DNA from: Streptomyces halobius
GTDB lineage: Bacteria; Actinomycetota; Actinomycetes; Streptomycetales; Streptomycetaceae
Assembly (NCBI RefSeq): GCF_023277745.1
Contig: NZ_CP086322.1
Span: 496,001 to 560,000, forward strand
Length of the DNA: 64,000 nucleotides
Direction: 5' to 3'
A model generated the notes under the pieces. That model was not told where the DNA came from and made no database searches. It saw only the letters and a program-made list of their open reading frames with translations. The position numbers and the translations under genes are program-made. Shown here one piece after another: positions 1 through 64,000 of this stretch. How positions within the stretch are numbered: position 1 is the first letter of the stretch; the number at the start of each line of letters is the position of its first letter.

Positions 1-492
1 CGACACATACGCCCCGCAGCGGCAGAGGTTGCCGCTCATCCGCTCCCGGATCTCGTCGGCTGTCAGGGGCGGCACTCCCGCTTCGGGCCGTACGTCGGCG
101 GTCACCGCGCTCGGCCAGCCCGCGGCATGCTCCGCTATCACCGCGAGGGCCGAACAGATCTGGCCCGGGGTGCAGTAGCCGCACTGGTAGCCGTCGAGGT
201 CGAGGAACGCCTGCTGCACCGGATGCAACCGCTCACCGTCCGCCACACCTTCGATGGTGGTGATCGCGCGCCCCTCGGCGGCCACCGCGAGCTGCAGACA
301 GGAGAGGGCTCGGCGGCCGTCGAGCAGTACCGTGCAGGCACCGCACTGGCCCTGGTCGCACCCCTTCTTGGTGCCGGGCAGAGCGAGCCGCTCGCGCAGT
401 GCGTCGAGCAGGGTGGTGCGATGGTCGACGGGCAGCGTGTGCTTCTCGCCGTTGACGTTCAGGGTGATGGCACTGGACGTCGGTGGTGCCAT
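1..492 (-). CDS. (2Fe-2S)-binding subunit of a molybdenum hydroxylase (partial, C-terminus off window)
   Basis: This is the small iron-sulfur subunit of a xanthine dehydrogenase/aldehyde oxidoreductase-type enzyme (YagT/CoxS family). It passes electrons from the molybdopterin subunit to FAD. The 164 visible residues hold both cluster motifs. The N-terminal plant-ferredoxin fold has GCDQGQCGACTVLLDG, with Cys45, Cys50, Cys53 and Cys65. The C-terminal helical domain has YQCGYCTPGQ (Cys104, Cys107) and NLCRCG (Cys157, Cys159). The ATG at 492 begins the natural N-terminus before the ITLNVNGE strand. The gene runs off the left edge close to its expected end (family about 170-210 residues). The FAD and molybdenum subunits would be expected just outside the window. 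The divergent neighbour is a TetR gene whose upstream operators could also control this operon. Confidence 0.9.
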   Translation of the reverse strand, partial: MAPPTSSAITLNVNGEKHTLPVDHRTTLLDALRERLALPGTKKGCDQGQCGACTVLLDGRRALSCLQLAVAAEGRAITTIEGVADGERLHPVQQAFLDLDGYQCGYCTPGQICSALAVIAEHAAGWPSAVTADVRPEAGVPPLTADEIRERMSGNLCRCGAYVS

Positions 493-775
493 GGCAGCCT
501 TCTTTCGCGTGTGTGGTGCTGCGTTCGCGGGTGTGGTGCGCGGCGGGCGTCGAGGCGAGGGCCTGCTGTCGGCGCGGCCGGGCGAGCGTCGAGCGATCCC
601 CGTCACGCGGGAGCGAGGGCTCGGACCCGGCGGTCCCCGCGGACGGCTCGGAAGGAAGTGGCGCTGTACAGAGCGGCGTGAGCTGGGGAACCTGTGGCGG
701 TACGCGGCGGACGGGCTGACGGACGCGGTAGCCACCGGTCGCCCGCCGGCCGCGTCTGCCGCTATGGTGAACCTA

Positions 776-824
776 ACCGGACAATCGTCCGATTTCTTCA
801 GACGCTACCGGACAGTTGTCCGGT
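776..824. promoter_or_regulatory. Two tandem operator-like palindromes upstream of tetR
   Basis: Two aligned 18-mers lie at 776-793 (ACCGGACAATCGTCCGAT) and 807-824 (ACCGGACAGTTGTCCGGT). The second is a palindrome with 8-bp arms and a 2-bp centre; the first keeps a CGGAC/GTCCG core. Their centres are 31 bp apart, about three helical turns, so two dimers would sit on the same DNA face. They lie 48-96 bp before the tetR start and inside the divergent spacer shared with the 2Fe-2S subunit gene. This is the usual layout of TetR autoregulation. Binding by this particular TetR is inference. Confidence 0.7.
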
Positions 825-871
825 TAGCAAGACCGAGCCGGCCGTGACTCCGGATTCCGGAAGGAGGACGA

Positions 872-1456
872 GTGCAGCAGAGGGAAGACGACGCACCCCT
901 GCGCTCGGACGCACAACGGAATCGCGAGCGCATCCTGGAAGTGGCGCTGGCGGAGCTGACCCGCTCAGCAGACGCCCCGCTGAGCTCGATCGCGAAGAAG
1001 GCGGGCGTCGGGCAGGGGACGTTCTACCGCAACTTCCCCAACCGCGAGGCACTCGTCCTGGAGGTCTACCGCTACGAGGTGCAGCAAGTCGCCGACAGCG
1101 CGGCCCAGTTGCTCGACGAGGCCGCCGCGCCGGACCAGGCCCTGCGGGAGTGGATGGACCGCCTCGCCCAGTACGCCATGGCCAAAGCCGGCCTGGCCGA
1201 CGCGCTGCGCAAGGCCACGAGCGCGCACGGCAGCCTGGCCGGACTGGGCCACGGCCCGGTGACATCGGCCGTCGCGCTGCTCCTCAAGGCGAACGAGGAG
1301 GCCGGCACCATCCGCCCGGGAGTGAGCCCCGACGACTTCGTGCTCGCCATCGCCGGGCTCTGGCACATCGACCCGCACAGCGACTGGCGGTCGCGCGCCG
1401 GGCGCCTGCTGGACCTCGTCATGGACGGACTGCGCGCGGGTGTTCCCGGGCGGTGA
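872..1456 (+). CDS. TetR/AcrR family transcriptional regulator
   Basis: A 194-residue one-component repressor. The N-terminal helix-turn-helix covers about residues 12-58 and reads RNRERILEVALAEL, then SSIAKKAGVGQGTFYRNFPNR, the TetR signature with the recognition helix at GVGQGTFYRNF. The C-terminal part (about 70-190) is the ligand-binding and dimerisation domain and does not reveal the ligand. The GTG start at 872 is preceded by a GGAGGA Shine-Dalgarno sequence. It is divergent from the 2Fe-2S oxidoreductase subunit gene, its probable target, and two matching palindromes sit directly upstream. No downstream partner is co-oriented. Confidence 0.93.
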   Translation: MQQREDDAPLRSDAQRNRERILEVALAELTRSADAPLSSIAKKAGVGQGTFYRNFPNREALVLEVYRYEVQQVADSAAQLLDEAAAPDQALREWMDRLAQYAMAKAGLADALRKATSAHGSLAGLGHGPVTSAVALLLKANEEAGTIRPGVSPDDFVLAIAGLWHIDPHSDWRSRAGRLLDLVMDGLRAGVPGR

Positions 1457-1517
1457 GCGCCACAGCCGGGCGGCATTCCGCCCGGCCCGCCCCGGCACAT
1501 CTCAGTGACGCGGCGCG

Positions 1518-1667
1518 TCAGACCCGCAGCGTGCTCCAGTCCAGCAGCCGCTCCGCTTCGCGCTGCGTCCGCTCCGCGGCTTCCCGGCTCTCCGCCACGA
1601 CGTCTCCGTGCTCGTTGACGAGCCAGTCGTAGATCGGCGCGCCGGAGTCGGCTGACTGCGTGGGCAT
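1518..1667 (-). CDS. Small conserved-looking hypothetical protein (49 aa)
   Basis: A short hydrophilic protein starting MPTQSADSGAPIYDWL and ending in the charged helix-forming stretch AERTQREAERLLDW. The start is set by a purine-rich GGGGGAC Shine-Dalgarno sequence 7-8 bases before the ATG at 1667. A longer in-frame reading extends upstream but lacks a ribosome binding site and has poor composition. There is no signal peptide, membrane segment or known motif. The glutamate/arginine-rich C-terminal helix ending in Trp-Ser-Thr looks like a small Streptomyces-type orphan. Function unknown. Confidence 0.6.
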   Translation of the reverse strand: MPTQSADSGAPIYDWLVNEHGDVVAESREAAERTQREAERLLDWSTLRV

Positions 1668-1909
1668 GTCGTGTCCCCCGTGATGTGTCGGTGCTGTGAT
1701 GCTGGTTGCGCTGTGCGTTGAGCTGCTCGGCTTTCGCCGCCACGCTACCCGGCCCGCATCGGCCGAGGCCCCACAGCCCCCCTCGAACGAACACTCGTCC
1801 CCATCGTCACCACATTCTCTCCACACATCGCACACGCCATGTCGGGGCGTCGGGTATCCGCCGGGAGATGACGGTCGCGCCCGCGGACATGGGCCCGGCG
1901 CAGGTGGTC

Positions 1910-1942
1910 GCGGCGCCCGCGGTCACCGACCGCGGGCGCCGC
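1910..1942 (-). terminator. Strong hairpin after csbD-like gene
   Basis: A perfect 15-bp inverted repeat (1910-1924 and 1928-1942) with a 3-base loop begins 5 bases beyond the stop of the csbD-like gene at 1948. Very GC-rich hairpins without a long T tract are common actinobacterial terminators. Direction is assigned from position. Confidence 0.75.
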
Positions 1943-1947
1943 GAGTG

Positions 1948-2121
1948 TCATCGCTTGAAGGTGTGCATTCCCTTTTCCGCCGCCTGCTTCACCCTGCCCC
2001 TGATCTGCTCAGTCCTGCCTTTTCTCTCCAGGCCTTTATTGCCGACGGCCTTCCCCACCGTTTCCTTGGCCTTGCCCTCGATGATCTGGCCGATGTTCCT
2101 GGTCTTCTTTCCGATGCCCAT
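1948..2121 (-). CDS. CsbD family stress-response protein
   Basis: A 57-residue, lysine/arginine-rich, strongly basic protein. The core GQIIEGKAKETVGKAVGN followed by KGRTEQIRGRVKQAAEK is the CsbD repeat pattern (a GK-x-KE-x-GK motif, then a second amphipathic helix). In Bacillus CsbD is a general-stress (sigma-B) protein, and Streptomyces carries several paralogues; the molecular role is unknown. The ATG at 2121 has an AAGGAG ribosome binding site about 6 bases upstream. A strong hairpin terminator follows the stop. It is slightly shorter than most family members (about 60-70 residues) and ends in FKR. Confidence 0.85.
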   Translation of the reverse strand: MGIGKKTRNIGQIIEGKAKETVGKAVGNKGLERKGRTEQIRGRVKQAAEKGMHTFKR

Positions 2122-2270
2122 GCCGTACTCCTTCAGCGTCTTCGGCCGATGTCCCCAGGACTCGACCGGCTACCCTCACTAGCCGTCTCACCAGCCCGTC
2201 TCTGCACGGCGCAGGGAACGTCCGGTCAGCAAGCCCTCGCCGCAATCAAGATGACGTGGCATCACTTCGC

Positions 2271-3404
2271 TCACCTGCGCTCCGATCCCGTCCATCGCAG
2301 AATGGCGCCCAGTCCCCCGGCCGGGGCGTTTTCCGGTTCGCGCACCACCACCGCATCGGCGCCGTTCGCCACGGCCGAGCGCACCAGCGCGTCGTCCGCG
2401 CGCACCGCAGCCGGATGCGCCTCGCCCAGGTAATGGAGTTCCGAGCTGCGCACAGCCAGTTGGTCCGGGTCCGGGCCGACCCAGACCTGCCGTGCCGTAT
2501 CCGGGCCGTGGCTGACGAGCAGCGTATCGATCCGGTGTTCCCGGGCCGCCTCGACCAGGGAAGGCACGCCCTCCGCGGCGTACGGCTGCTCGCCGCCCGC
2601 GGGCTCGGCACGCGCGCGGAAGCGGCCCGTCACCTCGGCGACGTGCTCAAGCTCCTGGACGGCCTGGACCTGGGCGATGTCCCGCTCCAGTACCACGCCA
2701 TCTGTGCCAGGCCCCCGCCGGCCGTGCGTGCTCTCGTACGTCATGGCACGCATCCGCTCAGGGAGCTTCTCGTGCACCGACCTGCGCTCACGCGGATCAC
2801 CGACCAGCAGCAGCGCCGCGGCTCCGCTCTTCTCGAACACCTCGCGCGCCTTGTCGGCGATCTCCCGGGCGTTGTGCTCCCACGTCTCCTCCGCCTTGAA
2901 CTGGAAGTGGCGCTCGGACCAGTCGATCCGGCCCGCTCGATGGATCGCCCATTCGACGCCGGTGACCTGTCCGGCATCGTCGCTGCCACGGCCGCTGTGC
3001 AGTTCGAAGTCCGCTCCGGTCTTGTCCACCGAGACGAGCAGGCAGACCGGATCGTCGCCGACCGCTTCGATCAAGGGCGTCATCCGGGCGACCGGTCCCC
3101 ATGACACGGACGGTGCCGCCGGAGGCCCCGGAAGCGGGGTGTCGAGGACGACCTCGCCATCGGCGGCGAACAACGCGCGGCCGGCTTCCGTCGCCGGCTC
3201 GCCGGTGCGCTCGACGGCCAGGGCCTTCTCCACCGCGCCGCAGGTGGCGTCGTCCGCGCCGAGTTCGGCCAGCCTGGCGGCGGCCGCCCGTGCCGTGAGC
3301 GTCAGCTGCTTGGCCGCGTACTCGGTGTCGTGGGAGGTATCGGCGTAGACCGATGCCCAGGGCCCTGGTCGCTCGGTGAGCGGTCGAAGGAGCGAGAGTT
3401 GCAT
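2271..3404 (-). CDS. Bacterial eRF1-like (baeRF / Vms1-type) protein, Rv2629-like
   Basis: 377 residues. It begins MQLSLLRPLTERPGPWASVY, the opening typical of actinobacterial proteins related to mycobacterial Rv2629 and now grouped with archaeo-eukaryotic release factor-like (baeRF/Vms1-Ankzf1) proteins. The middle domain (about 120-260) contains CLLVSVDKTGADFELH and AALLLVGDPRERRSVHEKLP, the beta-strand pattern of the eRF1 central fold. The C-terminal part (about 285-375) is eRF1 domain 3-like, with IDTLLVSHG and ADAVVVREPENAPAGGLGAILRW. Family members are proposed to act on ribosome-bound peptidyl-tRNA or during dormancy or stress. An AGGAGG site precedes the ATG at 3404. It stands alone, with csbD, another stress-type gene, nearby. 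Confidence 0.85.
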   Translation of the reverse strand: MQLSLLRPLTERPGPWASVYADTSHDTEYAAKQLTLTARAAAARLAELGADDATCGAVEKALAVERTGEPATEAGRALFAADGEVVLDTPLPGPPAAPSVSWGPVARMTPLIEAVGDDPVCLLVSVDKTGADFELHSGRGSDDAGQVTGVEWAIHRAGRIDWSERHFQFKAEETWEHNAREIADKAREVFEKSGAAALLLVGDPRERRSVHEKLPERMRAMTYESTHGRRGPGTDGVVLERDIAQVQAVQELEHVAEVTGRFRARAEPAGGEQPYAAEGVPSLVEAAREHRIDTLLVSHGPDTARQVWVGPDPDQLAVRSSELHYLGEAHPAAVRADDALVRSAVANGADAVVVREPENAPAGGLGAILRWTGSERR

Positions 3405-3583
3405 GGCGCTGCCTCCTAGGACTTTCTCGAATGCGCGGTTGCGCGTACTGGCCGTCCTACGGGTTCCTTGTCGATGACCTGCAACTTGTGCGTCCTGAGA
3501 TGTCCCTCGGACACAAGCCTGGCACACCTTCCCCGGTTTCCGCCTGACGGCGGCGGAGCACCCTTCATGGTGTCGACGCGGTG

Positions 3584-5638
3584 TCAGTGCGCCAGGGCCG
3601 GGATAATGCCGCCGGCCAGAACCGCGTCGCGCTGGCGAGCGGAGAGGCGATGGCGCACCACGTATGCCTCGTCCCGCGTGATGTTGGTGAGCTGGAGCGT
3701 CGGTTCCGCGTCGGCGGCGAGGGCCGCATGCAGATGCGTCAACCGCAACTGATCTTCCACCTCGATACGTTCGTAATCGGTGGGGTCGTCGAATTCCAGG
3801 GGCAGCACACCGAAATTGACGAGGTTCTGCCAATGAATGCGGGCGTACGACTTGGCGAGCACGACTCGCAGTCCGAGGTAACGCGGAGTGATCGCGGCAT
3901 GCTCGCGGGACGAGCCCTGACCGTAATTGTCGCCGGCGATGACGAAATGGCCTCTGCTGACCGCCTTGGCATCGGCCGCCCGCCGCGGATAGCCGGCGTC
4001 GATCCGGGTGAAGGTGAATTCGGCCAGCTTCGGCACGTTGGACCGGTACGGCAACGCCCTGGCCCCGGCCGGGGAGATCTCGTCGGTCGAGACATTGTCA
4101 CCGGCCTTGAGCAGTACCGGGCCCTCGATGCTCTCCGGCAGCGCGTCGAAGTCCGGCAGCGTGGAAATATTGGGGCCGCGGTCGAGAGCGACCCGCGCGG
4201 CTTCGGCAGGGGGCAGCGGAGCTTCCAGCATGGCGTTGTTGACGGACACCCGCTCCGGCAGCCGTAGTGCGGGGACCGCTGCCGACTCCCGCTCGGCCCA
4301 GTCGCGTGGATCGGTGATGACGCCGGTGAGCGCGGAGGCCGCGGCCGTCTCCGGGGAACAGAGCCATACCGCGTCGTCCTCGGTACCGGACCGGCCGGGA
4401 AAGTTACGGGGGAACGTCCGCAGCGAATTGCGCCCGGCGGCCGGGGCCTGCCCCATACCGATGCACCCCAGACAACCCGACTGGTGCATCCGCGCACCCG
4501 CCGCGATCAGGTCGAATGTCGCGCCGAGCTGTGTCATGTCCTGAAGGATTTCGCGGGAGGCGGGATTGATGTCGAAACTGACGCCGGGCGCGGTCTGCCG
4601 TCCTTTCACCATGGCCGAGGGCATCAGGAGGTCCCGCAGCCCCGGATTCGCCGACGACCCGATGACCACCTGCCCGACCGGCTCACCGGCCACCTCCCGT
4701 ACGGGCACGACATTGCCCGGAGAGCTGGGCCGGGCGATCAGCGGCTGCAGCGTGGAGAGGTCGATTTCCTCCTCCAGGTCGTAGGTGGCATCCGGGCCGG
4801 TGACGAGTTCCGTGAAGTCGTCCGCACGTCCCACCGACCCGAGAAAGCCGTACACGGCGTCGTCCGACGGGAACACCGTGGTGGTGGCCCCCAGCTCGGC
4901 GCCCATATTGGCGATGACATGGCGATCCATGGCGGTCAGGGAGCTCAGCCCCGGCCCGTGATATTCCAGCACCCGCTGAACGCCACGACGCACGCCGTGG
5001 CGGCGCAGCATCTCCAGAATGACGTCCTTCGCACTGACCCATGGCGGTAGTTCGCCCGTCAACCGGATGCCCCAGATGCGGGGCATGGTGAGATGCAGGG
5101 GCCGTCCCGCCATGGCCAGCGCAACTTCCAGGCCGCCGGTGCCCACTGCCAGCATTCCCAGCGCGCCACCCGCGCAGGTATGTGAATCGGAGCCGATCAG
5201 GATCTTGCCGGGAACTCCGAAATGCTGCATATGCGTCGGGTGCGATACGCCGTTTCCGGGTTTCGAATACCAGATTCCGAAGCGTCGCGCCGCCGAGCGG
5301 AGAAACGCGTGATCCTCGGCGTTCCGCTCATCCGCCTGCAGAATGTTGTGGTCCACATACTGCACGCTGACCTCGGTCCTCACCCGGTCCAGGTCCAACG
5401 CGTCCAGTTCCTGCATCACGAGCGTCCCGGTCGCGTCCTGGGTGAGCGTCTGGTCCACCCGCAGCGCGATCTCCTCGCCCGGCTCCATACGGCCGGAGAC
5501 CAGATGGGATGCGATCAGCTGCTGCGCGACGGTTCCGCTCGCGGTTGCCGTCGCGGCTGGCTCCCGGGGTGCGTTCGCGGTTGCCTTCGAAGTCGCGTGC
5601 TCGGTGGCGTTCGCGGGTACCGGATTCCTGGCCCCCAT
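3584..5638 (-). CDS. Aconitate hydratase family protein, short form
   Basis: A 684-residue 4Fe-4S hydro-lyase of the aconitase superfamily, expected to isomerise citrate/isocitrate or a related tricarboxylate. The N-terminal catalytic half has GSDSHTCAGGALGMLAVG near residue 150 with the first cluster cysteine. The pair in GCLGCIGMG (about 388-391) supplies the other two ligands. The C-terminal swivel domain has GDNYGQGSSREHAA, containing the catalytic serine. It is well under the roughly 900 residues of classical AcnA and lacks the long linker. The first 38 residues are an Ala/Thr-rich low-complexity extension. GGGGAG precedes the ATG at 5638. It is probably a second aconitase paralogue or a pathway-specific isomerase; homoaconitase-like activity cannot be excluded. 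It is divergent from the PEP-synthase-like gene. Confidence 0.88.
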   Translation of the reverse strand: MGARNPVPANATEHATSKATANAPREPAATATASGTVAQQLIASHLVSGRMEPGEEIALRVDQTLTQDATGTLVMQELDALDLDRVRTEVSVQYVDHNILQADERNAEDHAFLRSAARRFGIWYSKPGNGVSHPTHMQHFGVPGKILIGSDSHTCAGGALGMLAVGTGGLEVALAMAGRPLHLTMPRIWGIRLTGELPPWVSAKDVILEMLRRHGVRRGVQRVLEYHGPGLSSLTAMDRHVIANMGAELGATTTVFPSDDAVYGFLGSVGRADDFTELVTGPDATYDLEEEIDLSTLQPLIARPSSPGNVVPVREVAGEPVGQVVIGSSANPGLRDLLMPSAMVKGRQTAPGVSFDINPASREILQDMTQLGATFDLIAAGARMHQSGCLGCIGMGQAPAAGRNSLRTFPRNFPGRSGTEDDAVWLCSPETAAASALTGVITDPRDWAERESAAVPALRLPERVSVNNAMLEAPLPPAEAARVALDRGPNISTLPDFDALPESIEGPVLLKAGDNVSTDEISPAGARALPYRSNVPKLAEFTFTRIDAGYPRRAADAKAVSRGHFVIAGDNYGQGSSREHAAITPRYLGLRVVLAKSYARIHWQNLVNFGVLPLEFDDPTDYERIEVEDQLRLTHLHAALAADAEPTLQLTNITRDEAYVVRHRLSARQRDAVLAGGIIPALAH

Positions 5639-5897
5639 CGGTCGCTCCCCTCATCCGCAGGGGACACGCACGCCCGGATTCGACCATGCGGCCGGTGTCA
5701 CGCCTGCTGTCCGGACGCACACCCCTCCCCTCCAGTCTCCCCTCGCGGCGGCGGTTCGGCCATCCGCGCCCTTGCGCGCGGACCGGACAGCGGACGGGAC
5801 GGACCAGCCACCGCTCCCCCTCCCACGAAACCGGCCTGCCACCCGCATGGCAGCCGCACGGATGCACCTCGCGACGGAACGGACCAGGCTGGGAAAG

Positions 5898-8405
5898 ATG
5901 CCCCCGACCGAGGACCATGTCGTCCCGCTGGACCGGCTGACCCGCACCGACGTGGGTCTGGCCGGCGGTAAGGCCGCCTGTCTGGGAGAGCTGGTCCGCG
6001 GAGGATTTCCCGTACCGCCCGGATTCGTGGTGACCACCGCGGCGTACCGGCAGCCGGATCTCAGCCGGTACGACGTGACCGAGGGCAGGACCGCGGGAGA
6101 GACCACGGGCGGGGGCGGCACCACCACCGCGGGCGAGGCCGTCCGCACGGCCATCATCGAAGCCCCCGTTCCGGAGGACGTGGCGGAGGCGGTGCGTACG
6201 GCGTACCGGGATCTCGGCGGCGGCCCGGTCGCGGTGCGATCCAGCGCCACCACGGAGGATCTGCCCGAGGCGGCGTTCGCCGGTCAGCTGGACACCTTTC
6301 TCAACGTCATCGGCGAGCAGAGCCTCCTCGACGCGGTCCGCCGCTGCTGGGCCTCGCTGTGGACGGCCCGCGCCATCGACTACCGCGACAGCCGCGGTAT
6401 CGACCACGGTCGGGCGAGGATCGCCGTGGTCGTACAGCGCATGGTGCGCGCCGAGTTCGCGGGTGTCGCGTTCACCAGCGATCCCGTGACCGGCGACCGG
6501 CACACGATGATCATCGACGCGAACCCCGGACTGGGCGAGGCGGTGGTCTCCGGCCTGGTCACCGCCGAGCACATCGTGGTCGACACACGGCGCTCGCGGG
6601 TGGCCGGCCGCAGCGCCGGACGTGGTGAGGTCGTGGTGCGTCCCCGCGCGGAGGGCGGCACCGAGCGGGTGGCCGAGCGCCCCGTGGAGGCGGCACTGCC
6701 CACGCCGGCGGTGTGGCGGCTGGTACGGATCGGCCGGGACGTCGAGCGGCACTTCGGCCGGCCCCAGGACATCGAATGGGCCTGGGCCGAAGGGACCGCG
6801 TACGTCCTGCAGACACGCCCGGTCACCGCGCTGCCCGGGCAGCCCGCCGAACCGGGGCGCGTCCAACGGATGATGGACGCGATGCTCCGGGAGGTCGTGC
6901 CGGTCCGCCCGTACCCGATCGATATGACGGCATGGGCGTCCCCACTGGTCGGATTGGTCGAGAAGACGGTGCGCGCCACCGGTATCACGGTTCAGCCGCT
7001 GGACCGGATGTTCGTCGAGGAGGGCGGTGTGGTGGCCCGCCTGGAGCTCACCTGGCCGAGGCTCAACCGGCACGCGCTGTCGGCCCCGGTGCGTCTCGTG
7101 CGCGGTGCCCGCCGCTACGACCCCGGCCGGTGGCGGTCCGATCCGATGGTCGACGCGATGCAGCGGCACGCCCACGAACTGCGGGCACGGGACATCGGCG
7201 GCGCCTCCTGGCCGGAGCTGGTGGCCCTGCTGCAGGAAGGTCCGAGGATCGCGGCCGCGGGAATCGAACTACGGCTGCGCTACATTCCCCGCACCGCCCT
7301 GGCACTCGGGGGCCTGTACGTCACCCTGACCGTGCTGCGTCGACGCCGGCTGATGGGCGCGCTGCTCTCCGGCGTCGATACCTTCACCACCGACGCGAAC
7401 CACGCGCTGGAGGACCTGGCGGCCATCATCCGGGCCGACCCCGGCCTCTCGGCGACGTTCGCCGACCACACCCCCGACGAACTGCTCGCCGCCCTCCGCC
7501 CCTCGGCTCCGTCCTTCCTCGCCGACTTCCACACATTCCTCGACCACTACGGGCACCGCGACACCACCACACCGCTCCTGATCACCCAGCCGGCCTGGCG
7601 GGACAGACCGGAGGTGATCCTGGGCATACTGAAGGGACTGGCCGCGCAGCCCCCGCCGCCGGCCGGACCGCACCCCGGCGAGCAGGCCGAACAGGAGCTG
7701 TTCGGCCACCCCTTGCTCCGCCGGGCACCGGCCCCGCTGCGGACGGCGGTCCGGACGCTGCTGCGGCAGGCCCGTTGGTTTCAGCAGGTCCGCGACGACA
7801 CACGCTTCCTGCTGGTGCTCCCCTTGCCCACCATGCGGCAGGCGCTCCTGGAGATGGGCCGCAGACTCGTCGCGGCCGGGGTGCTCGACACCGACCAGGA
7901 CATCTTCCACCTACGCCTGAACGAGCTTGATTTCGCCGGCACTTGGCCACCGGAACCGGAACGCCGCGCCGACCTCCGGGAGCGCGCGACACGGCGCAAG
8001 GCCAAGCGCGCCGAACTCGCCGGCACACCGCTCGTTCCCACGCACCCGGTCAGCGAGCCGAGCGGAGACGTCGTACTGCGCGGAACACCGGGCAGCGCCG
8101 GCCTCGCCGACGGCCCGGTCCGCGTCATCCACGGCACGGAGGAGTTCGCCAACCTCCGCAACGGGGACGTCCTCGTCGCCACCTACACCAGCCCCGCCTG
8201 GACGCCGCTCTTCCGGCGGGCGGCAGCCGTGGTCGTCGACACCGGCGGCGTGGTCTCCCATGCGGCAATCGTGGCCCGGGAGTACGGAATCCCCGCCGTC
8301 ATGGCCACCGTCCATGCCACGGCACGTCTCACCGACGGCCAACGGGTACGGGTCGATGGGGATGACGGGGTGGTCCGGCTCCTGCCCGGGGCCGACGCCG
8401 GATGA
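5898..8405 (+). CDS. PEP-utilising dikinase-family enzyme (PEP synthase / rifampin phosphotransferase-like)
   Basis: 835 residues in three domains. An N-terminal ATP-grasp domain (about 1-325) carries AVRSSATTEDLPEAAFAGQ and the DIEWAWAEG/VLQTRPVT close. A variable central domain (about 330-715) is rich in charged helices. The C-terminal swivelling phosphohistidine domain (about 740-830) has TGGVVSHAAIVAREYGIPAV with the phospho-acceptor His near 788. This ATP-grasp/central/His order and size match rifampin phosphotransferase (Rph) and uncharacterised PEP-synthase relatives. PPDK and PEPS instead end with a TIM barrel, absent here. It would move the beta-phosphate of ATP to pyruvate or a small acceptor. 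Start chosen at ATG 5898 (GGGAAAG upstream; MPPTEDHVVPLDRL is the family N-terminus); an in-frame ATG lies at 5848. The stop overlaps a downstream ATG by ATGA. Confidence 0.82.
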   Translation: MPPTEDHVVPLDRLTRTDVGLAGGKAACLGELVRGGFPVPPGFVVTTAAYRQPDLSRYDVTEGRTAGETTGGGGTTTAGEAVRTAIIEAPVPEDVAEAVRTAYRDLGGGPVAVRSSATTEDLPEAAFAGQLDTFLNVIGEQSLLDAVRRCWASLWTARAIDYRDSRGIDHGRARIAVVVQRMVRAEFAGVAFTSDPVTGDRHTMIIDANPGLGEAVVSGLVTAEHIVVDTRRSRVAGRSAGRGEVVVRPRAEGGTERVAERPVEAALPTPAVWRLVRIGRDVERHFGRPQDIEWAWAEGTAYVLQTRPVTALPGQPAEPGRVQRMMDAMLREVVPVRPYPIDMTAWASPLVGLVEKTVRATGITVQPLDRMFVEEGGVVARLELTWPRLNRHALSAPVRLVRGARRYDPGRWRSDPMVDAMQRHAHELRARDIGGASWPELVALLQEGPRIAAAGIELRLRYIPRTALALGGLYVTLTVLRRRRLMGALLSGVDTFTTDANHALEDLAAIIRADPGLSATFADHTPDELLAALRPSAPSFLADFHTFLDHYGHRDTTTPLLITQPAWRDRPEVILGILKGLAAQPPPPAGPHPGEQAEQELFGHPLLRRAPAPLRTAVRTLLRQARWFQQVRDDTRFLLVLPLPTMRQALLEMGRRLVAAGVLDTDQDIFHLRLNELDFAGTWPPEPERRADLRERATRRKAKRAELAGTPLVPTHPVSEPSGDVVLRGTPGSAGLADGPVRVIHGTEEFANLRNGDVLVATYTSPAWTPLFRRAAAVVVDTGGVVSHAAIVAREYGIPAVMATVHATARLTDGQRVRVDGDDGVVRLLPGADAG

Positions 8406-9081
8406 GCGTGGCACGGCACGGTTGTCGACGATGCACGACGCGCCACCGGTGTACGGGACGAGGCCGCGCAGCAGCGCCATGTCCCCGCGCTCGCGGGGCG
8501 CATGCGCTGCTCATGAGCACGTACCAGGCCCGGGGCGATGTCTGCGACCGGCTGCTGGACGCGCTGCCGCCGCTGCTGGTCGTCCCGGACGAGAGCGAGC
8601 ACTGTGCCATCCTCGGCCTGGTCGCGGCGGAGATCACCCGGACGCTCCGGGGCAGCAGGTCGTCATGGACCGGATACTGGACCCGTTGCTGGTGGCCACC
8701 CTGCGCGAGTGGTTCGAGCGACCCGAGGCCAACACCCCGGGCTGGTACCGCGCGTTGGGCGACCGGGTCGTCGGCACCGCGCCGCGCCTGCTGCACGACG
8801 GCCCGTCCCATCCCTGGACGGTCGCGTCCCTCGCCGCGAAGGCCGGCGTCTCCCGTGCCTCGTTCGCCCGCCGCTTCACCGCACCGGTCGGCGAGCCGCC
8901 CATGTCCTACCTCACCGGTTGGCGCATCTCGCCGGCCACGGATCTGCTCCGCCGGCCGGATGCCACGATCGGCTCGGTCACCCGCCAGGTCGGATACGCC
9001 AACGCCTTCGCCCTGAGCAGCGCGTTCAAGCGGCTGCGCGGCATCAGCCCGAGCGCCCACCGGGCTGCCGTGACCTCCTGA
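8402..9081 (+). pseudogene. AraC family regulator remnant, frameshifted
   Basis: Two reading frames together spell the C-terminal two-thirds of an AraC regulator with a cupin-type sensor. From about 8501, frame 1 reads STYQARGDVCDRLLDALPP and LVVPDESEHCAILGLVAAEI. At 8640/8641 it must switch frame to DAPGQQVVMDRILDPLLVAT, followed by the HTH pair WTVASLAAKAGVSRASFARRF and SVTRQVGYANAFALSSAFKR. One extra base at this point would restore the frame. Most of the N-terminal cupin region is unrecognisable. The frame-1 ATG at 8402 overlaps the stop of the preceding enzyme. It is either a decayed gene or, less likely, a single-base sequencing error in an already truncated gene. Confidence 0.8.
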
Positions 9082-9164
9082 GGGGGCTTGCGGTTTCCGC
9101 TGCGTCAACTTCTACGGTCTTGTGTGTGGCCGGAAAGACCGGCCCGGCAATGGGAGGCACGGCA

Positions 9165-9932
9165 ATGGCCTGGTCGATCGCGGAAGTGGCCCGGATGTCC
9201 GGGGTGACGTCCCGGACGCTGCGGCACTACGACGAGATCGGTCTGCTGCCGCCGGCGTGGTCCGGAAGCAACGGGCACCGCTACTACGAGGAGGCCGATC
9301 TGCTGCGGCTGCAGCAGATCCTGCTGATGCGGGAGCTGGACCTGGGACTGCGCGAGATCCAGGCGGTTCTGGACAGCCAGGCCGGTCAGGTGGCCGTGCT
9401 GCGTGAGCACCACCAACGGCTGCTGGCGGAACGGGACCGGCTGGAGACCCTGGCCCGCACGGTCGGCCGCACCATCGCCGAACTGGAGGAAGGCAAGGAC
9501 GACAACGACATGGTGAAGATCAACAGGCCGGAGAACCTGTTCGAGGGGTTCGAGCCGGCCCGCTCCGAGGCCGCGGCCGAGGTGCAGGAGCGGTGGCCAC
9601 GGGCGTGGGACCAGGCCCAACAGGTCATCGGGACGATGAGCGCCGAGGACATGGAGCGGTGGCAACGTGAGGTGACGGCACAGATGATCCGCATCGCGGA
9701 GTTCATGGTGGCCGGCACACCGGTCGCCGATCCCGCGGTGCAGGCGGAAGTGGACGCCCACTACCAGGGCGTGTGCCGGTTCTGGACCCCGAACGCGGTC
9801 GCGTACAAGGGGCTGGGCCAGACCTATGTCGACGACCCGCGGTTCCGTACGAACTACGACAAGATCGCCGACGGGCTGGCCGTCTACCAGCGCGATGCGA
9901 TGGTCGTCTACGCCGATGCCCGGCTGAGCTGA
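9165..9932 (+). CDS. MerR family regulator with TipAS ligand-binding domain
   Basis: 255 residues, the architecture of thiostrepton-induced TipAL. The N-terminal winged HTH (about 1-70) is WSIAEVARMSGVTSRTLRHYDEIGLLPP. A dimerisation coiled coil follows (about 75-115). A C-terminal TipAS/albicidin-binding-type domain (about 125-255) includes LFEGFEP, W-x9-W helices and the closing helix DGLAVYQRDAMVVYADARLS. TipA proteins bind peptide antibiotics and activate multidrug-resistance genes. ATG 9165 is chosen because GGAGG lies 7 bases upstream; in-frame GTG 9126 and ATG 9150 are possible. It sits just after the AraC remnant. Confidence 0.92.
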   Translation: MAWSIAEVARMSGVTSRTLRHYDEIGLLPPAWSGSNGHRYYEEADLLRLQQILLMRELDLGLREIQAVLDSQAGQVAVLREHHQRLLAERDRLETLARTVGRTIAELEEGKDDNDMVKINRPENLFEGFEPARSEAAAEVQERWPRAWDQAQQVIGTMSAEDMERWQREVTAQMIRIAEFMVAGTPVADPAVQAEVDAHYQGVCRFWTPNAVAYKGLGQTYVDDPRFRTNYDKIADGLAVYQRDAMVVYADARLS

Positions 9933-10023
9933 CCGACGGCTCGCCCTGCCGGGGGGCTGCAGACCCCCGGCGACAGGCACCTCTCCCCCGCGCTCGGCAC
10001 ACTCGGCCCAGCGGACTCATGAT

Positions 10024-10113
10024 CTGCCGCAGCTCACTGGTCCGCCACGGCTCACCGGTCTGCCGCAGCTCAGTTCTCGGCCACGACTCACTGGTCCGCC
10101 ACGGCTCAGCGGT
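10024..10113. repeat. Five imperfect 18-bp tandem repeats
   Basis: Five contiguous 18-mers of the type ccgccacggctcactggt alternate with ctgccgcagctca forms. They begin just after the MerR gene and overlap the last codons of the following minus-strand gene, whose TGA stop lies inside the fifth unit. The unit is a multiple of three, so expansion keeps the minus frame. Confidence 0.8.
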
Positions 10114-10921
10114 CGGCGGCCGGCCGGGAGGCCAGCGAGGCGGTCACCACCACCTGCTCCGCGCATTCGACCGCACGCAACGCATCCCCCACCACCTCGA
10201 CCAGCCACACGGCGGCATCCACCGACCACTCCGGCACACGACACGCGAACCGCAGCACGCCACGCTCGCGGCCCTTGTTGTAGCCGTGCTCGCCGTCCAC
10301 GTCCGCCATGCCGGACAAGTCGTGCTGCCCAGTGGTGACTTCGGCCTCCCCGATGTCACCGAGCCGCTCTCTGACAGCGCCGCACACCGCCGTCTCTTTT
10401 CCCCACATCGCGGGTCCGGCGCCGACAGTGACGCTCACGGGGACCGACGTGGACGGGTCGGTGAGAGCGAACCACTTCCGCATCGCCTCCAGGTCGTCGG
10501 AGGCATCACCGACGAGCTCCTGCAGCGGGAGGACGGCATGCAGCCCGGTGAACCGGACGCGCCCGATCCGATGCATCCCGTCCGACAGGATGCGCGCCAC
10601 GTGAAGGACGGGCAGACGCGGCTCACGGACATCGACCGGGATGTCCGCCGACATCCACGCCAGCTCCCGGACCTCCCCGTCCTGCGTCCAGTCGCCACCG
10701 GCCAGGCAATCGGCCCAGCGCCCCGGGTCCTGGACGATCCGGGCCTCGCCCCATCCCTGGTACTTGTAGGTCCATCCGCCGGTGGAGTACCAGCCGTAGG
10801 CTTCGGCCCTGCGCATGGCGAGATCGTAGATCTCGCTTCCGGTGTCCTGGCAGGTGATGTGCGCCGCCCACGGGTACCGGTCGAGTACCCCGTGCAAGGC
10901 AACAAGCGTCTCGTAGTACAC
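10106..10921 (-). CDS. Hypothetical protein (271 aa)
   Basis: A soluble protein with no recognised domain. It begins MYYETLVALHGVLDRYPWAA from a GTG at 10921, with AGAAAGG about 8 bases upstream. It is rich in Trp and acidic residues (YGWYSTGGWTYKYQGWGEAR near 43-62) and has no signal peptide or membrane span. Codon usage is typical of the window, supporting a real gene. Its 3' end runs into an 18-bp tandem repeat that supplies the stop codon, so the C-terminus may vary between strains. The next gene upstream is a small secreted protein on the same strand, 54 bases away, so the two could be co-transcribed. Function unknown. Confidence 0.65.
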   Translation of the reverse strand: MYYETLVALHGVLDRYPWAAHITCQDTGSEIYDLAMRRAEAYGWYSTGGWTYKYQGWGEARIVQDPGRWADCLAGGDWTQDGEVRELAWMSADIPVDVREPRLPVLHVARILSDGMHRIGRVRFTGLHAVLPLQELVGDASDDLEAMRKWFALTDPSTSVPVSVTVGAGPAMWGKETAVCGAVRERLGDIGEAEVTTGQHDLSGMADVDGEHGYNKGRERGVLRFACRVPEWSVDAAVWLVEVVGDALRAVECAEQVVVTASLASRPAADR

Positions 10922-10975
10922 GCGATGGCCTTTCTGTACCCGTTCCGTACTCGACCGGTATCCCGTCGGCCGGTG

Positions 10976-11455
10976 CTAGATGCCGCAGTACAGCGTCTGC
11001 GTCTTGGTGGTGAGCTTCGAGTCACCATCCGGATAGCCGACGATGTCCGCGTCGACCACCGTACGGAAGTGGTTCTTCGCGATGAGGTTGGTGCACTTCC
11101 AGTTGGCGACCGCCCTCTTGTTGCTTCCGCCGCCCGGTGGAACCGTCTTGACTCCCTTGTCAAGAGTCTTCCACCCGGCGGCGGTCTTGACCTGCAGCCA
11201 GATGGTGATCTTGGCGCGTGTCGCCGGGCCGTCGTACTTCTTCCACCAGCCGTGAGCGTTGACGGTGTTTTTCACGGTGTGGGAGAAGTGAGCGTAGTCC
11301 CCCTTGGTCTCGAAACCGTGAATGGGCCCGGCGGCGGTCGCCGCCCGGTAGCCGGCCGTACGTGTGCTGTGGTCGTCAGCGTGTGCCGGCATTGCCGTGG
11401 CAGCGGTCAGCAGCACGGCCAGTACGGCCGATGCTCCCCCGATACGTATATTCAC
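10976..11455 (-). CDS. Secreted hypothetical protein
   Basis: 159 residues with a clear Sec signal peptide: short basic N-terminus (VNIRIGG), hydrophobic core (ASAVLAVLLTAATA) and AHA-type cleavage site before DDHS. The mature domain of about 130 residues is Lys/Trp/Thr-rich, with KITIWLQVKTAAGWKTLDKG. It has two cysteines, one in WKCTNL and one four residues from the end (LYCGI), which could form a disulfide. The GTG at 11455 is preceded by AGGGGAA, which favours it over upstream readings with no signal peptide. It resembles small Streptomyces exported beta-rich proteins of unknown role. It is followed on the same strand by the 271-residue hypothetical gene. Confidence 0.75.
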   Translation of the reverse strand: MNIRIGGASAVLAVLLTAATAMPAHADDHSTRTAGYRAATAAGPIHGFETKGDYAHFSHTVKNTVNAHGWWKKYDGPATRAKITIWLQVKTAAGWKTLDKGVKTVPPGGGSNKRAVANWKCTNLIAKNHFRTVVDADIVGYPDGDSKLTTKTQTLYCGI

Positions 11456-11671
11456 GAATGGTTCCCCTCGTTTGGTCGCGTATGTGGCGCGCGCCGCGAC
11501 GAACTCAACCACACCACCCCCACTTCGCACAATTGTTTTGATCAACACACGGTTTCGGGTCCGGCCGGGACTCCGACCGGACCCGAGACAGTTCAACACC
11601 CTTGAATCTGCTGCCTTTTCACGGTGTGTTTGTCGGCGACTTGGTGGCGGTGGGTTCTACGGATCCGGGTT

Positions 11672-12820
11672 TCAAGGCACAGGCGCCACATCGATGATGA
11701 CGGCCCCGTCTTCGCCGGCGTCACCGCCGTCGCCGATCTCCCCGGCACCACCAGCAGACCCGTTGGAGCCGCCGGCGTCACCGCTGCCGCCCGCGCCGCC
11801 ACTGCCGCCGGTCCCGCCGCCGCCCCCGTCGCCGGCATCGCCTCCGCGGCCGTGAGCGATCCCGCCGGCGACGATCGCGAGTCCACCACCGCCGCCGTCA
11901 CCACCGCTGCCGGTCGCGCCACCGCTGCCGCCGGTCCCGCCGCCACCGCTGCCCGCGCTGCCGGTCGCGCCAGAGCCGCCGCCGACGCCGCCCCCACCGG
12001 TGTTTCCATTCGCTGCGGAGAGGCGGACACCCGCACAGTCCTGGTCCCGGCCACCGTCACCGCCGGTGCCGCTGATGCCGCCGCCACCGCCAACACCGCC
12101 GGCACCACCGGCACCGCCGAGTACGCCGGCAGAGCCGCCTCTGCCGCCTCTGCCGCCCTCCCCGCCGGTCGCGGACCTGTCACTGGCGCTGCCGCCCTCG
12201 GCAGCGGCCAAGTCAACCAGGGCGAGGGTCTCTACCCTGCTCTCCCCGCCGTCTTGACCGAGGGTGGCAAAGGCGCCTCCGCCGCCGGAACTGCCGCTGG
12301 TCCCGCTCCCGGCGAGACCGCCACCGCCGGTACCGCCAACCCCTCCGCTCCCGCCGGCACCTGCGCCGCCGGCGCTTCCCCCTGACCCCACTACGACGGT
12401 CAATGTCTGGCCGGCGGGAAGCAGCACACGGCACTGCAGGAAGGCTCCGGAGCCGCCACCACCGCCGCCGGCGCCTCCTCCGCCGCCGCCCCCGCCGCCT
12501 CCACCCCCGCCGCCCAGGAGGTTGCTGCCGTTGCCCCCACCGCCGCCTCCGCCGCCGCCGGCACCGCCGGCACCGCCGCTACCGCCGGCCCCGCCGCCCC
12601 AGAGACGGATCGTCACGATTTCCAAAGGGGTTCCGACGTCTGGAACCGTGAAGGAGTGCTCGCCAGGGGTCGTGAACACACTCTGCTGCCGCGTCGTCTG
12701 TGCAGCAGCGCTGTCAGCGACCACCATCGGCGGGACCAGTCCGCCAACCAGCGCTGCCACGCCTACGCCGGTCCGTATTCCCAGACCGGTGCGCCCCTGC
12801 AGATTCAACAAATCCCGCAT
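11672..12820 (-). CDS. Secreted glycine-rich, PE_PGRS-like surface protein
   Basis: 382 residues. The N-terminus has a likely signal sequence (about 1-40, ending DSAAAQT). A short beta segment follows (about 45-75: FTTPGEHSFTVPDVGTP, EIVTIRLWGGG). Then come about 290 residues of Gly-rich repeats (GGAGG, GGSGG, GGGG) broken by FLQCRVLLPAGQTLTVVVGSG and other short hydrophobic islands, closing DGAVIIDVAPVP. The opening and closing strands around a glycine-rich block resemble exported proteins with a jelly-roll start and glycine-loop body, and superficially mycobacterial PE_PGRS proteins. GAGGAGG lies upstream; GTG at 12823 is an alternative start. The role is probably cell-surface or structural. 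The coding repeats are highly GC-rich and prone to slippage. Confidence 0.75.
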   Translation of the reverse strand: MRDLLNLQGRTGLGIRTGVGVAALVGGLVPPMVVADSAAAQTTRQQSVFTTPGEHSFTVPDVGTPLEIVTIRLWGGGAGGSGGAGGAGGGGGGGGGNGSNLLGGGGGGGGGGGGGGAGGGGGGSGAFLQCRVLLPAGQTLTVVVGSGGSAGGAGAGGSGGVGGTGGGGLAGSGTSGSSGGGGAFATLGQDGGESRVETLALVDLAAAEGGSASDRSATGGEGGRGGRGGSAGVLGGAGGAGGVGGGGGISGTGGDGGRDQDCAGVRLSAANGNTGGGGVGGGSGATGSAGSGGGGTGGSGGATGSGGDGGGGGLAIVAGGIAHGRGGDAGDGGGGGTGGSGGAGGSGDAGGSNGSAGGAGEIGDGGDAGEDGAVIIDVAPVP

Positions 12821-13138
12821 CACGAAGTGCCTCCTCGACCAGTGCGCTTTCAGGCGACAGCGATTGTCCGCAAGGAGGAGCGTGACGCCAATACAACGAG
12901 GGGGGCGGAAAGAAGCAAAGCAGAGGTTGCGTCTTGAGCAATGTAAAATGAATGGTGTCACTGGGGCGGCTGGGGCAGTGACACACGCTGAGATGACTCC
13001 TCTGAAGCCGAAGGCGCCTTGCGCCACCACGCTTCCGGGATCCTTAACACCCGCGCCCACACGTCCTTTTAGCCCAGCTAACAACGACTAAACACAGTGA
13101 GCTGACCCATCAGCTTGCGATCCGACAACTGACAACCC
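12821..13138. other. Intergenic region upstream of glycine-rich gene
   Basis: About 320 bases, less GC-rich than their surroundings (notably 12880-13000), between the start of the glycine-rich protein gene and the end of the truncated exporter. It probably carries the glycine-rich gene's promoter. No convincing gene, repeat or palindrome is seen. Confidence 0.4.
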
Positions 13139-14030
13139 TCAAGAAGGCTTCGTGAACTGGGCTGGCCGGTGCCGGTGCCGGTGCCGGTGCCTTTCTTGCT
13201 GGCCATGTCCAGGACAGTGCTTCCAGGGACGGGCAGTGCGATGGTTACGCGGCTGTGTTGGGGCTGTCCCGTTGCACACGGGACGCTTCCGGTTCCTGAC
13301 TGTTTCCATGTCAGCGATCACTGGCATCACTGGCATCACTGGCGGAGTGTCTCGCCTTGGGCGGAGACGGCGGGTGAGGAGGAGTACGGCGACGGCGGAC
13401 AGCAGCAGGACCACTGCGGCGGTGAGTGCGAGGGTGTTGTGCCCTGCCGCGAAGGCGGCGTGCAGGGTGTGATCGAGCGTGGCCCGCTCGGGTCCGGGCG
13501 CCTGGCCCAGCAGTGAGCCGGCGCCTCCTCCGGACAGCGTCTGCGCAACCTCGTGCGGGTCGGCGACCTGGCCGGACAGGGCGTTTCCCATGGAGGCGAC
13601 GGCCAGCGTGCCGAAGACGTCGACGCCGATGGCGTATCCGAGTTGCTCGAAGGTGCTGTAGGCGCCGCTGGCCATGCCGGCCCGCGCGGGCTGGACGGTA
13701 CCGAGGGCGAGCGCGGCCGCAACCTGGAAGATCAGGCCCATACCCAGGCCGCTGACGGCCAGTCCGACGACAATGGCCGGCCAGTGCGAGTCCGCGGTGA
13801 GGAAGCCTTCCGTCCCTACGCCGATACCCGCGAGGGCGAGCCCGGCCGTCGCCCCCACACGCGGCGATGGCTTAAGCATCAGCCGCCCGCTCACCAGGGC
13901 GACCAGACAGGCGGCGGCCGCGTGCGGAAGCACCACGAGACCGGCCCCGATCGGAGAAAGGTTCCGCAGGGATTGCAGCCACAACGACGTGTAGGGCAGG
14001 ACCCCATAGACCGCCAGGCGAGGCCCTGAC
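13139..14030 (-). pseudogene. 5'-truncated DHA2-type MFS drug exporter
   Basis: Only the C-terminal half of a 14-helix EmrB/QacA-type transporter remains. It opens inside a membrane helix at VYGVLPYTSLWLQS. It then continues through LVVLPHAAAACLVALVSGRL, VVGLAVSGLGMGLIFQVAAA, ARAGMASGAYSTFEQLGYAI and the last helix ALTAAVVLLLSAVAVLLLTR. The first 200 or more residues are absent, and upstream sequence (14031-14534) does not encode them. The 3' end runs past the natural terminus into simple repeats (MPVMPV and HRHRHRHR, the latter from a ccggtg microsatellite near 13163-13190). No start codon with a ribosome binding site was found. Confidence 0.82.
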
Positions 14031-14857
14031 CCGCCGTCCGGACACAGCTGGGTCACACTCGCGTCCGGCGGAACAGAGATCTACTGCGTCGTCAACACCC
14101 GTACCACCGACGAGCGCAACGCGCTGCCTCGCCGGTGTCGCCCCGGACGAATCGAGCGCGCAGGAGCTGCCGACCCGCACCAGGGTGTCGTCCGTGCCCC
14201 AGTGGACCTCAGTGGCACCTCCCACGGGCACGATTCACAGCCGCAGCGCGGGCGGGATCGGCAGACGGCCACACCTCCGCAGTGGCCCGGCATCGTCAAC
14301 CACGTGCGCGACTCGGGGCGTTGGGCCTGATACGCGCATCGTGAGGCTGCCATCTCCGACACCATCTTCCGCGATCCTCCGCGTTCACAGGCCAGGCGAC
14401 GCCCGGTGCCGGGCTGGGCCGGGGCTCGCTCATCGGCGTTGTGTGATCCGGCGGGCGCTGGGAGGGGCAGGGAAGGACGCATTTCATCCCGGTCGCGGAA
14501 GCACCTCCACCCGCCCCCTCAGCGCCGGAATTACATGTCTACGGTCTTGGGAGCGCTCTTGGATAGGCTCGTGGATACGGTCGTGGAGTGGGCGCGACGG
14601 ATGCGCTTCGACATTCCCGAACTCTCGGGGCCAATTGAGCGACTACCTCGTTTGGCCGGTCGAGCAGGCATCCTCCGCCGCCCAGGTGCAGAATCGGTCT
14701 CAGGCGGCCGACCGGACGGTCGCGGGACAGGCATTATCAGCGTGCGAGAGTACTTTCTGCTCCATGTGCAGAATTCGCAAGATGCGACGTGTAACTGACG
14801 TGTAACTTGAGTCTCATCCATGCGCCCCAAGGCGCTGCGGCGACAAACTCCACAGAA
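14031..14857. other. Long region without a convincing gene
   Basis: Roughly 830 bases between the truncated exporter and the acyl carrier protein. One plus-strand stretch (about 14043-14130) reads HSWVTLASGGTEIYCVVNT, then TTDERNAL; this weakly recalls the sensor domain of Lrp/AsnC regulators, then degenerates. An open frame from ATG 14535 (87 codons) has no ribosome binding site and unconvincing composition. It is most likely decayed sequence plus the promoter region of the ACP gene. Confidence 0.4.
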
Positions 14858-14898
14858 ATCCGGGGATCGGAATCCGGGGTCCGGAGTCCGGTTTCGGA
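14858..14898 (+). repeat. Three 13-14 bp direct repeats upstream of the ACP gene
   Basis: atccggggatcgga (14858-14871), atccggggtccgga (14872-14885) and gtccggtttcgga (14886-14898) lie head to tail, about 60-100 bases before the ACP start. A further related tagtccg pair follows. The position suggests a promoter element for the ACP-oxoamine synthase-ketosynthase genes; no regulator is assigned. Confidence 0.6.
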
Positions 14899-14959
14899 TT
14901 TCATAGTCCGTAGTCCGGGTCGCAATGGAAAATCACCAGTACGAGAAGGATGTGCCTCA

Positions 14960-15199
14960 ATGTACGAGACACTGGCCCTCCTGTTGGTCCACGAGTTCGG
15001 GATAGCAGAAGAATTGGTCCACCCCCAAGCCAAGGCCCGGGACATCGAATTGGACTCGTTGTCTCTGGCGGAACTGTCCGTGATGATCACACAGCAGACG
15101 GGAATGCAGATCGATGAGGAAGAGGTGAGCCTCGACAGCACCCTCGAAGAGATCGCCGAGCAGTTCAAACCAGCCGACGAAGCACTCTCTCAACGCTAG
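14960..15199 (+). CDS. Acyl carrier protein
   Basis: A 79-residue free-standing carrier protein. The four-helix ACP pattern is clear. The phosphopantetheine attachment motif is IELDSLSLAEL with Ser33, and helix III is acidic (MQIDEEEVSL). The last helix is TLEEIAEQFK. An AGAAGGA site sits about 10 bases before the ATG at 14960, and the upstream in-frame extension has no ribosome binding site. It is followed by an alpha-oxoamine synthase and a FabF-like ketosynthase on the same strand. It most likely presents an acyl thioester to one or both, instead of serving primary fatty-acid synthesis, whose ACP is encoded with fabD/H/F. A phosphopantetheinyl transferase is not in the window. Confidence 0.9.
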   Translation: MYETLALLLVHEFGIAEELVHPQAKARDIELDSLSLAELSVMITQQTGMQIDEEEVSLDSTLEEIAEQFKPADEALSQR

Positions 15200-15273
15200 G
15201 AGCCCACGCCTACAGAGACTGCCTGTTCGGCTGGTCAGGCAGGCGCCCTCCGGCCCCGTGCAGAACCACCCCC

Positions 15274-15327
15274 GTGCCGCAGTAGAAGTCCGTGTCGCAG
15301 TAGAAGTCCGTGTCGCGGTAGAACCTT
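15274..15327. repeat. Three 18-bp tandem repeats between ACP and oxoamine synthase genes
   Basis: gtgccgcagtagaagtcc, gtgtcgcagtagaagtcc and gtgtcgcggtagaacctt lie end to end at 15274-15291, 15292-15309 and 15310-15327. Each holds TAG in the same position and the block is noncoding. It may be a slippage product or a spacer element; no terminator-like stem is formed. Confidence 0.8.
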
Positions 15328-15409
15328 GCTTCACCGCGTTCGCGGACTGCGGGAATTACGAGTCGCCCGCGCCGCGAAGAGGTGTCGAACCCTATCGACA
15401 GGATGACGC

Positions 15410-16591
15410 ATGACTGGCTGGATCGCTGATATCCCCCTTCTCGACGAGTTCGTCTCCCGTCGCGATATCTATCCCTATTACCTCGTCATCGAGGACCGGC
15501 CGACGCCGGGAGAGGTCGTCGTCGACGGCGTACGTGCGATCAACGCGGCCTCGACGGACTACCTGGGGCTTGCTACCGATTCCGGTGTGCGCGCGGCGGC
15601 CTCGCAGGCTGCCGCCAAGTACGGCGCCTGTTGCACCGGGTCTCCCATGCTCGGCACCATGGCACTCCATCATGAGCTGGAAGAGGAACTGGCCGACTTT
15701 CTCCGCCGCCCCGCGGTCATGCTGACCATGACGGGATTCCAGGCCAACCTGTCGCTGTCCGCGCTATTCGGCCCCAATCACATGGTGATCGCGGACCAGC
15801 ACATCCACGCCTCCCTCGTGGAATCCGTTTCCCTCGGACGAGCTGAGCACCGCCGGTTCGGGCACAACAACGTCGCCCATGCCGAAAGGCTCATGCGTAC
15901 CGCCATCAACAAGGGCAAGATCCCCGTCGTTGTCACCGAGGGAGCGTTCTCTCTCGGCGGCGACCTCTGCCCGCTTCCGCAGCTTGCCGAACTGGCCGAG
16001 CGCTATGGCGCCGGCCTGATCGTCGACGGCGCGCACGACTTCGGTGTGCTCGGAAAGAACGGGCGGGGTGCCGGCGAGCACTTCGACGCCGAGACGGCGA
16101 TCGACATCGTCACCGGCACGCTCTGCAAGGCATTCGGCTCAGTCGGTGGGTTCGTCGCCGGCTCGGTGAAGGCCATCCGCAACGTGCGTCACTCCGGGCC
16201 TTCCCAGATGTACTCGGCATCGCTGCCACCGGCGTCCGCAGCAGCCGCGCTGACGGCCGTACGGACGGCTCGCGCCCGGCCCGAGCTCCGCGCCGCGGTA
16301 TGGAACTCGGCGCAACGCCTGCATCGTGGCCTGGCGCAGCTGGGGCACCGTATGCCGGCCTGGCCGGGCCCCGCGGTCGCGCTGCCCGCCGGGGAACCCG
16401 AAACGGGCCTGAAGACATGGCGGGCCTTGCTCGACGCGGGTGTCTTCACAGGGGCGTTTCTGCCCCCCAGCGTGGCCGGGGACCAGCTCGTCATCCGCAT
16501 CACGGTCACGGCGGGACACACACCGGACCAGGTGGACCGGATCATCGAGGCGGTCGGACGGCACCTCCCGCCCCAAACCGCCGCGGCCTAG
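15410..16591 (+). CDS. Alpha-oxoamine synthase (8-amino-7-oxononanoate synthase-like), PLP-dependent
   Basis: 393 residues, fold type I PLP enzyme. Family members condense an amino acid with an acyl thioester and lose CO2. Diagnostic features are NAASTDYLGLA (45-55), the glycine/histidine segment YGACCTGSPMLGT (71-83), the PLP-stacking His in ADQHIHASL (131-133), IVDGAHDFGVLG (Asp206, His209) and the Schiff-base lysine in GTLCKAFGSVGG (Lys240). It lacks the biotin operon (bioA/B/D) and sits with a private ACP and ketosynthase. A role in secondary metabolism, releasing an ACP-bound chain as an alpha-aminoketone, is therefore likelier than biotin synthesis. The amino-acid substrate cannot be read from the sequence. 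The ATG at 15410 begins the natural N-terminus. Confidence 0.9.
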   Translation: MTGWIADIPLLDEFVSRRDIYPYYLVIEDRPTPGEVVVDGVRAINAASTDYLGLATDSGVRAAASQAAAKYGACCTGSPMLGTMALHHELEEELADFLRRPAVMLTMTGFQANLSLSALFGPNHMVIADQHIHASLVESVSLGRAEHRRFGHNNVAHAERLMRTAINKGKIPVVVTEGAFSLGGDLCPLPQLAELAERYGAGLIVDGAHDFGVLGKNGRGAGEHFDAETAIDIVTGTLCKAFGSVGGFVAGSVKAIRNVRHSGPSQMYSASLPPASAAAALTAVRTARARPELRAAVWNSAQRLHRGLAQLGHRMPAWPGPAVALPAGEPETGLKTWRALLDAGVFTGAFLPPSVAGDQLVIRITVTAGHTPDQVDRIIEAVGRHLPPQTAAA

Positions 16592-16897
16592 TCTTCCAGT
16601 CCGTCGTCCGACCCCTCGTCCGATCCTTCCTCCGCCCCCTTCCTCCGCCCCCTTCCTCCGCCCCCCTTGCTCCGCTCCTCCTCCGCTCCTTCCTCCAGCC
16701 CGGCACCGCCCCTGCCCCACCTGACCGTCGGGGACAGAGAGGCGAAGTGCTCCGACTCATGCTCCTGACCGAGCTCACCCGCCCCGCGCGAGCCCCGGCC
16801 GCCGCAGCGCCACCGCCACCCCTGAGAGGTCTAAGAGCCGCGGAAGCCCGCTCGCTCAGCCACCACGTCGCCACACCCCACGACGAAGGGAACGGAC
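16592..16897. other. Pyrimidine-rich intergenic region with imperfect repeats
   Basis: 306 bases between the oxoamine synthase and the ketosynthase. 16610-16700 is a strand-biased C/T tract made of several copies of ttcctccgcccc-like and ttgctccgctcc-like units. No gene or clear terminator is seen. The two flanking genes may still share a transcript. Confidence 0.55.
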
Positions 16898-18121
16898 ATG
16901 CGCAGCGAGGCCGCTGTCACCGGCATCGGGATGATCACCCCCGCCGGACTCACCACGGAATCCACCTGGGCCACGGTGTGCCAGGGACACAGCCTGGCGC
17001 GCACGGATCCCGACCTGGCGGGGCTGCCCGTGGACATTTCCTGCCGCGTCGACGGGTTCGACGCCGACGCCGTTCACGGCCGGCGCCTGGCACGACGCCT
17101 GGACCGCTTCATCCACCTCGCTCTCGTCGCCGCCCAGCAGGCGGTCAGGGACGCCGAACTCGACCCGGCCACCTGGAATGCCCCCCGCGTGGCCGTCATT
17201 CTCGGCGTCGGCGGCAACAGCATGCACAGCTACTTCCGTGAGTTCGAAGTTCTGAGCGAAGGCCACCCGGAACTGGTCTCGCCCCTCGCGCTGCCGCGGA
17301 GCGTGCCGAGCATGGCTGCCGCCGAAGTCGCCATCGCCCTGGACGCCCGCGGCCCGAACTTCACCGTGGCCAGCGCGTGTGCCTCCGGCGCCACGGCCCT
17401 GGCGGTCGCCGCCGAGATGGTCACCTCGGGCGCCTGCGACATCGCCCTCGCCGGCGGTGCCGAATCAGGACTCTCACCGATGACCGTGACGAGCTTCCAG
17501 CAGATGCACGCCCTTTCGGAGCGCACCGACGCTCCGCACCGCGCCTCACGCCCCTTCGACGTCGATCGCGACGGTTTCGTCCTCGCGGAAGGTGCCGCCG
17601 TCCTCGTCCTCGAACACCCCCGGAACGCGCTACGCCGCGGTGCCGACCAGCGTGCACTGCTCTGCGGACACGCCAGCACCAGCGATGCCTACCATCCGGT
17701 GGCCCCGCACCCCGAGGGTACGGGCGTCGAACACGCGCTGCGTACGGCGTTGCAGGAGTCGGGCCTGCATGCGCGCGACATCGGACATATCAATGCCCAC
17801 GGCACCTCGACCCCCTTCGGGGACAAAGCCGAGGCACGCGCCCTGCACCGCGTCTTCGGCCCGGTGCCGCCCCCCGTCACCGCCCCGAAGAGCATTCTGG
17901 GCCACGCTCTTGGAGCGGCCGGTGCCATCGAGGCAGCCCTGACCGTCCTCACCCAGCAACACCAGCTCATCCCTCCCACCGCCAACCTCGACCGCCAGGA
18001 CGGCGACTGGGAACTGGACATCGTCACCCAGGCCCCGCGAGCCACAGCCATCAACGCTTCTGTCAGCAACGCATTCGGTTTTGGCGGTCAGAACACCGTC
18101 CTGGTGTTCGCGGAGGCATGA
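16898..18121 (+). CDS. FabF-type beta-ketoacyl-ACP synthase
   Basis: 407 residues, thiolase-fold condensing enzyme. The active site is complete: nucleophilic Cys161 in VASACASGATAL, His301 in NAHGTSTPFGD, and Lys331/His336 in PKSILGHALGAAGAIEA. The start VTGIGMITPAG and the ending NAFGFGGQNTVLVF are typical of KAS II/KS-alpha proteins. It is a single KS with no chain-length-factor partner, so it is more like FabF or type II lipid-like pathways than aromatic PKS. AAGGGAACGG precedes the ATG at 16898. With the ACP and oxoamine synthase it could extend the chain that the oxoamine synthase releases. Primary fabF would instead sit in a fab operon. Confidence 0.92.
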   Translation: MRSEAAVTGIGMITPAGLTTESTWATVCQGHSLARTDPDLAGLPVDISCRVDGFDADAVHGRRLARRLDRFIHLALVAAQQAVRDAELDPATWNAPRVAVILGVGGNSMHSYFREFEVLSEGHPELVSPLALPRSVPSMAAAEVAIALDARGPNFTVASACASGATALAVAAEMVTSGACDIALAGGAESGLSPMTVTSFQQMHALSERTDAPHRASRPFDVDRDGFVLAEGAAVLVLEHPRNALRRGADQRALLCGHASTSDAYHPVAPHPEGTGVEHALRTALQESGLHARDIGHINAHGTSTPFGDKAEARALHRVFGPVPPPVTAPKSILGHALGAAGAIEAALTVLTQQHQLIPPTANLDRQDGDWELDIVTQAPRATAINASVSNAFGFGGQNTVLVFAEA

Positions 18122-18436
18122 GCGCATCGGACGGGCGGCTCGTGCGCCATCGCGGACTCGCCCCTGCTGCTTCTTCCAGCGCCGGTCGGTGGCCTGCTGA
18201 TCGGCCGTTGTCATCCGGAGCATGGCGTCCCCTCGACGCGAACCACGTGGCTACGGCGGTGCGGGACCCGGCGTCCGTCGCGCTGCCCGGGTGGCGAGCC
18301 CCGTCGCGTGAAGCACACGCGGATGCCGGGACACAGCGCTCGGGGTCGGGGGCACACCCTGGACCAGACCCGCCCGCCCTGGCTGAGACTGCCCGACCCG
18401 ACTGTAACCTGTCCGCCGCCCGGTCGAGCACAAAGG
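18122..18436. other. Convergent intergenic region
   Basis: 315 bases between the ends of the ketosynthase and YbhB-like genes. An ATG at 18118 overlaps the ketosynthase stop and opens a long frame, but its Arg/Ser/Pro-rich product and later overlap with the opposite gene argue against coding. No clear terminator is seen. Confidence 0.4.
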
Positions 18437-18889
18437 TCAGCGCTCGTAAGTGCCCACCAGCACGCCGCTCGCCAGCTCTCTCCCCTTCACCGCACGATGC
18501 ACTGCGTCGACCGTCGGCTTGCCGTGCAGGGGAAGCGACTCCGACACGGCCCACAGGCGGAAGAAGTAGCGATGCGGCCCGTGCCCCGGCGGAGGCATCG
18601 GACCGCCCCAGCCCGGCCGGCCGAATCCGTTGGGCCACTCCTGGCCGCCGGAAGGTGGCTCCCCCTCTCCGGCACCGGAACTCCGCGGATCGATTCCGGT
18701 GACCAGCCAGTGCAGAAACGACCCGCCCGGGGCGTCGGGGTCCTCGCAGAGCAGGACCAGCTCCGACGCACCGTCCGGCACCTCCGACCAGGTCAGCGGA
18801 GGCGAGACATCGTCGCCCTCCCCGCTGTGGTGCCGGGGGATCACCGCATGGTCGTTGAACGCAACGCTCCTGAGCTCAATTCCCGTCAT
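18437..18889 (-). CDS. YbhB/YbcL family (PEBP / Raf kinase inhibitor-like) protein
   Basis: 150 residues of the phosphatidylethanolamine-binding fold. Motifs in order: F-x6-IP-x2-H-x-GEGDDVSPPLTW (ligand-pocket DVSPPL) and LVLLCEDPDAPGGSFLHWLV, the PEBP signature with D-P-D-A-P and the HW pair. GPHRYFFRLWA forms the last strand of the pocket. The family is cytoplasmic in bacteria, binds small anions or phosphorylated ligands and has no settled function. The ATG at 18889 gives MTGIELRSVAFNDHAVIP, the family's normal start, although its ribosome binding site is weak. It is divergent from the NTPase gene at 19012. Confidence 0.92.
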   Translation of the reverse strand: MTGIELRSVAFNDHAVIPRHHSGEGDDVSPPLTWSEVPDGASELVLLCEDPDAPGGSFLHWLVTGIDPRSSGAGEGEPPSGGQEWPNGFGRPGWGGPMPPPGHGPHRYFFRLWAVSESLPLHGKPTVDAVHRAVKGRELASGVLVGTYER

Positions 18890-19011
18890 GCGCGCGGCTC
18901 TACCCGGAACGGCCCGGCCGGCACCGGTCCAGACGGGCAGAACACCCGATTGGCCGAGTACGCCGACCAGCGCGCCGGGAACCCGTAAGACGGACCTATA
19001 CGGAGCACAAG

Positions 19012-19545
19012 ATGCCAACGAAAATCCTGCTTGAGGGACGCCCCGGCGTAGGGAAGACGACCCTGGTCCGCCGATTGACCGCGCTCCTGCACACCCGTAG
19101 GGCTGTCGGCTTCACCACGGAGGAGATCCGGGAGGCCGGCACGCGGACCGGCTTCGCGCTGGAAACGCTGGCGGGCGGTCCGCGAGCCGTACTCGCCCAT
19201 GTCGACTTCCCGGGTCCGCCGCGGGTGGGCCGGTACGGCGTCGACCTGGACGTCATGGAACGGCTCGCGCTGCCGCCGCTCAGGTCGGCGGCAGCGAATC
19301 CGGTTCCCGGGGAGCTCGTGCTGATCGACGAGCTCGGACGCATGGAGCTGGCGTGCACCGCGTTCCGGGACACGGTCCGGAACCTGTTCGAGTCCGGCAT
19401 CGACATCGTCGCCACGGTCCATGCGAAGAGCGACCCGTTCACCGACGCCCTCAAGCGGCGCCCCGGCATCGAACTCGCCCAGGTGACCCGGGCGAACCGA
19501 GATGCCCTGCCCGAGGCTCTGGCAGCCCGGTTCGAGGGCCCATGA
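19012..19545 (+). CDS. Nucleoside-triphosphatase, THEP1 family
   Basis: 177-residue P-loop NTPase. Walker A is GRPGVGKTT (residues 9-17). Walker B is the family-specific LVLIDELGRMEL, with the D-E-x-G-x-M-E arrangement of THEP1/human NTPCR-type enzymes. Downstream ATVHAK and the C-terminal TRANRDALPEAL match the family layout, and the length (about 170-190) fits. These enzymes hydrolyse NTPs slowly in vitro and may act on nucleic acid components or as kinases; the physiological role is unknown. It sits alone between a divergent PEBP gene and a convergent DUF418 gene. Confidence 0.9.
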   Translation: MPTKILLEGRPGVGKTTLVRRLTALLHTRRAVGFTTEEIREAGTRTGFALETLAGGPRAVLAHVDFPGPPRVGRYGVDLDVMERLALPPLRSAAANPVPGELVLIDELGRMELACTAFRDTVRNLFESGIDIVATVHAKSDPFTDALKRRPGIELAQVTRANRDALPEALAARFEGP

Positions 19546-19677
19546 CGCCCTCTTCTGCGACGACGCCTGCCCCAGTAGCACTCCAGGCATGGCCCAGCAC
19601 CTAGGGGAACGGTCCCGGCGTGGGGTTCCGGCAACGGGGTGTGGAGTTGTCGCCGGTGACCGACACCGGCCACGGGC

Positions 19678-20898
19678 TCAGCGCCGTAGCAGTCGCTTCT
19701 GCACCGATTCCAGCGGACCGTGCTCGAACCGCCGCAGCCACAGACTCGCCCCCGCGACCAGCACCAGGCAGATCGCCGCCCACAGACCCATCACCCACCA
19801 CGGGCCGCGGTCCGCCCAATGGGACGCCAGGCCGAGTCCGATGCCATAGCAGGCCAGCATGGCGAGCGCGTTCTGCAGTACGTAACAGGACAGGGCGGTA
19901 CGGCCGACGGAGGTCAGGGCGGAGGTCAGCGGGCCCGGACGGCGGAGCCGGTCCATCACCATGCCGATGAGGCCGAGGTAGCCGATCGCCAGGACCGGCG
20001 CCGCCGCGTACCGCTCCAGAAGGAAGAAGCCCGAACCGCCCAGCACGGTGACGGTGTTGAGGGGCAGGCCGATCCCCAGTCCCCACGCGGCCAGCCGACG
20101 CCGAATGCGCCGCCCCGCCGCATCGCCCTGAAACGCCCCGGCCCTGAAGAGCCGTACGCCGAGCAGGAACAGGAACACCAACAGCCCGAAGGAGAGCACC
20201 GGTTCGACGCGCAGCACCACGGCATGCGACAGCCGGAAGGTGATCTGCTCCGCGTAACCCCCCTCCGCGTACAGCGCCACGGCATCGGCGCCGGGGCCGC
20301 CACCCGTCCCGCCGCCCGAGGCGAGCAGCCTGGCGGCCGTGAGCAGCGCCATCGCCGCCAAGTGCAGCCCGCCCATGGCGATCCACGTCACGCGCTGCGC
20401 CCGCGCGGAACGTGTCAGCAGCCAAGCCACCAGCAACGCGACCACCGCGTACCCCATCAGCACATCCCAGGCGAAGACGAGTACAAAGTGCACGGTCCCC
20501 TCGGCGAAGAGGAACAACGCCCGCCACTTGTACCGGCCCGGCCACGGCTGCCCGCGCTCGGCGGCCGACCGGAACTGGATGGCCAGCCCGACTCCGAAGA
20601 GCATCGTCAGCATCGACAGGAACTTGCCGTTCGCGAGGGACCGGAAGACCGTCTCCGCCACCCCGGCCGGGGACGACGCGTCGGCCCCCGCCGAGATTCC
20701 GGCGTTTCCGCTGATGAGGCCCCACTCGGCGGCCGGCCCGGCGAAGATCCAGACGTTGCTCATCAACGTCCCGAGAATCGCCACCCCGCGCAGCACATCC
20801 AGCAACGGCAATCGCGCCCGCGCCCCGCCCCCTGCCCTCCCGGTGGCCCCCTCCGCCGCCGCTGCCGCTGCCGCCTGCGTCCTAACTGCCTCGGACAC
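19678..20898 (-). CDS. DUF418 family integral membrane protein
   Basis: About 406 residues with roughly 8-10 hydrophobic helices. The N-terminal motif LLDVLRGVAILGTLMSNVW is the DUF418/heparan acetyltransferase-like start. It is followed by KFLSMLTMLFGVGLAIQ, a conserved first-half motif. The C-terminal DUF418 domain (about 230-395) holds RTALSCYVLQNALAMLACYG. Family members are predicted multi-pass acyltransferase-related proteins without known substrate; some lie in antibiotic clusters. GTG 20898 is preferred because GGGAG lies 5 bases upstream. An ATG at 20934 would add 12 residues. The Ala-rich N-terminus (AAAAAAAEG) is disordered and cytoplasmic. Confidence 0.85.
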   Translation of the reverse strand: MSEAVRTQAAAAAAAEGATGRAGGGARARLPLLDVLRGVAILGTLMSNVWIFAGPAAEWGLISGNAGISAGADASSPAGVAETVFRSLANGKFLSMLTMLFGVGLAIQFRSAAERGQPWPGRYKWRALFLFAEGTVHFVLVFAWDVLMGYAVVALLVAWLLTRSARAQRVTWIAMGGLHLAAMALLTAARLLASGGGTGGGPGADAVALYAEGGYAEQITFRLSHAVVLRVEPVLSFGLLVFLFLLGVRLFRAGAFQGDAAGRRIRRRLAAWGLGIGLPLNTVTVLGGSGFFLLERYAAAPVLAIGYLGLIGMVMDRLRRPGPLTSALTSVGRTALSCYVLQNALAMLACYGIGLGLASHWADRGPWWVMGLWAAICLVLVAGASLWLRRFEHGPLESVQKRLLRR

Positions 20899-21454
20899 CC
20901 CAACTCCCGCCCGTGATACGTGCTTTCCCACCATGGTCTTGGCGCTCTGGGCCGGATCCCTCGTCCGCAGCGACGAAAGCCGACTACATCCTTCGAAGCA
21001 GTACGCAGGTCCACGTATCACCCAGCCGCTCGTCGAGCTCGTATCTCCCGGGCGCCCTGCACGATGTGACGGGCAGCCACACACCAACCCTGCTCGGCTG
21101 TTCCGCTGCGCTGCACGTCGCGATGACCGGGTGCCTCACCGCACTGCCGGGCACTCCCGGTGGCGGCGGTTCCGTGCTCGCCGGAGGCCGGGGCGGTCCG
21201 GTTGGCCAGATCCACCAAGGCGCGCCGCGCGCCGACCGGGGCCGGAGAATGACTTCTGCCCGGTCGACTGGGCACACGCGGTCGGATTCGATCCGCCTGC
21301 GTCATCCACCCGGAACATCCCTCCCTTGAATTCACCGGAATGGATAGTTCATTCGCTGGGAACTCCGCCGGTCACGTTCCTTTAGGTGCATTCCACAGTG
21401 GTTTTTTCCGGCGTGAAGCGCAACGCCCGATGAAAAGAGCCAGCCCCAGGGCCC
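20899..21454. other. Intergenic region, no gene seen
   Basis: About 555 bases between the DUF418 start and the panD stop. Several open frames exist on both strands, but all are Arg/Pro/Ser-rich, lack ribosome binding sites and look like GC-driven shadows. The less GC-rich part at 21320-21440 may hold the panD terminator region. No clear structure was identified. Confidence 0.4.
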
Positions 21455-21877
21455 TCAGACCGCCGAGGCCGCCCTCGGGCTGCGTGACGTAGCACTGCCG
21501 GGCACCGGCTCGGAGGTGTCGGCGCCCAGCGCGACGATCCGGTTGTCCGCGTCGGCATGCACCACCTTCGGGCGCAGCGCGCGGGCCTCCGCGTCGTCCA
21601 CCTGGGCGTAGCTGATCAGAATGACCAGGTCACCGGGGTGCACCAGATGTGCGGCCGCCCCGTTGATGCCGATGACGCCCGAGTCCCGCTCGCCCTCGAT
21701 GACATATGTCTCCAGGCGGGCCCCGTTGTCGATGTCGACGATGTGGACGAGCTCACCGGGCAGCAGGTCGGCGGCCTCCATCAGCGCGGCGTCGATGGTG
21801 ACCGACCCCACGTAGTGCAGATCGGCCTCGGTCACCGTGGCCCGGTGGATCTTGGACTTGAACATGGTACGCATCAT
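21455..21877 (-). CDS. panD: Aspartate 1-decarboxylase (pyruvoyl enzyme)
   Basis: 140 residues. PanD makes beta-alanine from L-aspartate for pantothenate and so for CoA and carrier-protein prosthetic groups. The proenzyme self-cleaves between Gly24 and Ser25 in [12 protein letters not shown] to give the pyruvoyl cofactor, and numbering from the ATG at 21877 places this pair exactly at 24/25. Other conserved segments are [35 protein letters not shown] and [25 protein letters not shown] site lies 7 bases upstream. No panB/panC is adjacent, so the gene is an orphan here. It may simply be housekeeping, or support the phosphopantetheine demand of nearby ACP/PKS genes. An alternative ATG lies at 21874. 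Confidence 0.97.
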
Positions 21878-22558
21878 CGAGAGACTCCAGGATCTAGGCT
21901 CCCTGCCTGCGTTTTGCAGGTCAGGGGCGGTTTCCACACCCTATGTCCAGTCGCGTTTCCGAGCAGCCGCCGCCAGGCTCCTTCACCGGGCTCACGCTGA
22001 CCGAATGCCGACCTTCCGGACGCCACATCAGGTAGATGCAGAGGCACTTCGGGGCCTTCCGCCCTACCCGACCGGGACGACGACACAAGGGTACGCAGCA
22101 CCCGCCCCTGCCACAGCGAGAGCCTCATCACGCCGCCTGCGGTTGCGCTGCGGGGCACCACGGTCGCGAGCGTCCGCGGCTCCCAGTGGGGAGCTTCGCA
22201 GCGTCACCCCAGAAGACGGCCACGCTGCCCGGCGCCGGTGAAGAGAGATCGTTCCAGCGTGCCGCTTTCCCATCATTTCGAACGTACAAAAACTGCCGGT
22301 CGATCGAATTCCATTCATTCCCGGAGGTGCGAAATACAGCAGATTACCCTCTGGCACATCCCCCCCAAATATGCCCTGACGCGAATAACCGGATTGCAAT
22401 TACCAGCACAAGGTATCGAGCCATTGGGGGCATTGTCTGCTGACGGTGACCGGACCGGGCCGGGCGGACTCGCTCAACCCCCTTCGGACGGTCCGGGTGG
22501 CGGCGACCGGTGCACGGATTTCGTACCGGCGCGGGCGGCATCAGGGGGGTACGGAGTC
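21878..22558. other. AT-richer intergenic region, no intact gene
   Basis: About 680 bases. 22250-22440 is distinctly less GC-rich than the rest of the window and could be a promoter area or imported DNA. Open frames on both strands give proteins with no recognisable features. No repeats or stems of note. Confidence 0.4.
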
Positions 22559-22641
22559 GCTTTTCCAGGAGCCCACCGGGCTTCCACTGGTCGATCCCCC
22601 TGGCGATCTGCCAACGTACGGCATCGTCACGCAGGCGGACC
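22559..22641 (-). pseudogene. GNAT acetyltransferase N-terminal fragment
   Basis: A minus-strand stretch reads LRDDAVRWQIARGIDQWKPG, the characteristic opening helix-loop of a large group of Streptomyces GNAT N-acetyltransferases. It then runs into sequence that no longer matches. Only about 28 residues of a roughly 160-residue enzyme remain, in the same frame that encodes the N-terminal part of the adjacent broken phosphatase. Interpreted as a relic left by deletion. Confidence 0.55.
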
Positions 22642-23330
22642 CAGCGTGGGAAGGTCCTGTTCCATCGCGAGGCGGAAGGCCGGCTCACACCCGGGGGCCG
22701 GTTCGAGCAGGTTGCGACGCAGAGCTGCCACCAAGTCGTCGTCGACGCCCAGCAGATCACGGGTGTCATCGCGTACGCACCCGTGCTGCTGGGCCAAGGC
22801 GGCGAGGAACCGGCGCATGACGTCGGCCGGCGCGTGGCCGTATCCGGCCACGTCGGCTGCCGGACAAGATGGTCGGCCCGCCAATCTGCCAACAGACGCT
22901 CGGTGGCACGCTCGGTGAGCGTGAAATCCTCGATGATCTGCGACTCCGGGACTCCCAGCAGAGCAAGGACGAGAGCGGCCACCAGTCCGGCGCGGTCCTT
23001 GCCGGACGTGCAGTGGAACACCACCGGACCGTCCTCGGCGGCGATCACTTCGAGGACCTGGCGGAGTTCCTTGACGCCGTCATGGGCCACTTCCATGTAC
23101 CTCGCCGCGAGGAACGGCCCGGTCTCCACCTCCGGGCCCAAGCCCGCCTGGTCATAGGGGCGGTGCTCGATGCTGAGGTTGTGATAGATGACGGACGTGT
23201 GCTCGGGGAGACGGCCCTTCGCCGCTGTCTCCCACGGGTGGCGCAGATCAACGGAGCAGGGCTGGGTGCGGGTGAAGATGCCGGTCGAGTCCCAGGCCGT
23301 CGCGGTCAGCGATCTGCTCCGGCTCGGCAC
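22627..23330 (-). pseudogene. Protein-tyrosine phosphatase (SIW14/PtpB-like), frameshifted and 5'-truncated
   Basis: The P-loop HCTSGKDRAGL (C-x5-R) and surrounding VDLRHPWETAAKGRLP and YHNLSIEHRPYDQ identify a PtpB-type tyrosine/lipid phosphatase. After LLADWRADHLVRQPTWP the frame must change near 22845 to continue as YGHAPADVMRRFLAALAQQH, then LLGVDDDLVAALRRNLLEPA; a single missing base explains this. The N-terminal NFRDLGG-type segment expected before the first strand is absent. The gene therefore has two defects and is probably non-functional, although the frameshift alone could be a sequencing error. Confidence 0.8.
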
Positions 23331-23515
23331 GGAGGCCCGAGGCGCTCGGCCCTCCCGGACTGCGGCAAGCGATCACCGAGGCCGTGGCCGCACTGGCACA
23401 CCGGTACGGGGCAGTGCGCGGCACTCGATCTGACGTCGGTCCAGGATGATCACTCTCGACCGATCACTGCGGATCCCGACTGATCGCGGCTGATCGCGAC
23501 ATCATGCGAGCGCCT

Positions 23516-24688
23516 TCAGCGGAGGTACTTCTCGATCACCTCCGCGCCGCGGACGGCGCCGCCGCTCCCCGTGACGACCTTGCGCATCCGGTCGAGGTGG
23601 GCACGCACCGTGGAGTCGGAGGCGACTCGGGTGACCGCGGCCCGCAATGACTCGGGGGTCACGTTGCGCGCGTCCAGTTGCTCGCCGAGCCCCAGTTCCC
23701 GTACGCGGCCGGCGTTGGCGGCCTGTTCGGGCATTTGCGGGACGGTGATCAGTGGTACGCCGTAATGCAGCGCCTCCATCGTGGAGTTCATGCCGGCGTG
23801 GGAGACGAAGGCCGCGGCCTGCCGTAGTACGGCCGGCTGCGGAAACCGCGGTCGTACGTCGAAGGCGGGCGGAATGGCTCCCAGCGTGGCCGGGTCCACA
23901 TCGCCCACGGTCATTGCCACCTGCCACGGTCCGTCGCCGAATGCGTCGATGCAGGTGCGGTAGAACTCGGGACGGTCGGTGAAGACCGTTCCCAGAGAAA
24001 TGAACAGCACCGGAGCTTCCGGGTCGGACGGCGACCATGGTTCGGCGCTCGCCCGACTGCCTATGGAGGGGCCGATGAAGTGGAAGGTCTCGTCGAAGGT
24101 GTCGCCGGCGGGCTGGAACTCCTTCGGTATGAATACGAGGTTCAGCTTCTCTTTGACGTCCATGACGAATCCCGGGTCCAGCGGGACCCCGTGTTCGGCG
24201 GAGAAGGCCGCGCAGTCGGCGGCGAGTGCGGTCGCTATGGCCTGGTCGTCCTCGGATCCGGCCATGAACTCGTCGAAGAGCGAATACACCTCGTTCGAGG
24301 CGAAGTTCGGAATGGTCTGCACAGCGGGAATTCCCAGCTGTTGAGCGACGAGTCGGGCCGGCCAGTTCATTCCGTCGTAGCAGATCGCGTCCGGCGGCTC
24401 GCCGATGCAGCGCTCGCGCAGCACCGGATAGGCCATGCGCATCGCTGCGAACAGATAGGACATGAAGTCGGCGAAGGCTTGGACGGTGATCTCGCGTGGC
24501 GGTGCTATCGGCTCCGGCGACTGGAGCTCGATCCAGCGCGCGCCGGCCCTGGTGACCGCGTCGGAGTGTTCTCCTGTGGTGGCATAGTCCACCCGATGCC
24601 CTCTCCGTACGAGTTCCTCCACCAACGGCAGCGTGGGGTTGACGTGCCCGTGTCCGACAAGGCTTACGAATAACAGGTGCTTCGGCAT
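23516..24688 (-). CDS. Macrolide-type glycosyltransferase (GT1/MGT family)
   Basis: 390 residues, GT-B fold, inverting UDP-sugar transferase. The N-terminal acceptor domain has the catalytic-His motif VGHGHVNPTLPLVEELVRRG. The C-terminal donor domain has PVLFISLGTVF and the UDP-binding block FVSHAGMNSTMEALHYGVPL followed by VPQMPEQAANAGRV. Closest recognisable relatives are the small Streptomyces MGT enzymes that inactivate macrolides with UDP-glucose or decorate polyketides; sterol and plant-type enzymes are longer. It has no adjacent sugar biosynthesis genes, so a UDP-glucose-type donor is plausible. It sits about 6 kb from the PKS and could serve tailoring, self-protection or xenobiotic inactivation. 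Confidence 0.9.
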   Translation of the reverse strand: MPKHLLFVSLVGHGHVNPTLPLVEELVRRGHRVDYATTGEHSDAVTRAGARWIELQSPEPIAPPREITVQAFADFMSYLFAAMRMAYPVLRERCIGEPPDAICYDGMNWPARLVAQQLGIPAVQTIPNFASNEVYSLFDEFMAGSEDDQAIATALAADCAAFSAEHGVPLDPGFVMDVKEKLNLVFIPKEFQPAGDTFDETFHFIGPSIGSRASAEPWSPSDPEAPVLFISLGTVFTDRPEFYRTCIDAFGDGPWQVAMTVGDVDPATLGAIPPAFDVRPRFPQPAVLRQAAAFVSHAGMNSTMEALHYGVPLITVPQMPEQAANAGRVRELGLGEQLDARNVTPESLRAAVTRVASDSTVRAHLDRMRKVVTGSGGAVRGAEVIEKYLR

Positions 24689-24774
24689 GCCTTAGACCCT
24701 ATCGAGGGTGATGGCTTGACTCGACCTTCTTTTTTTGCGGCATGCGTCATGGCCCAGGCCCTGCCCGCCGGCCT

Positions 24775-24807
24775 GGCCCCGTCCGGTCGGCCCGACCGGA
24801 CGGGGCC
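24775..24807 (-). terminator. Perfect 16-bp stem hairpin
   Basis: Inverted repeat 24775-24790/24792-24807, GGCCCCGTCCGGTCGG and its complement around a single base. It lies 60 bases past the stop of the secreted-protein gene at 24868 and before the glycosyltransferase start at 24688. It should separate the two minus-strand genes. Confidence 0.8.
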
Positions 24808-24867
24808 TCTGTCTCGCTCACGCTTGCCTCAAGGTGTCAGCGCGTCAGCTTGTCAGCGGACCGTCGG

Positions 24868-25269
24868 TCAGCGAATCGACAGGACGACGGATCGGGCCCG
24901 GTGCCAGCCGGTGTTGATCGATGTGACCCTGTGGCGGTCGGTCGCACGGTAGTAGTGCTTGTGCCCACTGGGACGGAACCGCACCTTGCCGTAGACGGCC
25001 CTGCCGTCCCTCCGGGTGTCGTGCAGGTGCCCGGTCACCTTGATGTAGCCCCTCGACTTGCACGCCTTGTAGGTCAGGTGCCCCTTGGAGATCCTGAGCG
25101 TCTTCCAGTGGGTGCAACGGGCTTTCGCGGACTCGGCCTGCGTACCCGACTCCACGGTGACGGCGGTGGGCTTGTTCGGGGCGGCGCTGGCGCCGGCAGG
25201 TACGGCGAGCGTGGTGACGGCGGCCGCTGCGACCGTGGCGGCGGCGAGCCCGGGGCGAAGCTTGCGCAT
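24868..25269 (-). CDS. Secreted hypothetical protein
   Basis: 133 residues. A textbook signal peptide, MRKLRPGLAAATVAAAAVTT followed by LAVPAGASA, precedes a mature domain of about 104 residues. The mature part is basic and rich in Lys, His and Tyr, with KGHLTYKACKSRGYIKVTGH and a Cys pair (ARCTHWK, KACKSRG) that could form a disulfide. It resembles other small exported Streptomyces beta-proteins; function unknown. AAGGAG lies about 10 bases before ATG 25269. A strong hairpin terminator follows. No operon partner. Confidence 0.8.
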   Translation of the reverse strand: MRKLRPGLAAATVAAAAVTTLAVPAGASAAPNKPTAVTVESGTQAESAKARCTHWKTLRISKGHLTYKACKSRGYIKVTGHLHDTRRDGRAVYGKVRFRPSGHKHYYRATDRHRVTSINTGWHRARSVVLSIR

Positions 25270-25554
25270 TTTGCGGGTTCTCCTTGTACGTCGATGCGAG
25301 TGGTTTCTGCGTGGGTGGAACGACTCCGACGCTGCCAAGGCACCGCGCTGACCTGCAACGAATCCCGGCTGGGACGGGACACCGGGACGACCCGCCCCGT
25401 GTGACCTGTGCAGTCGCCCACCCGGTGGGACGGCCCTGGGACGAACCCGGCGCAACTGCCCCCTGAAACAACTCAGGGACAGGCACGGGCAACCTCTGGC
25501 ACAGTGAAAAAAATCGGGATGCGCGAACAGCGTCCCGGCTTCGGGGGAGGCAAT

Positions 25555-26643
25555 ATGACGCAGCGTGCGGAATGTGACCGATTCGCAGCGTGTCTACGAA
25601 CATTCAAGGAGCGGGCCGGCTTCAGTTACGGGGCCCTCGCCAAGAAAACCGGAAGCAGCCGTTCAAGCCTGCATCGCTACTGTTCGGGCTCTGCCGTACC
25701 GTTGGACTACGGAACGGTGCACCACCTCGCCACGGTCTGCGGCGCGTCTTCCGAGGAACTGCGCAGACTCCACAAACTCTGGGCCCTGGCGGACGCGAGC
25801 CGTGACCTGCAGGCGCGGCGGCCGAAGGCGGAGCCGGCACTGCAGGCAGAGCCACACGTGGAGGAAGCGGCAGGGGCAGTGGCAGCACCGGACGGGGAAG
25901 CAGAACCGGAGGAAGAGCCGGCGGACGACCCCAGGGAGGAGCCGGAGCCCGGCATCCGCCGTAGGCGATGGCCATGGCAACGGCAATGGCAGCGGCGATG
26001 GCCCGGCAGGGATACGCCCCTCATCGCCGTCGCGGCCGTGCTCGCCCTGAGCGCTACCATATGGTCCGTCTCTTTTCTCTCTCCGTCACGCTCATCGGGC
26101 AGCAGCGAACAGCGGCCCCTCTTCTCGGACGCCTGCTCTCCGGTGGTCAGCATGGGCGAGCACGACGAATGCGTACGGGAGCTGCAGCGTCTGCTGTCCC
26201 GCGCGGGAGCCGATATCGAGATCGACAGCAGCTTCGGGCCACAGACCCTGCGTCGTGTGACGGCCTTTCAAGTGTTCGCAGGCATGCGCCCCAACGGGAT
26301 CGTGGGCGAGCAGGAGAAGGAAGCCCTGTACGAGTCGAGGGTGAGGCTGCACACCTGGCCCCGCGAGAAGGTGCGCGAGCGCATCCGGGAGGTGTTCCCC
26401 GAGGCGCCGCACCGAGCGGTCAAGGTGGCCGACTGCCAGTCCTTGCTCGACCCGCTGCACATCCTGCCGAACACCGACGGCACCAGGAACTGGGGGGTCT
26501 TCCAGATCTCCGACGCCCGGCTGCGCGACCTGGCAGGCACTCCGCGCGACGCGCTCGATCCGGAGTGGAACATCCAGTCGGCGAAACGGCTGTGGAGCCG
26601 CTCCCGCGACTTCCGTGACTGGCCGAACTGTTCCAGGGCCTGA
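25555..26643 (+). CDS. XRE-type HTH, transmembrane, peptidoglycan-binding and lysozyme-like fusion
   Basis: 362 residues with an unusual order. An N-terminal Cro/C1-type HTH spans about 8-68 (FKERAGFSYGALAKKTGSSR, SSLHRYCSGSAVPLDYGTVH). An acidic Glu/Pro linker covers about 90-135. A basic patch (RRRRWPWQRQW) precedes one transmembrane helix near 160-182 (LIAVAAVLALSATIWSVSFL). A peptidoglycan-binding domain 1 repeat follows (about 203-260: VRELQRLLSRAGADIEIDSS, FGPQTLRRVTAFQ). Last is a helical C-terminal domain with GVFQISDARLRDLAG and WNIQSAKRLW that looks lysozyme/transglycosylase-like. The topology would put the HTH inside and the wall-binding part outside. GGGGGAGG directly precedes ATG 25555. 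It is probably a wall-sensing or morphogenetic regulator (inference). Confidence 0.85.
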   Translation: MTQRAECDRFAACLRTFKERAGFSYGALAKKTGSSRSSLHRYCSGSAVPLDYGTVHHLATVCGASSEELRRLHKLWALADASRDLQARRPKAEPALQAEPHVEEAAGAVAAPDGEAEPEEEPADDPREEPEPGIRRRRWPWQRQWQRRWPGRDTPLIAVAAVLALSATIWSVSFLSPSRSSGSSEQRPLFSDACSPVVSMGEHDECVRELQRLLSRAGADIEIDSSFGPQTLRRVTAFQVFAGMRPNGIVGEQEKEALYESRVRLHTWPREKVRERIREVFPEAPHRAVKVADCQSLLDPLHILPNTDGTRNWGVFQISDARLRDLAGTPRDALDPEWNIQSAKRLWSRSRDFRDWPNCSRA

Positions 26644-26746
26644 TGATCTCGTGCCGGGCCGGTGGTGGCACCGGGGAACCGAGATCGCTGATCATGATGC
26701 GCGTGATGTCAACCGGGCATCGCATCGTGGTGGTCAGGGAGGGACC

Positions 26747-27025
26747 ATGCGGATCGGTGAGCTGGCCGAGCGCACGGGTGCGAGTCGGCGGTCGATCCGT
26801 TACTACGAGCAGCAGGGACTGCTGGAGTCGGAACGCACGGGCAAAGGCCGGCGGGTGTACGGCGAGAACGCCGTCAACCGGTGCTGAGGTGCTCGGCGTC
26901 CGCTACGTACCGCCGGCCGCCGCCGCATTGATGCCGCTGTCTTCCTGCTGACGCTGCCGGGGCCACGGGACACCGCCCCCGGGACTCACCCCAGCCGGCC
27001 CGCCGCACTGCGACGGGCCGGGTGA
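26747..27025 (+). pseudogene. MerR family regulator with premature stop
   Basis: ATG 26747 opens a standard MerR HTH: MRIGELAERTGASRRSIRYY, then EQQGLLESERTGKGRRVYGE. The frame stops at TGA 26885-26887 after only 46 codons. Beyond the stop the same frame still reads LRTAGRRRIDAAVFLLTLPG, the expected helix of MerR regulators (LLxAGLTIDxVxxFLPCLPG), and runs to 27023-27025. One nonsense change plus drift explains it. A GGGAGG-like site is upstream. The 46-residue product would hold the DNA-binding wing only. Confidence 0.78.
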
Positions 27026-27096
27026 GAGCCGCGTGGCCGGGAGGAGTTCGCCGCCGAACTCCTCCCAGCCGTATGTGGGTTACCACTGCCGCCGGG

Positions 27097-27402
27097 TCAG
27101 AAGATGAGCCAGCTCAGCAGGCCGGGGCCGCCGTAGCCGCCGTAGCCCACGTGGCCATAGCCTCCCTTGCCGTAGCCCACGTGGCCGTAGCCTCCCTTAC
27201 CATCGCTGTAGCTGTACCCGCCACTGCCATGACCGCAGCCGCACTTGTCGTCGGTGCCTCCCCCTCTGTGGGAGCTGGTGGACTTCGCCGGCTTGTCACT
27301 GGTGGCGGCCGACGCGGCGCCGGAGCCGGCGACGACGGCGCCGGCAGCCAGGAACGTGGCCGCGGTGCCGAGAGCAACGCGGCGCAGCAGGTGGTTTCGC
27401 AT
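27097..27402 (-). CDS. Small secreted Gly/Tyr/His-rich protein
   Basis: 101 residues: signal peptide (MRNHLLRRVALGTAATFLAA to about residue 33, GSGAASA cleavage), a Ser/Lys linker, a C-G-C motif (DDKCGCGHGSGG), then tandem GGYGHVGYGK units and the hydrophobic tail GPGLLSWLIF. GGAGAAG precedes the ATG. The repeat and terminal hydrophobic patch suggest a self-assembling or wall-associated peptide, but no homologue with known function is recognised. The minus-strand frame is open with good codon bias over the full length. It has no obvious operon partner: the Crp-like gene upstream ends 262 bases away. Confidence 0.72.
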   Translation of the reverse strand: MRNHLLRRVALGTAATFLAAGAVVAGSGAASAATSDKPAKSTSSHRGGGTDDKCGCGHGSGGYSYSDGKGGYGHVGYGKGGYGHVGYGGYGGPGLLSWLIF

Positions 27403-27664
27403 GAGGAGCTTCTCCTTCGCACAGGGACGGCGGTCGCCGCCCTCCATGGCCACTGGTATGTTTCGCGCCCTCTGTCCAAACCTCTCGGTGGTCCGGACGA
27501 GCGAGGGCACGGCCAGAACAGTGACATACGTCCGATTAATGCCAAGGAGAACGGGGTTGCGTCGGGTGGCGCCGGGCGGCTCCGGCCGCCGGCCGCGTCG
27601 ACGCCGGTCCGGTTCCGGCGCCGGGGCCTTTCCGGCCCTGCTCCAACGTGCCGGGACAGCACAC

Positions 27665-28600
27665 CTAGCCCGCCGCGTCGCGCAGCCGGTCCGGTTCCAG
27701 GACCGTGATCCGGCCGCGGCCCAGACGCAGCAGACCGCGCTCCGCGTAGTCGTGCAGCACCTTGGTGGTGGTCTCGCGGGAGGTACCGGCCAGGGCGGCG
27801 AGCTGCTCGTGGGTGAGGGCGATCTGCGGGTGCCGGGCACCGGGCCGCAGCGGCAGGCCCGCCGCCGCCTCGGGGGTGAGGGTGGTCAGAGTGGTGGCGA
27901 TGCGCTGCGGTACGGACTTGAAGACGCTGTCGGACAGCCGTTGTTCGAGGTCGGCCAGGCGGCGGCCGAGGATCTCGGTGATGCGGGTGGCGATCCGTAC
28001 GTCGGAGAGCAGGAAGCGGTCGACGTCGGCGCGGTTCATCACGCAGACGGTGACATCGTCCAGGGCCTCGGCGAAGTTGCCGTACATCCGCTGGCCGAGC
28101 AGCAGCATCTCGCCGAAGATCGTGCCCGGGCTGAGGATCGCGGTGGTCAGGGCGCGTCCGTCGCCGGAGACGCGGAAGATCCGGATCCGGCCGCGTTTGA
28201 GGATGAAGAGCACCTCACACGGCTGCTCCGGGATGTAGAGCATTTCCCCGGCGGCGTAGGTCTTCATCGGGGCGGCCTCCGCGATGGCCGCCATCTCCTG
28301 CTCGTTCAGATCGCGGAAGATGTCGACCTCGGACAGACACCAGGTCTTCTCGGCATCCTCGCCGGTTTCCATCACGTACGCCGCCTCCTCACGCCGTCCG
28401 GGGGCCCATGGGGGCGGGGCCGCGCCCCAGACCGGGTGGGCAAGGCCACGGGCCCCTTCCTCCAGACAGTAGCGGGCGGAGCCTTCGCCGGGGACGGTCC
28501 CGTACGGCGCGGCGGTGTCGTTGAGGGTGGTGTGGTTGGCCGAGTGATGCGCGGCGTCTCCTCCTGCGGGAGGCGGGGAGGTGCGGTCCCTGTCGGTCAT
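27665..28600 (-). CDS. Crp/Fnr family transcriptional regulator with long N-terminal extension
   Basis: 311 residues. A poorly conserved 85-90-residue N-terminal extension is followed by a cyclic-nucleotide-binding-type domain (about 92-205: VDIFRDLNEQEMAAIAEAAP, PEQPCEVLFILKRGRIRIFR, GTIFGEMLLLGQ). Next come the dimerisation helix and a C-terminal winged HTH (about 235-310) with LTHEQLAALAGTSRETTTKV LHDY. It lacks the CRP Arg-Ser cAMP motif in clear form, so a different signal is likely. Its ATG overlaps the stop of the upstream membrane-protein gene (ATGA), so the two are translationally coupled. A Crp-spaced palindrome lies upstream of the pair, consistent with autoregulation. An internal Met (METGEDAEKTWCLSEVDIF) could be an alternative start. 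Confidence 0.88.
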   Translation of the reverse strand: MTDRDRTSPPPAGGDAAHHSANHTTLNDTAAPYGTVPGEGSARYCLEEGARGLAHPVWGAAPPPWAPGRREEAAYVMETGEDAEKTWCLSEVDIFRDLNEQEMAAIAEAAPMKTYAAGEMLYIPEQPCEVLFILKRGRIRIFRVSGDGRALTTAILSPGTIFGEMLLLGQRMYGNFAEALDDVTVCVMNRADVDRFLLSDVRIATRITEILGRRLADLEQRLSDSVFKSVPQRIATTLTTLTPEAAAGLPLRPGARHPQIALTHEQLAALAGTSRETTTKVLHDYAERGLLRLGRGRITVLEPDRLRDAAG

Positions 28601-29079
28601 GATTCGGTGTGACCGCGCTGCTGCATGGCCTTGTGGATGCCGGCGTACGCGAGGCCCAGGAGGAGCCCGTAGACGAGGTGGGCGCCCAGGCTGGAGCTGG
28701 TGACGTCATTCCACTCGAAGACCGGCATACCCATGTTCGCCGGCATGATCCACAGTGCCCCGATGAACCACAGGACGGCGCCGTAGGCCAGGCCGAGAAG
28801 CGCGGCGGGCGCCATCCGTGCGGCCCACTGCCCCAGCAGCGCGCCGAAGGCGATACCGGCGGAGATCGCGATGGCCAGATGGATCAGCCAGCCCGCGAAG
28901 GCGTTGGTCGAGCCGAGCAGCCCGGCGACCATCGTGATCATCGCGGTGTCCATCATCGGCCTGGAGACGGACATCCAGATGCCCATCCCGATACCACCGA
29001 CCACCCCGGAAGCGGCGCCGATGACCGCATGGAGGGGGATGACGGCGGGGCTCGGGAAAACGTGTGCGGTGGTAGCCAT
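28597..29079 (-). CDS. Small multi-pass membrane protein
   Basis: 160 residues with about four hydrophobic segments: HAVIGAASGVVGGIGMGIWM, MITMVAGLLGSTNAFAGWLI/AISAGIAFGALL, LLGLAYGAVLWFIGALWIMP and LVYGLLLGLAYAGIHKAM. The loop MPANMGMPVFEWND carries three Met residues. The overall pattern recalls small YagU-like or copper-associated membrane proteins, without certainty. It is the first gene of a coupled pair; its stop overlaps the start of the Crp/Fnr gene, suggesting the regulator responds to, or controls, a membrane process. The ATG at 29079 is at the hydrophilic start MATTAHVFPSP. Upstream sequence carries a 20-bp palindrome. Confidence 0.75.
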   Translation of the reverse strand: MATTAHVFPSPAVIPLHAVIGAASGVVGGIGMGIWMSVSRPMMDTAMITMVAGLLGSTNAFAGWLIHLAIAISAGIAFGALLGQWAARMAPAALLGLAYGAVLWFIGALWIMPANMGMPVFEWNDVTSSSLGAHLVYGLLLGLAYAGIHKAMQQRGHTES

Positions 29080-29130
29080 GGCCGTGTCCTTCCGGAGCAG
29101 GTGGTTGCGGTTGTATGGCTACTTTTGACG

Positions 29131-30150
29131 CTAGGAGCGGGCCCTGCCGTGGAATGTAAGCGTGCTTACATTTCTCCCGTCCTGCTCGGCCGTATCCGGT
29201 CCCGGCAGGTCCCGACAGCGGACGCGGCCGATTCCCGCCGCGAGGGTCAGCGGGACGGTGAGGACGGCGGCGAGCAGGAAGAGCCCCCGGTACGCTCGGT
29301 GTTCCGCCGCGTCCGCGGTGAAGCCGCTGGCCGGCGCACTGCCGACGTAGAGGGCCACACCGGACATGACGACCCCGGTGGCCCTGGCCGTCGGCGTCAG
29401 AGCGGTTGCCCATGACTGGATGGTGGAGTGCATGAACGACCAGCCGCCCCCCAGCAGCAGAGCGGTCGGTACCAGTGCCGGGACGGACAGGCTCACCTCG
29501 GCGGTCGTATAGGCGGCCGCCATTTGTATGCCGCCCACCAGGATGATCGTGGATGGCTGCCACCGGCCGACCAGACGCTTGACCACCTGAGCCGCCGTCA
29601 TGGAGCCGACCCCGTACAGGGCGGCCACCGCGCCGGCCAGGGTGGTCGGCCGGCACACCCCGGTCCTCCAGCGCGGGGGCCGGGTACGTCAGCAAGCCCG
29701 GCAACACGGCCCCTTCAAGGAGCGCCACGGCCATCACGTACCACTGCCACCGTGAGCGCATGACCACACGGATCGAGGCCAGCAGGGGGCCGGAAGGCTC
29801 CCGTTCCGGTTCGGGCAGCCGGCGCAGGGCCACCGTGAGGCAGGCGGCGAACAGTCCCGGCAGCGCGAAGACCAGGCGCCAGCTCACATAGTGCGCCAGA
29901 GCACCGGCCACCACGGTGGCCACCGCTGTACCCAGGGCGAACGCGGTCATCAGTCCGCTGAGCGGGCGCTGACGTATCTCAGCGGGCACGGTGTCGCCCA
30001 CGTACGTCAGCGAGGCCGCAATGAAGGCGGCGAAGCAGGCACCCGCTGCCCCACGGGCGACGATGAGCAACGTGGCGCCGGGGGCCAGCGCCGAGCAGAG
30101 CGCGGCGACCGCCGCCCCGGCGAGCGAGCATCGCATCACCCGGGCCCGGC
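29131..30150 (-). pseudogene. MFS transporter remnant, truncated and frameshifted
   Basis: Reading leftward from about 30150: RARVMRCSLAGAAVAALCSA, FAAFIAASLTYVGDTVPAEI, GTAVATVVAGALAHYVSWRL and WYVMAVALLEGAVLPGLLTY are MFS helices 2-7. Near 29663 the frame changes by one base and continues as TTLAGAVAALYGVGSM, LVGGIQMAAAYTTAEVSLSV and the remaining helices to a stop at 29131. Helix 1 and the start codon are missing, cut exactly where the opposite-strand MmyB fragment begins. The last codons overlap the palindrome at 29153-29172. Confidence 0.82.
29153..29172. promoter_or_regulatory. 20-bp palindrome with Crp/Fnr spacing
   Basis: AATGTAAGC-GT-GCTTACATT is a perfect 9-bp-arm palindrome. Its core is TGTAA-N6-TTACA, the same 5-6-5 geometry as the Crp site TGTGA-N6-TCACA. 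It is centred about 83 bases before the start of the membrane-protein/Crp-Fnr operon. It is the likely operator of the Crp/Fnr protein encoded there (inference from geometry and position). Confidence 0.72.
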
Positions 30151-30451
30151 ACGCGCTTTGCTGGGCCAGTTCCGCGCCAACGCCGCCCGCCATCCCGGCG
30201 ACCCGCGGTACGCCGAGATCATCGGCCAGATCGTGGGGGATCCGGACGCGGCCCGGTGGTACGAGCGGAGGGAGACAGCCGCCTACCGGCCCGCGGTGCG
30301 GCACTTCCGGCATCCGGCGGCCGGTGAACTGCGGCTGCGTTACGTCAAGTTGGCTGCCGTCGAGGAGCCTGGCCACCACTTCCTGGCCTATGTGCCGGAT
30401 GGCCGGGGGGGGGCCGAGGCCGCGGTCCACAGGCTCACGGAGGTGGCGTGA
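30146..30451 (+). pseudogene. 3' fragment of an XRE/MmyB-type regulator
   Basis: About 100 codons reading ARALLGQFRANAARHPGDPR, YAEIIGQIVGDPDAARWYER, VRHFRHPAAGELRLRYVKLA and VEEPGHHFLAYVPDG to TGA at 30449-30451. This is the C-terminal half of the MmyB-like ligand-binding domain found in many Streptomyces XRE regulators (LRxxAGRHPxDPRLxxL...W...V...F.HP..G.L.L.Y). The HTH and first half are absent. Upstream the DNA belongs to the oppositely oriented MFS remnant. A poly-G run (30406-30412) lies near the end. Confidence 0.8.
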
Positions 30452-30524
30452 GCGCGGGCAAGGCGGCACGTTCTGCTCCTCGACCAGGCTGACCGGGCGC
30501 GAGAGAGCCGTCCCCGCTGTGCTG

Positions 30525-33500
30525 CTACGTCGTGGCGCTCTCCCCCGGTGCCTGTGCCAAGCCCAGGCGGTCGTGGACCAGGCGGGCCACATCGGTCAGT
30601 CTGTGCCCGCCGGCGGTGAACTCCCCCGGTGCCACACGGATGTCGAACTGTTCGCGGGTGCCGACCAGGAACTCGGCGCCCATCAGAGAGTCGAGGCCGA
30701 TGTCTGTCAGCGGTCGCTGGGGGTCGATGTCGGACGGGTCGGTCTGCAGGACGCCGGCGAGGATGCGGCACAGCGCTTCGGTGATGGTGCGGATGGCGTC
30801 GTCCGGCGCCATCGTGGCGAGAGAACGCAGCAGTTCCTCGCGGGCGTCGTCGGCGTCCTCGGTGCCGGGAGGGACGAGGAGGTGGTAGCGGGGCGCCGCC
30901 AGGGCGGGCAGCAGACGGCGGGCGCGGGGCCAGCGGTAGCGGCCGACGCCGGCGACATCGGTGTCCGCGGCGAGTAGTTGGTCGGCGGTGCCGAAGATTT
31001 CGGCCGGGGTGACCGGTTCGAAGCCCAGGCCGGTCATGGCGGGGCCGAGGTTGTTGCGGGCGACGTAGCCGGTCTCGGCGATCGGGCCCCAGGCAATCGC
31101 GGTGCCGGGCAGTCCGGCGTGGCGGCGGGCGCGGGTCAGGGCTTCCAGGTAGGCGTTCCCGGCGACGTAGGGGGCCTGGGTCGGGTTGCCGGTGGTGGCG
31201 GTGACAGAGGAGTAGAGGAGGAACAGGTCGAGGTCGCGGTCTGCGGTGAGGCGGTGGAGGATGCCGGCGCCGGCCATCTTGGGGGCGAGGACGGCGGCGA
31301 AACGGGCGTCGTCGAGCTCGGCGAGGGGGGCATCGTCCAGCTGCATGGCGCAGTGGGCGACGCCGCGCAGGCGGTGCCCGCTGTCGTCGACGGCGGTGAG
31401 GACGCGGCGTACGGCCGTCTCGTCGGTGACGTCGGCCGCGTAGGCGGTGGCGCGGACGCCGCGTCGCCGCAGCCGGTCCAGTACTCCGGCGGCTTCCGGT
31501 GCTTCGGGCCCCCGGCGGCTGACCAGGGCGAGATGCCGGGCGCCGCAGTCGGCGAGCCAGTCGGCGGTGGCGGCGCCGAAGCCGCCGAGTCCGCCCGTGA
31601 CCAGGTAGGTGCCGTGCGGGTCCAGTGCGGGGGCGGTCGGGGCGGGCGCGACCGGGACGGATTCGTCCCGTGGGTCGAAGGAGATGACGACCTTGCCGGT
31701 GTGCTGGGAGTGCTGGAGGACCCGGAAGGCGTCGTCCACGCGCGCCGCGGGATAGACGGTGTGTGGCAGCGGCCGGTAGGTGCCGGAGGCGATCCGGCGG
31801 TGTACGTCCTGCTGAACGCGTGGGCCCCGCACCGGATCGTAGATGATCTTGTCGAGGTTGAAGCCGATGAAGGTGAGGTTGTGGTGGAACGGGCGTAGAA
31901 GGAGAGGGTTGTTGAGGAAGATGTCGCGCTTGCCGAGTTCGATGAAGCGGCCGTTGGGACGGAGGAGTTCCAGGCTCTGGGCGATGGCCTCGCCGCTGAG
32001 CGAGTTGACGACGATGTCGACGCCTCGGCCGTCGGTCAGTTCACGGATGCGCGGTGCGAAGTCCCGGGTGCGGGAGTCCAGTACGTGTTCGGCGCCCAGG
32101 GTGCGCAGCAGGTCACGTTTGAGGTCGGTGCCGGCGGTGGCGATCACATGGAGACCCAGGTTCCGGGCGCACTGGATCACGGCCTGGCCGACGGCGCCCG
32201 CGCCGCCGTGCACCAGGAGGGTCTCGCCGGGGAGCGGCTGGGCCTGGTGGGCGAGGGCGTGGTGGACGGTCAGGAAGGCCACGGAGAAGGTCGCCGCCTC
32301 GGCGTAGCTCATGTCGTCGGGAAGCGGCGTGACGGCGGCGGCGGAGGCGACGGTGTGCGAGGCCAGGGCGGCGCCCACCAGGCCGGAGACTCGTTCGCCG
32401 GGGGCGGGGGTGCTCACCCCGGGGCCGACCACGGTGACGATACCGGCTCCGTCGGTGCCCAGTCCCCGGCTCAGCGGACTGCCCTCGACGGCCTCCGGCG
32501 GCAGGAGCCCATTGGCGCGCATCGGATCCCGGTAGTTGAGTCCGCACGCCCGCAGCTCGACCTCGATCTCGCCCGGTCCCGGCTGCCGCCGCTCGGTCTG
32601 ACGCCATACGAGCCGTCGGGAGAACCCGGGGGTGTCCACGTCCAGGATGTAGGGGGAACCCTGGTCGGTGGCGGGGAGCCGGTCGGCCGGATGCTGCGTC
32701 TCCCGGGGGACGAAGCGGCCGGCCCGGGTGAGGACGATTTCGTCTTCGTCGCCGGGGGTGAGGAGTTCCCGCACGAGACGTCGCGCATCGGTGGCCGGAT
32801 CGTCGGCGCGGTCGAGGGAGACGCGGCGAATCCCCAGCTCTGGCTGCTCGTTGGTGAGGGTCCGGGCGGCGGCCCAGATGGCGGCGTCGGCCGGGTGCGC
32901 CGGTCGTTCGGGCACGGGGAAGAGGCCGCTGGGCCGGGTGATGAGCCACACGTGGGGTCGTACACCGTCCGGCAGGGCCCCGCAGGCGGCCACCAGGGCA
33001 CGGAGCGTGGCGGCACGTCGGGTGGTGCGGGTGACGATGGCGTCCGTACCGGCATGCGCGTCGTCGCCGCCGGGCTCGCCGGCACCGGCAGGCTCATCAT
33101 CACCGCTGGACTCGCCCGCACCGGCAGGCTCATCGTCACCGCCGGGCTCGCCGGCACCGCTCGGCGCGCCCGCACCCTCGCCCTCGGCGAGCAGCAGAAC
33201 GATGTGCGCGGAGCCCTCGGCCGGCAGCGCGGTGCTCCATGCGGCAGTGTCGCCGGAGGCGGTGACGACGACGGCATTGCCCGTCAGCCCGGCGAGTTCC
33301 TGTGCGAGCGGGGCCTCGGCGGGCGTCTCGGTGGCGATGACCCAGGACGTGTCGGCCGTACGCGGTGGGGCGGGCGGCGCAGCCGGAGGGCGTTCGGCGG
33401 TGGTCAGGAGGACGGAACGGTCCTCGGTGCCGTGCCGCACGGTGTGGGTGAAGCCGCATTCCGCCAGCAGCCGGGGCCAGCGGTCGTGCGGCAGCAGCCG

Positions 33501-36500
33501 GGTCTCCGGGCGCAGTTCGAGGTCACGGCGCTGCCAGAAGTCGTCCGTGGCCCCCCAGAGGAGGCCGAGCCGCGGTGCGTGGTGCGGTTCCACGGCGAGC
33601 AGCCGGCCGCCGGGAGCCAGGAGGGTGCGGAGGCCGCGCAGGGTGCTGGCCAGGTCGGTGGCGGTATGCAGGGCGTCGCCGGTGATGATGAGGTCGCAGC
33701 CGCCGTCGGGGAAGCCCTGGTCGAGCGGGTCGGCGTCCGGGTTGAGGGTCTGGTGCCGGACGAAGTCGTAGGCGGCGAAACGGCGTTCCGCGCGGGCGAA
33801 GGTCGCGGTGGAGGCGGCGGTGCGGGTATAGCGGGTGCGCTCGGGCGGCAGGAGGGGCAGCAGGGCGGCGGTCAGGGCGTGTGTTCCGGCGCCGAACTCC
33901 AGGATGCGCAGCGGACGGTCGGCCGGCCAGTGTCGGACCAGCTCGCTCAGCAGGGCGCGGGCGATGTGGTGGGTGAAGCGGTGAGCGGGTGCCGTGTCGT
34001 GGAGCTGCTCGACCATCGGGTCACCGGCCGGCACGAGTTCCGCCGCGTCCGCGTCGCCGCGCAGCACCTCGGGCAGGTGGCGCAACTGCCGGTTGAGGAG
34101 GACGGTTTCGGCACTGAAGGCCGGATGGCCGTCCACCAGGTCACGCAGTTTCGTGTGGGGTTGCGGCTCCGCAGCGGTCAGCCGCCACAGGGCGTCACCG
34201 GCCGGCTCGGCCAGGCCGTGGCGGATCACGAGCGGCAGCATCAGCCGGACCAGTCGCCGGTGCCCCGGCTGCAGTCCCCCGGCCATGAGTTCGGGCATGC
34301 CGAAGGCGGTCCGGGGGTCGGCGAGCAGTCCGGACAGGGCCTCGCCCCAGCAGTGCGCGCCCGCTTCCTCGACGGCCGCCGTGAACTGCTCGTAGCCGCT
34401 CTCCAGCAGGGTCGTACGGTGTGCGGCGATGCGGCCCTCGGCGGCGGCGGCGGCCAGTTCGGTGACCGGGGGCAGGGGCGAGGGGTCGGCGGGGGTGTCC
34501 GGGTGGGGAGCGGCGCGCAGAACGGTGCGCTGAACGGCCAGTGGGGTGTGGTCGACGGTGCGTGAACTGCGGGTGCGGCAGCCCTCGATCTCGGCGGTGA
34601 CGGTGCCGTCCTCGTCGGCGTAGGTGATGTCCCAGCAGAACTCGTTCTCGGTGCGGGCGCGTTGACGCAGATGCACGATGCCGTCCGGTGAGGGGGTGCG
34701 CCACACCCGTACGGAGCCGAATACGGACGGCAGATAGCCCTTGCCGCCGCCCATCCACTGTTCGACGAGTGCGACGGTGGCCTGGAGCGGTGCGTCCAAC
34801 AGCACCGGGTGGACGGTGTACGGCTCGCCGGGCTCCTCGTACCGATAGGAGGCCAGCAACTCTCCTTCTCCCACGTGCAGTTCGCGCAATAGCTGGAAGG
34901 CAGGCCCGACGCCCAGGCCGACCCGATGGCAGGTCCGGTAGTAGTCGGTGGCACTGATCGAGCGGGGGCACCGGGCGCGGATCGCCTCGGGGTCGAGAGG
35001 TGCGGGAGCGGAGCCGAGGAGCGAGCGGACCTGGGCGCGGACGACGGGCAGGCACTCGCTGCCGCGGCCCTGGTTGCTGCTGATGGTGAGGGTGCCGTCG
35101 TCCGGTGTGACGGCGGTCTGGAGCCGGACCAGGCCGGGGTCGGGCCAGTCCGGGAAGGGAAGCGGGCGGGAGATCTCCAGGTGCCGTACCTCCGCCGGCC
35201 GGTTCAGGGCTCGTCGGCCGGCGGACAGGGCCATCTCGACGTATCCGGTGGCGGGCATCAGCACCGTTCCGCCGATCCGGTGGTCGCCCAGCCAGGGCAC
35301 CAGTTGCGGTTCGACGGGACCTTCCCACAGCGGGTGCGGGGCGGGGAGGCGTTCACCCAGGAGCGGGTGGTCGAGCAGACCGGTGCCGCTGGTACGCAAG
35401 ACCAGGTCCTGCGGGGTGCCGTGCCAGTGGCGGACGCGCTGCCAGGGGTAGGCGGGCAGGTCCGTGACCCTTCCCGCGCGCGGGAAGTGGGTTAGCCAGT
35501 CCACGGCGGCACCCGCCGCGAGCAGGGCGGCTACCGCTGCGCTCAGGTCCCGGGCCCCGTCCCCGTCACGGCGGAGGGTGGGGATGTGCGTGGCCCTGGT
35601 GCGACGCAGGTAGGGGCGCAGCACCGGGTGCGGGCCGATTTCCAGGAGAATGTCGGCCTCCTCGGCGAGGACATGGCCGATGGCGGCGGCGAAGCGGACC
35701 GGCTCGCGGACGTTGCGCCACCAGTACGCGGCCGTCAGCTCCTCGCCGGACAGCGGGGCTCCGGTGACGGTGGAGACGAACGGGATGCGGGAGGGGCCGG
35801 GGTTCAGGTCGGCCAGCGCGGCATGCAAGGGGCCGGCGATCGGATCCATGGCGCGGGTGTGGAAGGCGTAGTCCAGGTCCAGTTCACGGAAGAAGGTGTC
35901 CCGGGCGGCCAGTTCGGCCCCGAGTGCGATGAGGGCGTCCGGGTCGCCGGCGACGGTGACGTCCTGGTCGCTGTTGATTCCGGCGATCTCCAGGGCGCCG
36001 TCGTAGCGGGCCAGTGCTTCCCGGGCCGCTTCCTCCGGCAGCCCGACCGCGGCCATCCGGCCGGTGCCCGCCGTCTGCCCCTGCGCACGGCTGCGCTCCG
36101 CGATCACCCGGGCCGCCTGCTCCAGCGTCAGTGCACCGGCGGCGTGGGCGGCGGCCACTTCGCCGACGCTGTGGCCGGCCACGGCGGACGGCCACAGGCC
36201 CCGGGCGGCGAGCAGTTCCGTCAGTCCCGCCTGGACGGCGAACAGGAGGGGCTGGGCGAACTCGGTGCGCTGCCAGCGCGCATCGGTGGGCCGGGCCAGC
36301 TCCTTCGCCACTGACCAGTCCAGATACGCGGCCAGGGCATGGTCGGCCGCTTCGACGGCTTCCCGGAAGACCGGTTCGCCGGTCAGCAGGTCGGCGGCCA
36401 TGCCGGGCCACTGCGAGGCGTTGCCGGAGAAGACGTACGCCACCGTGTCCCGGTCGGCCGCGCGTGTCATGGCCCCGGCCGCGGGCTCACCGGCGAAGAG

Positions 36501-38024
36501 CCGCTCCAGCTCCCCGGCCGCCGCGTCCGCGCTGTCGGCCAGGACCGCGGCGCGGTGTGGATGGGCGCTGCGGCGCCGGGTGGTGGTGTGCGACAGGTCG
36601 TGGAACTCGTCGGGGGCCGCTTCCCGCAGCCGCGTCGAGACCCGGGCGGCCAGTTCCCGCAAGGCGGTGGCCGAACGAGCGGAGATCATCACCGGCACCC
36701 GGCCCCCGCCGCCCTCTTCCCGTACGGGCGGAGCGGGCGGCCCGGTCAGCACGGCATGGGCGTTGGCGCCGCCGAAACCGAAGGAGTTGATGCCCACCGC
36801 GGCCCGGTCCCCGGCCGGCAGGGCGACGGGCTCGACGGTGGGCAGCAGTCCGAGTCCGTCGAAGTCGATGGCCGGGCTGAGCGGGTGGGCGTGCAGCGTC
36901 GCCGGGGCCTCGGCGTGCCGCAGTACCAGCAGCGCCTTGCACAGGCTGGGCATGCCGGCGGCCGGTTCCAGGTGTCCCAGGTTGGACTTGACCGAGCCGA
37001 TCGGCAGCGGCCCGACGGTACGCCGCCGGCCGAGCGCCCGTCCGATGGCGTTCGCCTCCGCCGGATCACCGGCCGGGGTGCCGGTGCCGTGCGCCTCGAA
37101 GTACACGAGATCGTCCGGCTCCACGCCCGCCCGCGCGCAGACGGCGCGCAGCAGCGCCTCCTGCACCGGGGAACTGGGCAGGGCCATGCCCTGGGTGCGG
37201 CCGTCGCAGTTGGTGCCGGTGCCGGCGATCACCCCGTGGATCCGGTCGCCGTCGGCCAGCGCGTCGGCCAGCCGCTTGAGGACGACGACGCCCCCGCCCT
37301 CGGCCCGTACGAAACCGTCGGCGTCGGCGGAGAACGCCGCACACCGTCCGCGCCGCGACAGCATCGCCGCGTGTGAGAAGCCCGCGAAACCGTAGGGGCT
37401 GGTCAGCACATTGACACCACCGACCAGCGCGGTGCGGCTGGTGCCGTCCAGCAGTGTCCGGCAGGCCCGGTCCAGGGCCACCAGGGCGGAGGAACAGGCG
37501 GTGTCGACCGACACGCTCGGTCCGCGCAGGTCGAAGACGTACGACAGGCGGTTGGCGGCGATCGACAGGGTGGCGCCGCTCATGGTGTAGGGGCTGGTGT
37601 GGTCGCCGAGGGTCGCCTGCAACTGACCGTAGGCCGGGTCGGAGATCCCGACGAAGACACAGGTGTCCGACCCGGCGAGCGACTCGGCGGGGATCCCGGC
37701 GTCGTCGATCGCCTCGACCGCCATTTCCAGCAGCAGCCGCTGCTGGGGGTCGATATGCGCGGCTTCCTTGGGCGAGATGCCGAAGTAGGCGGCGTCGAAG
37801 CCGGCCACGTCGTCGAGGAATCCCCCGGCAGCGGTGTAGCTGCGGCCGGGCCGGAGGGCCCCGGGGTCCACGAAGCGGGACTTGTCGAACCGGTCCGCGG
37901 GCATCTCGCCGACCGCGTCGCGCCGCTCCTTCAGGGCGGTCCACAGACCCGGCAGGTCGTCGATCCCTCCGGGCAGGCGACAGCCGGCGCCCACCACGGC
38001 CACGGCCTGATCGTCACGCCCCAT
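30525..38024 (-). CDS. Single-module highly reducing type I polyketide synthase
   Basis: 2,499 residues: KS (about 1-430; Cys176 in DTACSSALVAL, EAHGTGTPAGDP, KSNLGHLEPAAG), AT (about 535-860; Ser near 618 in AGHSVGEVAAAH; specificity motif YAFH), DH (about 880-1165; DHRIGGTVLMP, His near 914), C-methyltransferase-like region (about 1220-1530; EFGAGTHALT), pseudo-KR/linker (about 1550-1740), ER (about 1790-2105; VHGGAGAVGQAV near 1940), KR (about 2140-2320; LVTGGLGGFGAATADW, YSSVTATTGNPTQAPYVAGN) and ACP (about 2405-2485; IGLDSLMG, Ser near 2445). The full reductive loop implies saturated chains, probably made iteratively. No thioesterase is present. The methyltransferase SAM loop lacks the usual last glycine. 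GGAGG precedes ATG 38024. It is divergent from oleABCD, 145 bases apart. Confidence 0.93.
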   Translation of the reverse strand: MGRDDQAVAVVGAGCRLPGGIDDLPGLWTALKERRDAVGEMPADRFDKSRFVDPGALRPGRSYTAAGGFLDDVAGFDAAYFGISPKEAAHIDPQQRLLLEMAVEAIDDAGIPAESLAGSDTCVFVGISDPAYGQLQATLGDHTSPYTMSGATLSIAANRLSYVFDLRGPSVSVDTACSSALVALDRACRTLLDGTSRTALVGGVNVLTSPYGFAGFSHAAMLSRRGRCAAFSADADGFVRAEGGGVVVLKRLADALADGDRIHGVIAGTGTNCDGRTQGMALPSSPVQEALLRAVCARAGVEPDDLVYFEAHGTGTPAGDPAEANAIGRALGRRRTVGPLPIGSVKSNLGHLEPAAGMPSLCKALLVLRHAEAPATLHAHPLSPAIDFDGLGLLPTVEPVALPAGDRAAVGINSFGFGGANAHAVLTGPPAPPVREEGGGGRVPVMISARSATALRELAARVSTRLREAAPDEFHDLSHTTTRRRSAHPHRAAVLADSADAAAGELERLFAGEPAAGAMTRAADRDTVAYVFSGNASQWPGMAADLLTGEPVFREAVEAADHALAAYLDWSVAKELARPTDARWQRTEFAQPLLFAVQAGLTELLAARGLWPSAVAGHSVGEVAAAHAAGALTLEQAARVIAERSRAQGQTAGTGRMAAVGLPEEAAREALARYDGALEIAGINSDQDVTVAGDPDALIALGAELAARDTFFRELDLDYAFHTRAMDPIAGPLHAALADLNPGPSRIPFVSTVTGAPLSGEELTAAYWWRNVREPVRFAAAIGHVLAEEADILLEIGPHPVLRPYLRRTRATHIPTLRRDGDGARDLSAAVAALLAAGAAVDWLTHFPRAGRVTDLPAYPWQRVRHWHGTPQDLVLRTSGTGLLDHPLLGERLPAPHPLWEGPVEPQLVPWLGDHRIGGTVLMPATGYVEMALSAGRRALNRPAEVRHLEISRPLPFPDWPDPGLVRLQTAVTPDDGTLTISSNQGRGSECLPVVRAQVRSLLGSAPAPLDPEAIRARCPRSISATDYYRTCHRVGLGVGPAFQLLRELHVGEGELLASYRYEEPGEPYTVHPVLLDAPLQATVALVEQWMGGGKGYLPSVFGSVRVWRTPSPDGIVHLRQRARTENEFCWDITYADEDGTVTAEIEGCRTRSSRTVDHTPLAVQRTVLRAAPHPDTPADPSPLPPVTELAAAAAEGRIAAHRTTLLESGYEQFTAAVEEAGAHCWGEALSGLLADPRTAFGMPELMAGGLQPGHRRLVRLMLPLVIRHGLAEPAGDALWRLTAAEPQPHTKLRDLVDGHPAFSAETVLLNRQLRHLPEVLRGDADAAELVPAGDPMVEQLHDTAPAHRFTHHIARALLSELVRHWPADRPLRILEFGAGTHALTAALLPLLPPERTRYTRTAASTATFARAERRFAAYDFVRHQTLNPDADPLDQGFPDGGCDLIITGDALHTATDLASTLRGLRTLLAPGGRLLAVEPHHAPRLGLLWGATDDFWQRRDLELRPETRLLPHDRWPRLLAECGFTHTVRHGTEDRSVLLTTAERPPAAPPAPPRTADTSWVIATETPAEAPLAQELAGLTGNAVVVTASGDTAAWSTALPAEGSAHIVLLLAEGEGAGAPSGAGEPGGDDEPAGAGESSGDDEPAGAGEPGGDDAHAGTDAIVTRTTRRAATLRALVAACGALPDGVRPHVWLITRPSGLFPVPERPAHPADAAIWAAARTLTNEQPELGIRRVSLDRADDPATDARRLVRELLTPGDEDEIVLTRAGRFVPRETQHPADRLPATDQGSPYILDVDTPGFSRRLVWRQTERRQPGPGEIEVELRACGLNYRDPMRANGLLPPEAVEGSPLSRGLGTDGAGIVTVVGPGVSTPAPGERVSGLVGAALASHTVASAAAVTPLPDDMSYAEAATFSVAFLTVHHALAHQAQPLPGETLLVHGGAGAVGQAVIQCARNLGLHVIATAGTDLKRDLLRTLGAEHVLDSRTRDFAPRIRELTDGRGVDIVVNSLSGEAIAQSLELLRPNGRFIELGKRDIFLNNPLLLRPFHHNLTFIGFNLDKIIYDPVRGPRVQQDVHRRIASGTYRPLPHTVYPAARVDDAFRVLQHSQHTGKVVISFDPRDESVPVAPAPTAPALDPHGTYLVTGGLGGFGAATADWLADCGARHLALVSRRGPEAPEAAGVLDRLRRRGVRATAYAADVTDETAVRRVLTAVDDSGHRLRGVAHCAMQLDDAPLAELDDARFAAVLAPKMAGAGILHRLTADRDLDLFLLYSSVTATTGNPTQAPYVAGNAYLEALTRARRHAGLPGTAIAWGPIAETGYVARNNLGPAMTGLGFEPVTPAEIFGTADQLLAADTDVAGVGRYRWPRARRLLPALAAPRYHLLVPPGTEDADDAREELLRSLATMAPDDAIRTITEALCRILAGVLQTDPSDIDPQRPLTDIGLDSLMGAEFLVGTREQFDIRVAPGEFTAGGHRLTDVARLVHDRLGLAQAPGESATT
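33061..33168. repeat. 36-bp minisatellite inside the PKS gene
   Basis: Three 36-bp units (33061-33096, 33097-33132, 33133-33168) encode 12-residue Gly/Ala/Glu/Asp/Pro-rich repeats of GAGEPGGDDEPA type, around residue 1640 of the PKS in the pseudo-KR/linker. The unit is a multiple of three, so copy number may vary without frameshift. The protein segment is acidic and probably disordered. Confidence 0.85.
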
Positions 38025-38169
38025 CCGTGCCTCCGTTCCGCCGCGCACGGCTGTCCCGCGGTTCCTTTTTGAGGGGGCTACCCAACTCGGCGCCGACCGC
38101 AGCCGGTTTTGACCAGATCGAATGAATTAACCTCTATGGCAGGTGAGTTGATGTTTTGTCTGCTTTAGA
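38025..38169. promoter_or_regulatory. Divergent promoter region between PKS and oleA
   Basis: A 145-base spacer, markedly AT-richer than the genes. On the plus strand TTGACC (38109-38114) and TCTATG (38133-38138), 18 bases apart, resemble a sigma-70-type promoter. It would start transcription near 38145, leaving a very short leader before the oleA GTG. The PKS promoter must lie on the other strand in the same spacer, so coordinated control is likely. No clear operator palindrome was found. Confidence 0.5.
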
Positions 38170-39204
38170 GTGCCCCTTGTGTTCGACAGCCCGCGTGCCC
38201 GTCTGTCCGCAATCGCCGTCCACCTGCCGTCCCGCTACCGGACCATGGAAGAGACCCGGGCAAGGATCGCGGCGTCCGGTGGCGCGTACGCTCCGCCTCC
38301 CGGCCTGCTGGAGTACGTCACCGGAGTACGCGGCGTCCACGTGCGGGACGAGGGTGTGCAGGCTTCCGACCTCGCGGTGGCGGCCGCCGTCAAGACGCTG
38401 TGCTCCGCCGGGGCGGATATCGGCGAGGTGGATCTGCTGCTGTTCGCCGCCACCGCGCAGGACCTCATCGAACCGGCCACCGCGCACATCGTGGCCGCCA
38501 AACTCGGCGCCTCCTGCCCCGTATTCGACGTCAAGAACGCCTGCAACAGCGTGCTCAACGCCGTCGAGGTGGCCTGCTCCTTCATCGCGGTCGGCCGGTA
38601 CCGGACGGTGCTGATCGCCTGCGGTGAGAGCGCCACCGACGCCACCCGCTGGCGCGTACCCGACCACGAGGCCCTGCTGCGGGCCATGCCCGGATACACC
38701 GTCTCCGATGCCGGCGCGGCCCTCCTGCTGACCGCGGGCCCCGCCGGGGACGGCGACCCGGGAGTGCTGACCCTGTCCTTCAGTGCCGAATCCGCGGCCT
38801 GGGAAGCCTGTGTCGTGGCGGGCGGCGGTTCCCTGCGCGGCCGGTCGAACGACGACGAGTGCACGTCCCTGCAGCTCAGCGGAGACCTCCTGAGCACCGC
38901 ACTCGACAACCTGCCGTCGCACCTGGAACCCGCCCACCGGGAACTGCGGGCGATCCGCGAGAGCGCGTTCATCGCCTTCCACCAGATCACGCTGCAGCAG
39001 TTCCACGACACCTCGGGCAAGCTCCGGCTGCCCGTGAGCCGCTGCATCGCCACCGTGGCCGAGCACGGCAACTGCGCGTCCGCTTCCCTGCCCCTGCAAC
39101 TGGTCGAGGCCCAGCAGACCCACCGGGTGGAGCCGGGCGACACGGTGGGGCTGATCGGACTGGCCAGCGGTACCAGCGTGGGCCTCGCCCTCATCAGGCT
39201 GTGA
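38170..39204 (+). CDS. oleA: OleA: acyl-thioester head-to-head Claisen condensation thiolase
   Basis: 344 residues, thiolase fold. OleA joins two acyl thioesters to a 2-alkyl-3-ketoacid. Its hallmark residues are present: catalytic Glu101 in QDLIEPATA (aligned with the OleA-specific Glu of Xanthomonas), nucleophile Cys125 in DVKNACNSVLN, His271 in FIAFHQITLQQF and Asn301 in EHGNCASASLP. The Cys-His-Asn spacing matches OleA and FabH-like enzymes. The OleA glutamate and the downstream oleBCD genes argue against FabH. The GTG start lacks a good ribosome binding site (GTG 38179 is an alternative); a leaderless transcript is possible. First gene of the ole operon, 7 bases before oleB. Its substrate is inferred to be the acyl chain of the adjacent PKS. 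Confidence 0.88.
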   Translation: MPLVFDSPRARLSAIAVHLPSRYRTMEETRARIAASGGAYAPPPGLLEYVTGVRGVHVRDEGVQASDLAVAAAVKTLCSAGADIGEVDLLLFAATAQDLIEPATAHIVAAKLGASCPVFDVKNACNSVLNAVEVACSFIAVGRYRTVLIACGESATDATRWRVPDHEALLRAMPGYTVSDAGAALLLTAGPAGDGDPGVLTLSFSAESAAWEACVVAGGGSLRGRSNDDECTSLQLSGDLLSTALDNLPSHLEPAHRELRAIRESAFIAFHQITLQQFHDTSGKLRLPVSRCIATVAEHGNCASASLPLQLVEAQQTHRVEPGDTVGLIGLASGTSVGLALIRL

Positions 39205-39211
39205 GCGCGCC

Positions 39212-40156
39212 ATGAACGCGATCACGGCACCCCCGGGAACCCTGCCACCACCCGTCATCCCGCCCGGCGCGCTGCCCGGCTATCCCGGCCCGGCCCATTG
39301 GCACCGCGTCCCCGCCACCGGCCAGCACTACCTCGACACCGGCTCGGGCGACCCCGTCCTGCTCCTGCACGGCAACCCTTCGTGGAGCTACACCTGGCGG
39401 CATCTGCTGCCCGCCCTGTCACCGCATGTCCGGTGCCTGGCCCCGGACCTCCCGGGCATGGGCCTGTCCCCCCGCCCTCCGGTGCCCCCCGGCCTCACCG
39501 ACCGCTACGAAGGTCAACTCGACGCCCTGGAAGCTTTCTTCGGCCATCTCACCGACGAACGACGACTGCCCGGCCAGGGGTGGACCCTGGTGATGCACGA
39601 CTGGGGCGGGCCGCTCGGCTTCGCCTGGGCACTGCGCAATCCGGGCGCGGTGACCCGGCTGGTCGTCCTCAACACCATCGCCTTCCGCTGGCCGCCGGGC
39701 TACCGTCTGCCCCTCCCCCTGAGGTGCATCAGGGACTCCGCCCCCATCGCCGCCCTCACCCACCTCACCAACGCCTTCGCCCGCACCGCCGTACGCGCCG
39801 GGGTCGTCCGTCCGCTGCCCGCCGCGGAACGGCGGGCGTATCTGCGGCCGTACGCCCGGCTCCGGGACCGGAGGGCCGTTGTCGCGTTCGTCCGCAGCAT
39901 TCCGCGTCACGACGACGAGCCGTCGTGGCGGTTGCTCGAACCCCCGGACGGCGGCAGCGGCCTGGCCGGACTGCCGGTGTTCGTCGGCTGGGGAATGCGG
40001 GATCCGGTCTTCACCCCGCTCGTACTGGACGCATGGACGGACCGTTTCCCGCAGGCCCGCGTCCACCAGTACGCCGACGCCGGTCACTACGTGATGGAGG
40101 ACGCCGCCGAGGAACTCGGGGGCCACATCCGCGACTTCCTCCGGGAGACGGCATGA
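39212..40156 (+). CDS. oleB: OleB: beta-lactone decarboxylase (haloalkane dehalogenase-like alpha/beta hydrolase)
   Basis: 314 residues. OleB removes CO2 from the beta-lactone made by OleC to give a cis-olefin. It shows the haloalkane-dehalogenase subgroup features: LLHGNPSWSYTWRHLLP (oxyanion turn, residues 52-68), nucleophile Asp130 with neighbouring Trp131 in VMHDWGGPLGFAWA, an acid in GWGMRDPVF (Asp264) and base His292 in DAGHYVMEDA. A lid domain covers about 155-240. It lies in the ole operon; its stop overlaps the oleC start (ATGA). Its presence suggests the pathway goes past the beta-lactone to a hydrocarbon, unlike lipstatin-type clusters that keep the lactone. A generic hydrolase role cannot be excluded from sequence alone. 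Confidence 0.87.
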   Translation: MNAITAPPGTLPPPVIPPGALPGYPGPAHWHRVPATGQHYLDTGSGDPVLLLHGNPSWSYTWRHLLPALSPHVRCLAPDLPGMGLSPRPPVPPGLTDRYEGQLDALEAFFGHLTDERRLPGQGWTLVMHDWGGPLGFAWALRNPGAVTRLVVLNTIAFRWPPGYRLPLPLRCIRDSAPIAALTHLTNAFARTAVRAGVVRPLPAAERRAYLRPYARLRDRRAVVAFVRSIPRHDDEPSWRLLEPPDGGSGLAGLPVFVGWGMRDPVFTPLVLDAWTDRFPQARVHQYADAGHYVMEDAAEELGGHIRDFLRETA

Positions 40157-41766
40157 CGACCAGCGGAGCCGGCCTCTACGCACAGGTGGCGGAGCTCGCC
40201 CGGTCCCGTCCCGACGCCACGGCGCTGGTCCCCGGCCGCCGGAACGGTTCCGGGCAGTCCATCAGCTACGCCCGCCTGTCCGCGGGCTGCCATGCCGTGG
40301 CCGAGGCGCTCCGGGCCGCCGGGGTCCGCCGCGGCCACAAGGCGGTGACGATGACCCGGGGCCCGTACGAACTAGTGGCCGTGGCCTACGGGTTGCTCGC
40401 CATCGGCGCCGTCCCGGTGCTGCTGGAACCGGGCATGCCCGGCGCCCGGCTCCGGGCCTGCCTGGACGACGTGGCCCCTGAGGTGTTCGTCGGTGAGCCC
40501 CTGGCCCATATGGGGCTCCGGGCGCTGCGCTGGGCACCCGGCCATGTCCGTACGCCCTTGGTGACCCGCCGCGCCCTCCTGCCGGGGCTGGGGCGGCGGT
40601 TGCCGGTGGCGGTGCCGGACGTCGGGGGCCCGGCGCTGGAGGCTCCGGAACCGGACCCGGAGGATTTGGCGATCATCGCGTTCACTTCGGGCTCCACAGG
40701 AGTGCCCAAGGGCGCGGAGTACCGGTGCGGCACACTGGCCGGGCAGGTCGACGCCCTCCGACCGGTCCTGGCCCCGGACCCGGGCGGGGTGCTGCTCTCC
40801 GGCTTCCTGCCCATCGCCCTGCTCGGCCCGGCCCTCGGGCTGACCACACTCTGCCCGGCCGTCAACCACCTCGCCCCGGCCCGCACACCTCCCGAACGCG
40901 TCCTGCGCCCCCTGCTGGCACACCGCGCGTCGGTGGTCGCCGCCTCCCCCGCCGTACTCGGCCTGCTGGCCGGCCACTGCGCGCACCACGGGCTCACCCT
41001 GCCCTCCGTCGACCGGGTGCTGGCTTTCGGCGCCCCGCTCCGCGCCCGGCTGGCCGACACATTGCACTCGGTGCTCCGTCCGGACGCCCAGGTGTTGAGC
41101 GTCTACGGCGCCACCGAATGCCTGCCGGTCAGCGCCGTCACCACCAGGGAACTGCACGCCCTGCGGAACGACGCGGACATGCCGCACCGGGGAACATGCG
41201 TCGGCCGCGTGGTGCCCGGAGTCGAGGTGCGCGTCCTGGAGGCCGACGCCACAGGGGTGGGCGAGATCGCCGTCGCCGGCCGTAACGTCAGTCCCGCTTA
41301 TCACGCCCGCCCGCAGGCCACCGCCGACACCAAGATCGCCGCCGACTGCGGTCTGCTGCACCGCACCGGTGACCTGGGACGCCTCGACGACCAGGGACGC
41401 CTGTGGTTCCACGGCCGCACGTCGCAACGCGTCATCGGCGCCGCCTGCGTCCTGAACACGGAGGACATCGAAACAGCGGCGGACACGGCACCGGGCGTAC
41501 GACGCAGCGCCCTGGTCGGCGTCGGCCCGGCCGGGCAGCAGCGAGCCGTGCTCTGCGCGGAACTGGACGGTACCGCCCACCGCGGCCGGGACCGCCGCAC
41601 CGCTCGGGCCGCCCTCCGCGAGGTCCTCGACCGCCACCCGCAGGGCCACCACATCGGCTCCGTCCTCATCCACCCGCGCTTTCCCACCGACATCCGCCAC
41701 AACTCCAAGATCGATCGCGAACGGCTGGCCGCCTGGGCCGCGAAGCGCGTAAGGGAGACCACATGA
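40153..41766 (+). CDS. oleC: OleC: AMP-dependent beta-lactone synthetase
   Basis: 537 residues, ANL superfamily. OleC adenylates the 2-alkyl-3-hydroxyacid made by OleD, then closes the beta-lactone. Motifs: P-loop AFTSGSTGVPKGAEYR (178-187 core), the OleC-type core VYGATECLPVSAVT (318-325 core) and the aspartate motif LLHRTGDLGRLD. C-terminal VLIHPRFPTDIRHNSKIDRE contains the conserved lysine. GATECLP in place of the usual YGxTE of CoA ligases separates OleC from fatty acyl-CoA synthetases. The ATG at 40153 overlaps the oleB stop, and the stop overlaps the oleD start, both by ATGA. Strong translational coupling fits an OleBCD complex. Confidence 0.92.
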   Translation: MTTSGAGLYAQVAELARSRPDATALVPGRRNGSGQSISYARLSAGCHAVAEALRAAGVRRGHKAVTMTRGPYELVAVAYGLLAIGAVPVLLEPGMPGARLRACLDDVAPEVFVGEPLAHMGLRALRWAPGHVRTPLVTRRALLPGLGRRLPVAVPDVGGPALEAPEPDPEDLAIIAFTSGSTGVPKGAEYRCGTLAGQVDALRPVLAPDPGGVLLSGFLPIALLGPALGLTTLCPAVNHLAPARTPPERVLRPLLAHRASVVAASPAVLGLLAGHCAHHGLTLPSVDRVLAFGAPLRARLADTLHSVLRPDAQVLSVYGATECLPVSAVTTRELHALRNDADMPHRGTCVGRVVPGVEVRVLEADATGVGEIAVAGRNVSPAYHARPQATADTKIAADCGLLHRTGDLGRLDDQGRLWFHGRTSQRVIGAACVLNTEDIETAADTAPGVRRSALVGVGPAGQQRAVLCAELDGTAHRGRDRRTARAALREVLDRHPQGHHIGSVLIHPRFPTDIRHNSKIDRERLAAWAAKRVRETT

Positions 41767-42800
41767 CCGGCCCCGCCCGGGTCCTCGTCACCGGAGGCAG
41801 CGGCTTCCTCGGCACCGAGATCTGCCGCCGGCTCATCGCCCGCGGAACCCGGACCCAGTCCCTCAGCCGTCGCCCCAGCGCCACGTTGGCCCGCCTCGGC
41901 GTCCACCAGCACCAAGGCGACCTCGTCGACCCCACCGCCGTGTCCCGGGCCGTCGCCGGCTGCGACGCCGTCATCCACACCGCGGCTCTCGCCGGCGTCA
42001 GCGGGCCGATGCGCCCGTACTGGATGACCAACGTCCACGGCACCCGCAACCTCCTCAAACAGTGCCGCGCACACGCCGTACGCACCCTCGTCCACACCTC
42101 CACCGCCAGCGTCGTCTTCCCCCCTGGCGGGCTGCGGAACGCCGACGAACGCATCCCCTACCCCGAGCGCCACCTGGCCGCCTACCCCTGGACCAAGGCA
42201 CGCGCCGAACAACTCGTGCTGGCCGCCAACCGCCCCGCCCTGGCCACCTGCTCCCTGCGCCCGCACATCATCTGGGGCCCCGGCGACCCCCACTTCCTGC
42301 CGGCCCTGCTGCGCGCGGTCCGCGGCCGCCGCCTGTTCATGCCCGGGGACGGCACCAACCTCGTCGACACCACCCACCTGCGCACCGCCGCCCACGCCCA
42401 CCTGCTCGCCCTGGACCTCCTCCACCAACGCCAACCCGTCGACGGCCGCGCCTACTTCATCACCCAGGACGATCCCCGTCCGCTGCGCATCATCGCCACG
42501 CTCTTCCTGGCGAGCACCGGGATCCGCGCCGAGTGGTGCTCCGTGCCCACGCGGCTGGCGCACGCGGCGGCCACGGTCCGCGACACGGCCGCGCACCTCG
42601 CCCGCACCACCGGCACGCGGGAACTGAGCCGCTTCCTGGTGGCCGAACTCGTCCAACCGCACTGGTTCGACATCTCCGCGGCCAAGCGGTGCCTCGGGTT
42701 CGTACCGCCGGTCGGCTTCTCGGAAGGAATCGCGGAGATGGCCGCGATGGAGCCGACCAGGGCGAAGTCGGCCAGGACGAGGGGGCGCCCGGCGCGATAG
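41763..42800 (+). CDS. oleD: OleD: NADPH-dependent 2-alkyl-3-ketoacid reductase
   Basis: 345 residues, extended short-chain dehydrogenase (3-beta-HSD/epimerase type). Rossmann motif LVTGGSGFLGTEICRR (10-17 core), NVHGTRNLL, and the active-site YPWTK (Tyr141, Lys145) with the preceding HTSTASVVF. OleD reduces the OleA product to the 2-alkyl-3-hydroxyacid used by OleC. The C-terminal half (about 200-340) is hydrophobic and substrate-binding, with FITQDDPRPLRIIATLFLAS. Last gene of the ole operon, overlapping oleC by ATGA and followed by a hairpin terminator. Not to be confused with the oleandomycin glycosyltransferase also called OleD. Confidence 0.9.
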   Translation: MTGPARVLVTGGSGFLGTEICRRLIARGTRTQSLSRRPSATLARLGVHQHQGDLVDPTAVSRAVAGCDAVIHTAALAGVSGPMRPYWMTNVHGTRNLLKQCRAHAVRTLVHTSTASVVFPPGGLRNADERIPYPERHLAAYPWTKARAEQLVLAANRPALATCSLRPHIIWGPGDPHFLPALLRAVRGRRLFMPGDGTNLVDTTHLRTAAHAHLLALDLLHQRQPVDGRAYFITQDDPRPLRIIATLFLASTGIRAEWCSVPTRLAHAAATVRDTAAHLARTTGTRELSRFLVAELVQPHWFDISAAKRCLGFVPPVGFSEGIAEMAAMEPTRAKSARTRGRPAR

Positions 42801-43157
42801 GCGGGCGGCCCTCGCGTGCGGCGCGCCTGAACTGCGGGGCGCTCTGCCCACGCTGGCCGGGGGCGTGGGCAGAACTCATGGACGCGGACCATGGTCAGGT
42901 AACGCGGCGTGGTAACCCCTCAGTCCGGGCGAGGTCTTGTGCCTGCCTCTCACCCTTGCCACGAACGGGAGAGGGCCGGATCGACAGCTCCCCGGAACTC
43001 TTGAGAATTTTCCGGACCGCGGCAGTGGGGCCGCCGCCTCCGCGCCTTTCCTACGGCCCAAGTCCGCACCGGTGCCCACCGAAACGAGCCCGGGTCGCAC
43101 CGGTGCGGTGTCGCGTAACCGGGCCCACTGCGCGGGCCCAGTGCCACGTCCCCGCCG
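42801..43157. other. Convergent intergenic region after the ole operon
   Basis: 357 bases between the ends of oleD and the P450 gene, containing the ole terminator (42843-42873). Two copies of the palindrome GCACCGGTGC occur near 43065-43110, and a GGGCCC-rich stem near 43130 may terminate the P450 transcript. No gene is seen. Confidence 0.5.
42843..42873 (+). terminator. Hairpin terminator of the ole operon
   Basis: TCTGCCCACGC (42843-42853) pairs with GCGTGGGCAGA (42863-42873) across a 9-base loop, 43 bases past the oleD stop. There is no T tract, as usual in this GC range. Confidence 0.75.
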
Positions 43158-44447
43158 CTACCGCAACCGCACCGGCAGGGACGCCAGCCGCCAGCTCCCG
43201 GGCAGGGGGACGCGCTCCAGAGCGTCCGGTTCCACGGCCAGTGATATGCCGGGGTAGTGCGAGAGCAGCCGGCCGAAGGCGACTTCGCCCTCCTGTCGCG
43301 CGAGCGTGGCGCCCAGGCAGTAGTGCATGCCATGGCCGAAGCCCACGTGGTTCTCGGCCTGGCCCACAGGGTGGCGGGTCACATCGAGGCGGTCGGGGTC
43401 GGAGTAGTGGCGGGGATCGAAGTTCGCCGAGACCAGGACCAGTTGCACCGCCTCGCCCTTGCTGATGCGGGTGCCGGCGAGGTCGATGTCCTCGGAGGCG
43501 TAGCGCAGCTGGGTCGCGTGCACCGGTCCGCACCAGCGCATCAGCTCATGGACGGCGCGCGGGAGAATCCCCGGGTCCGTCGTGACCAACCGCTGCTGGT
43601 CGGGGTGGGTGAGCAGAGCGGCCGTGCCATTGGCGATGAGGTGGGCGGTGGTCTCGTGGCCGGCCAGGACCAGGGTGAGGATCATGGTGACCATCTCGAC
43701 GTCGCTGAGCCGGCTGCCGTCGTCGTCATGCGTACGGACGAGCTCGCTGAGCAGGTCGTCGGTCAGCGCCTGGCGGCGTTCGCGGACCAGTTCGTGGATG
43801 TGGTCGATCATCGCCGGGAAGGTCCTGGCGAGCGCCTCCGGCTCCAGCGAGATGAGGTCGGCGCCCCATGCCCGCCACTGCGGGCGGTCCGCCTCAGGGA
43901 TGCCGACGAGCTCGCAGATGACCGTGATGGGCAGGGGATAGGCGAAGTGCTCGATGAGGTCGACGACGCCGTCCTCGGCATGCTCGGGCAGCCGGGCCAG
44001 CAGCTCGTCGGCGATCTGCTCGACCCGTGGGCGCAGGCCGGTGATCTTGCGTGCCGTGAAGGCCCGCGACACCAGACGGCGGAGCCGGGTGTGGTCAGGA
44101 GCGTCGCAGTTGAGTATCGAGCCCTCCATGTAGACGCGGAGGTGCTCGGGGATGCCCAACACCTCCACCATCCGCGACAGGGGGTCATCGCCCGGCTCGG
44201 TCCCGGCCACGGCCGGGTTGTTCGCGAACCGCTGGTCGCGCAGGACCTCGCGGACTTCCTCGAAGCGCGTCACGAACCATACGGGCGAGTCGTCGATGAA
44301 CCGGCCGCGGACGACGGGGCCCTGCTCGCGCAGCTTGCCGTAGCCGCTGAACGGGTCGTTCACCAGCTCGGGGTCCATGACGTTCGGCTCGCCCGGGTGC
44401 TTGCCGACGTGTGCGGCGAGCGGGGAGACAGCGGGTGCTTCGGACAT
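43158..44447 (-). CDS. Cytochrome P450 monooxygenase
   Basis: 429 residues, soluble bacterial class I P450 (CYP105/107-like size). Oxygen-binding I-helix motif LVLAGHETTAHLIANG, the ExxR motif in HELMRW, and the haem ligand in FGHGMHYCLGATLAR (Cys near 376). The N-terminal MSEAPAVSPLAAHVGKHPGE is hydrophilic, without a membrane anchor. GGAGGAG sits before ATG 44447. It lies 28 bases downstream of a tetR on the same strand, so the pair forms an operon. No ferredoxin or reductase gene is adjacent; redox partners must come from elsewhere. Its position next to oleABCD suggests oxidation of the hydrocarbon or lactone product (inference); independent xenobiotic metabolism is the alternative. Confidence 0.93.
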   Translation of the reverse strand: MSEAPAVSPLAAHVGKHPGEPNVMDPELVNDPFSGYGKLREQGPVVRGRFIDDSPVWFVTRFEEVREVLRDQRFANNPAVAGTEPGDDPLSRMVEVLGIPEHLRVYMEGSILNCDAPDHTRLRRLVSRAFTARKITGLRPRVEQIADELLARLPEHAEDGVVDLIEHFAYPLPITVICELVGIPEADRPQWRAWGADLISLEPEALARTFPAMIDHIHELVRERRQALTDDLLSELVRTHDDDGSRLSDVEMVTMILTLVLAGHETTAHLIANGTAALLTHPDQQRLVTTDPGILPRAVHELMRWCGPVHATQLRYASEDIDLAGTRISKGEAVQLVLVSANFDPRHYSDPDRLDVTRHPVGQAENHVGFGHGMHYCLGATLARQEGEVAFGRLLSHYPGISLAVEPDALERVPLPGSWRLASLPVRLR

Positions 44448-44475
44448 CGTTCGTTCTCCTCCACGTGTGGGGGGG

Positions 44476-45210
44476 TCAGTGGCGCAATTGCCGGCGCATT
44501 TCCTGTGCGCTGAGTTCTTCCAGGTGCTCGTAGAGCGCGATGATCTCGGGTGCGGCGGCGGCAGCGGCAGCGACCGCGGCATCCGTGCTGGAGCCGTCAT
44601 CAGGGGAATCGGAGCCCGTGCGGGTTTCCAGCGCGCCGCGGACCGTGTGAGCGAGGATGTCGGCCCGTATCTCCGCAGGGCCCGGGGCACGGTCGAAGAG
44701 CAGTGCCTCGGCCATGAAGAAGCCGGTCGCCATCGCCATCAGGGCATAGCGCTGATGGCTGACGTCGCTGTCGGTGCGCACCAGGCCGTGCTCGCGCAGC
44801 ACTTCAAGATGACGCTGCAGGACGCGCTCGCCCTCCGCCATCAGCCCCGCGAGTTCCTTCTTGGCTATGTCATTGAGCCGGCCCAGCACGTCGGAGTCAT
44901 CGGTGTAGACGGCACGCAGGACCGGCTCCTCCAGGAAGTCGCGGTAGTGCCCGTGCATCATCCGGCTCGGCAGAATCTCCAGGGGGTCGGCGCGCATACG
45001 CTCCAGCTCACGCCGCTGGCTACGCGCCTTGTACGTGAGCAAAACCGCCAGCAGCAGGGCGTCCTTCGTCCGCCAGTGCAGGTAGACAGTGCCCTTCCCG
45101 ACCTTGGCACGGCGGGCTATCTCATCGATCGTCACCCGCCGGTAGCCCCACGCCAGCAGCAACTCCCCCGCTGCCGCCAGGATGCGCTGCCCACGCTCCG
45201 CGTGCTCCAC
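44476..45210 (-). CDS. TetR family regulator, probable repressor of the P450 operon
   Basis: 244 residues. HTH near 5-52: RILAAAGELLLAWGYRRVTI, DEIARRAKVGKGTVYLHWRT. The C-terminal part is helical with a run of eight alanines (about 217-227) and ends AQEMRRQLRH. GTG 45210 is chosen because GGGGGAG lies 5 bases upstream. A longer reading from ATG 45279 would place the operator palindromes inside the coding region. It is transcribed with the P450 gene 28 bases downstream. Two palindromes just upstream indicate autoregulation. Confidence 0.9.
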   Translation of the reverse strand: MEHAERGQRILAAAGELLLAWGYRRVTIDEIARRAKVGKGTVYLHWRTKDALLLAVLLTYKARSQRRELERMRADPLEILPSRMMHGHYRDFLEEPVLRAVYTDDSDVLGRLNDIAKKELAGLMAEGERVLQRHLEVLREHGLVRTDSDVSHQRYALMAMATGFFMAEALLFDRAPGPAEIRADILAHTVRGALETRTGSDSPDDGSSTDAAVAAAAAAAPEIIALYEHLEELSAQEMRRQLRH

Positions 45211-45255
45211 AACCACTCCCCCGTGGCCTGCCCGGCCGCTGCCCCGCAACCCCCG

Positions 45256-45291
45256 TGACCAGATATCGAATCCGGTCATACAGTCACTGTA
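45256..45291. promoter_or_regulatory. Operator-like palindromes upstream of tetR-P450 operon
   Basis: TACAGTCACTGTA (45279-45291) is a perfect 6-1-6 palindrome. Beside it TGACC/GGTCA (45256-45260 and 45274-45278) form a second inverted repeat around a GATATC core. Both lie 45-82 bases before the chosen tetR start, the normal place for a TetR operator. Confidence 0.7.
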
Positions 45292-45520
45292 GGTCCGGCA
45301 ACACCCCGAAGAAAGCACCAAATCCGGCCAACGCGCGGCCTCGTCCCCGACCACTGCTGATGCCCCGTACCTCAGCGAGCAGAGGGACCACATGGTCGGC
45401 ACGGTGTGCGCCGGTGCTACGCGGGGCCGCCATACGCCGCACGCGCCCTTGACGCTCTTGACACTGCCGGTGGCCGGAGTCCATCCGTTGAACGGTCTAA
45501 TCGGCGTGACCGGCGCGGAC

Positions 45521-47047
45521 TCAGCCGACCGGCATCGCCGAGGCGTCCTTCTTGTCCAGAGGACCCGACCAGACACGCCGGGGCGGGCGGCCGACGAACC
45601 GTCCGAAGACCACCGCCGCCGCCGTGGCCGCCAGTACCCCCGGCACCATCTCGTAGATGCCCGACTGAAGCGGCCCGAGGAGCGGGTCGATGTGCTTCCA
45701 CGCCACAACGGTCACAGTCCCCGTCACGATGCCGGCCATCGCCCCGGCCCGCGTCATGCGGGGCCAGTAGAGCGACAGCAGGATCACCGGGCCGAAGGCG
45801 GCGCCGAAGCCCGCCCAGGCGTAGGCGACGATGTCCAGCACAGCGCCGCCGCTGAGGGCGATGACATACGCCACCAACGCGACGACCACCACCGTCGCAC
45901 GCGCCGCCAGCACCATCGCCGCATCCGACGCCTGCCGCTTGACGAACGCCCGGTAGAAGTCCTCGGTGAGGGCCATCGCCGAGACCAGCAGCTGACTGTC
46001 CGCCGTGGACTTGATCGCCGCCAGCACGGCGACCAGCAGAATTCCCGCAACCCACGGGTTGGCCAACTGGGCGCAGAGCGCGATGAAGACGGTCTCCGGA
46101 TTCTCCAGCGGCTGATCGAGCGCGGCGATTCCTACCAGGCCCACGAGCGACGCGCCCGCCAGCGCGACGACCACCCAGCCCACCCCGATACGACGGGCGA
46201 TGGAGACTTCGCGAGCGCTGCGGACACTCATGAAGCGGACCAGAATGTGCGGCTGGCCGAAATAGCCCATTCCCCATGCGAGCAGGGATATGACCGCCAC
46301 CGCGCCGAGCGGCTCACCGGACGTCCAACGGTCACCGTCGAAGGCGGCCTTGGCACCCAGGTCAAGAAGGGACGGACTCTTGTCGGTGATCCCCTCATGC
46401 AGCGCTCCGAACCCGCCCAGCATCATGATGCCGATCGCCGGCAGCGCCACCGCCACGCAGAACATCCATGTGGCCTGCACCGAATGCGTCACGCTCACCG
46501 CGCGAAAACCACCCAGTACGGTGTAGACGACAATCACCACCGCGAAGACCGTGAGAGCGAACTCGAATCCGCCCCCGAATATCCCCTCGAACAGCACACC
46601 GCCGGCGAGGAGACCACTGGCGACGTAGACGGTGAAGAACACGACGATGACGGTCGCCGAAAGCAGGCGCAGTATCCTGCTGCCGTCCTCGAACCGCTCC
46701 TCCAGATACGCCGACAGCGTCTTGGCGTCACCCGCCCGCTCGGTATACGTACGCAAACGGGGCGCGACCAGACGCCAATTCAGATACGTACCGACCGCCA
46801 GCCCCACGGCAATCCACGTGGCACCGATCCCGGCCGCATATACCGCCCCCGGCAACCCCAAGAACAACCAACCGGACATATCACTGGCGCCCGCCGACAA
46901 AGCCGCCACCGGCGCACTCAGCCGACGCCCGCCCAGAGCGAAATCAGAAAACGTCAACGTGTCCTGATACGTCCAGAAACCCACAGCCACCATGGCAAGC
47001 AGGAATATCCCGAATGTGATCATGACCGGTACGATCAGGAGTGTCAC
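45521..47047 (-). CDS. putP: Sodium:solute symporter, PutP (sodium/proline) type
   Basis: 508 residues, about 13 membrane helices of the SSS family. Conserved blocks are SDFALGGRRLSAPVAALSAG, ASDMSGWLFLGLPGAVYAAG (Na+-site helix 1), TLSAYLEERFE, GYFGQPHILVRFMSVRSARE and IKSTADSQLLVSAMALTEDF. These are the PutP-specific motifs, so Na+-coupled L-proline uptake is likely. GTG 47047 is preferred: GGGAG lies 5 bases upstream and the protein then starts directly in helix 1 (VTLLIVPVMITFGIFLLAM). Two alternatives lie further upstream. The gene is monocistronic, with a tetR-P450 operon downstream on the same strand. Confidence 0.93.
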   Translation of the reverse strand: MTLLIVPVMITFGIFLLAMVAVGFWTYQDTLTFSDFALGGRRLSAPVAALSAGASDMSGWLFLGLPGAVYAAGIGATWIAVGLAVGTYLNWRLVAPRLRTYTERAGDAKTLSAYLEERFEDGSRILRLLSATVIVVFFTVYVASGLLAGGVLFEGIFGGGFEFALTVFAVVIVVYTVLGGFRAVSVTHSVQATWMFCVAVALPAIGIMMLGGFGALHEGITDKSPSLLDLGAKAAFDGDRWTSGEPLGAVAVISLLAWGMGYFGQPHILVRFMSVRSAREVSIARRIGVGWVVVALAGASLVGLVGIAALDQPLENPETVFIALCAQLANPWVAGILLVAVLAAIKSTADSQLLVSAMALTEDFYRAFVKRQASDAAMVLAARATVVVVALVAYVIALSGGAVLDIVAYAWAGFGAAFGPVILLSLYWPRMTRAGAMAGIVTGTVTVVAWKHIDPLLGPLQSGIYEMVPGVLAATAAAVVFGRFVGRPPRRVWSGPLDKKDASAMPVG

Positions 47048-47603
47048 CACTGCTCCCTCTATGCAGCACAACCAGGCATTACAGGGGCCCTGGGCAGAGC
47101 CCACGCGGAGATCTTGGAGCGAGCACGCTCCGGCGCGAGCTGACAATACGGATCCGCCACCGGAAGCGGCACCCCTTCAACACATGTCCCGGCAACCACA
47201 GCCCCCACAAGCCCGGGACGGGGCCGGGTGCCCAGGACCATACCTGTCTCCCCGCCCAGGGGTATCCGAACGGCGACCATGAGGGCGACTCGGTCCGGGC
47301 GAGCGCGGTCAGAAAAGGGCGAAACAGCCGGTAAGGGAATGAAGCAGGGCGTGCGTGAATTCTCGGGTGGTTCAGGCAGAGGGAGAGCCGAACCACGCCT
47401 TGGCCGTGGAAGTTGAGCAGGCTTCCGGTGGTCGGTCGAGAAGCGGCCAGTGCCCGGCCGCGTCACCGCACAAAAGAATCTCGATCGCCCGGCCGTCCGC
47501 CGGGCGATCGAGACTCCCGCACGAGCACGATCAGCAGTGCGTCACCGTGCTGGCGACCGGGACGGGGCAATCCTCATCGTCGTTCCCGATCGGCCGATGT
47601 GCG
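47048..47603. other. Intergenic region with a terminator
   Basis: About 555 bases between the PutP start and the end of the I36-type gene. It contains the I36 terminator (47480-47512) and presumably the putP promoter. Other open frames look like GC-driven shadows; nothing else recognised. Confidence 0.5.
47480..47512 (-). terminator. Rho-independent terminator with T tract
   Basis: A perfect 14-bp stem (47480-47493 with 47499-47512) and 5-base loop cgtcc. On the minus strand it is followed by ATTCTTTTGT, a real T-rich tail that is rare in this GC range. It lies about 90 bases past the stop of the I36-type gene at 47604. Confidence 0.85.
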
Positions 47604-47984
47604 TCAACCGCGTTCGAGGCGGACGGAGTTGTACGGGGTGTAGTTGTAGTCGGCGTAAGTACCGGCCCGCTGGGCACCCTGGCAGCCGGTGCCGTTGCGG
47701 CCGGTGCAGTTACGGGCGATGGCACCGCCGGTCTGGTTGTTGAAGAACCGCTTGACGCCGTACTGGCCGCTGATGTTGTGGGCGCCGTAGGTGTACCACT
47801 TGTAGATGGGCTTGCCCCCGTTCCAGCTCGCGTTCGGGTACAGGCACACATACCCGGACGGGCAGCCGTGGGAGGCTGCTGCCTTCGGCGCGGCGTGAGC
47901 GCTTCCGGCGAGCGGCAGCACCGCAAGGCCGGCGAGCGCGGTGGTGGCCGCGACCGCCTTCACCTTCGCTTGGATCTGACGCAT
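47604..47984 (-). CDS. Secreted peptidase inhibitor I36-type protein
   Basis: 126 residues. Signal peptide MRQIQAKVKAVAATTALAGL to ...GSAHA, then a cysteine-bearing beta domain. HGCPSGYVCLYPNASWNGG is the opening beta-gamma-crystallin/I36 pattern (CPxGxVCLY...W.G). The remaining conserved features are YTYGAHNISGQYGVKRFFNN, NCTGRNGTGCQGAQRAGTYA and the closing NYTPYNSVRLERG. Four cysteines suggest two disulfides. The I36 family includes the Streptomyces metalloproteinase inhibitor SMI, but most members are untested. AGGGGGA lies about 8 bases before ATG 47984, and a strong terminator follows. Confidence 0.85.
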   Translation of the reverse strand: MRQIQAKVKAVAATTALAGLAVLPLAGSAHAAPKAAASHGCPSGYVCLYPNASWNGGKPIYKWYTYGAHNISGQYGVKRFFNNQTGGAIARNCTGRNGTGCQGAQRAGTYADYNYTPYNSVRLERG

Positions 47985-48203
47985 GAATGTTCCCCCTGAT
48001 GTTCCGTCGGTCGTTGGGCGGGTGCGGTCTCACACCCGCCCCACAGGATGCGCGGCCGGGCACCCGGAGACCAGGCTTTTCGGTACAGGCCGAATCCCAG
48101 GTCCGCCGGCTACGCGGCAACGGGACGGACGGAGCTTCCCTGGCGGCTTCGGCCAGTCGATTGTCAGTGGCCCGCGCTAGTGTCTGAAGCGGAGATCAAG
48201 AGC

Positions 48204-49532
48204 GTGACCACGAGCACCGATCACGAGGAGTGGCCGGGAGAAGTGGTCAGGAGAAGTGAGCAATCTCGCGGGGGGGAACAGCGGTTCATGGCTGGCTACT
48301 TGGGTGACAGCAGGCAGGGGAAGTACGCGAACGGAGGCCCGCCCCGGCGCCGGTTGGACGCGGCCTCGTTGCCGGGAGTGCTGAAACATCAACCGAGCCG
48401 GCGCTTTCTTGTCGAGGAGGGATTGCCTGAGGAGGGCGCCGACTTCCGCTTCACCGGACTCCGTGCGGGGCGACTGGAGCCCTTCTGTGCCGGTGAGGGC
48501 GACGAGGCGGTCATCATGGGTGACCGGCGGCTGCTGGTTCTCGGGGAGAGTTACTACTGGCAGGCATGGCTGGTGCTGGACGGCACGACGGGCGGCGTAC
48601 ATCTCGTCGCGTGGGAGAAGGATCTGCTGCGTCACGACCTCATCGCCTCGGGTCTTTCTGAACTGGCCGGGCTGATAGGGGAGATCGAGGCGGTGTCGGA
48701 AGCACCACGTGGCCTTGATCCATACGGAGGCCGGCGAGGTCCGGCGGTCGTCGCCGAGGTACGGCAGCAGGCCCGGGAGCGGATGCGTCGCCTTGACCCC
48801 GGGCTGTTCGCCGGTGGCCCCCAACCCGCCCACTGGGAAACGTCATTGCTGATCCGCGCGCTGCACTGGGGCGCGCGTCTCGGCGTACCGGACGAACTCG
48901 CCTATGTGCTCGACCCCGGCCTGATCGCGGAGACCGCCGAGGACGGCCGGGTGCACCGTTTCGCCCCGGAGGAACTGCCCTCCGGCCTCACGCACGAGCC
49001 GACCCGCCGCCTGCTCACGGAGATCGGGCTGCCGGTCAACGCCGACATCTTCGCGTTGCACGACGGACCGCTGCGCACCATGGCCGAGGTCCACTCCGCG
49101 CTCTTCGACACACCAGCGGACGAGGAGGGCGAGGAGGGCAAGAATCCGTACACCGAGCGTGGGTACCAGCGGAACTTCATCGCGCTGGGTTGGTGGACGC
49201 TCGACCTCGCAATGGCGCTGGACGGTGCCACCGGCCGCGTTGAGCTGCCGGACTGGTACGGCGAGGACGGGCCCGCGGCATATCTGCACCGGGACATATC
49301 GGCCCTGCTCTACGCGTGCTGGACGTACCAGCAGCTGCGGAAGGAGTGGGAGCGGTGGGACGTGGGGGCGGGCGGAAAGCCCGGCGACTGGGCGGTGTTC
49401 ACACCGCAAGAGCTGCTGGCGAACCGCGTCGAAGACCTGGTCGAAGCGGTCGACCCGGAGGCGTTCGCCACGTCCGGGCACTCCTGGCGGCAGCTGGCCG
49501 ATGACCCGCACACCGGGGGGCTGCTCGGCTAA
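48204..49532 (+). CDS. Tandem SUKH-4-like protein (immunity-type)
   Basis: About 442 residues in two homologous halves. Half one (about 45-240) starts LPGVLKHQPSRRFLVEEGLP and continues with RRLLVLGESYYWQAWLVLDG. Half two (about 255-440) starts LPSGLTHEPTRRLLTEIGLP and continues IALGWWTLDLAMALDGATGR. Repetition of LPxxLxHxPxRRxLxExGLP plus the later hydrophobic strand and Asp-Gly turn is the SUKH-4 pattern seen in many Streptomyces proteins. Some of these neutralise polymorphic toxins; others are stand-alone. No toxin gene is adjacent. The start is uncertain: GTG 48204 has GGAG 9 bases upstream; GTG 48180 and ATG 48289 (GGGGGGAA upstream) are alternatives. Confidence 0.7.
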   Translation: MTTSTDHEEWPGEVVRRSEQSRGGEQRFMAGYLGDSRQGKYANGGPPRRRLDAASLPGVLKHQPSRRFLVEEGLPEEGADFRFTGLRAGRLEPFCAGEGDEAVIMGDRRLLVLGESYYWQAWLVLDGTTGGVHLVAWEKDLLRHDLIASGLSELAGLIGEIEAVSEAPRGLDPYGGRRGPAVVAEVRQQARERMRRLDPGLFAGGPQPAHWETSLLIRALHWGARLGVPDELAYVLDPGLIAETAEDGRVHRFAPEELPSGLTHEPTRRLLTEIGLPVNADIFALHDGPLRTMAEVHSALFDTPADEEGEEGKNPYTERGYQRNFIALGWWTLDLAMALDGATGRVELPDWYGEDGPAAYLHRDISALLYACWTYQQLRKEWERWDVGAGGKPGDWAVFTPQELLANRVEDLVEAVDPEAFATSGHSWRQLADDPHTGGLLG

Positions 49533-49593
49533 TGGCGGCGGACGGTTCGTGTCGGGCCCCAGCCTGCCGAGTTGGTGAAGGGAGGTCACGTGG

Positions 49594-50217
49594 TCACGAT
49601 CGCGAGCCGGTGGCGGAGTCCCATGTGGCGAGAGCTTCCCGCAGTCGGGCAGGGGTGGTGAAGAGGTGGCCGTGCATGCCGGTTGCCTCGGCGGCCCGGA
49701 TGTTTTCCTGACGGTCGTCGACGAAGAAGATGTGCTCCGGTTCGGTGTGCAGGGCCTCCTGGCACCACCTGTAGGAGCGAGGGTCGGGTTTGGCGTGGCC
49801 GATACGGCAGGAGAACGCGCGTATCGCGAAGTGCTGGAGCCAGGGGTGGTGTTCTTCGTAGTGGACGGCCAGTTCCTCGGGGATGTTGGACAGCAGCGCG
49901 ATCCGCCTCCCTGCTGCCGCGAGCTCCTCCACCAGGGAAACCATGGTGTCGTCAACGGCGCTCCAGCCGGCGATGTCGGCCTCGACGAGTTCCGCGGTCC
50001 GGTGGCCGTCGAAGCGGACACCCAGGGAGTCGGCCACCCGTCGCCAGTACCCCGGCCCGGTCAGCTCGCCGCGGTCGTAGGGCGGGCGCAGCGCCCAGTA
50101 GGCGTCCCAGAAAGCCGGGCCGGGCACACCCGCCGTGCGGACCAGCCGGTTCTTCCCGGCCGTGGACTGATGCTGAGCGATGACGCCGAACAGGTCGAAG
50201 AGCACGGTGCCGGTCAC
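49594..50217 (-). CDS. HAD superfamily hydrolase (subfamily IA, YihX-like)
   Basis: 207 residues. Motif I VLFDLFGVIAQ (Asp8 nucleophile; the usual second Asp is Phe, as in YihX-type phosphatases), motif II LLSNIPEEL, motif III lysine in GHAKPDPRSY, motif IV HIFFVDDRQENIRAAEATGM. The cap is alpha-helical (about 18-90). It probably dephosphorylates a sugar phosphate. The GTG start at 50217 follows the deoR stop by 4 bases, so the two form an operon, and the divergent MFS gene completes a sugar-type locus (regulator, transporter, phosphatase). Confidence 0.9.
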   Translation of the reverse strand: MTGTVLFDLFGVIAQHQSTAGKNRLVRTAGVPGPAFWDAYWALRPPYDRGELTGPGYWRRVADSLGVRFDGHRTAELVEADIAGWSAVDDTMVSLVEELAAAGRRIALLSNIPEELAVHYEEHHPWLQHFAIRAFSCRIGHAKPDPRSYRWCQEALHTEPEHIFFVDDRQENIRAAEATGMHGHLFTTPARLREALATWDSATGSRS

Positions 50218-50221
50218 GGGG

Positions 50222-50980
50222 TCATACCTTTCGTACGGTCACGCCGGCCGTGGCCAGCGCGTCGGTCTCGTCATTCGGGGCGCTCTCGTCGGTGACGACG
50301 GCGTGCAGGCCGGCGGCGGGAGCGACGAAGGCAAGGGCGGTGCGGGAGAGCTTGGCGCCCTCCGCGACGGCGATCACGCGGCGGGCCGAGGCGATCGCGG
50401 CGTGCTTGACGGCGGCATCGTCCAGGTCGTAGGCGGTCAGGCCGCCCTTCGCGGTCAGTCCGCAGCAGCCGATGACGGCGGTGTCGAAGCGCAGGGCGGC
50501 CAGCGATGCCGCGGTCAGCGGGCCGGTCAGCGCCAGCTCGCCGGACCGCGGCCGACCGCCGGGTACGAGCAGCGTCAGCTGCGATGCCCCGGTCAGCGCG
50601 TTGACGGCGTGGAGGGACAGCGGCATCACGGTCAGGCGCCGTTGCTCCAGCGCGCCGGCCACCTCCAGGCAGGTGGTGCCGCTGTCGAGGACGACCGACT
50701 CCCCGTCGGCGATCAGCCCGGCGACCTCGGCGGCGATGCGTCTCTTGGTCTCCAGCCCTTCCCGCGCCCGCAGCGCGAAGGGGGGCTCGTCGCCGCGCAG
50801 CAGCAGGCTTCGCGCTCCTCCCCGGTAGCGCTCCACTACGCCCTGGTCGGCCAGGACCTCCAGGTCGCGGCGGATCGTCATCTCCGAAGCGCCTGTGAGG
50901 CCGGCCAGTTCCGCGACGCCGATACGGCCCGCCGCACGCACGGCATCGGTGATCTGCGTCAGTCGATCGGTACTCGCCAT
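50222..50980 (-). CDS. DeoR/GlpR family sugar-responsive repressor
   Basis: 252 residues. N-terminal DeoR HTH (about 3-55): RLTQITDAVRAAGRIGVAEL, AGLTGASEMTIRRDLEVLAD, with the DeoR signature. The C-terminal sensor domain (about 75-240) has SVVLDSGTTCLEVAGALE and GLTAYDLDDAAVKHAAIASA, which in this family bind phosphorylated sugars. The ATG at 50980 gives MASTDRLTQITDAV. It is divergent from an MFS transporter gene 52 bases away and upstream of a HAD phosphatase. A 17-bp palindrome in the spacer is the likely operator. Confidence 0.92.
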   Translation of the reverse strand: MASTDRLTQITDAVRAAGRIGVAELAGLTGASEMTIRRDLEVLADQGVVERYRGGARSLLLRGDEPPFALRAREGLETKRRIAAEVAGLIADGESVVLDSGTTCLEVAGALEQRRLTVMPLSLHAVNALTGASQLTLLVPGGRPRSGELALTGPLTAASLAALRFDTAVIGCCGLTAKGGLTAYDLDDAAVKHAAIASARRVIAVAEGAKLSRTALAFVAPAAGLHAVVTDESAPNDETDALATAGVTVRKV

Positions 50981-50998
50981 GACCCAACTGAACATGAG

Positions 50999-51015
50999 TT
51001 GCGTTCGAAACGCAA
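50999..51015. promoter_or_regulatory. Perfect palindrome in the deoR/MFS divergent spacer
   Basis: TTGCGTT-CGA-AACGCAA, 7-bp arms around 3 bases. It lies 19 bases before the deoR start and 18-39 bases before the possible MFS starts. This is a natural DeoR operator position controlling both genes. Confidence 0.65.
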
Positions 51016-51032
51016 GATTTCACACATAGATC

Positions 51033-52319
51033 ATGTTCGCTATGTTCGTTCGCATGAACAGATCACCGCGGTCACTGCGGGCCGGCCCGGACGGATCACT
51101 GCGGTCCGGCCGGCCGGCCACCTTCGCCTACTTCGCCCTCAACGGCTTCCTCATGGGGATGTGGATCGTCCACATCCCCGCCATCGAGCACCGAGCCGGG
51201 GTCAGCCATGCCATGCTCGGCTGGCTCCTGTTGCTGCTCGGCGCGGGAGCGTTCGCGGGCATGCAGCTCGTCGGCCCGCTCACCGACCGCTCCGGCGCCC
51301 GCACCGTCGTCCCGGTCAGCGCGGCACTGTGCAGCGCCGCCCTGGTCCTGCCGGGCCTGGCCACCAACGTCTGGACGCTGGGGGCGGCGCTGCTGGTGCT
51401 CGGCTTCGGCAACGGCTGCCTGGATGTCAGCATGAACGCCCATGCCGTGCAGGTGGAACGCCGCTACCGGCGGCCCGTCATGTCCGCGTTCCATGCCACC
51501 TTCTCCATCGGCGGCGTCCTTGCCGCGCTGGCCGGCGCCCGTGCGCTCAGCTGGGGCTGGAGCCCGCCGGTGACCCTTGGCGCGGTAGCGCTTTTGGGCC
51601 TCGCCGTCGCCGGGGCGGGTGCCCTCGCGCTGCTACGTCCCGAGGACGCCCACGGCGTACTACCAGCCGACAGCGCGCACACCGCGACTGCCGGGGCTGC
51701 CGAGAGGACGGCCCGGCGCCAAACTCCCCGACGCATCTGGATCCTGGCCACGCTCGCGCTGGCGCTCATGCTCTGCGAAGGCGTCGCCAACGACTGGAGT
51801 GTGCTCCACCTGCGGGACCACCTGGAGGCACCCGCCGCCACCGCCGCCCTTGCCTACGGAGCCTTCGCCACCGCCATGACCGTCGGCCGCCTCCTCACCG
51901 ACCGGGTGGCCGGGCGCTTCGGGCCGGTGGCAGTCCTCCGCTACGGCGCGTCCGTGGCCGCACTCGGCCTGACGGTGGCGGCACTGTCCCCTTGGATTCC
52001 CCTGGCCCTCATCGGCTGGACCGTGTTCGGGACGGGGCTGTCCGGCTGCATACCCCAACTCTTCAGCGCCGCAGGCCACACCGACCAGACCGCCGCCGGC
52101 GCGAACGTCTCCCGCGTCGCCGGCCTCGGCTACCTCGGCATGCTCGCCGGGCCCGCCATCATCGGCCCCCTGACCCACTTCATCCCGCTCAGCCTGACGT
52201 TCTTTCTGCCCGTGACACTCTGCGCCGTCGCCGCCTGCACGGCCGGCATTCTGCGCTCTCAGCGCGACGCACCCACCCCACGGGAGGCCGGGGCCGCGCG
52301 CCCGACAGAAAAGGCGTGA
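51033..52319 (+). CDS. MFS transporter (fucose permease/YbjJ-like)
   Basis: Up to 428 residues with 12 predicted helices. Helix 1 FAYFALNGFLMGMWIVHIPA, the loop 2-3 motif GPLTDRSGARTVVPVSAALC, LGFGNGCLDVSMNAHAVQVE (helix 4-5, characteristic of YbjJ/FucP-like carriers) and TVFGTGLSGCIPQLFSAAGH in the C-terminal half. The substrate is probably a sugar or related small molecule, given the divergent deoR-HAD genes. Three in-frame ATGs (51033, 51042, 51054) occur with no clear ribosome binding site, so the transcript may be leaderless. The C-terminal tail is short and charged. Confidence 0.88.
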   Translation: MFAMFVRMNRSPRSLRAGPDGSLRSGRPATFAYFALNGFLMGMWIVHIPAIEHRAGVSHAMLGWLLLLLGAGAFAGMQLVGPLTDRSGARTVVPVSAALCSAALVLPGLATNVWTLGAALLVLGFGNGCLDVSMNAHAVQVERRYRRPVMSAFHATFSIGGVLAALAGARALSWGWSPPVTLGAVALLGLAVAGAGALALLRPEDAHGVLPADSAHTATAGAAERTARRQTPRRIWILATLALALMLCEGVANDWSVLHLRDHLEAPAATAALAYGAFATAMTVGRLLTDRVAGRFGPVAVLRYGASVAALGLTVAALSPWIPLALIGWTVFGTGLSGCIPQLFSAAGHTDQTAAGANVSRVAGLGYLGMLAGPAIIGPLTHFIPLSLTFFLPVTLCAVAACTAGILRSQRDAPTPREAGAARPTEKA

Positions 52320-52595
52320 GCCTGGCCCACGGCGTGCTCCAGACGCTCGCGACGACAAGGCGCGCCCTACTCGCGGGGCTCGAAGATCCACGCCTGATGC
52401 CAGTCATGCACATCGAGCGGCCGCAGGGCGATACGTGGCGAGCCGTATGTGCGTGACCGCCCGCCGCATCGGCATCAGCCATCGGCCGGTGCGACGGCTG
52501 TCCCACGCTGCCACCTGCCGCCTGGGGACAGCCGCCGCGTCCTGATGCACCCAGCTCATGCCCTGATGTACCGAGCTGATGCACCGAGCTTGAAA

Positions 52596-53297
52596 TCAAG
52601 CCCCCGAGACGGTCAGTTCGCGCTCTGCCGCACGCTCCCGCTCCACGTCACGCGGCGCGAACGGGCACTGCCAGTCGGCGGGCTTGGGGCGGCCGGAGTA
52701 GCGGCGGGCCTCGGAGAGCTGCTCGTACTCGTACAGGTTGGGATTGATGTCCCCCTGCAGCTTGATGTCCTGCTTGCGTATCTTCTCGGCCAGCCGGTCC
52801 CACATCCCGGCGCCCTTGATCCGGTCGAACTGCTCGTGGGAGTTGAAGGCCAGCATCGGGAAGGGAGGCCGACGGCCCCACCGGCGGTGCGTCTCGTGCA
52901 GGCCGATCACGAAGAACGGATGGCCGGCCACGCTGAAGGCGAACTTACTGGACTGCGGATCCGACGAGTAGCCCTCGGCCCAGCCGTGGGATTCCGAGTC
53001 CTCCTCGTGGAGCAGCTGCAGCTGCTGCCACAGAAGCTCTTCGAACCGCAGCTCATCCACCCCGCGGGGCTGCGCGAAGGTCGCGATGAAACTGGTGAAC
53101 GTCCGAGCGCTCCAGTTCGCCGATCCCACGAACTCCGCGAGATCGAGCGCCATCAGCCGGGCGGAATCCTCGCTCCCCAGCAGGTCGTAATGCCGGTGTG
53201 TGATGCCGCCCTGGCGCCAGGCGGAGCGACCCGCCAGACAGGAGAAACGCTCCCCCAGGATGAACTCCTCGACCTCACCACGCGCGTCCGCCGTCAT
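52596..53297 (-). CDS. YqcI/YcgG (GntA-like) family protein
   Basis: 233 residues. The pattern FILGERFSCLAGRSAWRQGG, then W-x-F-x-F then HPFFVIGLHETHRRWGRRPP (His-rich conserved core), FPMLAFNSHEQFDRIKGAGM and C-terminal WQCPFAPR is the YqcI/YcgG family, which includes GntA. GntA is a haem-dependent N-hydroxylase of guanidine-bearing amino acids in guanitoxin synthesis. The cysteine (FSCLAG) and the second Cys near the end (WQCPF) are both conserved-looking. The start is ATG 53297, with AAGGAAGG about 7 bases upstream; ATG 53321 has its AGGAGG too close. Substrate unknown; no biosynthetic partners are adjacent. Confidence 0.82.
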   Translation of the reverse strand: MTADARGEVEEFILGERFSCLAGRSAWRQGGITHRHYDLLGSEDSARLMALDLAEFVGSANWSARTFTSFIATFAQPRGVDELRFEELLWQQLQLLHEEDSESHGWAEGYSSDPQSSKFAFSVAGHPFFVIGLHETHRRWGRRPPFPMLAFNSHEQFDRIKGAGMWDRLAEKIRKQDIKLQGDINPNLYEYEQLSEARRYSGRPKPADWQCPFAPRDVERERAAERELTVSGA

Positions 53298-53333
53298 GGC
53301 CAGCCTTCCTTCCACCAACATGCCTCCTCGAAG

Positions 53334-53346
53334 GGAGATCATCTCC
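53334..53346. promoter_or_regulatory. Palindrome upstream of the YqcI/YcgG gene
   Basis: GGAGATcATCTCC, a 6-1-6 perfect inverted repeat, 37-49 bases before the chosen start. Flanking AAG/CTT extend it imperfectly. It may be an operator; no regulator gene is adjacent. Confidence 0.45.
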
Positions 53347-53517
53347 TTCACGCATCCGAATGCGCCCACCCCACATCCGCGGCACCCGGGCCCACGGGCG
53401 GCTGCGTCAGCTGTTCACCGCATGCGGGGCAGGACCGAGTCCGCTGAAGGACGGGGAAGGTCACTGGGAGATTGTGACTGTCCGAGGCCGATCAACGAAA
53501 TCCCGCCCCGGGGAGCT

Positions 53518-53550
53518 GTCTTATATCTCCTATAGCGGCAGATATAAGAC
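53518..53550. repeat. AT-rich inverted repeat with 11-bp arms
   Basis: GTCTTATATCT (53518-53528) and AGATATAAGAC (53540-53550) form a perfect stem with an 11-base loop (cctatagcggc). The arms are A/T-rich in a roughly 70% GC genome. It lies in the 336-base spacer between the YqcI/YcgG start and the murB relic and has no coding role. Confidence 0.85.
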
Positions 53551-53633
53551 TTCTCGGGTATGAGGCTTCTTGTGAAGTGGCGGGAAGAGACCGGAGCGCC
53601 CGGGGCGCGTCGGCTCGCGGCGGGATGGTGCAC

Positions 53634-54345
53634 TCAGCTCCCCGGCAACGGGTTTCCGTCCCCGTCCCCGTCCCCGTCCCCGAGGAAGTCGATCTCGGGT
53701 GTGAGGCGTACGCCGGTGTGGTCCAGGACTTGGCGCTGCACGATCTCGATCGCCTCCGTGAAGCTCCCGGCGCCGCCGTCGTCGGCGACCAGGGTGTGGT
53801 GCAGCGAGGAGATGCCTACGCCCTCGCTGAGCGGCGTGCCGAGGGCGAATCCCGCCTGCTGGATGAGCCAGCCGGCACTGACTCTGGTCGAGCCGTCGGG
53901 GAAGCTGCTGACCGGTGCGTCCTGCGCCCGCAGGTCGGCGGCCTGGGCGGAGGTCACCACGGGGCTGAAGAACACGCTGCCCACCGAGCGCCGGTCGGTG
54001 TCGGAGCAGCCCAGCACCATGCCCTTGCCGCGGCGTACCGCGAGCACCGCTCGCGCCGCCTCGTCCAACGGGACCCGGCCGCGGGGCAGAATGTCGAGCT
54101 CCGCGGCGACCTTCCCGTAGGTGATGGATGCGCTCAGCGCGGACCGGCGCAGGGCGAAGACCAGACTCAGCAGGGTCCAGCGGGCGGAGCCCTTGAAGAC
54201 GCTGGTGCGGTGGCCCAGAGACCGCAGGCGTCCGCCGGGAGAGTGACATGGCGCCGGGACTGCCAGTCCCAGGCCGCCACCTCGACCAGGCAGTCGGCGA
54301 TCTCCTGGCCGTAGGCCCCGACGTTCTGGACGGGCGTCCGGATCT
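53634..54345 (-). pseudogene. murB-like relic (UDP-N-acetylenolpyruvoylglucosamine reductase paralogue)
   Basis: The minus strand reads [20 protein letters not shown] in one frame (to about 54222). It then shifts to [40 protein letters not shown] and STRVSAGWLIQQAGFALGTP, and ends with VRLTPEIDFLGDGDGDGDGN. These are the MurB central and C-terminal motifs (Q-N-x-GAYG, R-x-S-x-F, K-x-SAxWLI-x-x-AG). The FAD-binding N-terminal third is missing and a frameshift near 54222 breaks the rest. The C-terminal Gly-Asp run comes from a tccccg microsatellite near 53660-53690. The intact murB presumably lies elsewhere. Confidence 0.85.
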
Positions 54346-54474
54346 GGCAGTCGTCCGATCGAGGCGTTCGGTGGTGCCGGCAGCGACTGGCCGAGCCGGG
54401 ACCTCGTCGTACAGTCATCCGATACCCCGGCGTGGTGGGTATCGGAGGCAGCAGGTGCACGGTAGACATGGACC

Positions 54475-57255
54475 ATGGCCCGGATCTCCGGCCGCTTTCC
54501 GTGGCCACCTTCGGGACGCTCGTTCACCGGTCGGCGCCTGGACGGCGACGGCCGGCATGCGCGGCGTGCGCGGCGGGAGGCCGCGCCCACGTCATCGGCG
54601 CGGCGCCTGCGCCCCTTGGCGAGCATGCGCAGCGTCGCCGGTCAGATGTTCGTGCTGCAGGTCCTGATCGTGCTGCTGCTGGTCGTGGCCGCGGTGGCCA
54701 CCTTGGTGTTCCAAGCCCGGAGCGACAGATTCCAGGGAGCCCGGAATCGCTCGCTTGCCGCGGCCGAGTCCTTCGCCCACAGCCCCGGCCTGGTGGAGGC
54801 CATACGCGGCCCCGATCCCACCAAGGTGCTCCAGCCGCTCACGGAGACGGCCCGCAAGCGGGCGGGCGTCGACTTCGTCGTCGTGATGGACCGGGCCGGC
54901 ATCCGGTACACGCACCCCAAACCGGAAGAGATCGGCAGGCGTTTCGTCGGCACCATCGAGCCCTCGCTCGCCGGCCGCGTCACCATTGAAAGCGTCTTCG
55001 GCCCCCTCGGCCATGAGGTGCAGGCGGTCGTCCCGGTGCGGGACGACCGCGGCACGATCGTGGGCATGGTGTCGTCCGGCCTGCAGGTCAGCCGCGTCAG
55101 CAGCGGGATCGACCGGCAGCTGCGGGTGGTCCTCGGCGCCGGGGCCGCCGCCCTCGCCCTGGCCACGATCAGTACGGCGCTGGTGAGCCGGCGGCTGCGG
55201 CGCCAGACCCACGGGCTCGGCCCGGCCGAGATGACCCGCATGTACGAGCACCATGACGCGGTGTTGCACGCCGTGCGCGAGGGTGTGCTGATCGTCGACG
55301 CGGAGGGGCATGTCCTGCTGGCCAACGACGAGGCGCGCCGGCTCCTCCGTCTGGCCCCCGACGCGGAGCGGCGCCGCGTCACCGACCTCGGGCTGGACTC
55401 CCGGACGACCGAACTGCTGGTCTCCGGGGGCGTGGTCACCGACGAGGTGCTACGGGTCGGGGACCGGCTGCTGGCGGTGAACATCCGGCCCACGGACCGC
55501 CGGGGAGGCCCGCCCGGCAGCGTGGCCACACTGCGGGACTCCACGGAACTGCTCGCCCTCGCGGGGAAGGCGGAGTCCGCGCAGAGCCGCCTGCGGCTGC
55601 TGTACGACGCGAGCATGACCATCGGCACCACTCTCGATGTGCAGCGCACCGCCGAGGAGCTGACCCAGGTCGCCGTGACCTGGTTCGCCGACTACGCCAC
55701 CGTCGACCTGGCCGAGCCCGTCCTGAGCGGTGACGAGCCGCCGGCGGGGGCGTACAGCGAGGCGCCGGAGCTGCACCGCGTGGCGCTCGCCGGCCTGAGC
55801 GACGACCATCCCCTCTACCGGGCCGGCGAGCTCCACAGGTACGCCCCGGTCACTCCGATGGCCAGGGGCTTCGTCACCGGTCGGTCCGTGCTCGTGCCGG
55901 ACATGCGGGCCGCCGATGACTGGCGCGCCCAGGACCCCGAACGGTTCCAGCTGGTCCTGAATCACGGATGCCAGTCGCTGATCACCGTTCCGCTCCGGGC
56001 GCGCGGCGTTCTGCTGGGGGTCGCCAACTTCTGGCGCTCCCGGGACAACACCCCCTTCGAGGAGGGCGATGTGTCCCTGGCGGAGGAGATGGCCGCGCGG
56101 GCCGCCGTATGCATCGACAACGCGCGCCGCTTCACCCGCGAGCACGCCATGGCCCTCACCCTGCAGCACAGCCTGCTCCCCCATGGCCTGCCCGAACAGA
56201 ACGCCCTCGACATCGCCCACCGCTATCTGCCCGCGCAGACCGGGGTGGGCGGCGACTGGTTCGACGTCATCCCGCTGCCGGGCGCCCGCGTCGGGCTGGT
56301 CGTCGGCGATGTGGTCGGGCACGGTCTGCACGCCGCCGCCACGATGGGCCGGCTGCGCACCGCGGTGCAGAACTTCTCCACCCTCGATCTGCCGCCCGAC
56401 GAACTCCTCAGTTACCTGGACGAGTTGGTCAACCGCATCGACCAGGAGGCGGCCGTGGCGGACGAGGAGACCGTCATCACGGGCGCCACCTGCCTGTACG
56501 CGATCTACGACCCCTCCTCCGGTATCTGCAGCCTGTCCCGCGCCGGCCATCTGCTGCCGGCGCTGGTCCACCCCGACGGCACCGTGGAGTTCCCCGAGCT
56601 CCCCGCCGGCCCGCCGCTCGGCCTCGGCGGCCTGCCCTTCGAGGCGGTGGACCTGCGCCTGCCCGAGGGCAGCAGCCTGGTCCTTTACACCGATGGTCTC
56701 GTCGAGGACCGCAGCCGGGACATCGATGTCGGGCTGCGGGTCCTCACCACGACGCTGGCGCACCCCGGCCGGATGCCCGACGAGATCTGTGAGGCCGTGC
56801 TCGGGGCCCTGCTCCCGGACCGCCAGCGCGATGACATCGCCCTGCTCGTCGCGCGCACCCGCCTGACGGACCCCGACCGCATGGCGGCCTGGGAGGTCCC
56901 CTCCGACCCGGCGGCGGTGGCCGAGGCACGGGCGGAGCTCACCCGGCAGCTGACGCGGTGGGGCCTGGACGAGGCGGTCTTCAGCAGCGAGCTCATCCTC
57001 AGCGAGCTGATCACCAACGCCATCCGCTACGCCACCGGGCCGATCCGGGTGCGCCTGCTGTACGACCGCGGCCTGATCTGCGAGGTCTTCGACACCAGCA
57101 GCACCTCGCCGCACCTCCGGCACGCCGCCGAGGAGGACGAGGGCGGCCGCGGTCTGTTCCTCGTCGCCCAGCTCGCCCAGCGCTGGGGCACCCGTTACAC
57201 ACCGGAGGGCAAGATCATCTGGGCGGAACAGGTCATGGAGCAGCCTGTTCCGTGA
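54475..57255 (+). CDS. Membrane-bound sensor SpoIIE-type phosphatase with PAS, GAF and HATPase domains
   Basis: 926 residues. Transmembrane helix 59-79, extracellular sensor of PhoQ/DcuS/CitA-type (about 80-215; [20 protein letters not shown]), second helix about 222-245, PAS (about 265-350), GAF (about 375-545; [20 protein letters not shown]). Then PP2C/SpoIIE phosphatase (about 560-790; [49 protein letters not shown]). Last is an anti-sigma-type HATPase_c (about 800-925; [38 protein letters not shown]). Such fusions control anti-sigma-antagonist partner switching in Streptomyces stress and development. Start uncertain: ATG 54475 or ATG 54625 (MRSVAGQMF). A cognate anti-anti-sigma factor is not adjacent. 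Confidence 0.92.
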
Positions 57256-57533
57256 GGCCGGCCTGTTCCGTGTCTCAGGAGTGGTGGACCACGGCCACGA
57301 CCTTTCCGATGGCGCGGTCGGAGCGCGCCTGGTTGGAGGAGACTCTCCAGGAGTTGCGGGAGTCGGGGGAATCGCCGTCGGGGCGGCGATGAGGTGCAGC
57401 GGGTGGTGGTGCGGAGATCCGGTGGCCGTTGTCCGCACGCGGATCTCTCCGCGCTCCGCCAGGGAATAGACCATGCGTGACGTGGCAGCACACAAGGCGA
57501 CGCCCCCGCCACGGCGGCAGGGGGGTATGGATC

Positions 57534-59009
57534 ATGCCGACACCCACCACCGCGCCCGGCGGACCGCTGCTCGGACCGACGTCCCGGGAGGCGCTCCGCG
57601 CGGTGTGCCGGCGGGCCGTCGAGATCGCGCGGCAGCGCCGGCGCCCCGTTCTCGCCAGCTGGGCCACACCGTTGCCGCACACCGACGCGGTCGCGCTGTG
57701 GCGGCGGTGGCGCGACCGCGCCGACAGATCGCTGCTCTGGGAGTCGGCATGGGACCGCGGCAGCCTCGTCGCCGTGGGCGCCGCGCATGTCCTGACGGGC
57801 CGCGGCACCGGCCGGATCGCCTCCGTACGGGATTCCTGGCAGCTGCTGATCCAGGATGCGGTGGCCGGAGGGCGTCCCGTCGTGACGCTGCCGACCGGAC
57901 AAGGGCCCCTGCTGGTCGGCGGCTTCTCCTTCGCTCCCGGTGCCACGGCGCGAACCGCTCCGTTCCCCGACGCCCTCATGTGGGTGCCCACCCTTCAGCT
58001 ACGCAGCTCCCCCGCCCCTGCCCCCACAACCGAGCTACGGCTCAACGCGGTGGTCCACCCCGGCGACGCCCCCGACCAGATCGCCGCATTCCTCGCGCAG
58101 TTGGCCGAGCACCACCCGCCGGCTCCGCCCACCCACCGCCCGTCAGAGGGCCCGCCTCCCCCACGCCGTACGCCTGCACCACCTGCCACTCGCCACGAGC
58201 TCCCCTCCGCCGGCGCCTGGCAGGACCTGATCCGCCGTGCCGTCCACCGCATCGGCGAGGGGGCGTTCGAGAAGGTGGTGCTCGCCCGCGAACTCCGTAT
58301 CGTCGCCGGAACCCCGTTCGACATCCCGGCCGCGGTGGAACGGCTGCGTCACACCTACCCCGACGCCACGCTCTTCGCGGTCGAGAACAGCGGGCACACG
58401 TTTCTCGGTGCCACGCCCGAATATCTCGTACGGCTCAGCGGCCGCACCGTGCAGACCCTGGGGCTTGCCGGGACGGCGCCCCGGGGTGCGACTCCCGAGG
58501 ACGACGCCGCTTTCGAGCGGGAGTTGACGGACAGTGCCAAGCTCCGCCATGAACACGATGTCGTGGTGCACACGCTGCGGGACGCGTTGCGCACCTCGTG
58601 CTCGCGCGTGACGGCCCCGCCCTCCCCCACCGTGCTCAAACTCCCCAACGTTCAGCACCTGTCGACCGCGGTCGACGGACATCTCGGGGAACGGGACGCC
58701 GGAATCCTGGAGTTCGTCGAACGCCTCCATCCGACCCCCGCGCTCGGCGGACACCCCAAGGCGCCGTCCCTGGACTGGCTGTCGCGCCACGAGGGGCTTG
58801 ACCGCGGATGGTACGCCGGGGTCGTGGGCTGGACCGACGCCGCGGGACGGGGCGAGTTCGCGGTCGCCATCCGGTCGGCGCTGGTCCGCGCCGACATGGC
58901 CTCCCTGTACGCCGGCTGCGGCATCGTGGCCGGCTCGGAACCGGCGGCCGAGTACGCCGAATCCTGCGCGAAGCTGCGCCCTATGCTGCACGCTCTCGGA
59001 GTCGAGTGA
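57534..59009 (+). CDS. Isochorismate synthase
   Basis: 491 residues, chorismate-binding enzyme family (EntC/DhbC/MenF). The C-terminal catalytic core has ARELRIVAGTPFDIPAAVER, LAGTAPRGATPEDDAAFERE, VLKLPNVQHLSTAVDGHL, HPTPALGGHPKAPSLDWL, GWYAGVVGWTDAAGRGEFAV and YAGCGIVAGSEPAAEYAESC. These supply the Mg and chorismate ligands. The N-terminal half (about 1-220) has a Pro-rich insert near 185-225. It makes isochorismate for menaquinone or for salicylate/DHB siderophores. No dhbA/B/E or men genes are visible, so the pathway is unassigned; Streptomyces usually makes menaquinone by the futalosine route, which favours a secondary or siderophore role. AGGGGGG lies upstream of ATG 57534. Confidence 0.93.
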   Translation: MPTPTTAPGGPLLGPTSREALRAVCRRAVEIARQRRRPVLASWATPLPHTDAVALWRRWRDRADRSLLWESAWDRGSLVAVGAAHVLTGRGTGRIASVRDSWQLLIQDAVAGGRPVVTLPTGQGPLLVGGFSFAPGATARTAPFPDALMWVPTLQLRSSPAPAPTTELRLNAVVHPGDAPDQIAAFLAQLAEHHPPAPPTHRPSEGPPPPRRTPAPPATRHELPSAGAWQDLIRRAVHRIGEGAFEKVVLARELRIVAGTPFDIPAAVERLRHTYPDATLFAVENSGHTFLGATPEYLVRLSGRTVQTLGLAGTAPRGATPEDDAAFERELTDSAKLRHEHDVVVHTLRDALRTSCSRVTAPPSPTVLKLPNVQHLSTAVDGHLGERDAGILEFVERLHPTPALGGHPKAPSLDWLSRHEGLDRGWYAGVVGWTDAAGRGEFAVAIRSALVRADMASLYAGCGIVAGSEPAAEYAESCAKLRPMLHALGVE

Positions 59010-59409
59010 TCGGAGTCGAGTGATCCGCCACACGAGACGCGCACCCCGACCGGAGCCGCCAGCCGCCCTCGACGTACTACTGACTGCGCGTCAGCTCAGA
59101 GTACTCGGCCCCGCGCACGTCACCGTCACGTCAGACGCATCACCGTGCCCAGTTCGACACGGCGAACACACCGCGGCACAGCGCCGCCAGTACGGGCCCC
59201 CGCGCACAGCAGCACCAGCACCAGCACCAGCACCAGCACCAGCACCAGCACTGCGAACGCGCCGCAAAGCCGGTGACCGCGGCGATCATGCGGATCGCGC
59301 TGATTGCACCGATCACGTTTACGACACGGGACGCTGACCTCAACTGCGCTTCAGGTCAACGGGAGAGCGGGGGAACCAGGAGGGCGGCCCCGCCGGACCG
59401 GGTGACGGA
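59010..59409. other. Intergenic region with simple repeats
   Basis: 400 bases after isochorismate synthase. The stop codon lies in a 14-bp tandem duplication (cggagtcgagtgat twice, about 58998-59025). A hexanucleotide microsatellite follows at 59211-59251. Open frames here are repeat-driven; no real gene seen. Confidence 0.55.
59211..59251. repeat. AGCACC hexanucleotide microsatellite
   Basis: Six perfect AGCACC units plus a partial one. It would read Ala-Pro on one strand and Cys-Trp on the other, and creates a false open frame on each. Slippage-prone. Confidence 0.9.
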
Positions 59410-59841
59410 TCAGTCGGCGAAGCGGCGGACGTAGCGCTTCTGCCAGGGGGTTTCGACAGCGCGGGAGTCATGGTTCCGGCGCACGAACTCCACTGCCCGC
59501 TCGGCGGGCACTCCGTCCAGCACAGCGAGGCAGGCCAGGGCCGTGCCGGTGCGGCCACGGCCACCGCCGCAGGCGATCTCTACGCGTTCGGCCCCGGCAC
59601 GGTCCCATGCCTCACCGAGGACAGCTCGGGCCTGGGTGTGACTGCTGGGGAGCCAGAAGTCCGGCCAGCGCAGCCACCGGACTTGCCAAGGGGCCTCGGG
59701 AGGCTGCTTGCCGAGCAGATACACGGCGTAGGTCGGCGTCGTTCCGGCCGGCAGCGGCCGACGGAGCGCGCGGCCTCGGAACAGGCGTCCTGAGGGAAGC
59801 CGCAGGACGCCGGGGTCGGTCGCGTTCCAGGGATCGGTCAT
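59410..59841 (-). CDS. Protein phosphatase, dual-specificity/tyrosine type
   Basis: 143 residues. The active-site loop IACGGGRGRTGTALACLAVL holds the C-x5-R signature, although the usual preceding His is Ala. The rest matches short PTP-like proteins: YAVYLLGKQP, WPDFWLPSSHTQARAVLGEA and the C-terminal AVEFVRRNHDSRAVETPWQK. The ATG at 59841 begins MTDPWNATDPGVLRLPSGRL. Substrate unknown; such enzymes can dephosphorylate phosphotyrosine or small metabolites. The TTC38-like gene upstream on the same strand ends 90 bases away. Confidence 0.85.
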   Translation of the reverse strand: MTDPWNATDPGVLRLPSGRLFRGRALRRPLPAGTTPTYAVYLLGKQPPEAPWQVRWLRWPDFWLPSSHTQARAVLGEAWDRAGAERVEIACGGGRGRTGTALACLAVLDGVPAERAVEFVRRNHDSRAVETPWQKRYVRRFAD

Positions 59842-59930
59842 CGGCTCACTGTAGACGCGGCGGGCGGGGAGGGCATCGGCTCCCCGAATGCGCTCAGGAC
59901 TCCCGAATACGCTCAGGACTCCCGATGGCC

Positions 59931-61328
59931 TCAGGACGCCATGGCCTGCGCGGCGGCGCGTTCGCGCGCGGCCGCGGCCCGCTCCGACCGGCCGAGCTGT
60001 TCCTCCAGCCGGGCCTTGGCCGACCAGTTGTAGGGGCAGACCGGGCGCAGCTGGATGCGTTCGCTGAGCAGGTTCCTGGCCAGGTCGGTGCGGCCCGCGC
60101 GCAGGGATGCTTCGACGAGGGTCCGCTGGATCGCGTCCCGTTGGGCGTGGCTGCCGCCGAAGAGATGCAGACGGTGGCGCAGGGGCAGCAGCAGATCGGT
60201 GGCGAGGCCGTAGTCGTGCTGTCCGTAGGCGATCAGGGCGCGGCACACGGGCAGGCCGATGTCGGCGGTCATCGCGTGGTTGGAGACGGGCGGCCGCGTC
60301 GCCACCCAGTGTTCGCGGTCCTGGACGAGGCGCTGCGCCCGGGCGATGCGGTCCGCCCCCACGTATGCCATGACCGCGTGTGCGTCGTTGAAGGCGTAGT
60401 ACGGCCCGTCTTCGCGGCGCTCCCAGGCGTCGGCGAGCCGGGCCCACCGTTCGCCGTGCTGCTCCTGGGCCAGATACAGCCGCCACAGCAGGGCCGCGGC
60501 GTCCAGCAGTTCCATCGCCGCGCCCGCCGACCCGTCGTGGTGCAGCGCGTCGTCGTAGATCCGCAGCACCCGGGTGGTGTCGCCGGTCTCCAGGGTGTAG
60601 AGGGCGTAGTGCCACCAGTTGTGGACGGTGAGCAGGGTGCCGCTCGCCCAATCGTCGGTGCGGGCGTCGAGAAAACGGATGCCGTCCGTGAAACGTCCCC
60701 GCATCTCGTAGCTGTGCACCACGCCGTGGATCCCCCACACATCGTCGGGATGCTGCGCGAGGGCTGCCAGTCCGCTCTCCTCGGCGCGTTCGTAGTGGCC
60801 CGATTCCTCCAGGCCGAACGCGTACATGCCGAGCAGCGGCCCGTGGTGGGGATCGTCCGCGTCCCAGGCGTCCAGGGCCCCGCCGACGCGGTCGCGCAGC
60901 CGCTCGGCGTCCCCGGTGAGGAAGTCGTGCTGATGGCCGACGAAGAGGGCGAGGGCGTCGCGCGGGAAGGCGACGGTGAGGTCGCCGAGGATGCGGCCCG
61001 CACCGTGCAGATCGCCGTCCAGCCAGGCCGTCGCGGCGGCGAGGTGCATCCGCTCACGGGGACTCAGCCGTTCAGTGTCCAGACCGGAGCGGAAGCGGCC
61101 GAAGCTGTCCCGTGCCGCGGCCGCGTCCTTCTCCTCGGTGCCCAGCACCCCCAGATACGCGGCCAGTGTCTGCCCCATGGCCGAGTGCGGCGCGGCAGCG
61201 AGGACCGACCGCGACGATTCTACGACCCGGGGGCGGAAGAACAGCAGGTCGTCCAGGGCCTGTTCGTAGTGGAGGAGGGCCTCTGGGCCGGTAGCGCTCA
61301 TCGTGTGCCCGTGGCGGTCCGTTGTCAT
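59931..61328 (-). CDS. TTC38-like tetratricopeptide repeat protein
   Basis: 465 residues of helical repeats. Motifs of the TTC38 family include LLHYEQALDDLLFFRPRVVE, HHGPLLGMYAFGLEESGHYE, PDDVWGIHGVVHSYEMRGRF, LTVHNWWHYALYTLETGDTT and WERREDGPYYAFNDAHAVMA. The conserved histidines (IHGVVH, VHNWWHYAL) and Trp residues line the repeat groove and suggest a ligand or metal site. No signal peptide. GAGGAGG directly precedes ATG 61328. Function is unknown; in eukaryotes TTC38 is also uncharacterised. It may be co-transcribed with the phosphatase gene 90 bases downstream. Confidence 0.86.
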   Translation of the reverse strand: MTTDRHGHTMSATGPEALLHYEQALDDLLFFRPRVVESSRSVLAAAPHSAMGQTLAAYLGVLGTEEKDAAAARDSFGRFRSGLDTERLSPRERMHLAAATAWLDGDLHGAGRILGDLTVAFPRDALALFVGHQHDFLTGDAERLRDRVGGALDAWDADDPHHGPLLGMYAFGLEESGHYERAEESGLAALAQHPDDVWGIHGVVHSYEMRGRFTDGIRFLDARTDDWASGTLLTVHNWWHYALYTLETGDTTRVLRIYDDALHHDGSAGAAMELLDAAALLWRLYLAQEQHGERWARLADAWERREDGPYYAFNDAHAVMAYVGADRIARAQRLVQDREHWVATRPPVSNHAMTADIGLPVCRALIAYGQHDYGLATDLLLPLRHRLHLFGGSHAQRDAIQRTLVEASLRAGRTDLARNLLSERIQLRPVCPYNWSAKARLEEQLGRSERAAAARERAAAQAMAS

Positions 61329-61461
61329 GGTGCCTCCTCACGGTGGGGGCCGGCGGGTGGGGATTCCTGGGTGCTCCGGCCCGTCGGCAGACGCCACGCG
61401 TGATGGTATCGGCCCATGGACGCCCGCCGCCGCGGCGACGGCGGGAGTCCAGAGGGTGCGC

Positions 61462-61690
61462 TCAGACGCGCGCCAGGAACGCGTCGTTTCCTGGTGCAGT
61501 TCGCGGGAGGCGCGTGTCCCACCGTGCTGCCGCTTCGGTCATCAGCTCCCGGCTCCACCGCCAGCTGTGCTGGGCCGCCGTACGTACCGCCTGCTGCTGG
61601 GCGGGCGCGGTGGTCGCGGTGTACGGTCGGTCGGATGCGGGCAGGTCCTGTTCGAGGGCCCGGCTGGGGGTGAGCCAGTGGCTGGTGGGA
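61462..61690 (-). other. Open frame, possible gene relic, plus intergenic space to 61328
   Basis: Minus-strand frame without start codon: SHWLTPSRALEQDLPASDRP, AVRTAAQHSWRWSRELMTEA, ARWDTRLPRTAPGNDAFLAR, stop at 61462. Its composition resembles a real protein C-terminus, but no upstream coding part or ribosome binding site exists because it abuts the AtuA-related gene. It is probably a relic; not recognised. The remaining bases to 61329 hold the TTC38-like promoter. Confidence 0.35.
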
Positions 61691-62011
61691 TCACGGCGTC
61701 GGCAGACGCAGTGTCAGCAAGGGGCCGTGCTGCTGCGCTCCGTAGACATCGCGTTCACCGACGTTCCCGGAGACGAGCGGGCGGCGCAGGTTGATCTTCA
61801 CGGCCTTCGCCGGGTCGTAGAAGATCGGCTCGCCGACGTCGTCGACGGGGACGCGGTAGAGCTCCGCCACCAGCTCCCGGCTGATGGCTCGCCGCTGCTT
61901 GACGAGCTCGTACTGGTCCTGACCGGTGAAGATGATGTCGATGGTCAGTTCGTACGGTCCGGAGTTCTTGCTGCGGACGACATCGGCGAGTTCGGTCAGC
62001 GGAGCGGTCAC
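61691..62011 (-). CDS. AtuA-related C-terminal domain protein
   Basis: 106 residues. Many bacteria encode the C-terminal part of AtuA as a separate small protein; this one matches in size and motifs: RSKNSGPYELTIDIIFTGQD, DDVGEPIFYDPAKAVKINLR, RDVYGAQQHGPLLTLRLP. The GTG start at 62011 overlaps the stop of the large AtuA gene by GTGA, so the two are translationally coupled and surely act together. The family role in acyclic terpene (citronellol) breakdown is known only from Pseudomonas genetics; no biochemical function is proven. Confidence 0.85.
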   Translation of the reverse strand: MTAPLTELADVVRSKNSGPYELTIDIIFTGQDQYELVKQRRAISRELVAELYRVPVDDVGEPIFYDPAKAVKINLRRPLVSGNVGERDVYGAQQHGPLLTLRLPTP

Positions 62012-63378
62012 GACGGGTCTCCGGGGTAGTCGACGAAGGTGATCGGGAACAGCGCGGCCGGATCGTCGGTCGCCATCAGGTGGTGGACGCTCCATTCGTA
62101 GACCTCGCCGGCGTGGAAGTCGGACGGGGAGTAGGGGAAGGCCAGGTTGCCGGCCGTGGAGAGGCGCCCCGGGTAGCCGAAGTGCAGCATCGTGGAGCGG
62201 GCGAAGCCGCAGAGCGTGTCCGCGAGGTCCTGGCTGTCGGCGACGGCTTCGATGACGATGCCGACCTCGTGGCCGGCCGGCCGCGGTGACGGTTCGAGCG
62301 GGCCCATGCAGCCGTCGGCGCCGTAGACGCGGACGAGCAGCTCATAGCTGTCGGGCGGGATGTCGGGGAAGTTGTCCGCCACGCGGTCCCGTACGCCCTG
62401 GATGACCGTGTCGATCTCGCGGATGAAGTACGGGTCCCGGGCGCCGGCCACCGACACCGTGCGATAGCCGCGCAGCCGGGCGCCTTCGAGCTTGACCGCG
62501 AAGGGCTGAGCGATGTGGCGGGAGCCGGAGACCCGCACGCCGCGCTCGTCCTCGGAGGTGAAGACGCAGTCACTGAGGTCCAGGTAGCCGCCGGGTCCGG
62601 GCAGGTGGTAGGGATCGCTCTTCTCGTAGAGCGTGTGCGCGGCGACCGAGGTGGGTGTGCACCGTCGCACGGGGTTCAGGGGCTCCAGGACGAAGTGGTC
62701 CCGGCGCAGCGTGCCGAGCATGCAGTCGCTGCCGCTGCCGGGGACCGCGGCGATGGCCGCGCATTCCAGGATCTTGCTCATGTGCAGGGCGAGTCCCTCG
62801 TCGAAGCCGTGCAGCAGCGGCAGCGCGGCGAACACCGCCGGGTCGTAGGCGCGCCCGGCGAGGACGATATCGGCGCCGTCGCGCAGAGCGGCGACGAAGG
62901 GTGCCGTGCCCATCTGCGCCACCAGGTGCGTACTGGCGTGGATGTCCTCGGCGGTGAGCTGCGGGCCGTGCGGGAGGGCGCTGATCCGGCCGTCGCGCAG
63001 GGCTTGCAGAACGGTCTCCCGGTCGATGTCGGCGGGGATGACCGCAGCGCGCAGCCGGAGCCCCTGACCGGCGGCGATCTCGTCGACGATGCCGCGGAGC
63101 CAGGCCAGGTGCGGGGCGGCCCCGGCGCCGCCCGCGGATCCGATGACCACGGGGATCCCCAGGCGCTGCCCGGCCCTGATCATCCGCTCCAGGTCACGGG
63201 TGACCGCCGTACGGTCGGTGAACGATGCGCCCGCGCCCAAGTAGTACGGGCCGGGGTCACAGGAACCGGCATCGGCGGCGATGAGATGCGGCCCGCGGGC
63301 CAGGCCGGCTTCGAACGACGCGTCGGGGAATCCGTAGCCCAGGATCGCCGTGGCGGACAGCACGCGGATCTCGTCCAT
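62008..63378 (-). CDS. AtuA family protein (DUF1446)
   Basis: 456 residues. Family pattern: VLSATAILGYGFPDASFEAG, LIAADAGSCDPGPYYLGAG, VIGSAGGAGAAPHLAWLRGI, GADIVLAGRAYDPAVFAALP, HMSKILECAAIAAVPGSGSD, VSVAGARDPYFIREIDTVIQ. AGGAGGG precedes ATG 63378. In Pseudomonas the atu locus degrades acyclic terpenes and this protein is essential but of unknown reaction. Here it is coupled only to the small AtuA C-terminal gene. No other atu/liu genes (carboxylase, acyl-CoA dehydrogenase) are visible, so the substrate may differ. It is divergent from the methyltransferase at 63525. Confidence 0.9.
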   Translation of the reverse strand: MDEIRVLSATAILGYGFPDASFEAGLARGPHLIAADAGSCDPGPYYLGAGASFTDRTAVTRDLERMIRAGQRLGIPVVIGSAGGAGAAPHLAWLRGIVDEIAAGQGLRLRAAVIPADIDRETVLQALRDGRISALPHGPQLTAEDIHASTHLVAQMGTAPFVAALRDGADIVLAGRAYDPAVFAALPLLHGFDEGLALHMSKILECAAIAAVPGSGSDCMLGTLRRDHFVLEPLNPVRRCTPTSVAAHTLYEKSDPYHLPGPGGYLDLSDCVFTSEDERGVRVSGSRHIAQPFAVKLEGARLRGYRTVSVAGARDPYFIREIDTVIQGVRDRVADNFPDIPPDSYELLVRVYGADGCMGPLEPSPRPAGHEVGIVIEAVADSQDLADTLCGFARSTMLHFGYPGRLSTAGNLAFPYSPSDFHAGEVYEWSVHHLMATDDPAALFPITFVDYPGDPS

Positions 63379-63524
63379 CGGGCCCTCCTGAAGATGGTGG
63401 TCGGCAGAGTGCGGCACGCCCAGCGAACAGTACGTGGCCGGTGAACCGCCGCCCCCACCGGCGTGGCCCGCCCCCCACCGGCGTGGCCCGATCACCCGCA
63501 CCGGACGGCCTTATGCTGAGGGTG

Positions 63525-64000
63525 ATGTTCGCACCCCAAGGCCCCACGTTCCGGGAACTCACCGTCCAGGCGCTGTCCTCCGTCGAGCGCGGTTATGACC
63601 TGCTCGCCCCGAAATTCGACCGCACTCCGTTCCGGACTCCGGAGTCGGTACTGGCTCCTGTTTCCCGGGTGCTGCACACACTGGGGCCCTTCGACGGCGG
63701 TCTCGACCTGTGCTGCGGCACCGGCGCCGGCATCGAGGTACTGCGGCAGGTGTGCCGGGAGCGGGTCACCGGTGTCGACATCAGCGCGGGGATGCTCGCC
63801 GTGGGCCGCGCCCGTGCACGAACGACCGCTGCCGCACCTCGCGTGGAGTGGGTGCGCGCGGATGCGCGGGCCCTCCCGTTCGCGCCGGTCTTCGATCTCG
63901 TGGTGAGCTTCGGAGCATTCGGGCATTTCCTGCCCCGGGAGCGGCCGGGGCTGTTCGCCCAGGTTCACTCCGTACTGCGTCCCGGTGGCCGGTTCGTCTT
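63525..64000 (+). CDS. Class I SAM-dependent methyltransferase (partial, runs off right edge)
   Basis: The visible 158 residues contain the Rossmann SAM site: motif I LDLCCGTGAGIEVLRQ, the post-I acidic turn TGVDISAGMLAVGRAR, motif II region WVRADARALPFAPVFDLVVS and motif III FAQVHSVLRPGGRFV. This matches the Methyltransf_11/25 group, typical of small-molecule C-, N- or O-methylation. The start is ATG 63525 (GAGG 3 bases before) or ATG 63513; neither has ideal spacing. The protein continues past the window, so substrate-binding regions cannot be judged. Confidence 0.88.
   Translation, partial: MFAPQGPTFRELTVQALSSVERGYDLLAPKFDRTPFRTPESVLAPVSRVLHTLGPFDGGLDLCCGTGAGIEVLRQVCRERVTGVDISAGMLAVGRARARTTAAAPRVEWVRADARALPFAPVFDLVVSFGAFGHFLPRERPGLFAQVHSVLRPGGRFV

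Follow-up and report, generated by a model that had tools for sequence, protein, structure and literature searches.

The stretch of Streptomyces halobius DNA analysed here (the window; 64,000 nucleotides, positions 496,001 to 560,000 of contig NZ_CP086322.1) carries a gene for a large polyketide synthase (PKS), which lies back to back with a set of four ole genes:

30525..38024, minus strand: PKS, a predicted type I iterative synthase of 2,499 aa with the order KS-AT-DH-(psi)MT-ER-KR-ACP, as judged by Pfam, start context and motif tables
33189..34331, minus strand: PKS segment enclosing the methyltransferase domain, which served as a query, with SAM motif I altered and the acidic residue of TxTDxS lost
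38025..38169, no strand: 145-bp intergenic region between the divergent genes, presumed to hold two promoters
38170..39204, plus strand: oleA, head-to-head (non-decarboxylative) thiolase/KAS III-like, with E101, C125, H271 and N301; GTG start, the exact start being uncertain
39212..40156, plus strand: oleB, beta-lactone decarboxylase of the haloalkane-dehalogenase fold, with HGNP, D130-W131 and H292
40153..41766, plus strand: oleC, beta-lactone synthetase (AMP-binding), 537 aa, with YGATECLP
41763..42800, plus strand: oleD, 2-alkyl-3-oxoalkanoate reductase, 345 aa, with GGSGFLG and YPWTK

Counted from its first GTG, the PKS reading frame spans 30525-38048 on the minus strand; an ATG at 38024, with GGAGG five bases ahead, is the likely start, and gives the 2,499 aa protein and leaves 145 bp between the PKS and oleA. 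The genes oleA-oleB-oleC-oleD form one plus-strand run, with ATGA overlaps of four bases at the B/C and C/D junctions. No sigma-70-type consensus site was found in the 145-bp gap, the sole such site within 37900-43300 lying at 42981-43008. A sequence-only reading of this DNA had described a thioesterase-less PKS with full reductive domains, placed divergently from the ole operon at a distance of 145 bp, and the hallmark residues of OleA, OleB, OleC and OleD; the Pfam domain set agrees with this description, the ATG at 38024 gives the same spacing, and all the residues are present in the window proteins. The left flank (29131-30451) holds broken gene pieces, so that rearrangement has affected the edge of the cluster. 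A P450 gene at 43158-44690 was considered as a member of the unit and rejected, as only weak P450 matches occur elsewhere and none in the closest locus, L009.

The Pfam domains of the PKS are KS, AT, DH (PKS_DH_N and PS-DH), a PF08242 methyltransferase domain that the sequence-only reading had lacked, ER (ADH_zinc_N), KR and PP-binding; the 18 Pfam families listed include none of thioesterases. Its AT is predicted to be of the malonyl type, its reductive motifs are kept in our motif table, and its best solved relative is mycocerosic acid synthase (E 2e-278). With a single ACP domain and AT-DH-MT-ER-KR in one chain it departs from the PfaA type of Pfa/PUFA synthase, and it scores 244.9 bits against the PfaA model TIGR02813, below the cut-off of 1010.1. 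By analogy with known synthases, it probably works iteratively. In several orthologues, such as those of L009 and L044, the DH motif HxxxGxxxxP is without its Gly, and hence full reduction is uncertain for some of the orthologous PKSs.

In the methyltransferase domain of the window PKS, SAM motif I reads GAGTHA instead of GAGTGG, and TRTAAS stands at the TxTDxS position, with the acidic residue gone. We sought PKSs of the same type lacking OleA with the methyltransferase-part query among 150 genomes: GAGTGG is kept in all ten such non-ole relatives, and is altered in 20 of the 23 ole-linked PKSs (intact in L053, L062 and L076; S. acidicola and S. bluensis are strains with the unaltered motif), six of these 20 retaining the acidic residue of TxTDxS. 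The window PKS lacks the intact SAM motif that marks a C-methylating highly reducing PKS, and its domain is probably dead (a pseudo-MT), the motif change being known from sequence alone. Together with an AT of the malonyl type, this leads us to predict an animal-FAS-like synthase whose chains are linear rather than methyl-branched. We therefore reject branching through the PKS methyltransferase, and the branched chains that had been proposed from the sequence find no favor in these motifs; a branched starter unit is possible.

Glu101, Cys125, His271 and Asn301 of OleA are present in all 35 sequences of at least 60% identity (the window and 34 loci, a set that holds duplicates where the same genome was fetched twice, e.g. 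L132 = L053 and L135 = L044), and of the 56 more distant sequences all but one (55) have them, the exception showing a gap or a misalignment at these positions. Arg30 and Arg263 of OleA are specific to the clade. Among the NCBIfam matches listed, OleA, OleB, OleC and OleD all fall under the cut-offs of their best families: OleC reaches 417.7 bits with the olefin beta-lactone synthetase model NF045786, its second-best family (cut-off 900), and OleD 319.7 bits with NF042422, its best (cut-off 580). Such scores lower the case for the same equivalog as the modelled proteins, and less so that for membership in the pathway. A profile of window-type OleAs gives 182 and 180 bits to two FabHs, 166 to the Xanthomonas campestris OleA and 112 to MxnB; the fold search favors OleA over FabH by about 2 Z. 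Whole-sequence similarity does not single out OleA, and this counts against the explanation that we prefer below.

The pairing of the two loci is strikingly regular in relatives. Among the 80 genome loci kept, the PKS lies beside OleA in 26 of the 28 with OleA identity of at least 60%, the two exceptions (L061 and L069) both belonging to a sister clade, and in none of the 52 below 60% within the stretches fetched. All 28 OleAs with a neighboring PKS of the window type form one clade (support 99/92; 98% of bootstrap trees), in a tree that left out eight rows (L124, L127, L132 and L135-L139: duplicates, short loci or non-PKS-linked copies). Sampling of 392 Streptomyces genomes yielded 18, the source genome included, with OleA of at least 63% identity, and in the 1.5 kb fetched beside oleA every one of them shows the N-terminal portion of a PKS orthologue (72-100% identity); the same 1.5-kb reach in eight loci with OleA at 49-51% (L032-L039) showed no PKS orthologue, three having a KS match of 33-35%. 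Likewise, a sample of 293 genomes from the order gave 19 with OleA of at least 61%, of which 18 have the PKS, in pieces in one (G511); the one without it (G469) sits in the sister clade. The flanking genes are not kept among loci with the pairing. These samples, the single OleA clade and the 52 distant loci reject chance adjacency: the pairing is beyond chance, and the synteny check that the sequence-only reading had called for comes out in its favor.

In the PKS tree, the 23 ole-linked proteins fall on one side of a branch from the ten non-ole relatives (SH-aLRT 100; L132, which duplicates the genome of L053, was left out). The distances among the PKSs correlate with those among the OleAs (r = 0.849, n = 23; none of 2,000 permutations as high), a result that simple joint inheritance of neighboring genes would also produce. 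The S. orinoci/roseoverticillatus group is basal in the PKS-linked OleA clade, yet the PKS tree places it with the group of the window; as the two trees disagree at such deep forks, strict co-inheritance of PKS and OleA is unsupported.

Variant layouts help to delineate what is conserved. Three Streptomyces genomes (G006, G418 and G566) have PKS and OleA and no OleC at E <= 1e-40, which makes PKS plus OleA the conserved core; S. netropsis is a strain in which no OleC turned up. A rearranged layout has oleD-oleB and oleC at the 3' side of the PKS; these are 40-54% identical to the window's and represent another lineage of oleBCD, placed on the far side of the PKS, with the same enzymes kept. 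OleB is also encoded in the other 17 loci of the window layout and in the rearranged one; 51 of the 52 more distant OleA loci are without an OleB match in the stretch fetched. Genes for a free-standing ACP and KS lie in the sister loci L061 and L159 and in the outer L160, accompanied in L061 and L159 by one for an acyl-ACP-type desaturase (PF03405), and some window-type operons end in ACP and KS genes; these neighbors support a link of the OleA lineage to carrier-bound chains.

Hence, we posit, with fair though not strong confidence, that the PKS and oleABCD are a five-gene unit in which PKS-built chains are joined by OleA and finished to an olefin. Direct observations are the domain set, the residues, the layout of the operon, the conserved synteny, the single clade in each tree and the altered methyltransferase motif; the chemical steps, the transfer from the ACP, the class of product, the iteration and the linear form of the chain are proposals modelled on known enzymes. 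The PKS, with its malonyl-type AT, full KR-DH-ER reduction and no thioesterase, would iterate like animal fatty acid synthase, and a linear, mostly reduced acyl chain would stay on its ACP. This chain would move onto Cys125 of OleA; Glu101 of the partner OleA subunit would take an alpha proton, and the carbanion would attack a second acyl thioester, either a second PKS chain or an acyl group of primary metabolism, to give a 2-alkyl-3-ketoacid. Reduction of the ketone by OleD, beta-lactone closure by OleC and removal of CO2 by OleB would then yield a long internal olefin. Most likely, OleA lifts the chain off the ACP by head-to-head condensation, so doing the job of the absent PKS release domain. 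The conserved PKS-OleA core, present even where OleC is not detectable, the OleA-type Glu and the sister loci with ACP, KS and desaturase genes point to this release step, and the functional pairing with OleA as the likely release step was also the view of the sequence-only reading.

That reading had placed a beta-lactone on a par with the olefin, a parity which the intact OleB tips toward the olefin; as a sole product the beta-lactone is rejected on the same ground. A beta-lactone or another OleC/OleD-level product akin to lipstatin and nocardiolactone, OleB being weak or regulated, is unlikely: related actinobacterial ole sets without OleB do make beta-lactones, according to PMC7064751, and most of the distant OleA loci show no OleB match in the stretch fetched, but here oleB sits in the operon, overlaps oleC, keeps Asp130 and His292 and recurs in both layouts. 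We give a similarly small chance to OleA being a FabH-like priming KAS III that provides the starter beta-ketoacyl unit of the PKS, with OleBCD acting on another substrate or on the released chain, a role with which the equally high profile scores of FabHs and the three genomes without detectable OleC are consistent.

The two genes might also be neighbors by history only, the PKS making its own lipid and OleABCD taking primary fatty acyl-CoA. In the source genome, two more PKSs of this type lack ole genes within the 20 kb that was fetched, so that the family works elsewhere without OleA, and the cluster edge is rearranged; nevertheless, the pairing is retained throughout the OleA clade and in both of the dissimilar oleBCD arrangements, while flanking genes are not, which makes this account quite improbable. 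We consider it more improbable still that OleA joins the PKS chain to a beta-keto chain, giving an alpha-pyrone in the manner of PpyS and MxnB, at least in the genomes with PKS and OleA alone. These enzymes belong to the same superfamily, and PpyS uses the same Glu (PMC4578411), but OleBCD, present in most members, has no known role in pyrone formation, and the reductive motifs of the PKS are kept, with no sign that it leaves a beta-keto group.

It is somewhat better than an even proposition that Streptomyces possesses a self-contained hydrocarbon factory, in which an animal-FAS-like megasynthase with lost methyltransferase activity and no thioesterase is joined to an OleA clade specialized for ACP-bound chains, yielding polyketide-derived long olefins, or ketones where OleBCD is missing. 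If so, OleA can act as the release step of a type I megasynthase, and five genes constitute a compact route to defined long hydrocarbons. The natural variants (PKS and OleA alone, two unlike OleBCD lineages, methyltransferase motif intact or altered) make the use of acyl-ACP versus acyl-CoA by OleA directly testable.

Among known systems, mycocerosic acid synthase, one of the iterative reducing bacterial PKSs, is likewise thioesterase-less, is iterative as predicted for the window PKS, and leaves the release of its chains to separate enzymes, the PapA-type acyltransferases; it matches the window PKS in two stretches, the best of which (15-1161) ends before the methyltransferase region. The OleABCD olefin pathway of Xanthomonas, Shewanella and Micrococcus similarly has its four genes together with the hallmark residues, but its usual substrates are acyl chains of primary metabolism, unlike the proposed PKS chain, and the window OleA is only about 23-24% identical to that of X. 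campestris in a structural alignment. The lipstatin and nocardiolactone clusters share OleA, OleC and OleD homologues in actinobacteria; they are without oleB, whereas the window has one with its catalytic residues, and, unlike in clusters of that type, no NRPS domain was found among the window flanking genes scanned with Pfam. MxnB and CorB offer a parallel as stand-alone KAS III-like enzymes that release two polyketide chains from the carrier proteins of a type I PKS, MxnB working 12-fold faster on substrates bound to a carrier protein than on NAC substrates (PMC5724707); PMC4578411 gives Glu at the base position of OleA and PpyS and Val94 in its stead in MxnB/CorB, against Glu101 of the window OleA. 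No OleBCD is known beside MxnB or CorB.

The closest precedent is the Pfa synthase with OleABCD. We found no paper pairing the present PKS type with oleABCD in open-licence PubMed Central (titles and abstract starts), and an olefin class from PKS-fed OleA was not met in that literature; the earlier impression of an undescribed pairing holds for this PKS type, and fails for the principle of a synthase-fed OleA, which has experimental precedent in the PUFA-type Pfa synthase. PMC6463001 reports that OleA with Pfa synthase gives a 31:8 ketone in an Escherichia coli fadD mutant, that the in vivo OleA substrate is, as its authors conclude, acyl-ACP, and that Pfa synthase and OleABCD operons can be adjacent. 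In Shewanella (hentriacontanonaene, 31:9), a type I iterative synthase feeds the chain and OleA links the pathways; a type I synthase genetically linked to ole genes is also what the window presents. Pfa, however, is a multi-protein PUFA synthase giving polyunsaturated chains, whereas the Streptomyces enzyme is a single KS-AT-DH-psiMT-ER-KR-ACP polypeptide of the mycocerosic-acid-synthase/animal-FAS type, divergent from oleABCD and predicted to give reduced chains. If our proposal is correct, the head-to-head olefin pathway has acquired a dedicated chain supplier on at least two occasions, as Pfa in marine bacteria and as a FAS-like PKS in Streptomyces.

The PKS and the ole genes run in opposite directions within the window, which is taken from a single contig of 9.24 Mb (positions 496,001-560,000):

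29131-30451: gene fragments at the left edge of the cluster
30525-38024, minus strand: type I PKS
38170-42800, plus strand: oleA, oleB, oleC and oleD
48048-49532: gene encoding a SUKH-4 immunity-protein domain (PF14435; Pfam)

The PKS displays the Pfam domains KS, AT, DH, methyltransferase (MT), ER, KR and one ACP, and the same domain scan returned no thioesterase match in it. The first start codon of its reading frame is a GTG at 38048; we place the start at the ATG at 38024, as GGAGG lies five bases ahead of it, giving a protein of 2,499 aa and a spacing of 145 bp from oleA. A 7-bp gap separates oleA from oleB, and the B/C and C/D junctions are 4-bp ATGA overlaps. The hallmark residues which the sequence-only reading had named for the four ole products are all present. 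The pieces at the left edge comprise an MFS transporter in two frames, without a start, reaching a fragment of an MmyB-like regulator ligand-binding domain, which suggests a recombination edge. SUKH-4 domains are usually linked to contact-dependent toxin systems.

The pairing of the PKS with the ole genes is real and conserved. Among 392 Streptomyces genomes, 18, including the window's own, code for an OleA of at least 63% identity, and all 18 loci, read 1.5 kb beside oleA, show an orthologous PKS by its N-terminal part, pointing away from oleA; within the same reach, no PKS orthologue was found in the eight fetched loci with OleA at 49-51%. In a second sample of 293 genomes of the order, 19 have OleA of at least 61% identity (eight shared with the first sample) and 18 of these the PKS, which is in pieces in genome G511 and was not found in G469. 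Among the best 80 of 220 confirmed stretches from a named genome collection, fetched with up to 10 kb a side, the PKS accompanies 26 of the 28 OleAs of at least 60% identity and none of the 52 below it. In a maximum-likelihood tree of 86 OleAs, all 28 PKS-linked versions (those 26 loci, the window and the plasmid record L009) fall in one clade (support 99/92), whose sister group comprises the PKS-less loci L061, L069 and L159. Likewise, a branch with SH-aLRT 100 parts 23 full-length ole-linked PKSs from ten relatives lacking ole genes. PKS and OleA are correlated in their pairwise distances (r 0.849, n=23; 0 of 2,000 permutations as high); as the two trees disagree at deep forks, exchange between lineages, or error, is possible. 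We posit that the PKS and ole genes most likely constitute one pathway.

The oleBCD genes lie directly 3' of oleA, or as much of them as the contig holds, in 18 of the 28 clade members. In L063, L068 and L071, oleC and oleB, of a lineage just 40-54% identical to the window's, are located beyond the far side of the PKS, joined there by oleD in G240 (the L068 genome). This layout is apparently shared by L064 (genome G218), where a second contig starts with the end of the PKS, and by L065 (G485), where oleC is ~3.5 kb from the PKS; in L067 (G257), oleD-B/C lies ~42 kb from it. No oleBCD was found in the stretches fetched for L044, L045, L053 and L066. Whole-genome searches, which a very divergent OleC could escape, gave no OleC match at E <= 1e-40 in the genomes of two of these four loci, G006 (L053) and G418 (L044), or in G566, a further genome with PKS and OleA (L163). 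Given this varied placement and the three genomes with OleC undetected, the constant part of the unit is PKS plus OleA. A G218 contig (L133) has two oleB-like genes (3968-4801 and 5775-6707) on either side of oleD, adjoining the PKS end, and Streptomyces sp. ISL-11 (L071) has two ole-linked-type HR-PKS genes in one stretch (2339-9733 and 13960-21048; 71% and 68% identical to the window's by blastp). The PKS consists of two adjoining ORFs of 1,697 and 757 aa in G257 (L128-L129) and of separate pieces in G511 (L167); gene fission, decay or sequencing error could account for these.

All 33 PKSs compared share the AT motifs GHSVGE and [YH]AFH, which by the usual motif rules are of the malonyl type, and the window PKS has the KS Cys-His-His, the DH His and Asp, and the ER and KR motifs. 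The MT SAM motif I reads GAGTGG in all ten relatives that lack ole genes and, among the 23 ole-linked PKSs, in those of L053, L062 and L076; it is altered in the remaining 20. These 20 form one group in the PKS tree, and the acidic residue of TxTDxS is absent in 14 of them, the window's included, and kept in six. With this motif altered in the window, methyl-branched products are less likely than the sequence-only reading suggested. A beta-lactone end product is also less likely than in that reading, as OleB is intact. With its MT presumably dead, the PKS matches animal FAS minus the thioesterase in domain order; among solved structures, its nearest relative is mycocerosic acid synthase. Two further PKSs of this type in the same genome (~217-225 kb and ~1,139-1,146 kb) have the GAGTGG motif, and the 20-kb stretch fetched for each (L149, genome 208,000-227,999; L150, 1,131,000-1,150,999) gave no ole match. 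They are close copies, each stretch holding an MMPL-type transporter (by Pfam in L149, by blastp likeness in L150), and a P450 adjoins the L150 copy. In L153 and L158, too, MMPL-like genes lie close to PKSs of this family, reminiscent of mycobacterial PKS-MmpL pairs.

ACP and KS genes recur near OleA. In L054, Pfam shows the window-type operon extended by genes for a FabF-like KS and a free-standing ACP, and KS-like or ACP-like genes occupy the same position in L051, L052, L056, L059 and L060. The sister loci L061 (11221-13861) and L159 (13491-16133) combine an ACP, a FabF-like KS and an acyl-ACP-type desaturase (PF03405) near OleA, which may provide it with another dedicated chain supply, of type II. 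From these adjoining genes we infer that the OleA lineage is tied to carrier-protein-bound chains. In Streptantibioticus parmotrematis (L104, 3521-6457), an aldehyde dehydrogenase-P450 fusion and then an AMP-binding gene lie upstream of an oleABCD plus KS locus. Two changes mark the PKS-linked OleAs: Glu to Arg at position 30 (Arg in 28/28 versus 1/57 others) and mostly Trp to Arg at position 263 (26/28 versus 3/57). Both add positive charge and, speculatively, might suit OleA to docking on an acidic ACP.

Based on the precedent of the Pfa synthase and OleA, we propose that the acyl chain would be handed from the PKS ACP to OleA. Co-expressed with pfaA-E in a fadD mutant of E. coli, Shewanella pealeana OleA yielded a 31:8 ketone; the authors note that ketones arise by spontaneous decarboxylation without OleBCD, and concluded that acyl-ACP is the in vivo OleA substrate in the Pfa system (PMC6463001). 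An earlier paper suggested that ole genes may be supplied by other type I 'secondary lipid synthases' as well (PMC3098273). A further parallel is MxnB, which shows that a stand-alone KAS III-like enzyme can join two chains that a type I PKS has left on carrier proteins (PMC5724707). The window OleA has the Glu of OleA and PpyS, in place of which MxnB and CorB have Val (PMC4578411). The PKS-ole unit is a variant of the already known synthase-fed OleABCD, rather than a separate new kind.
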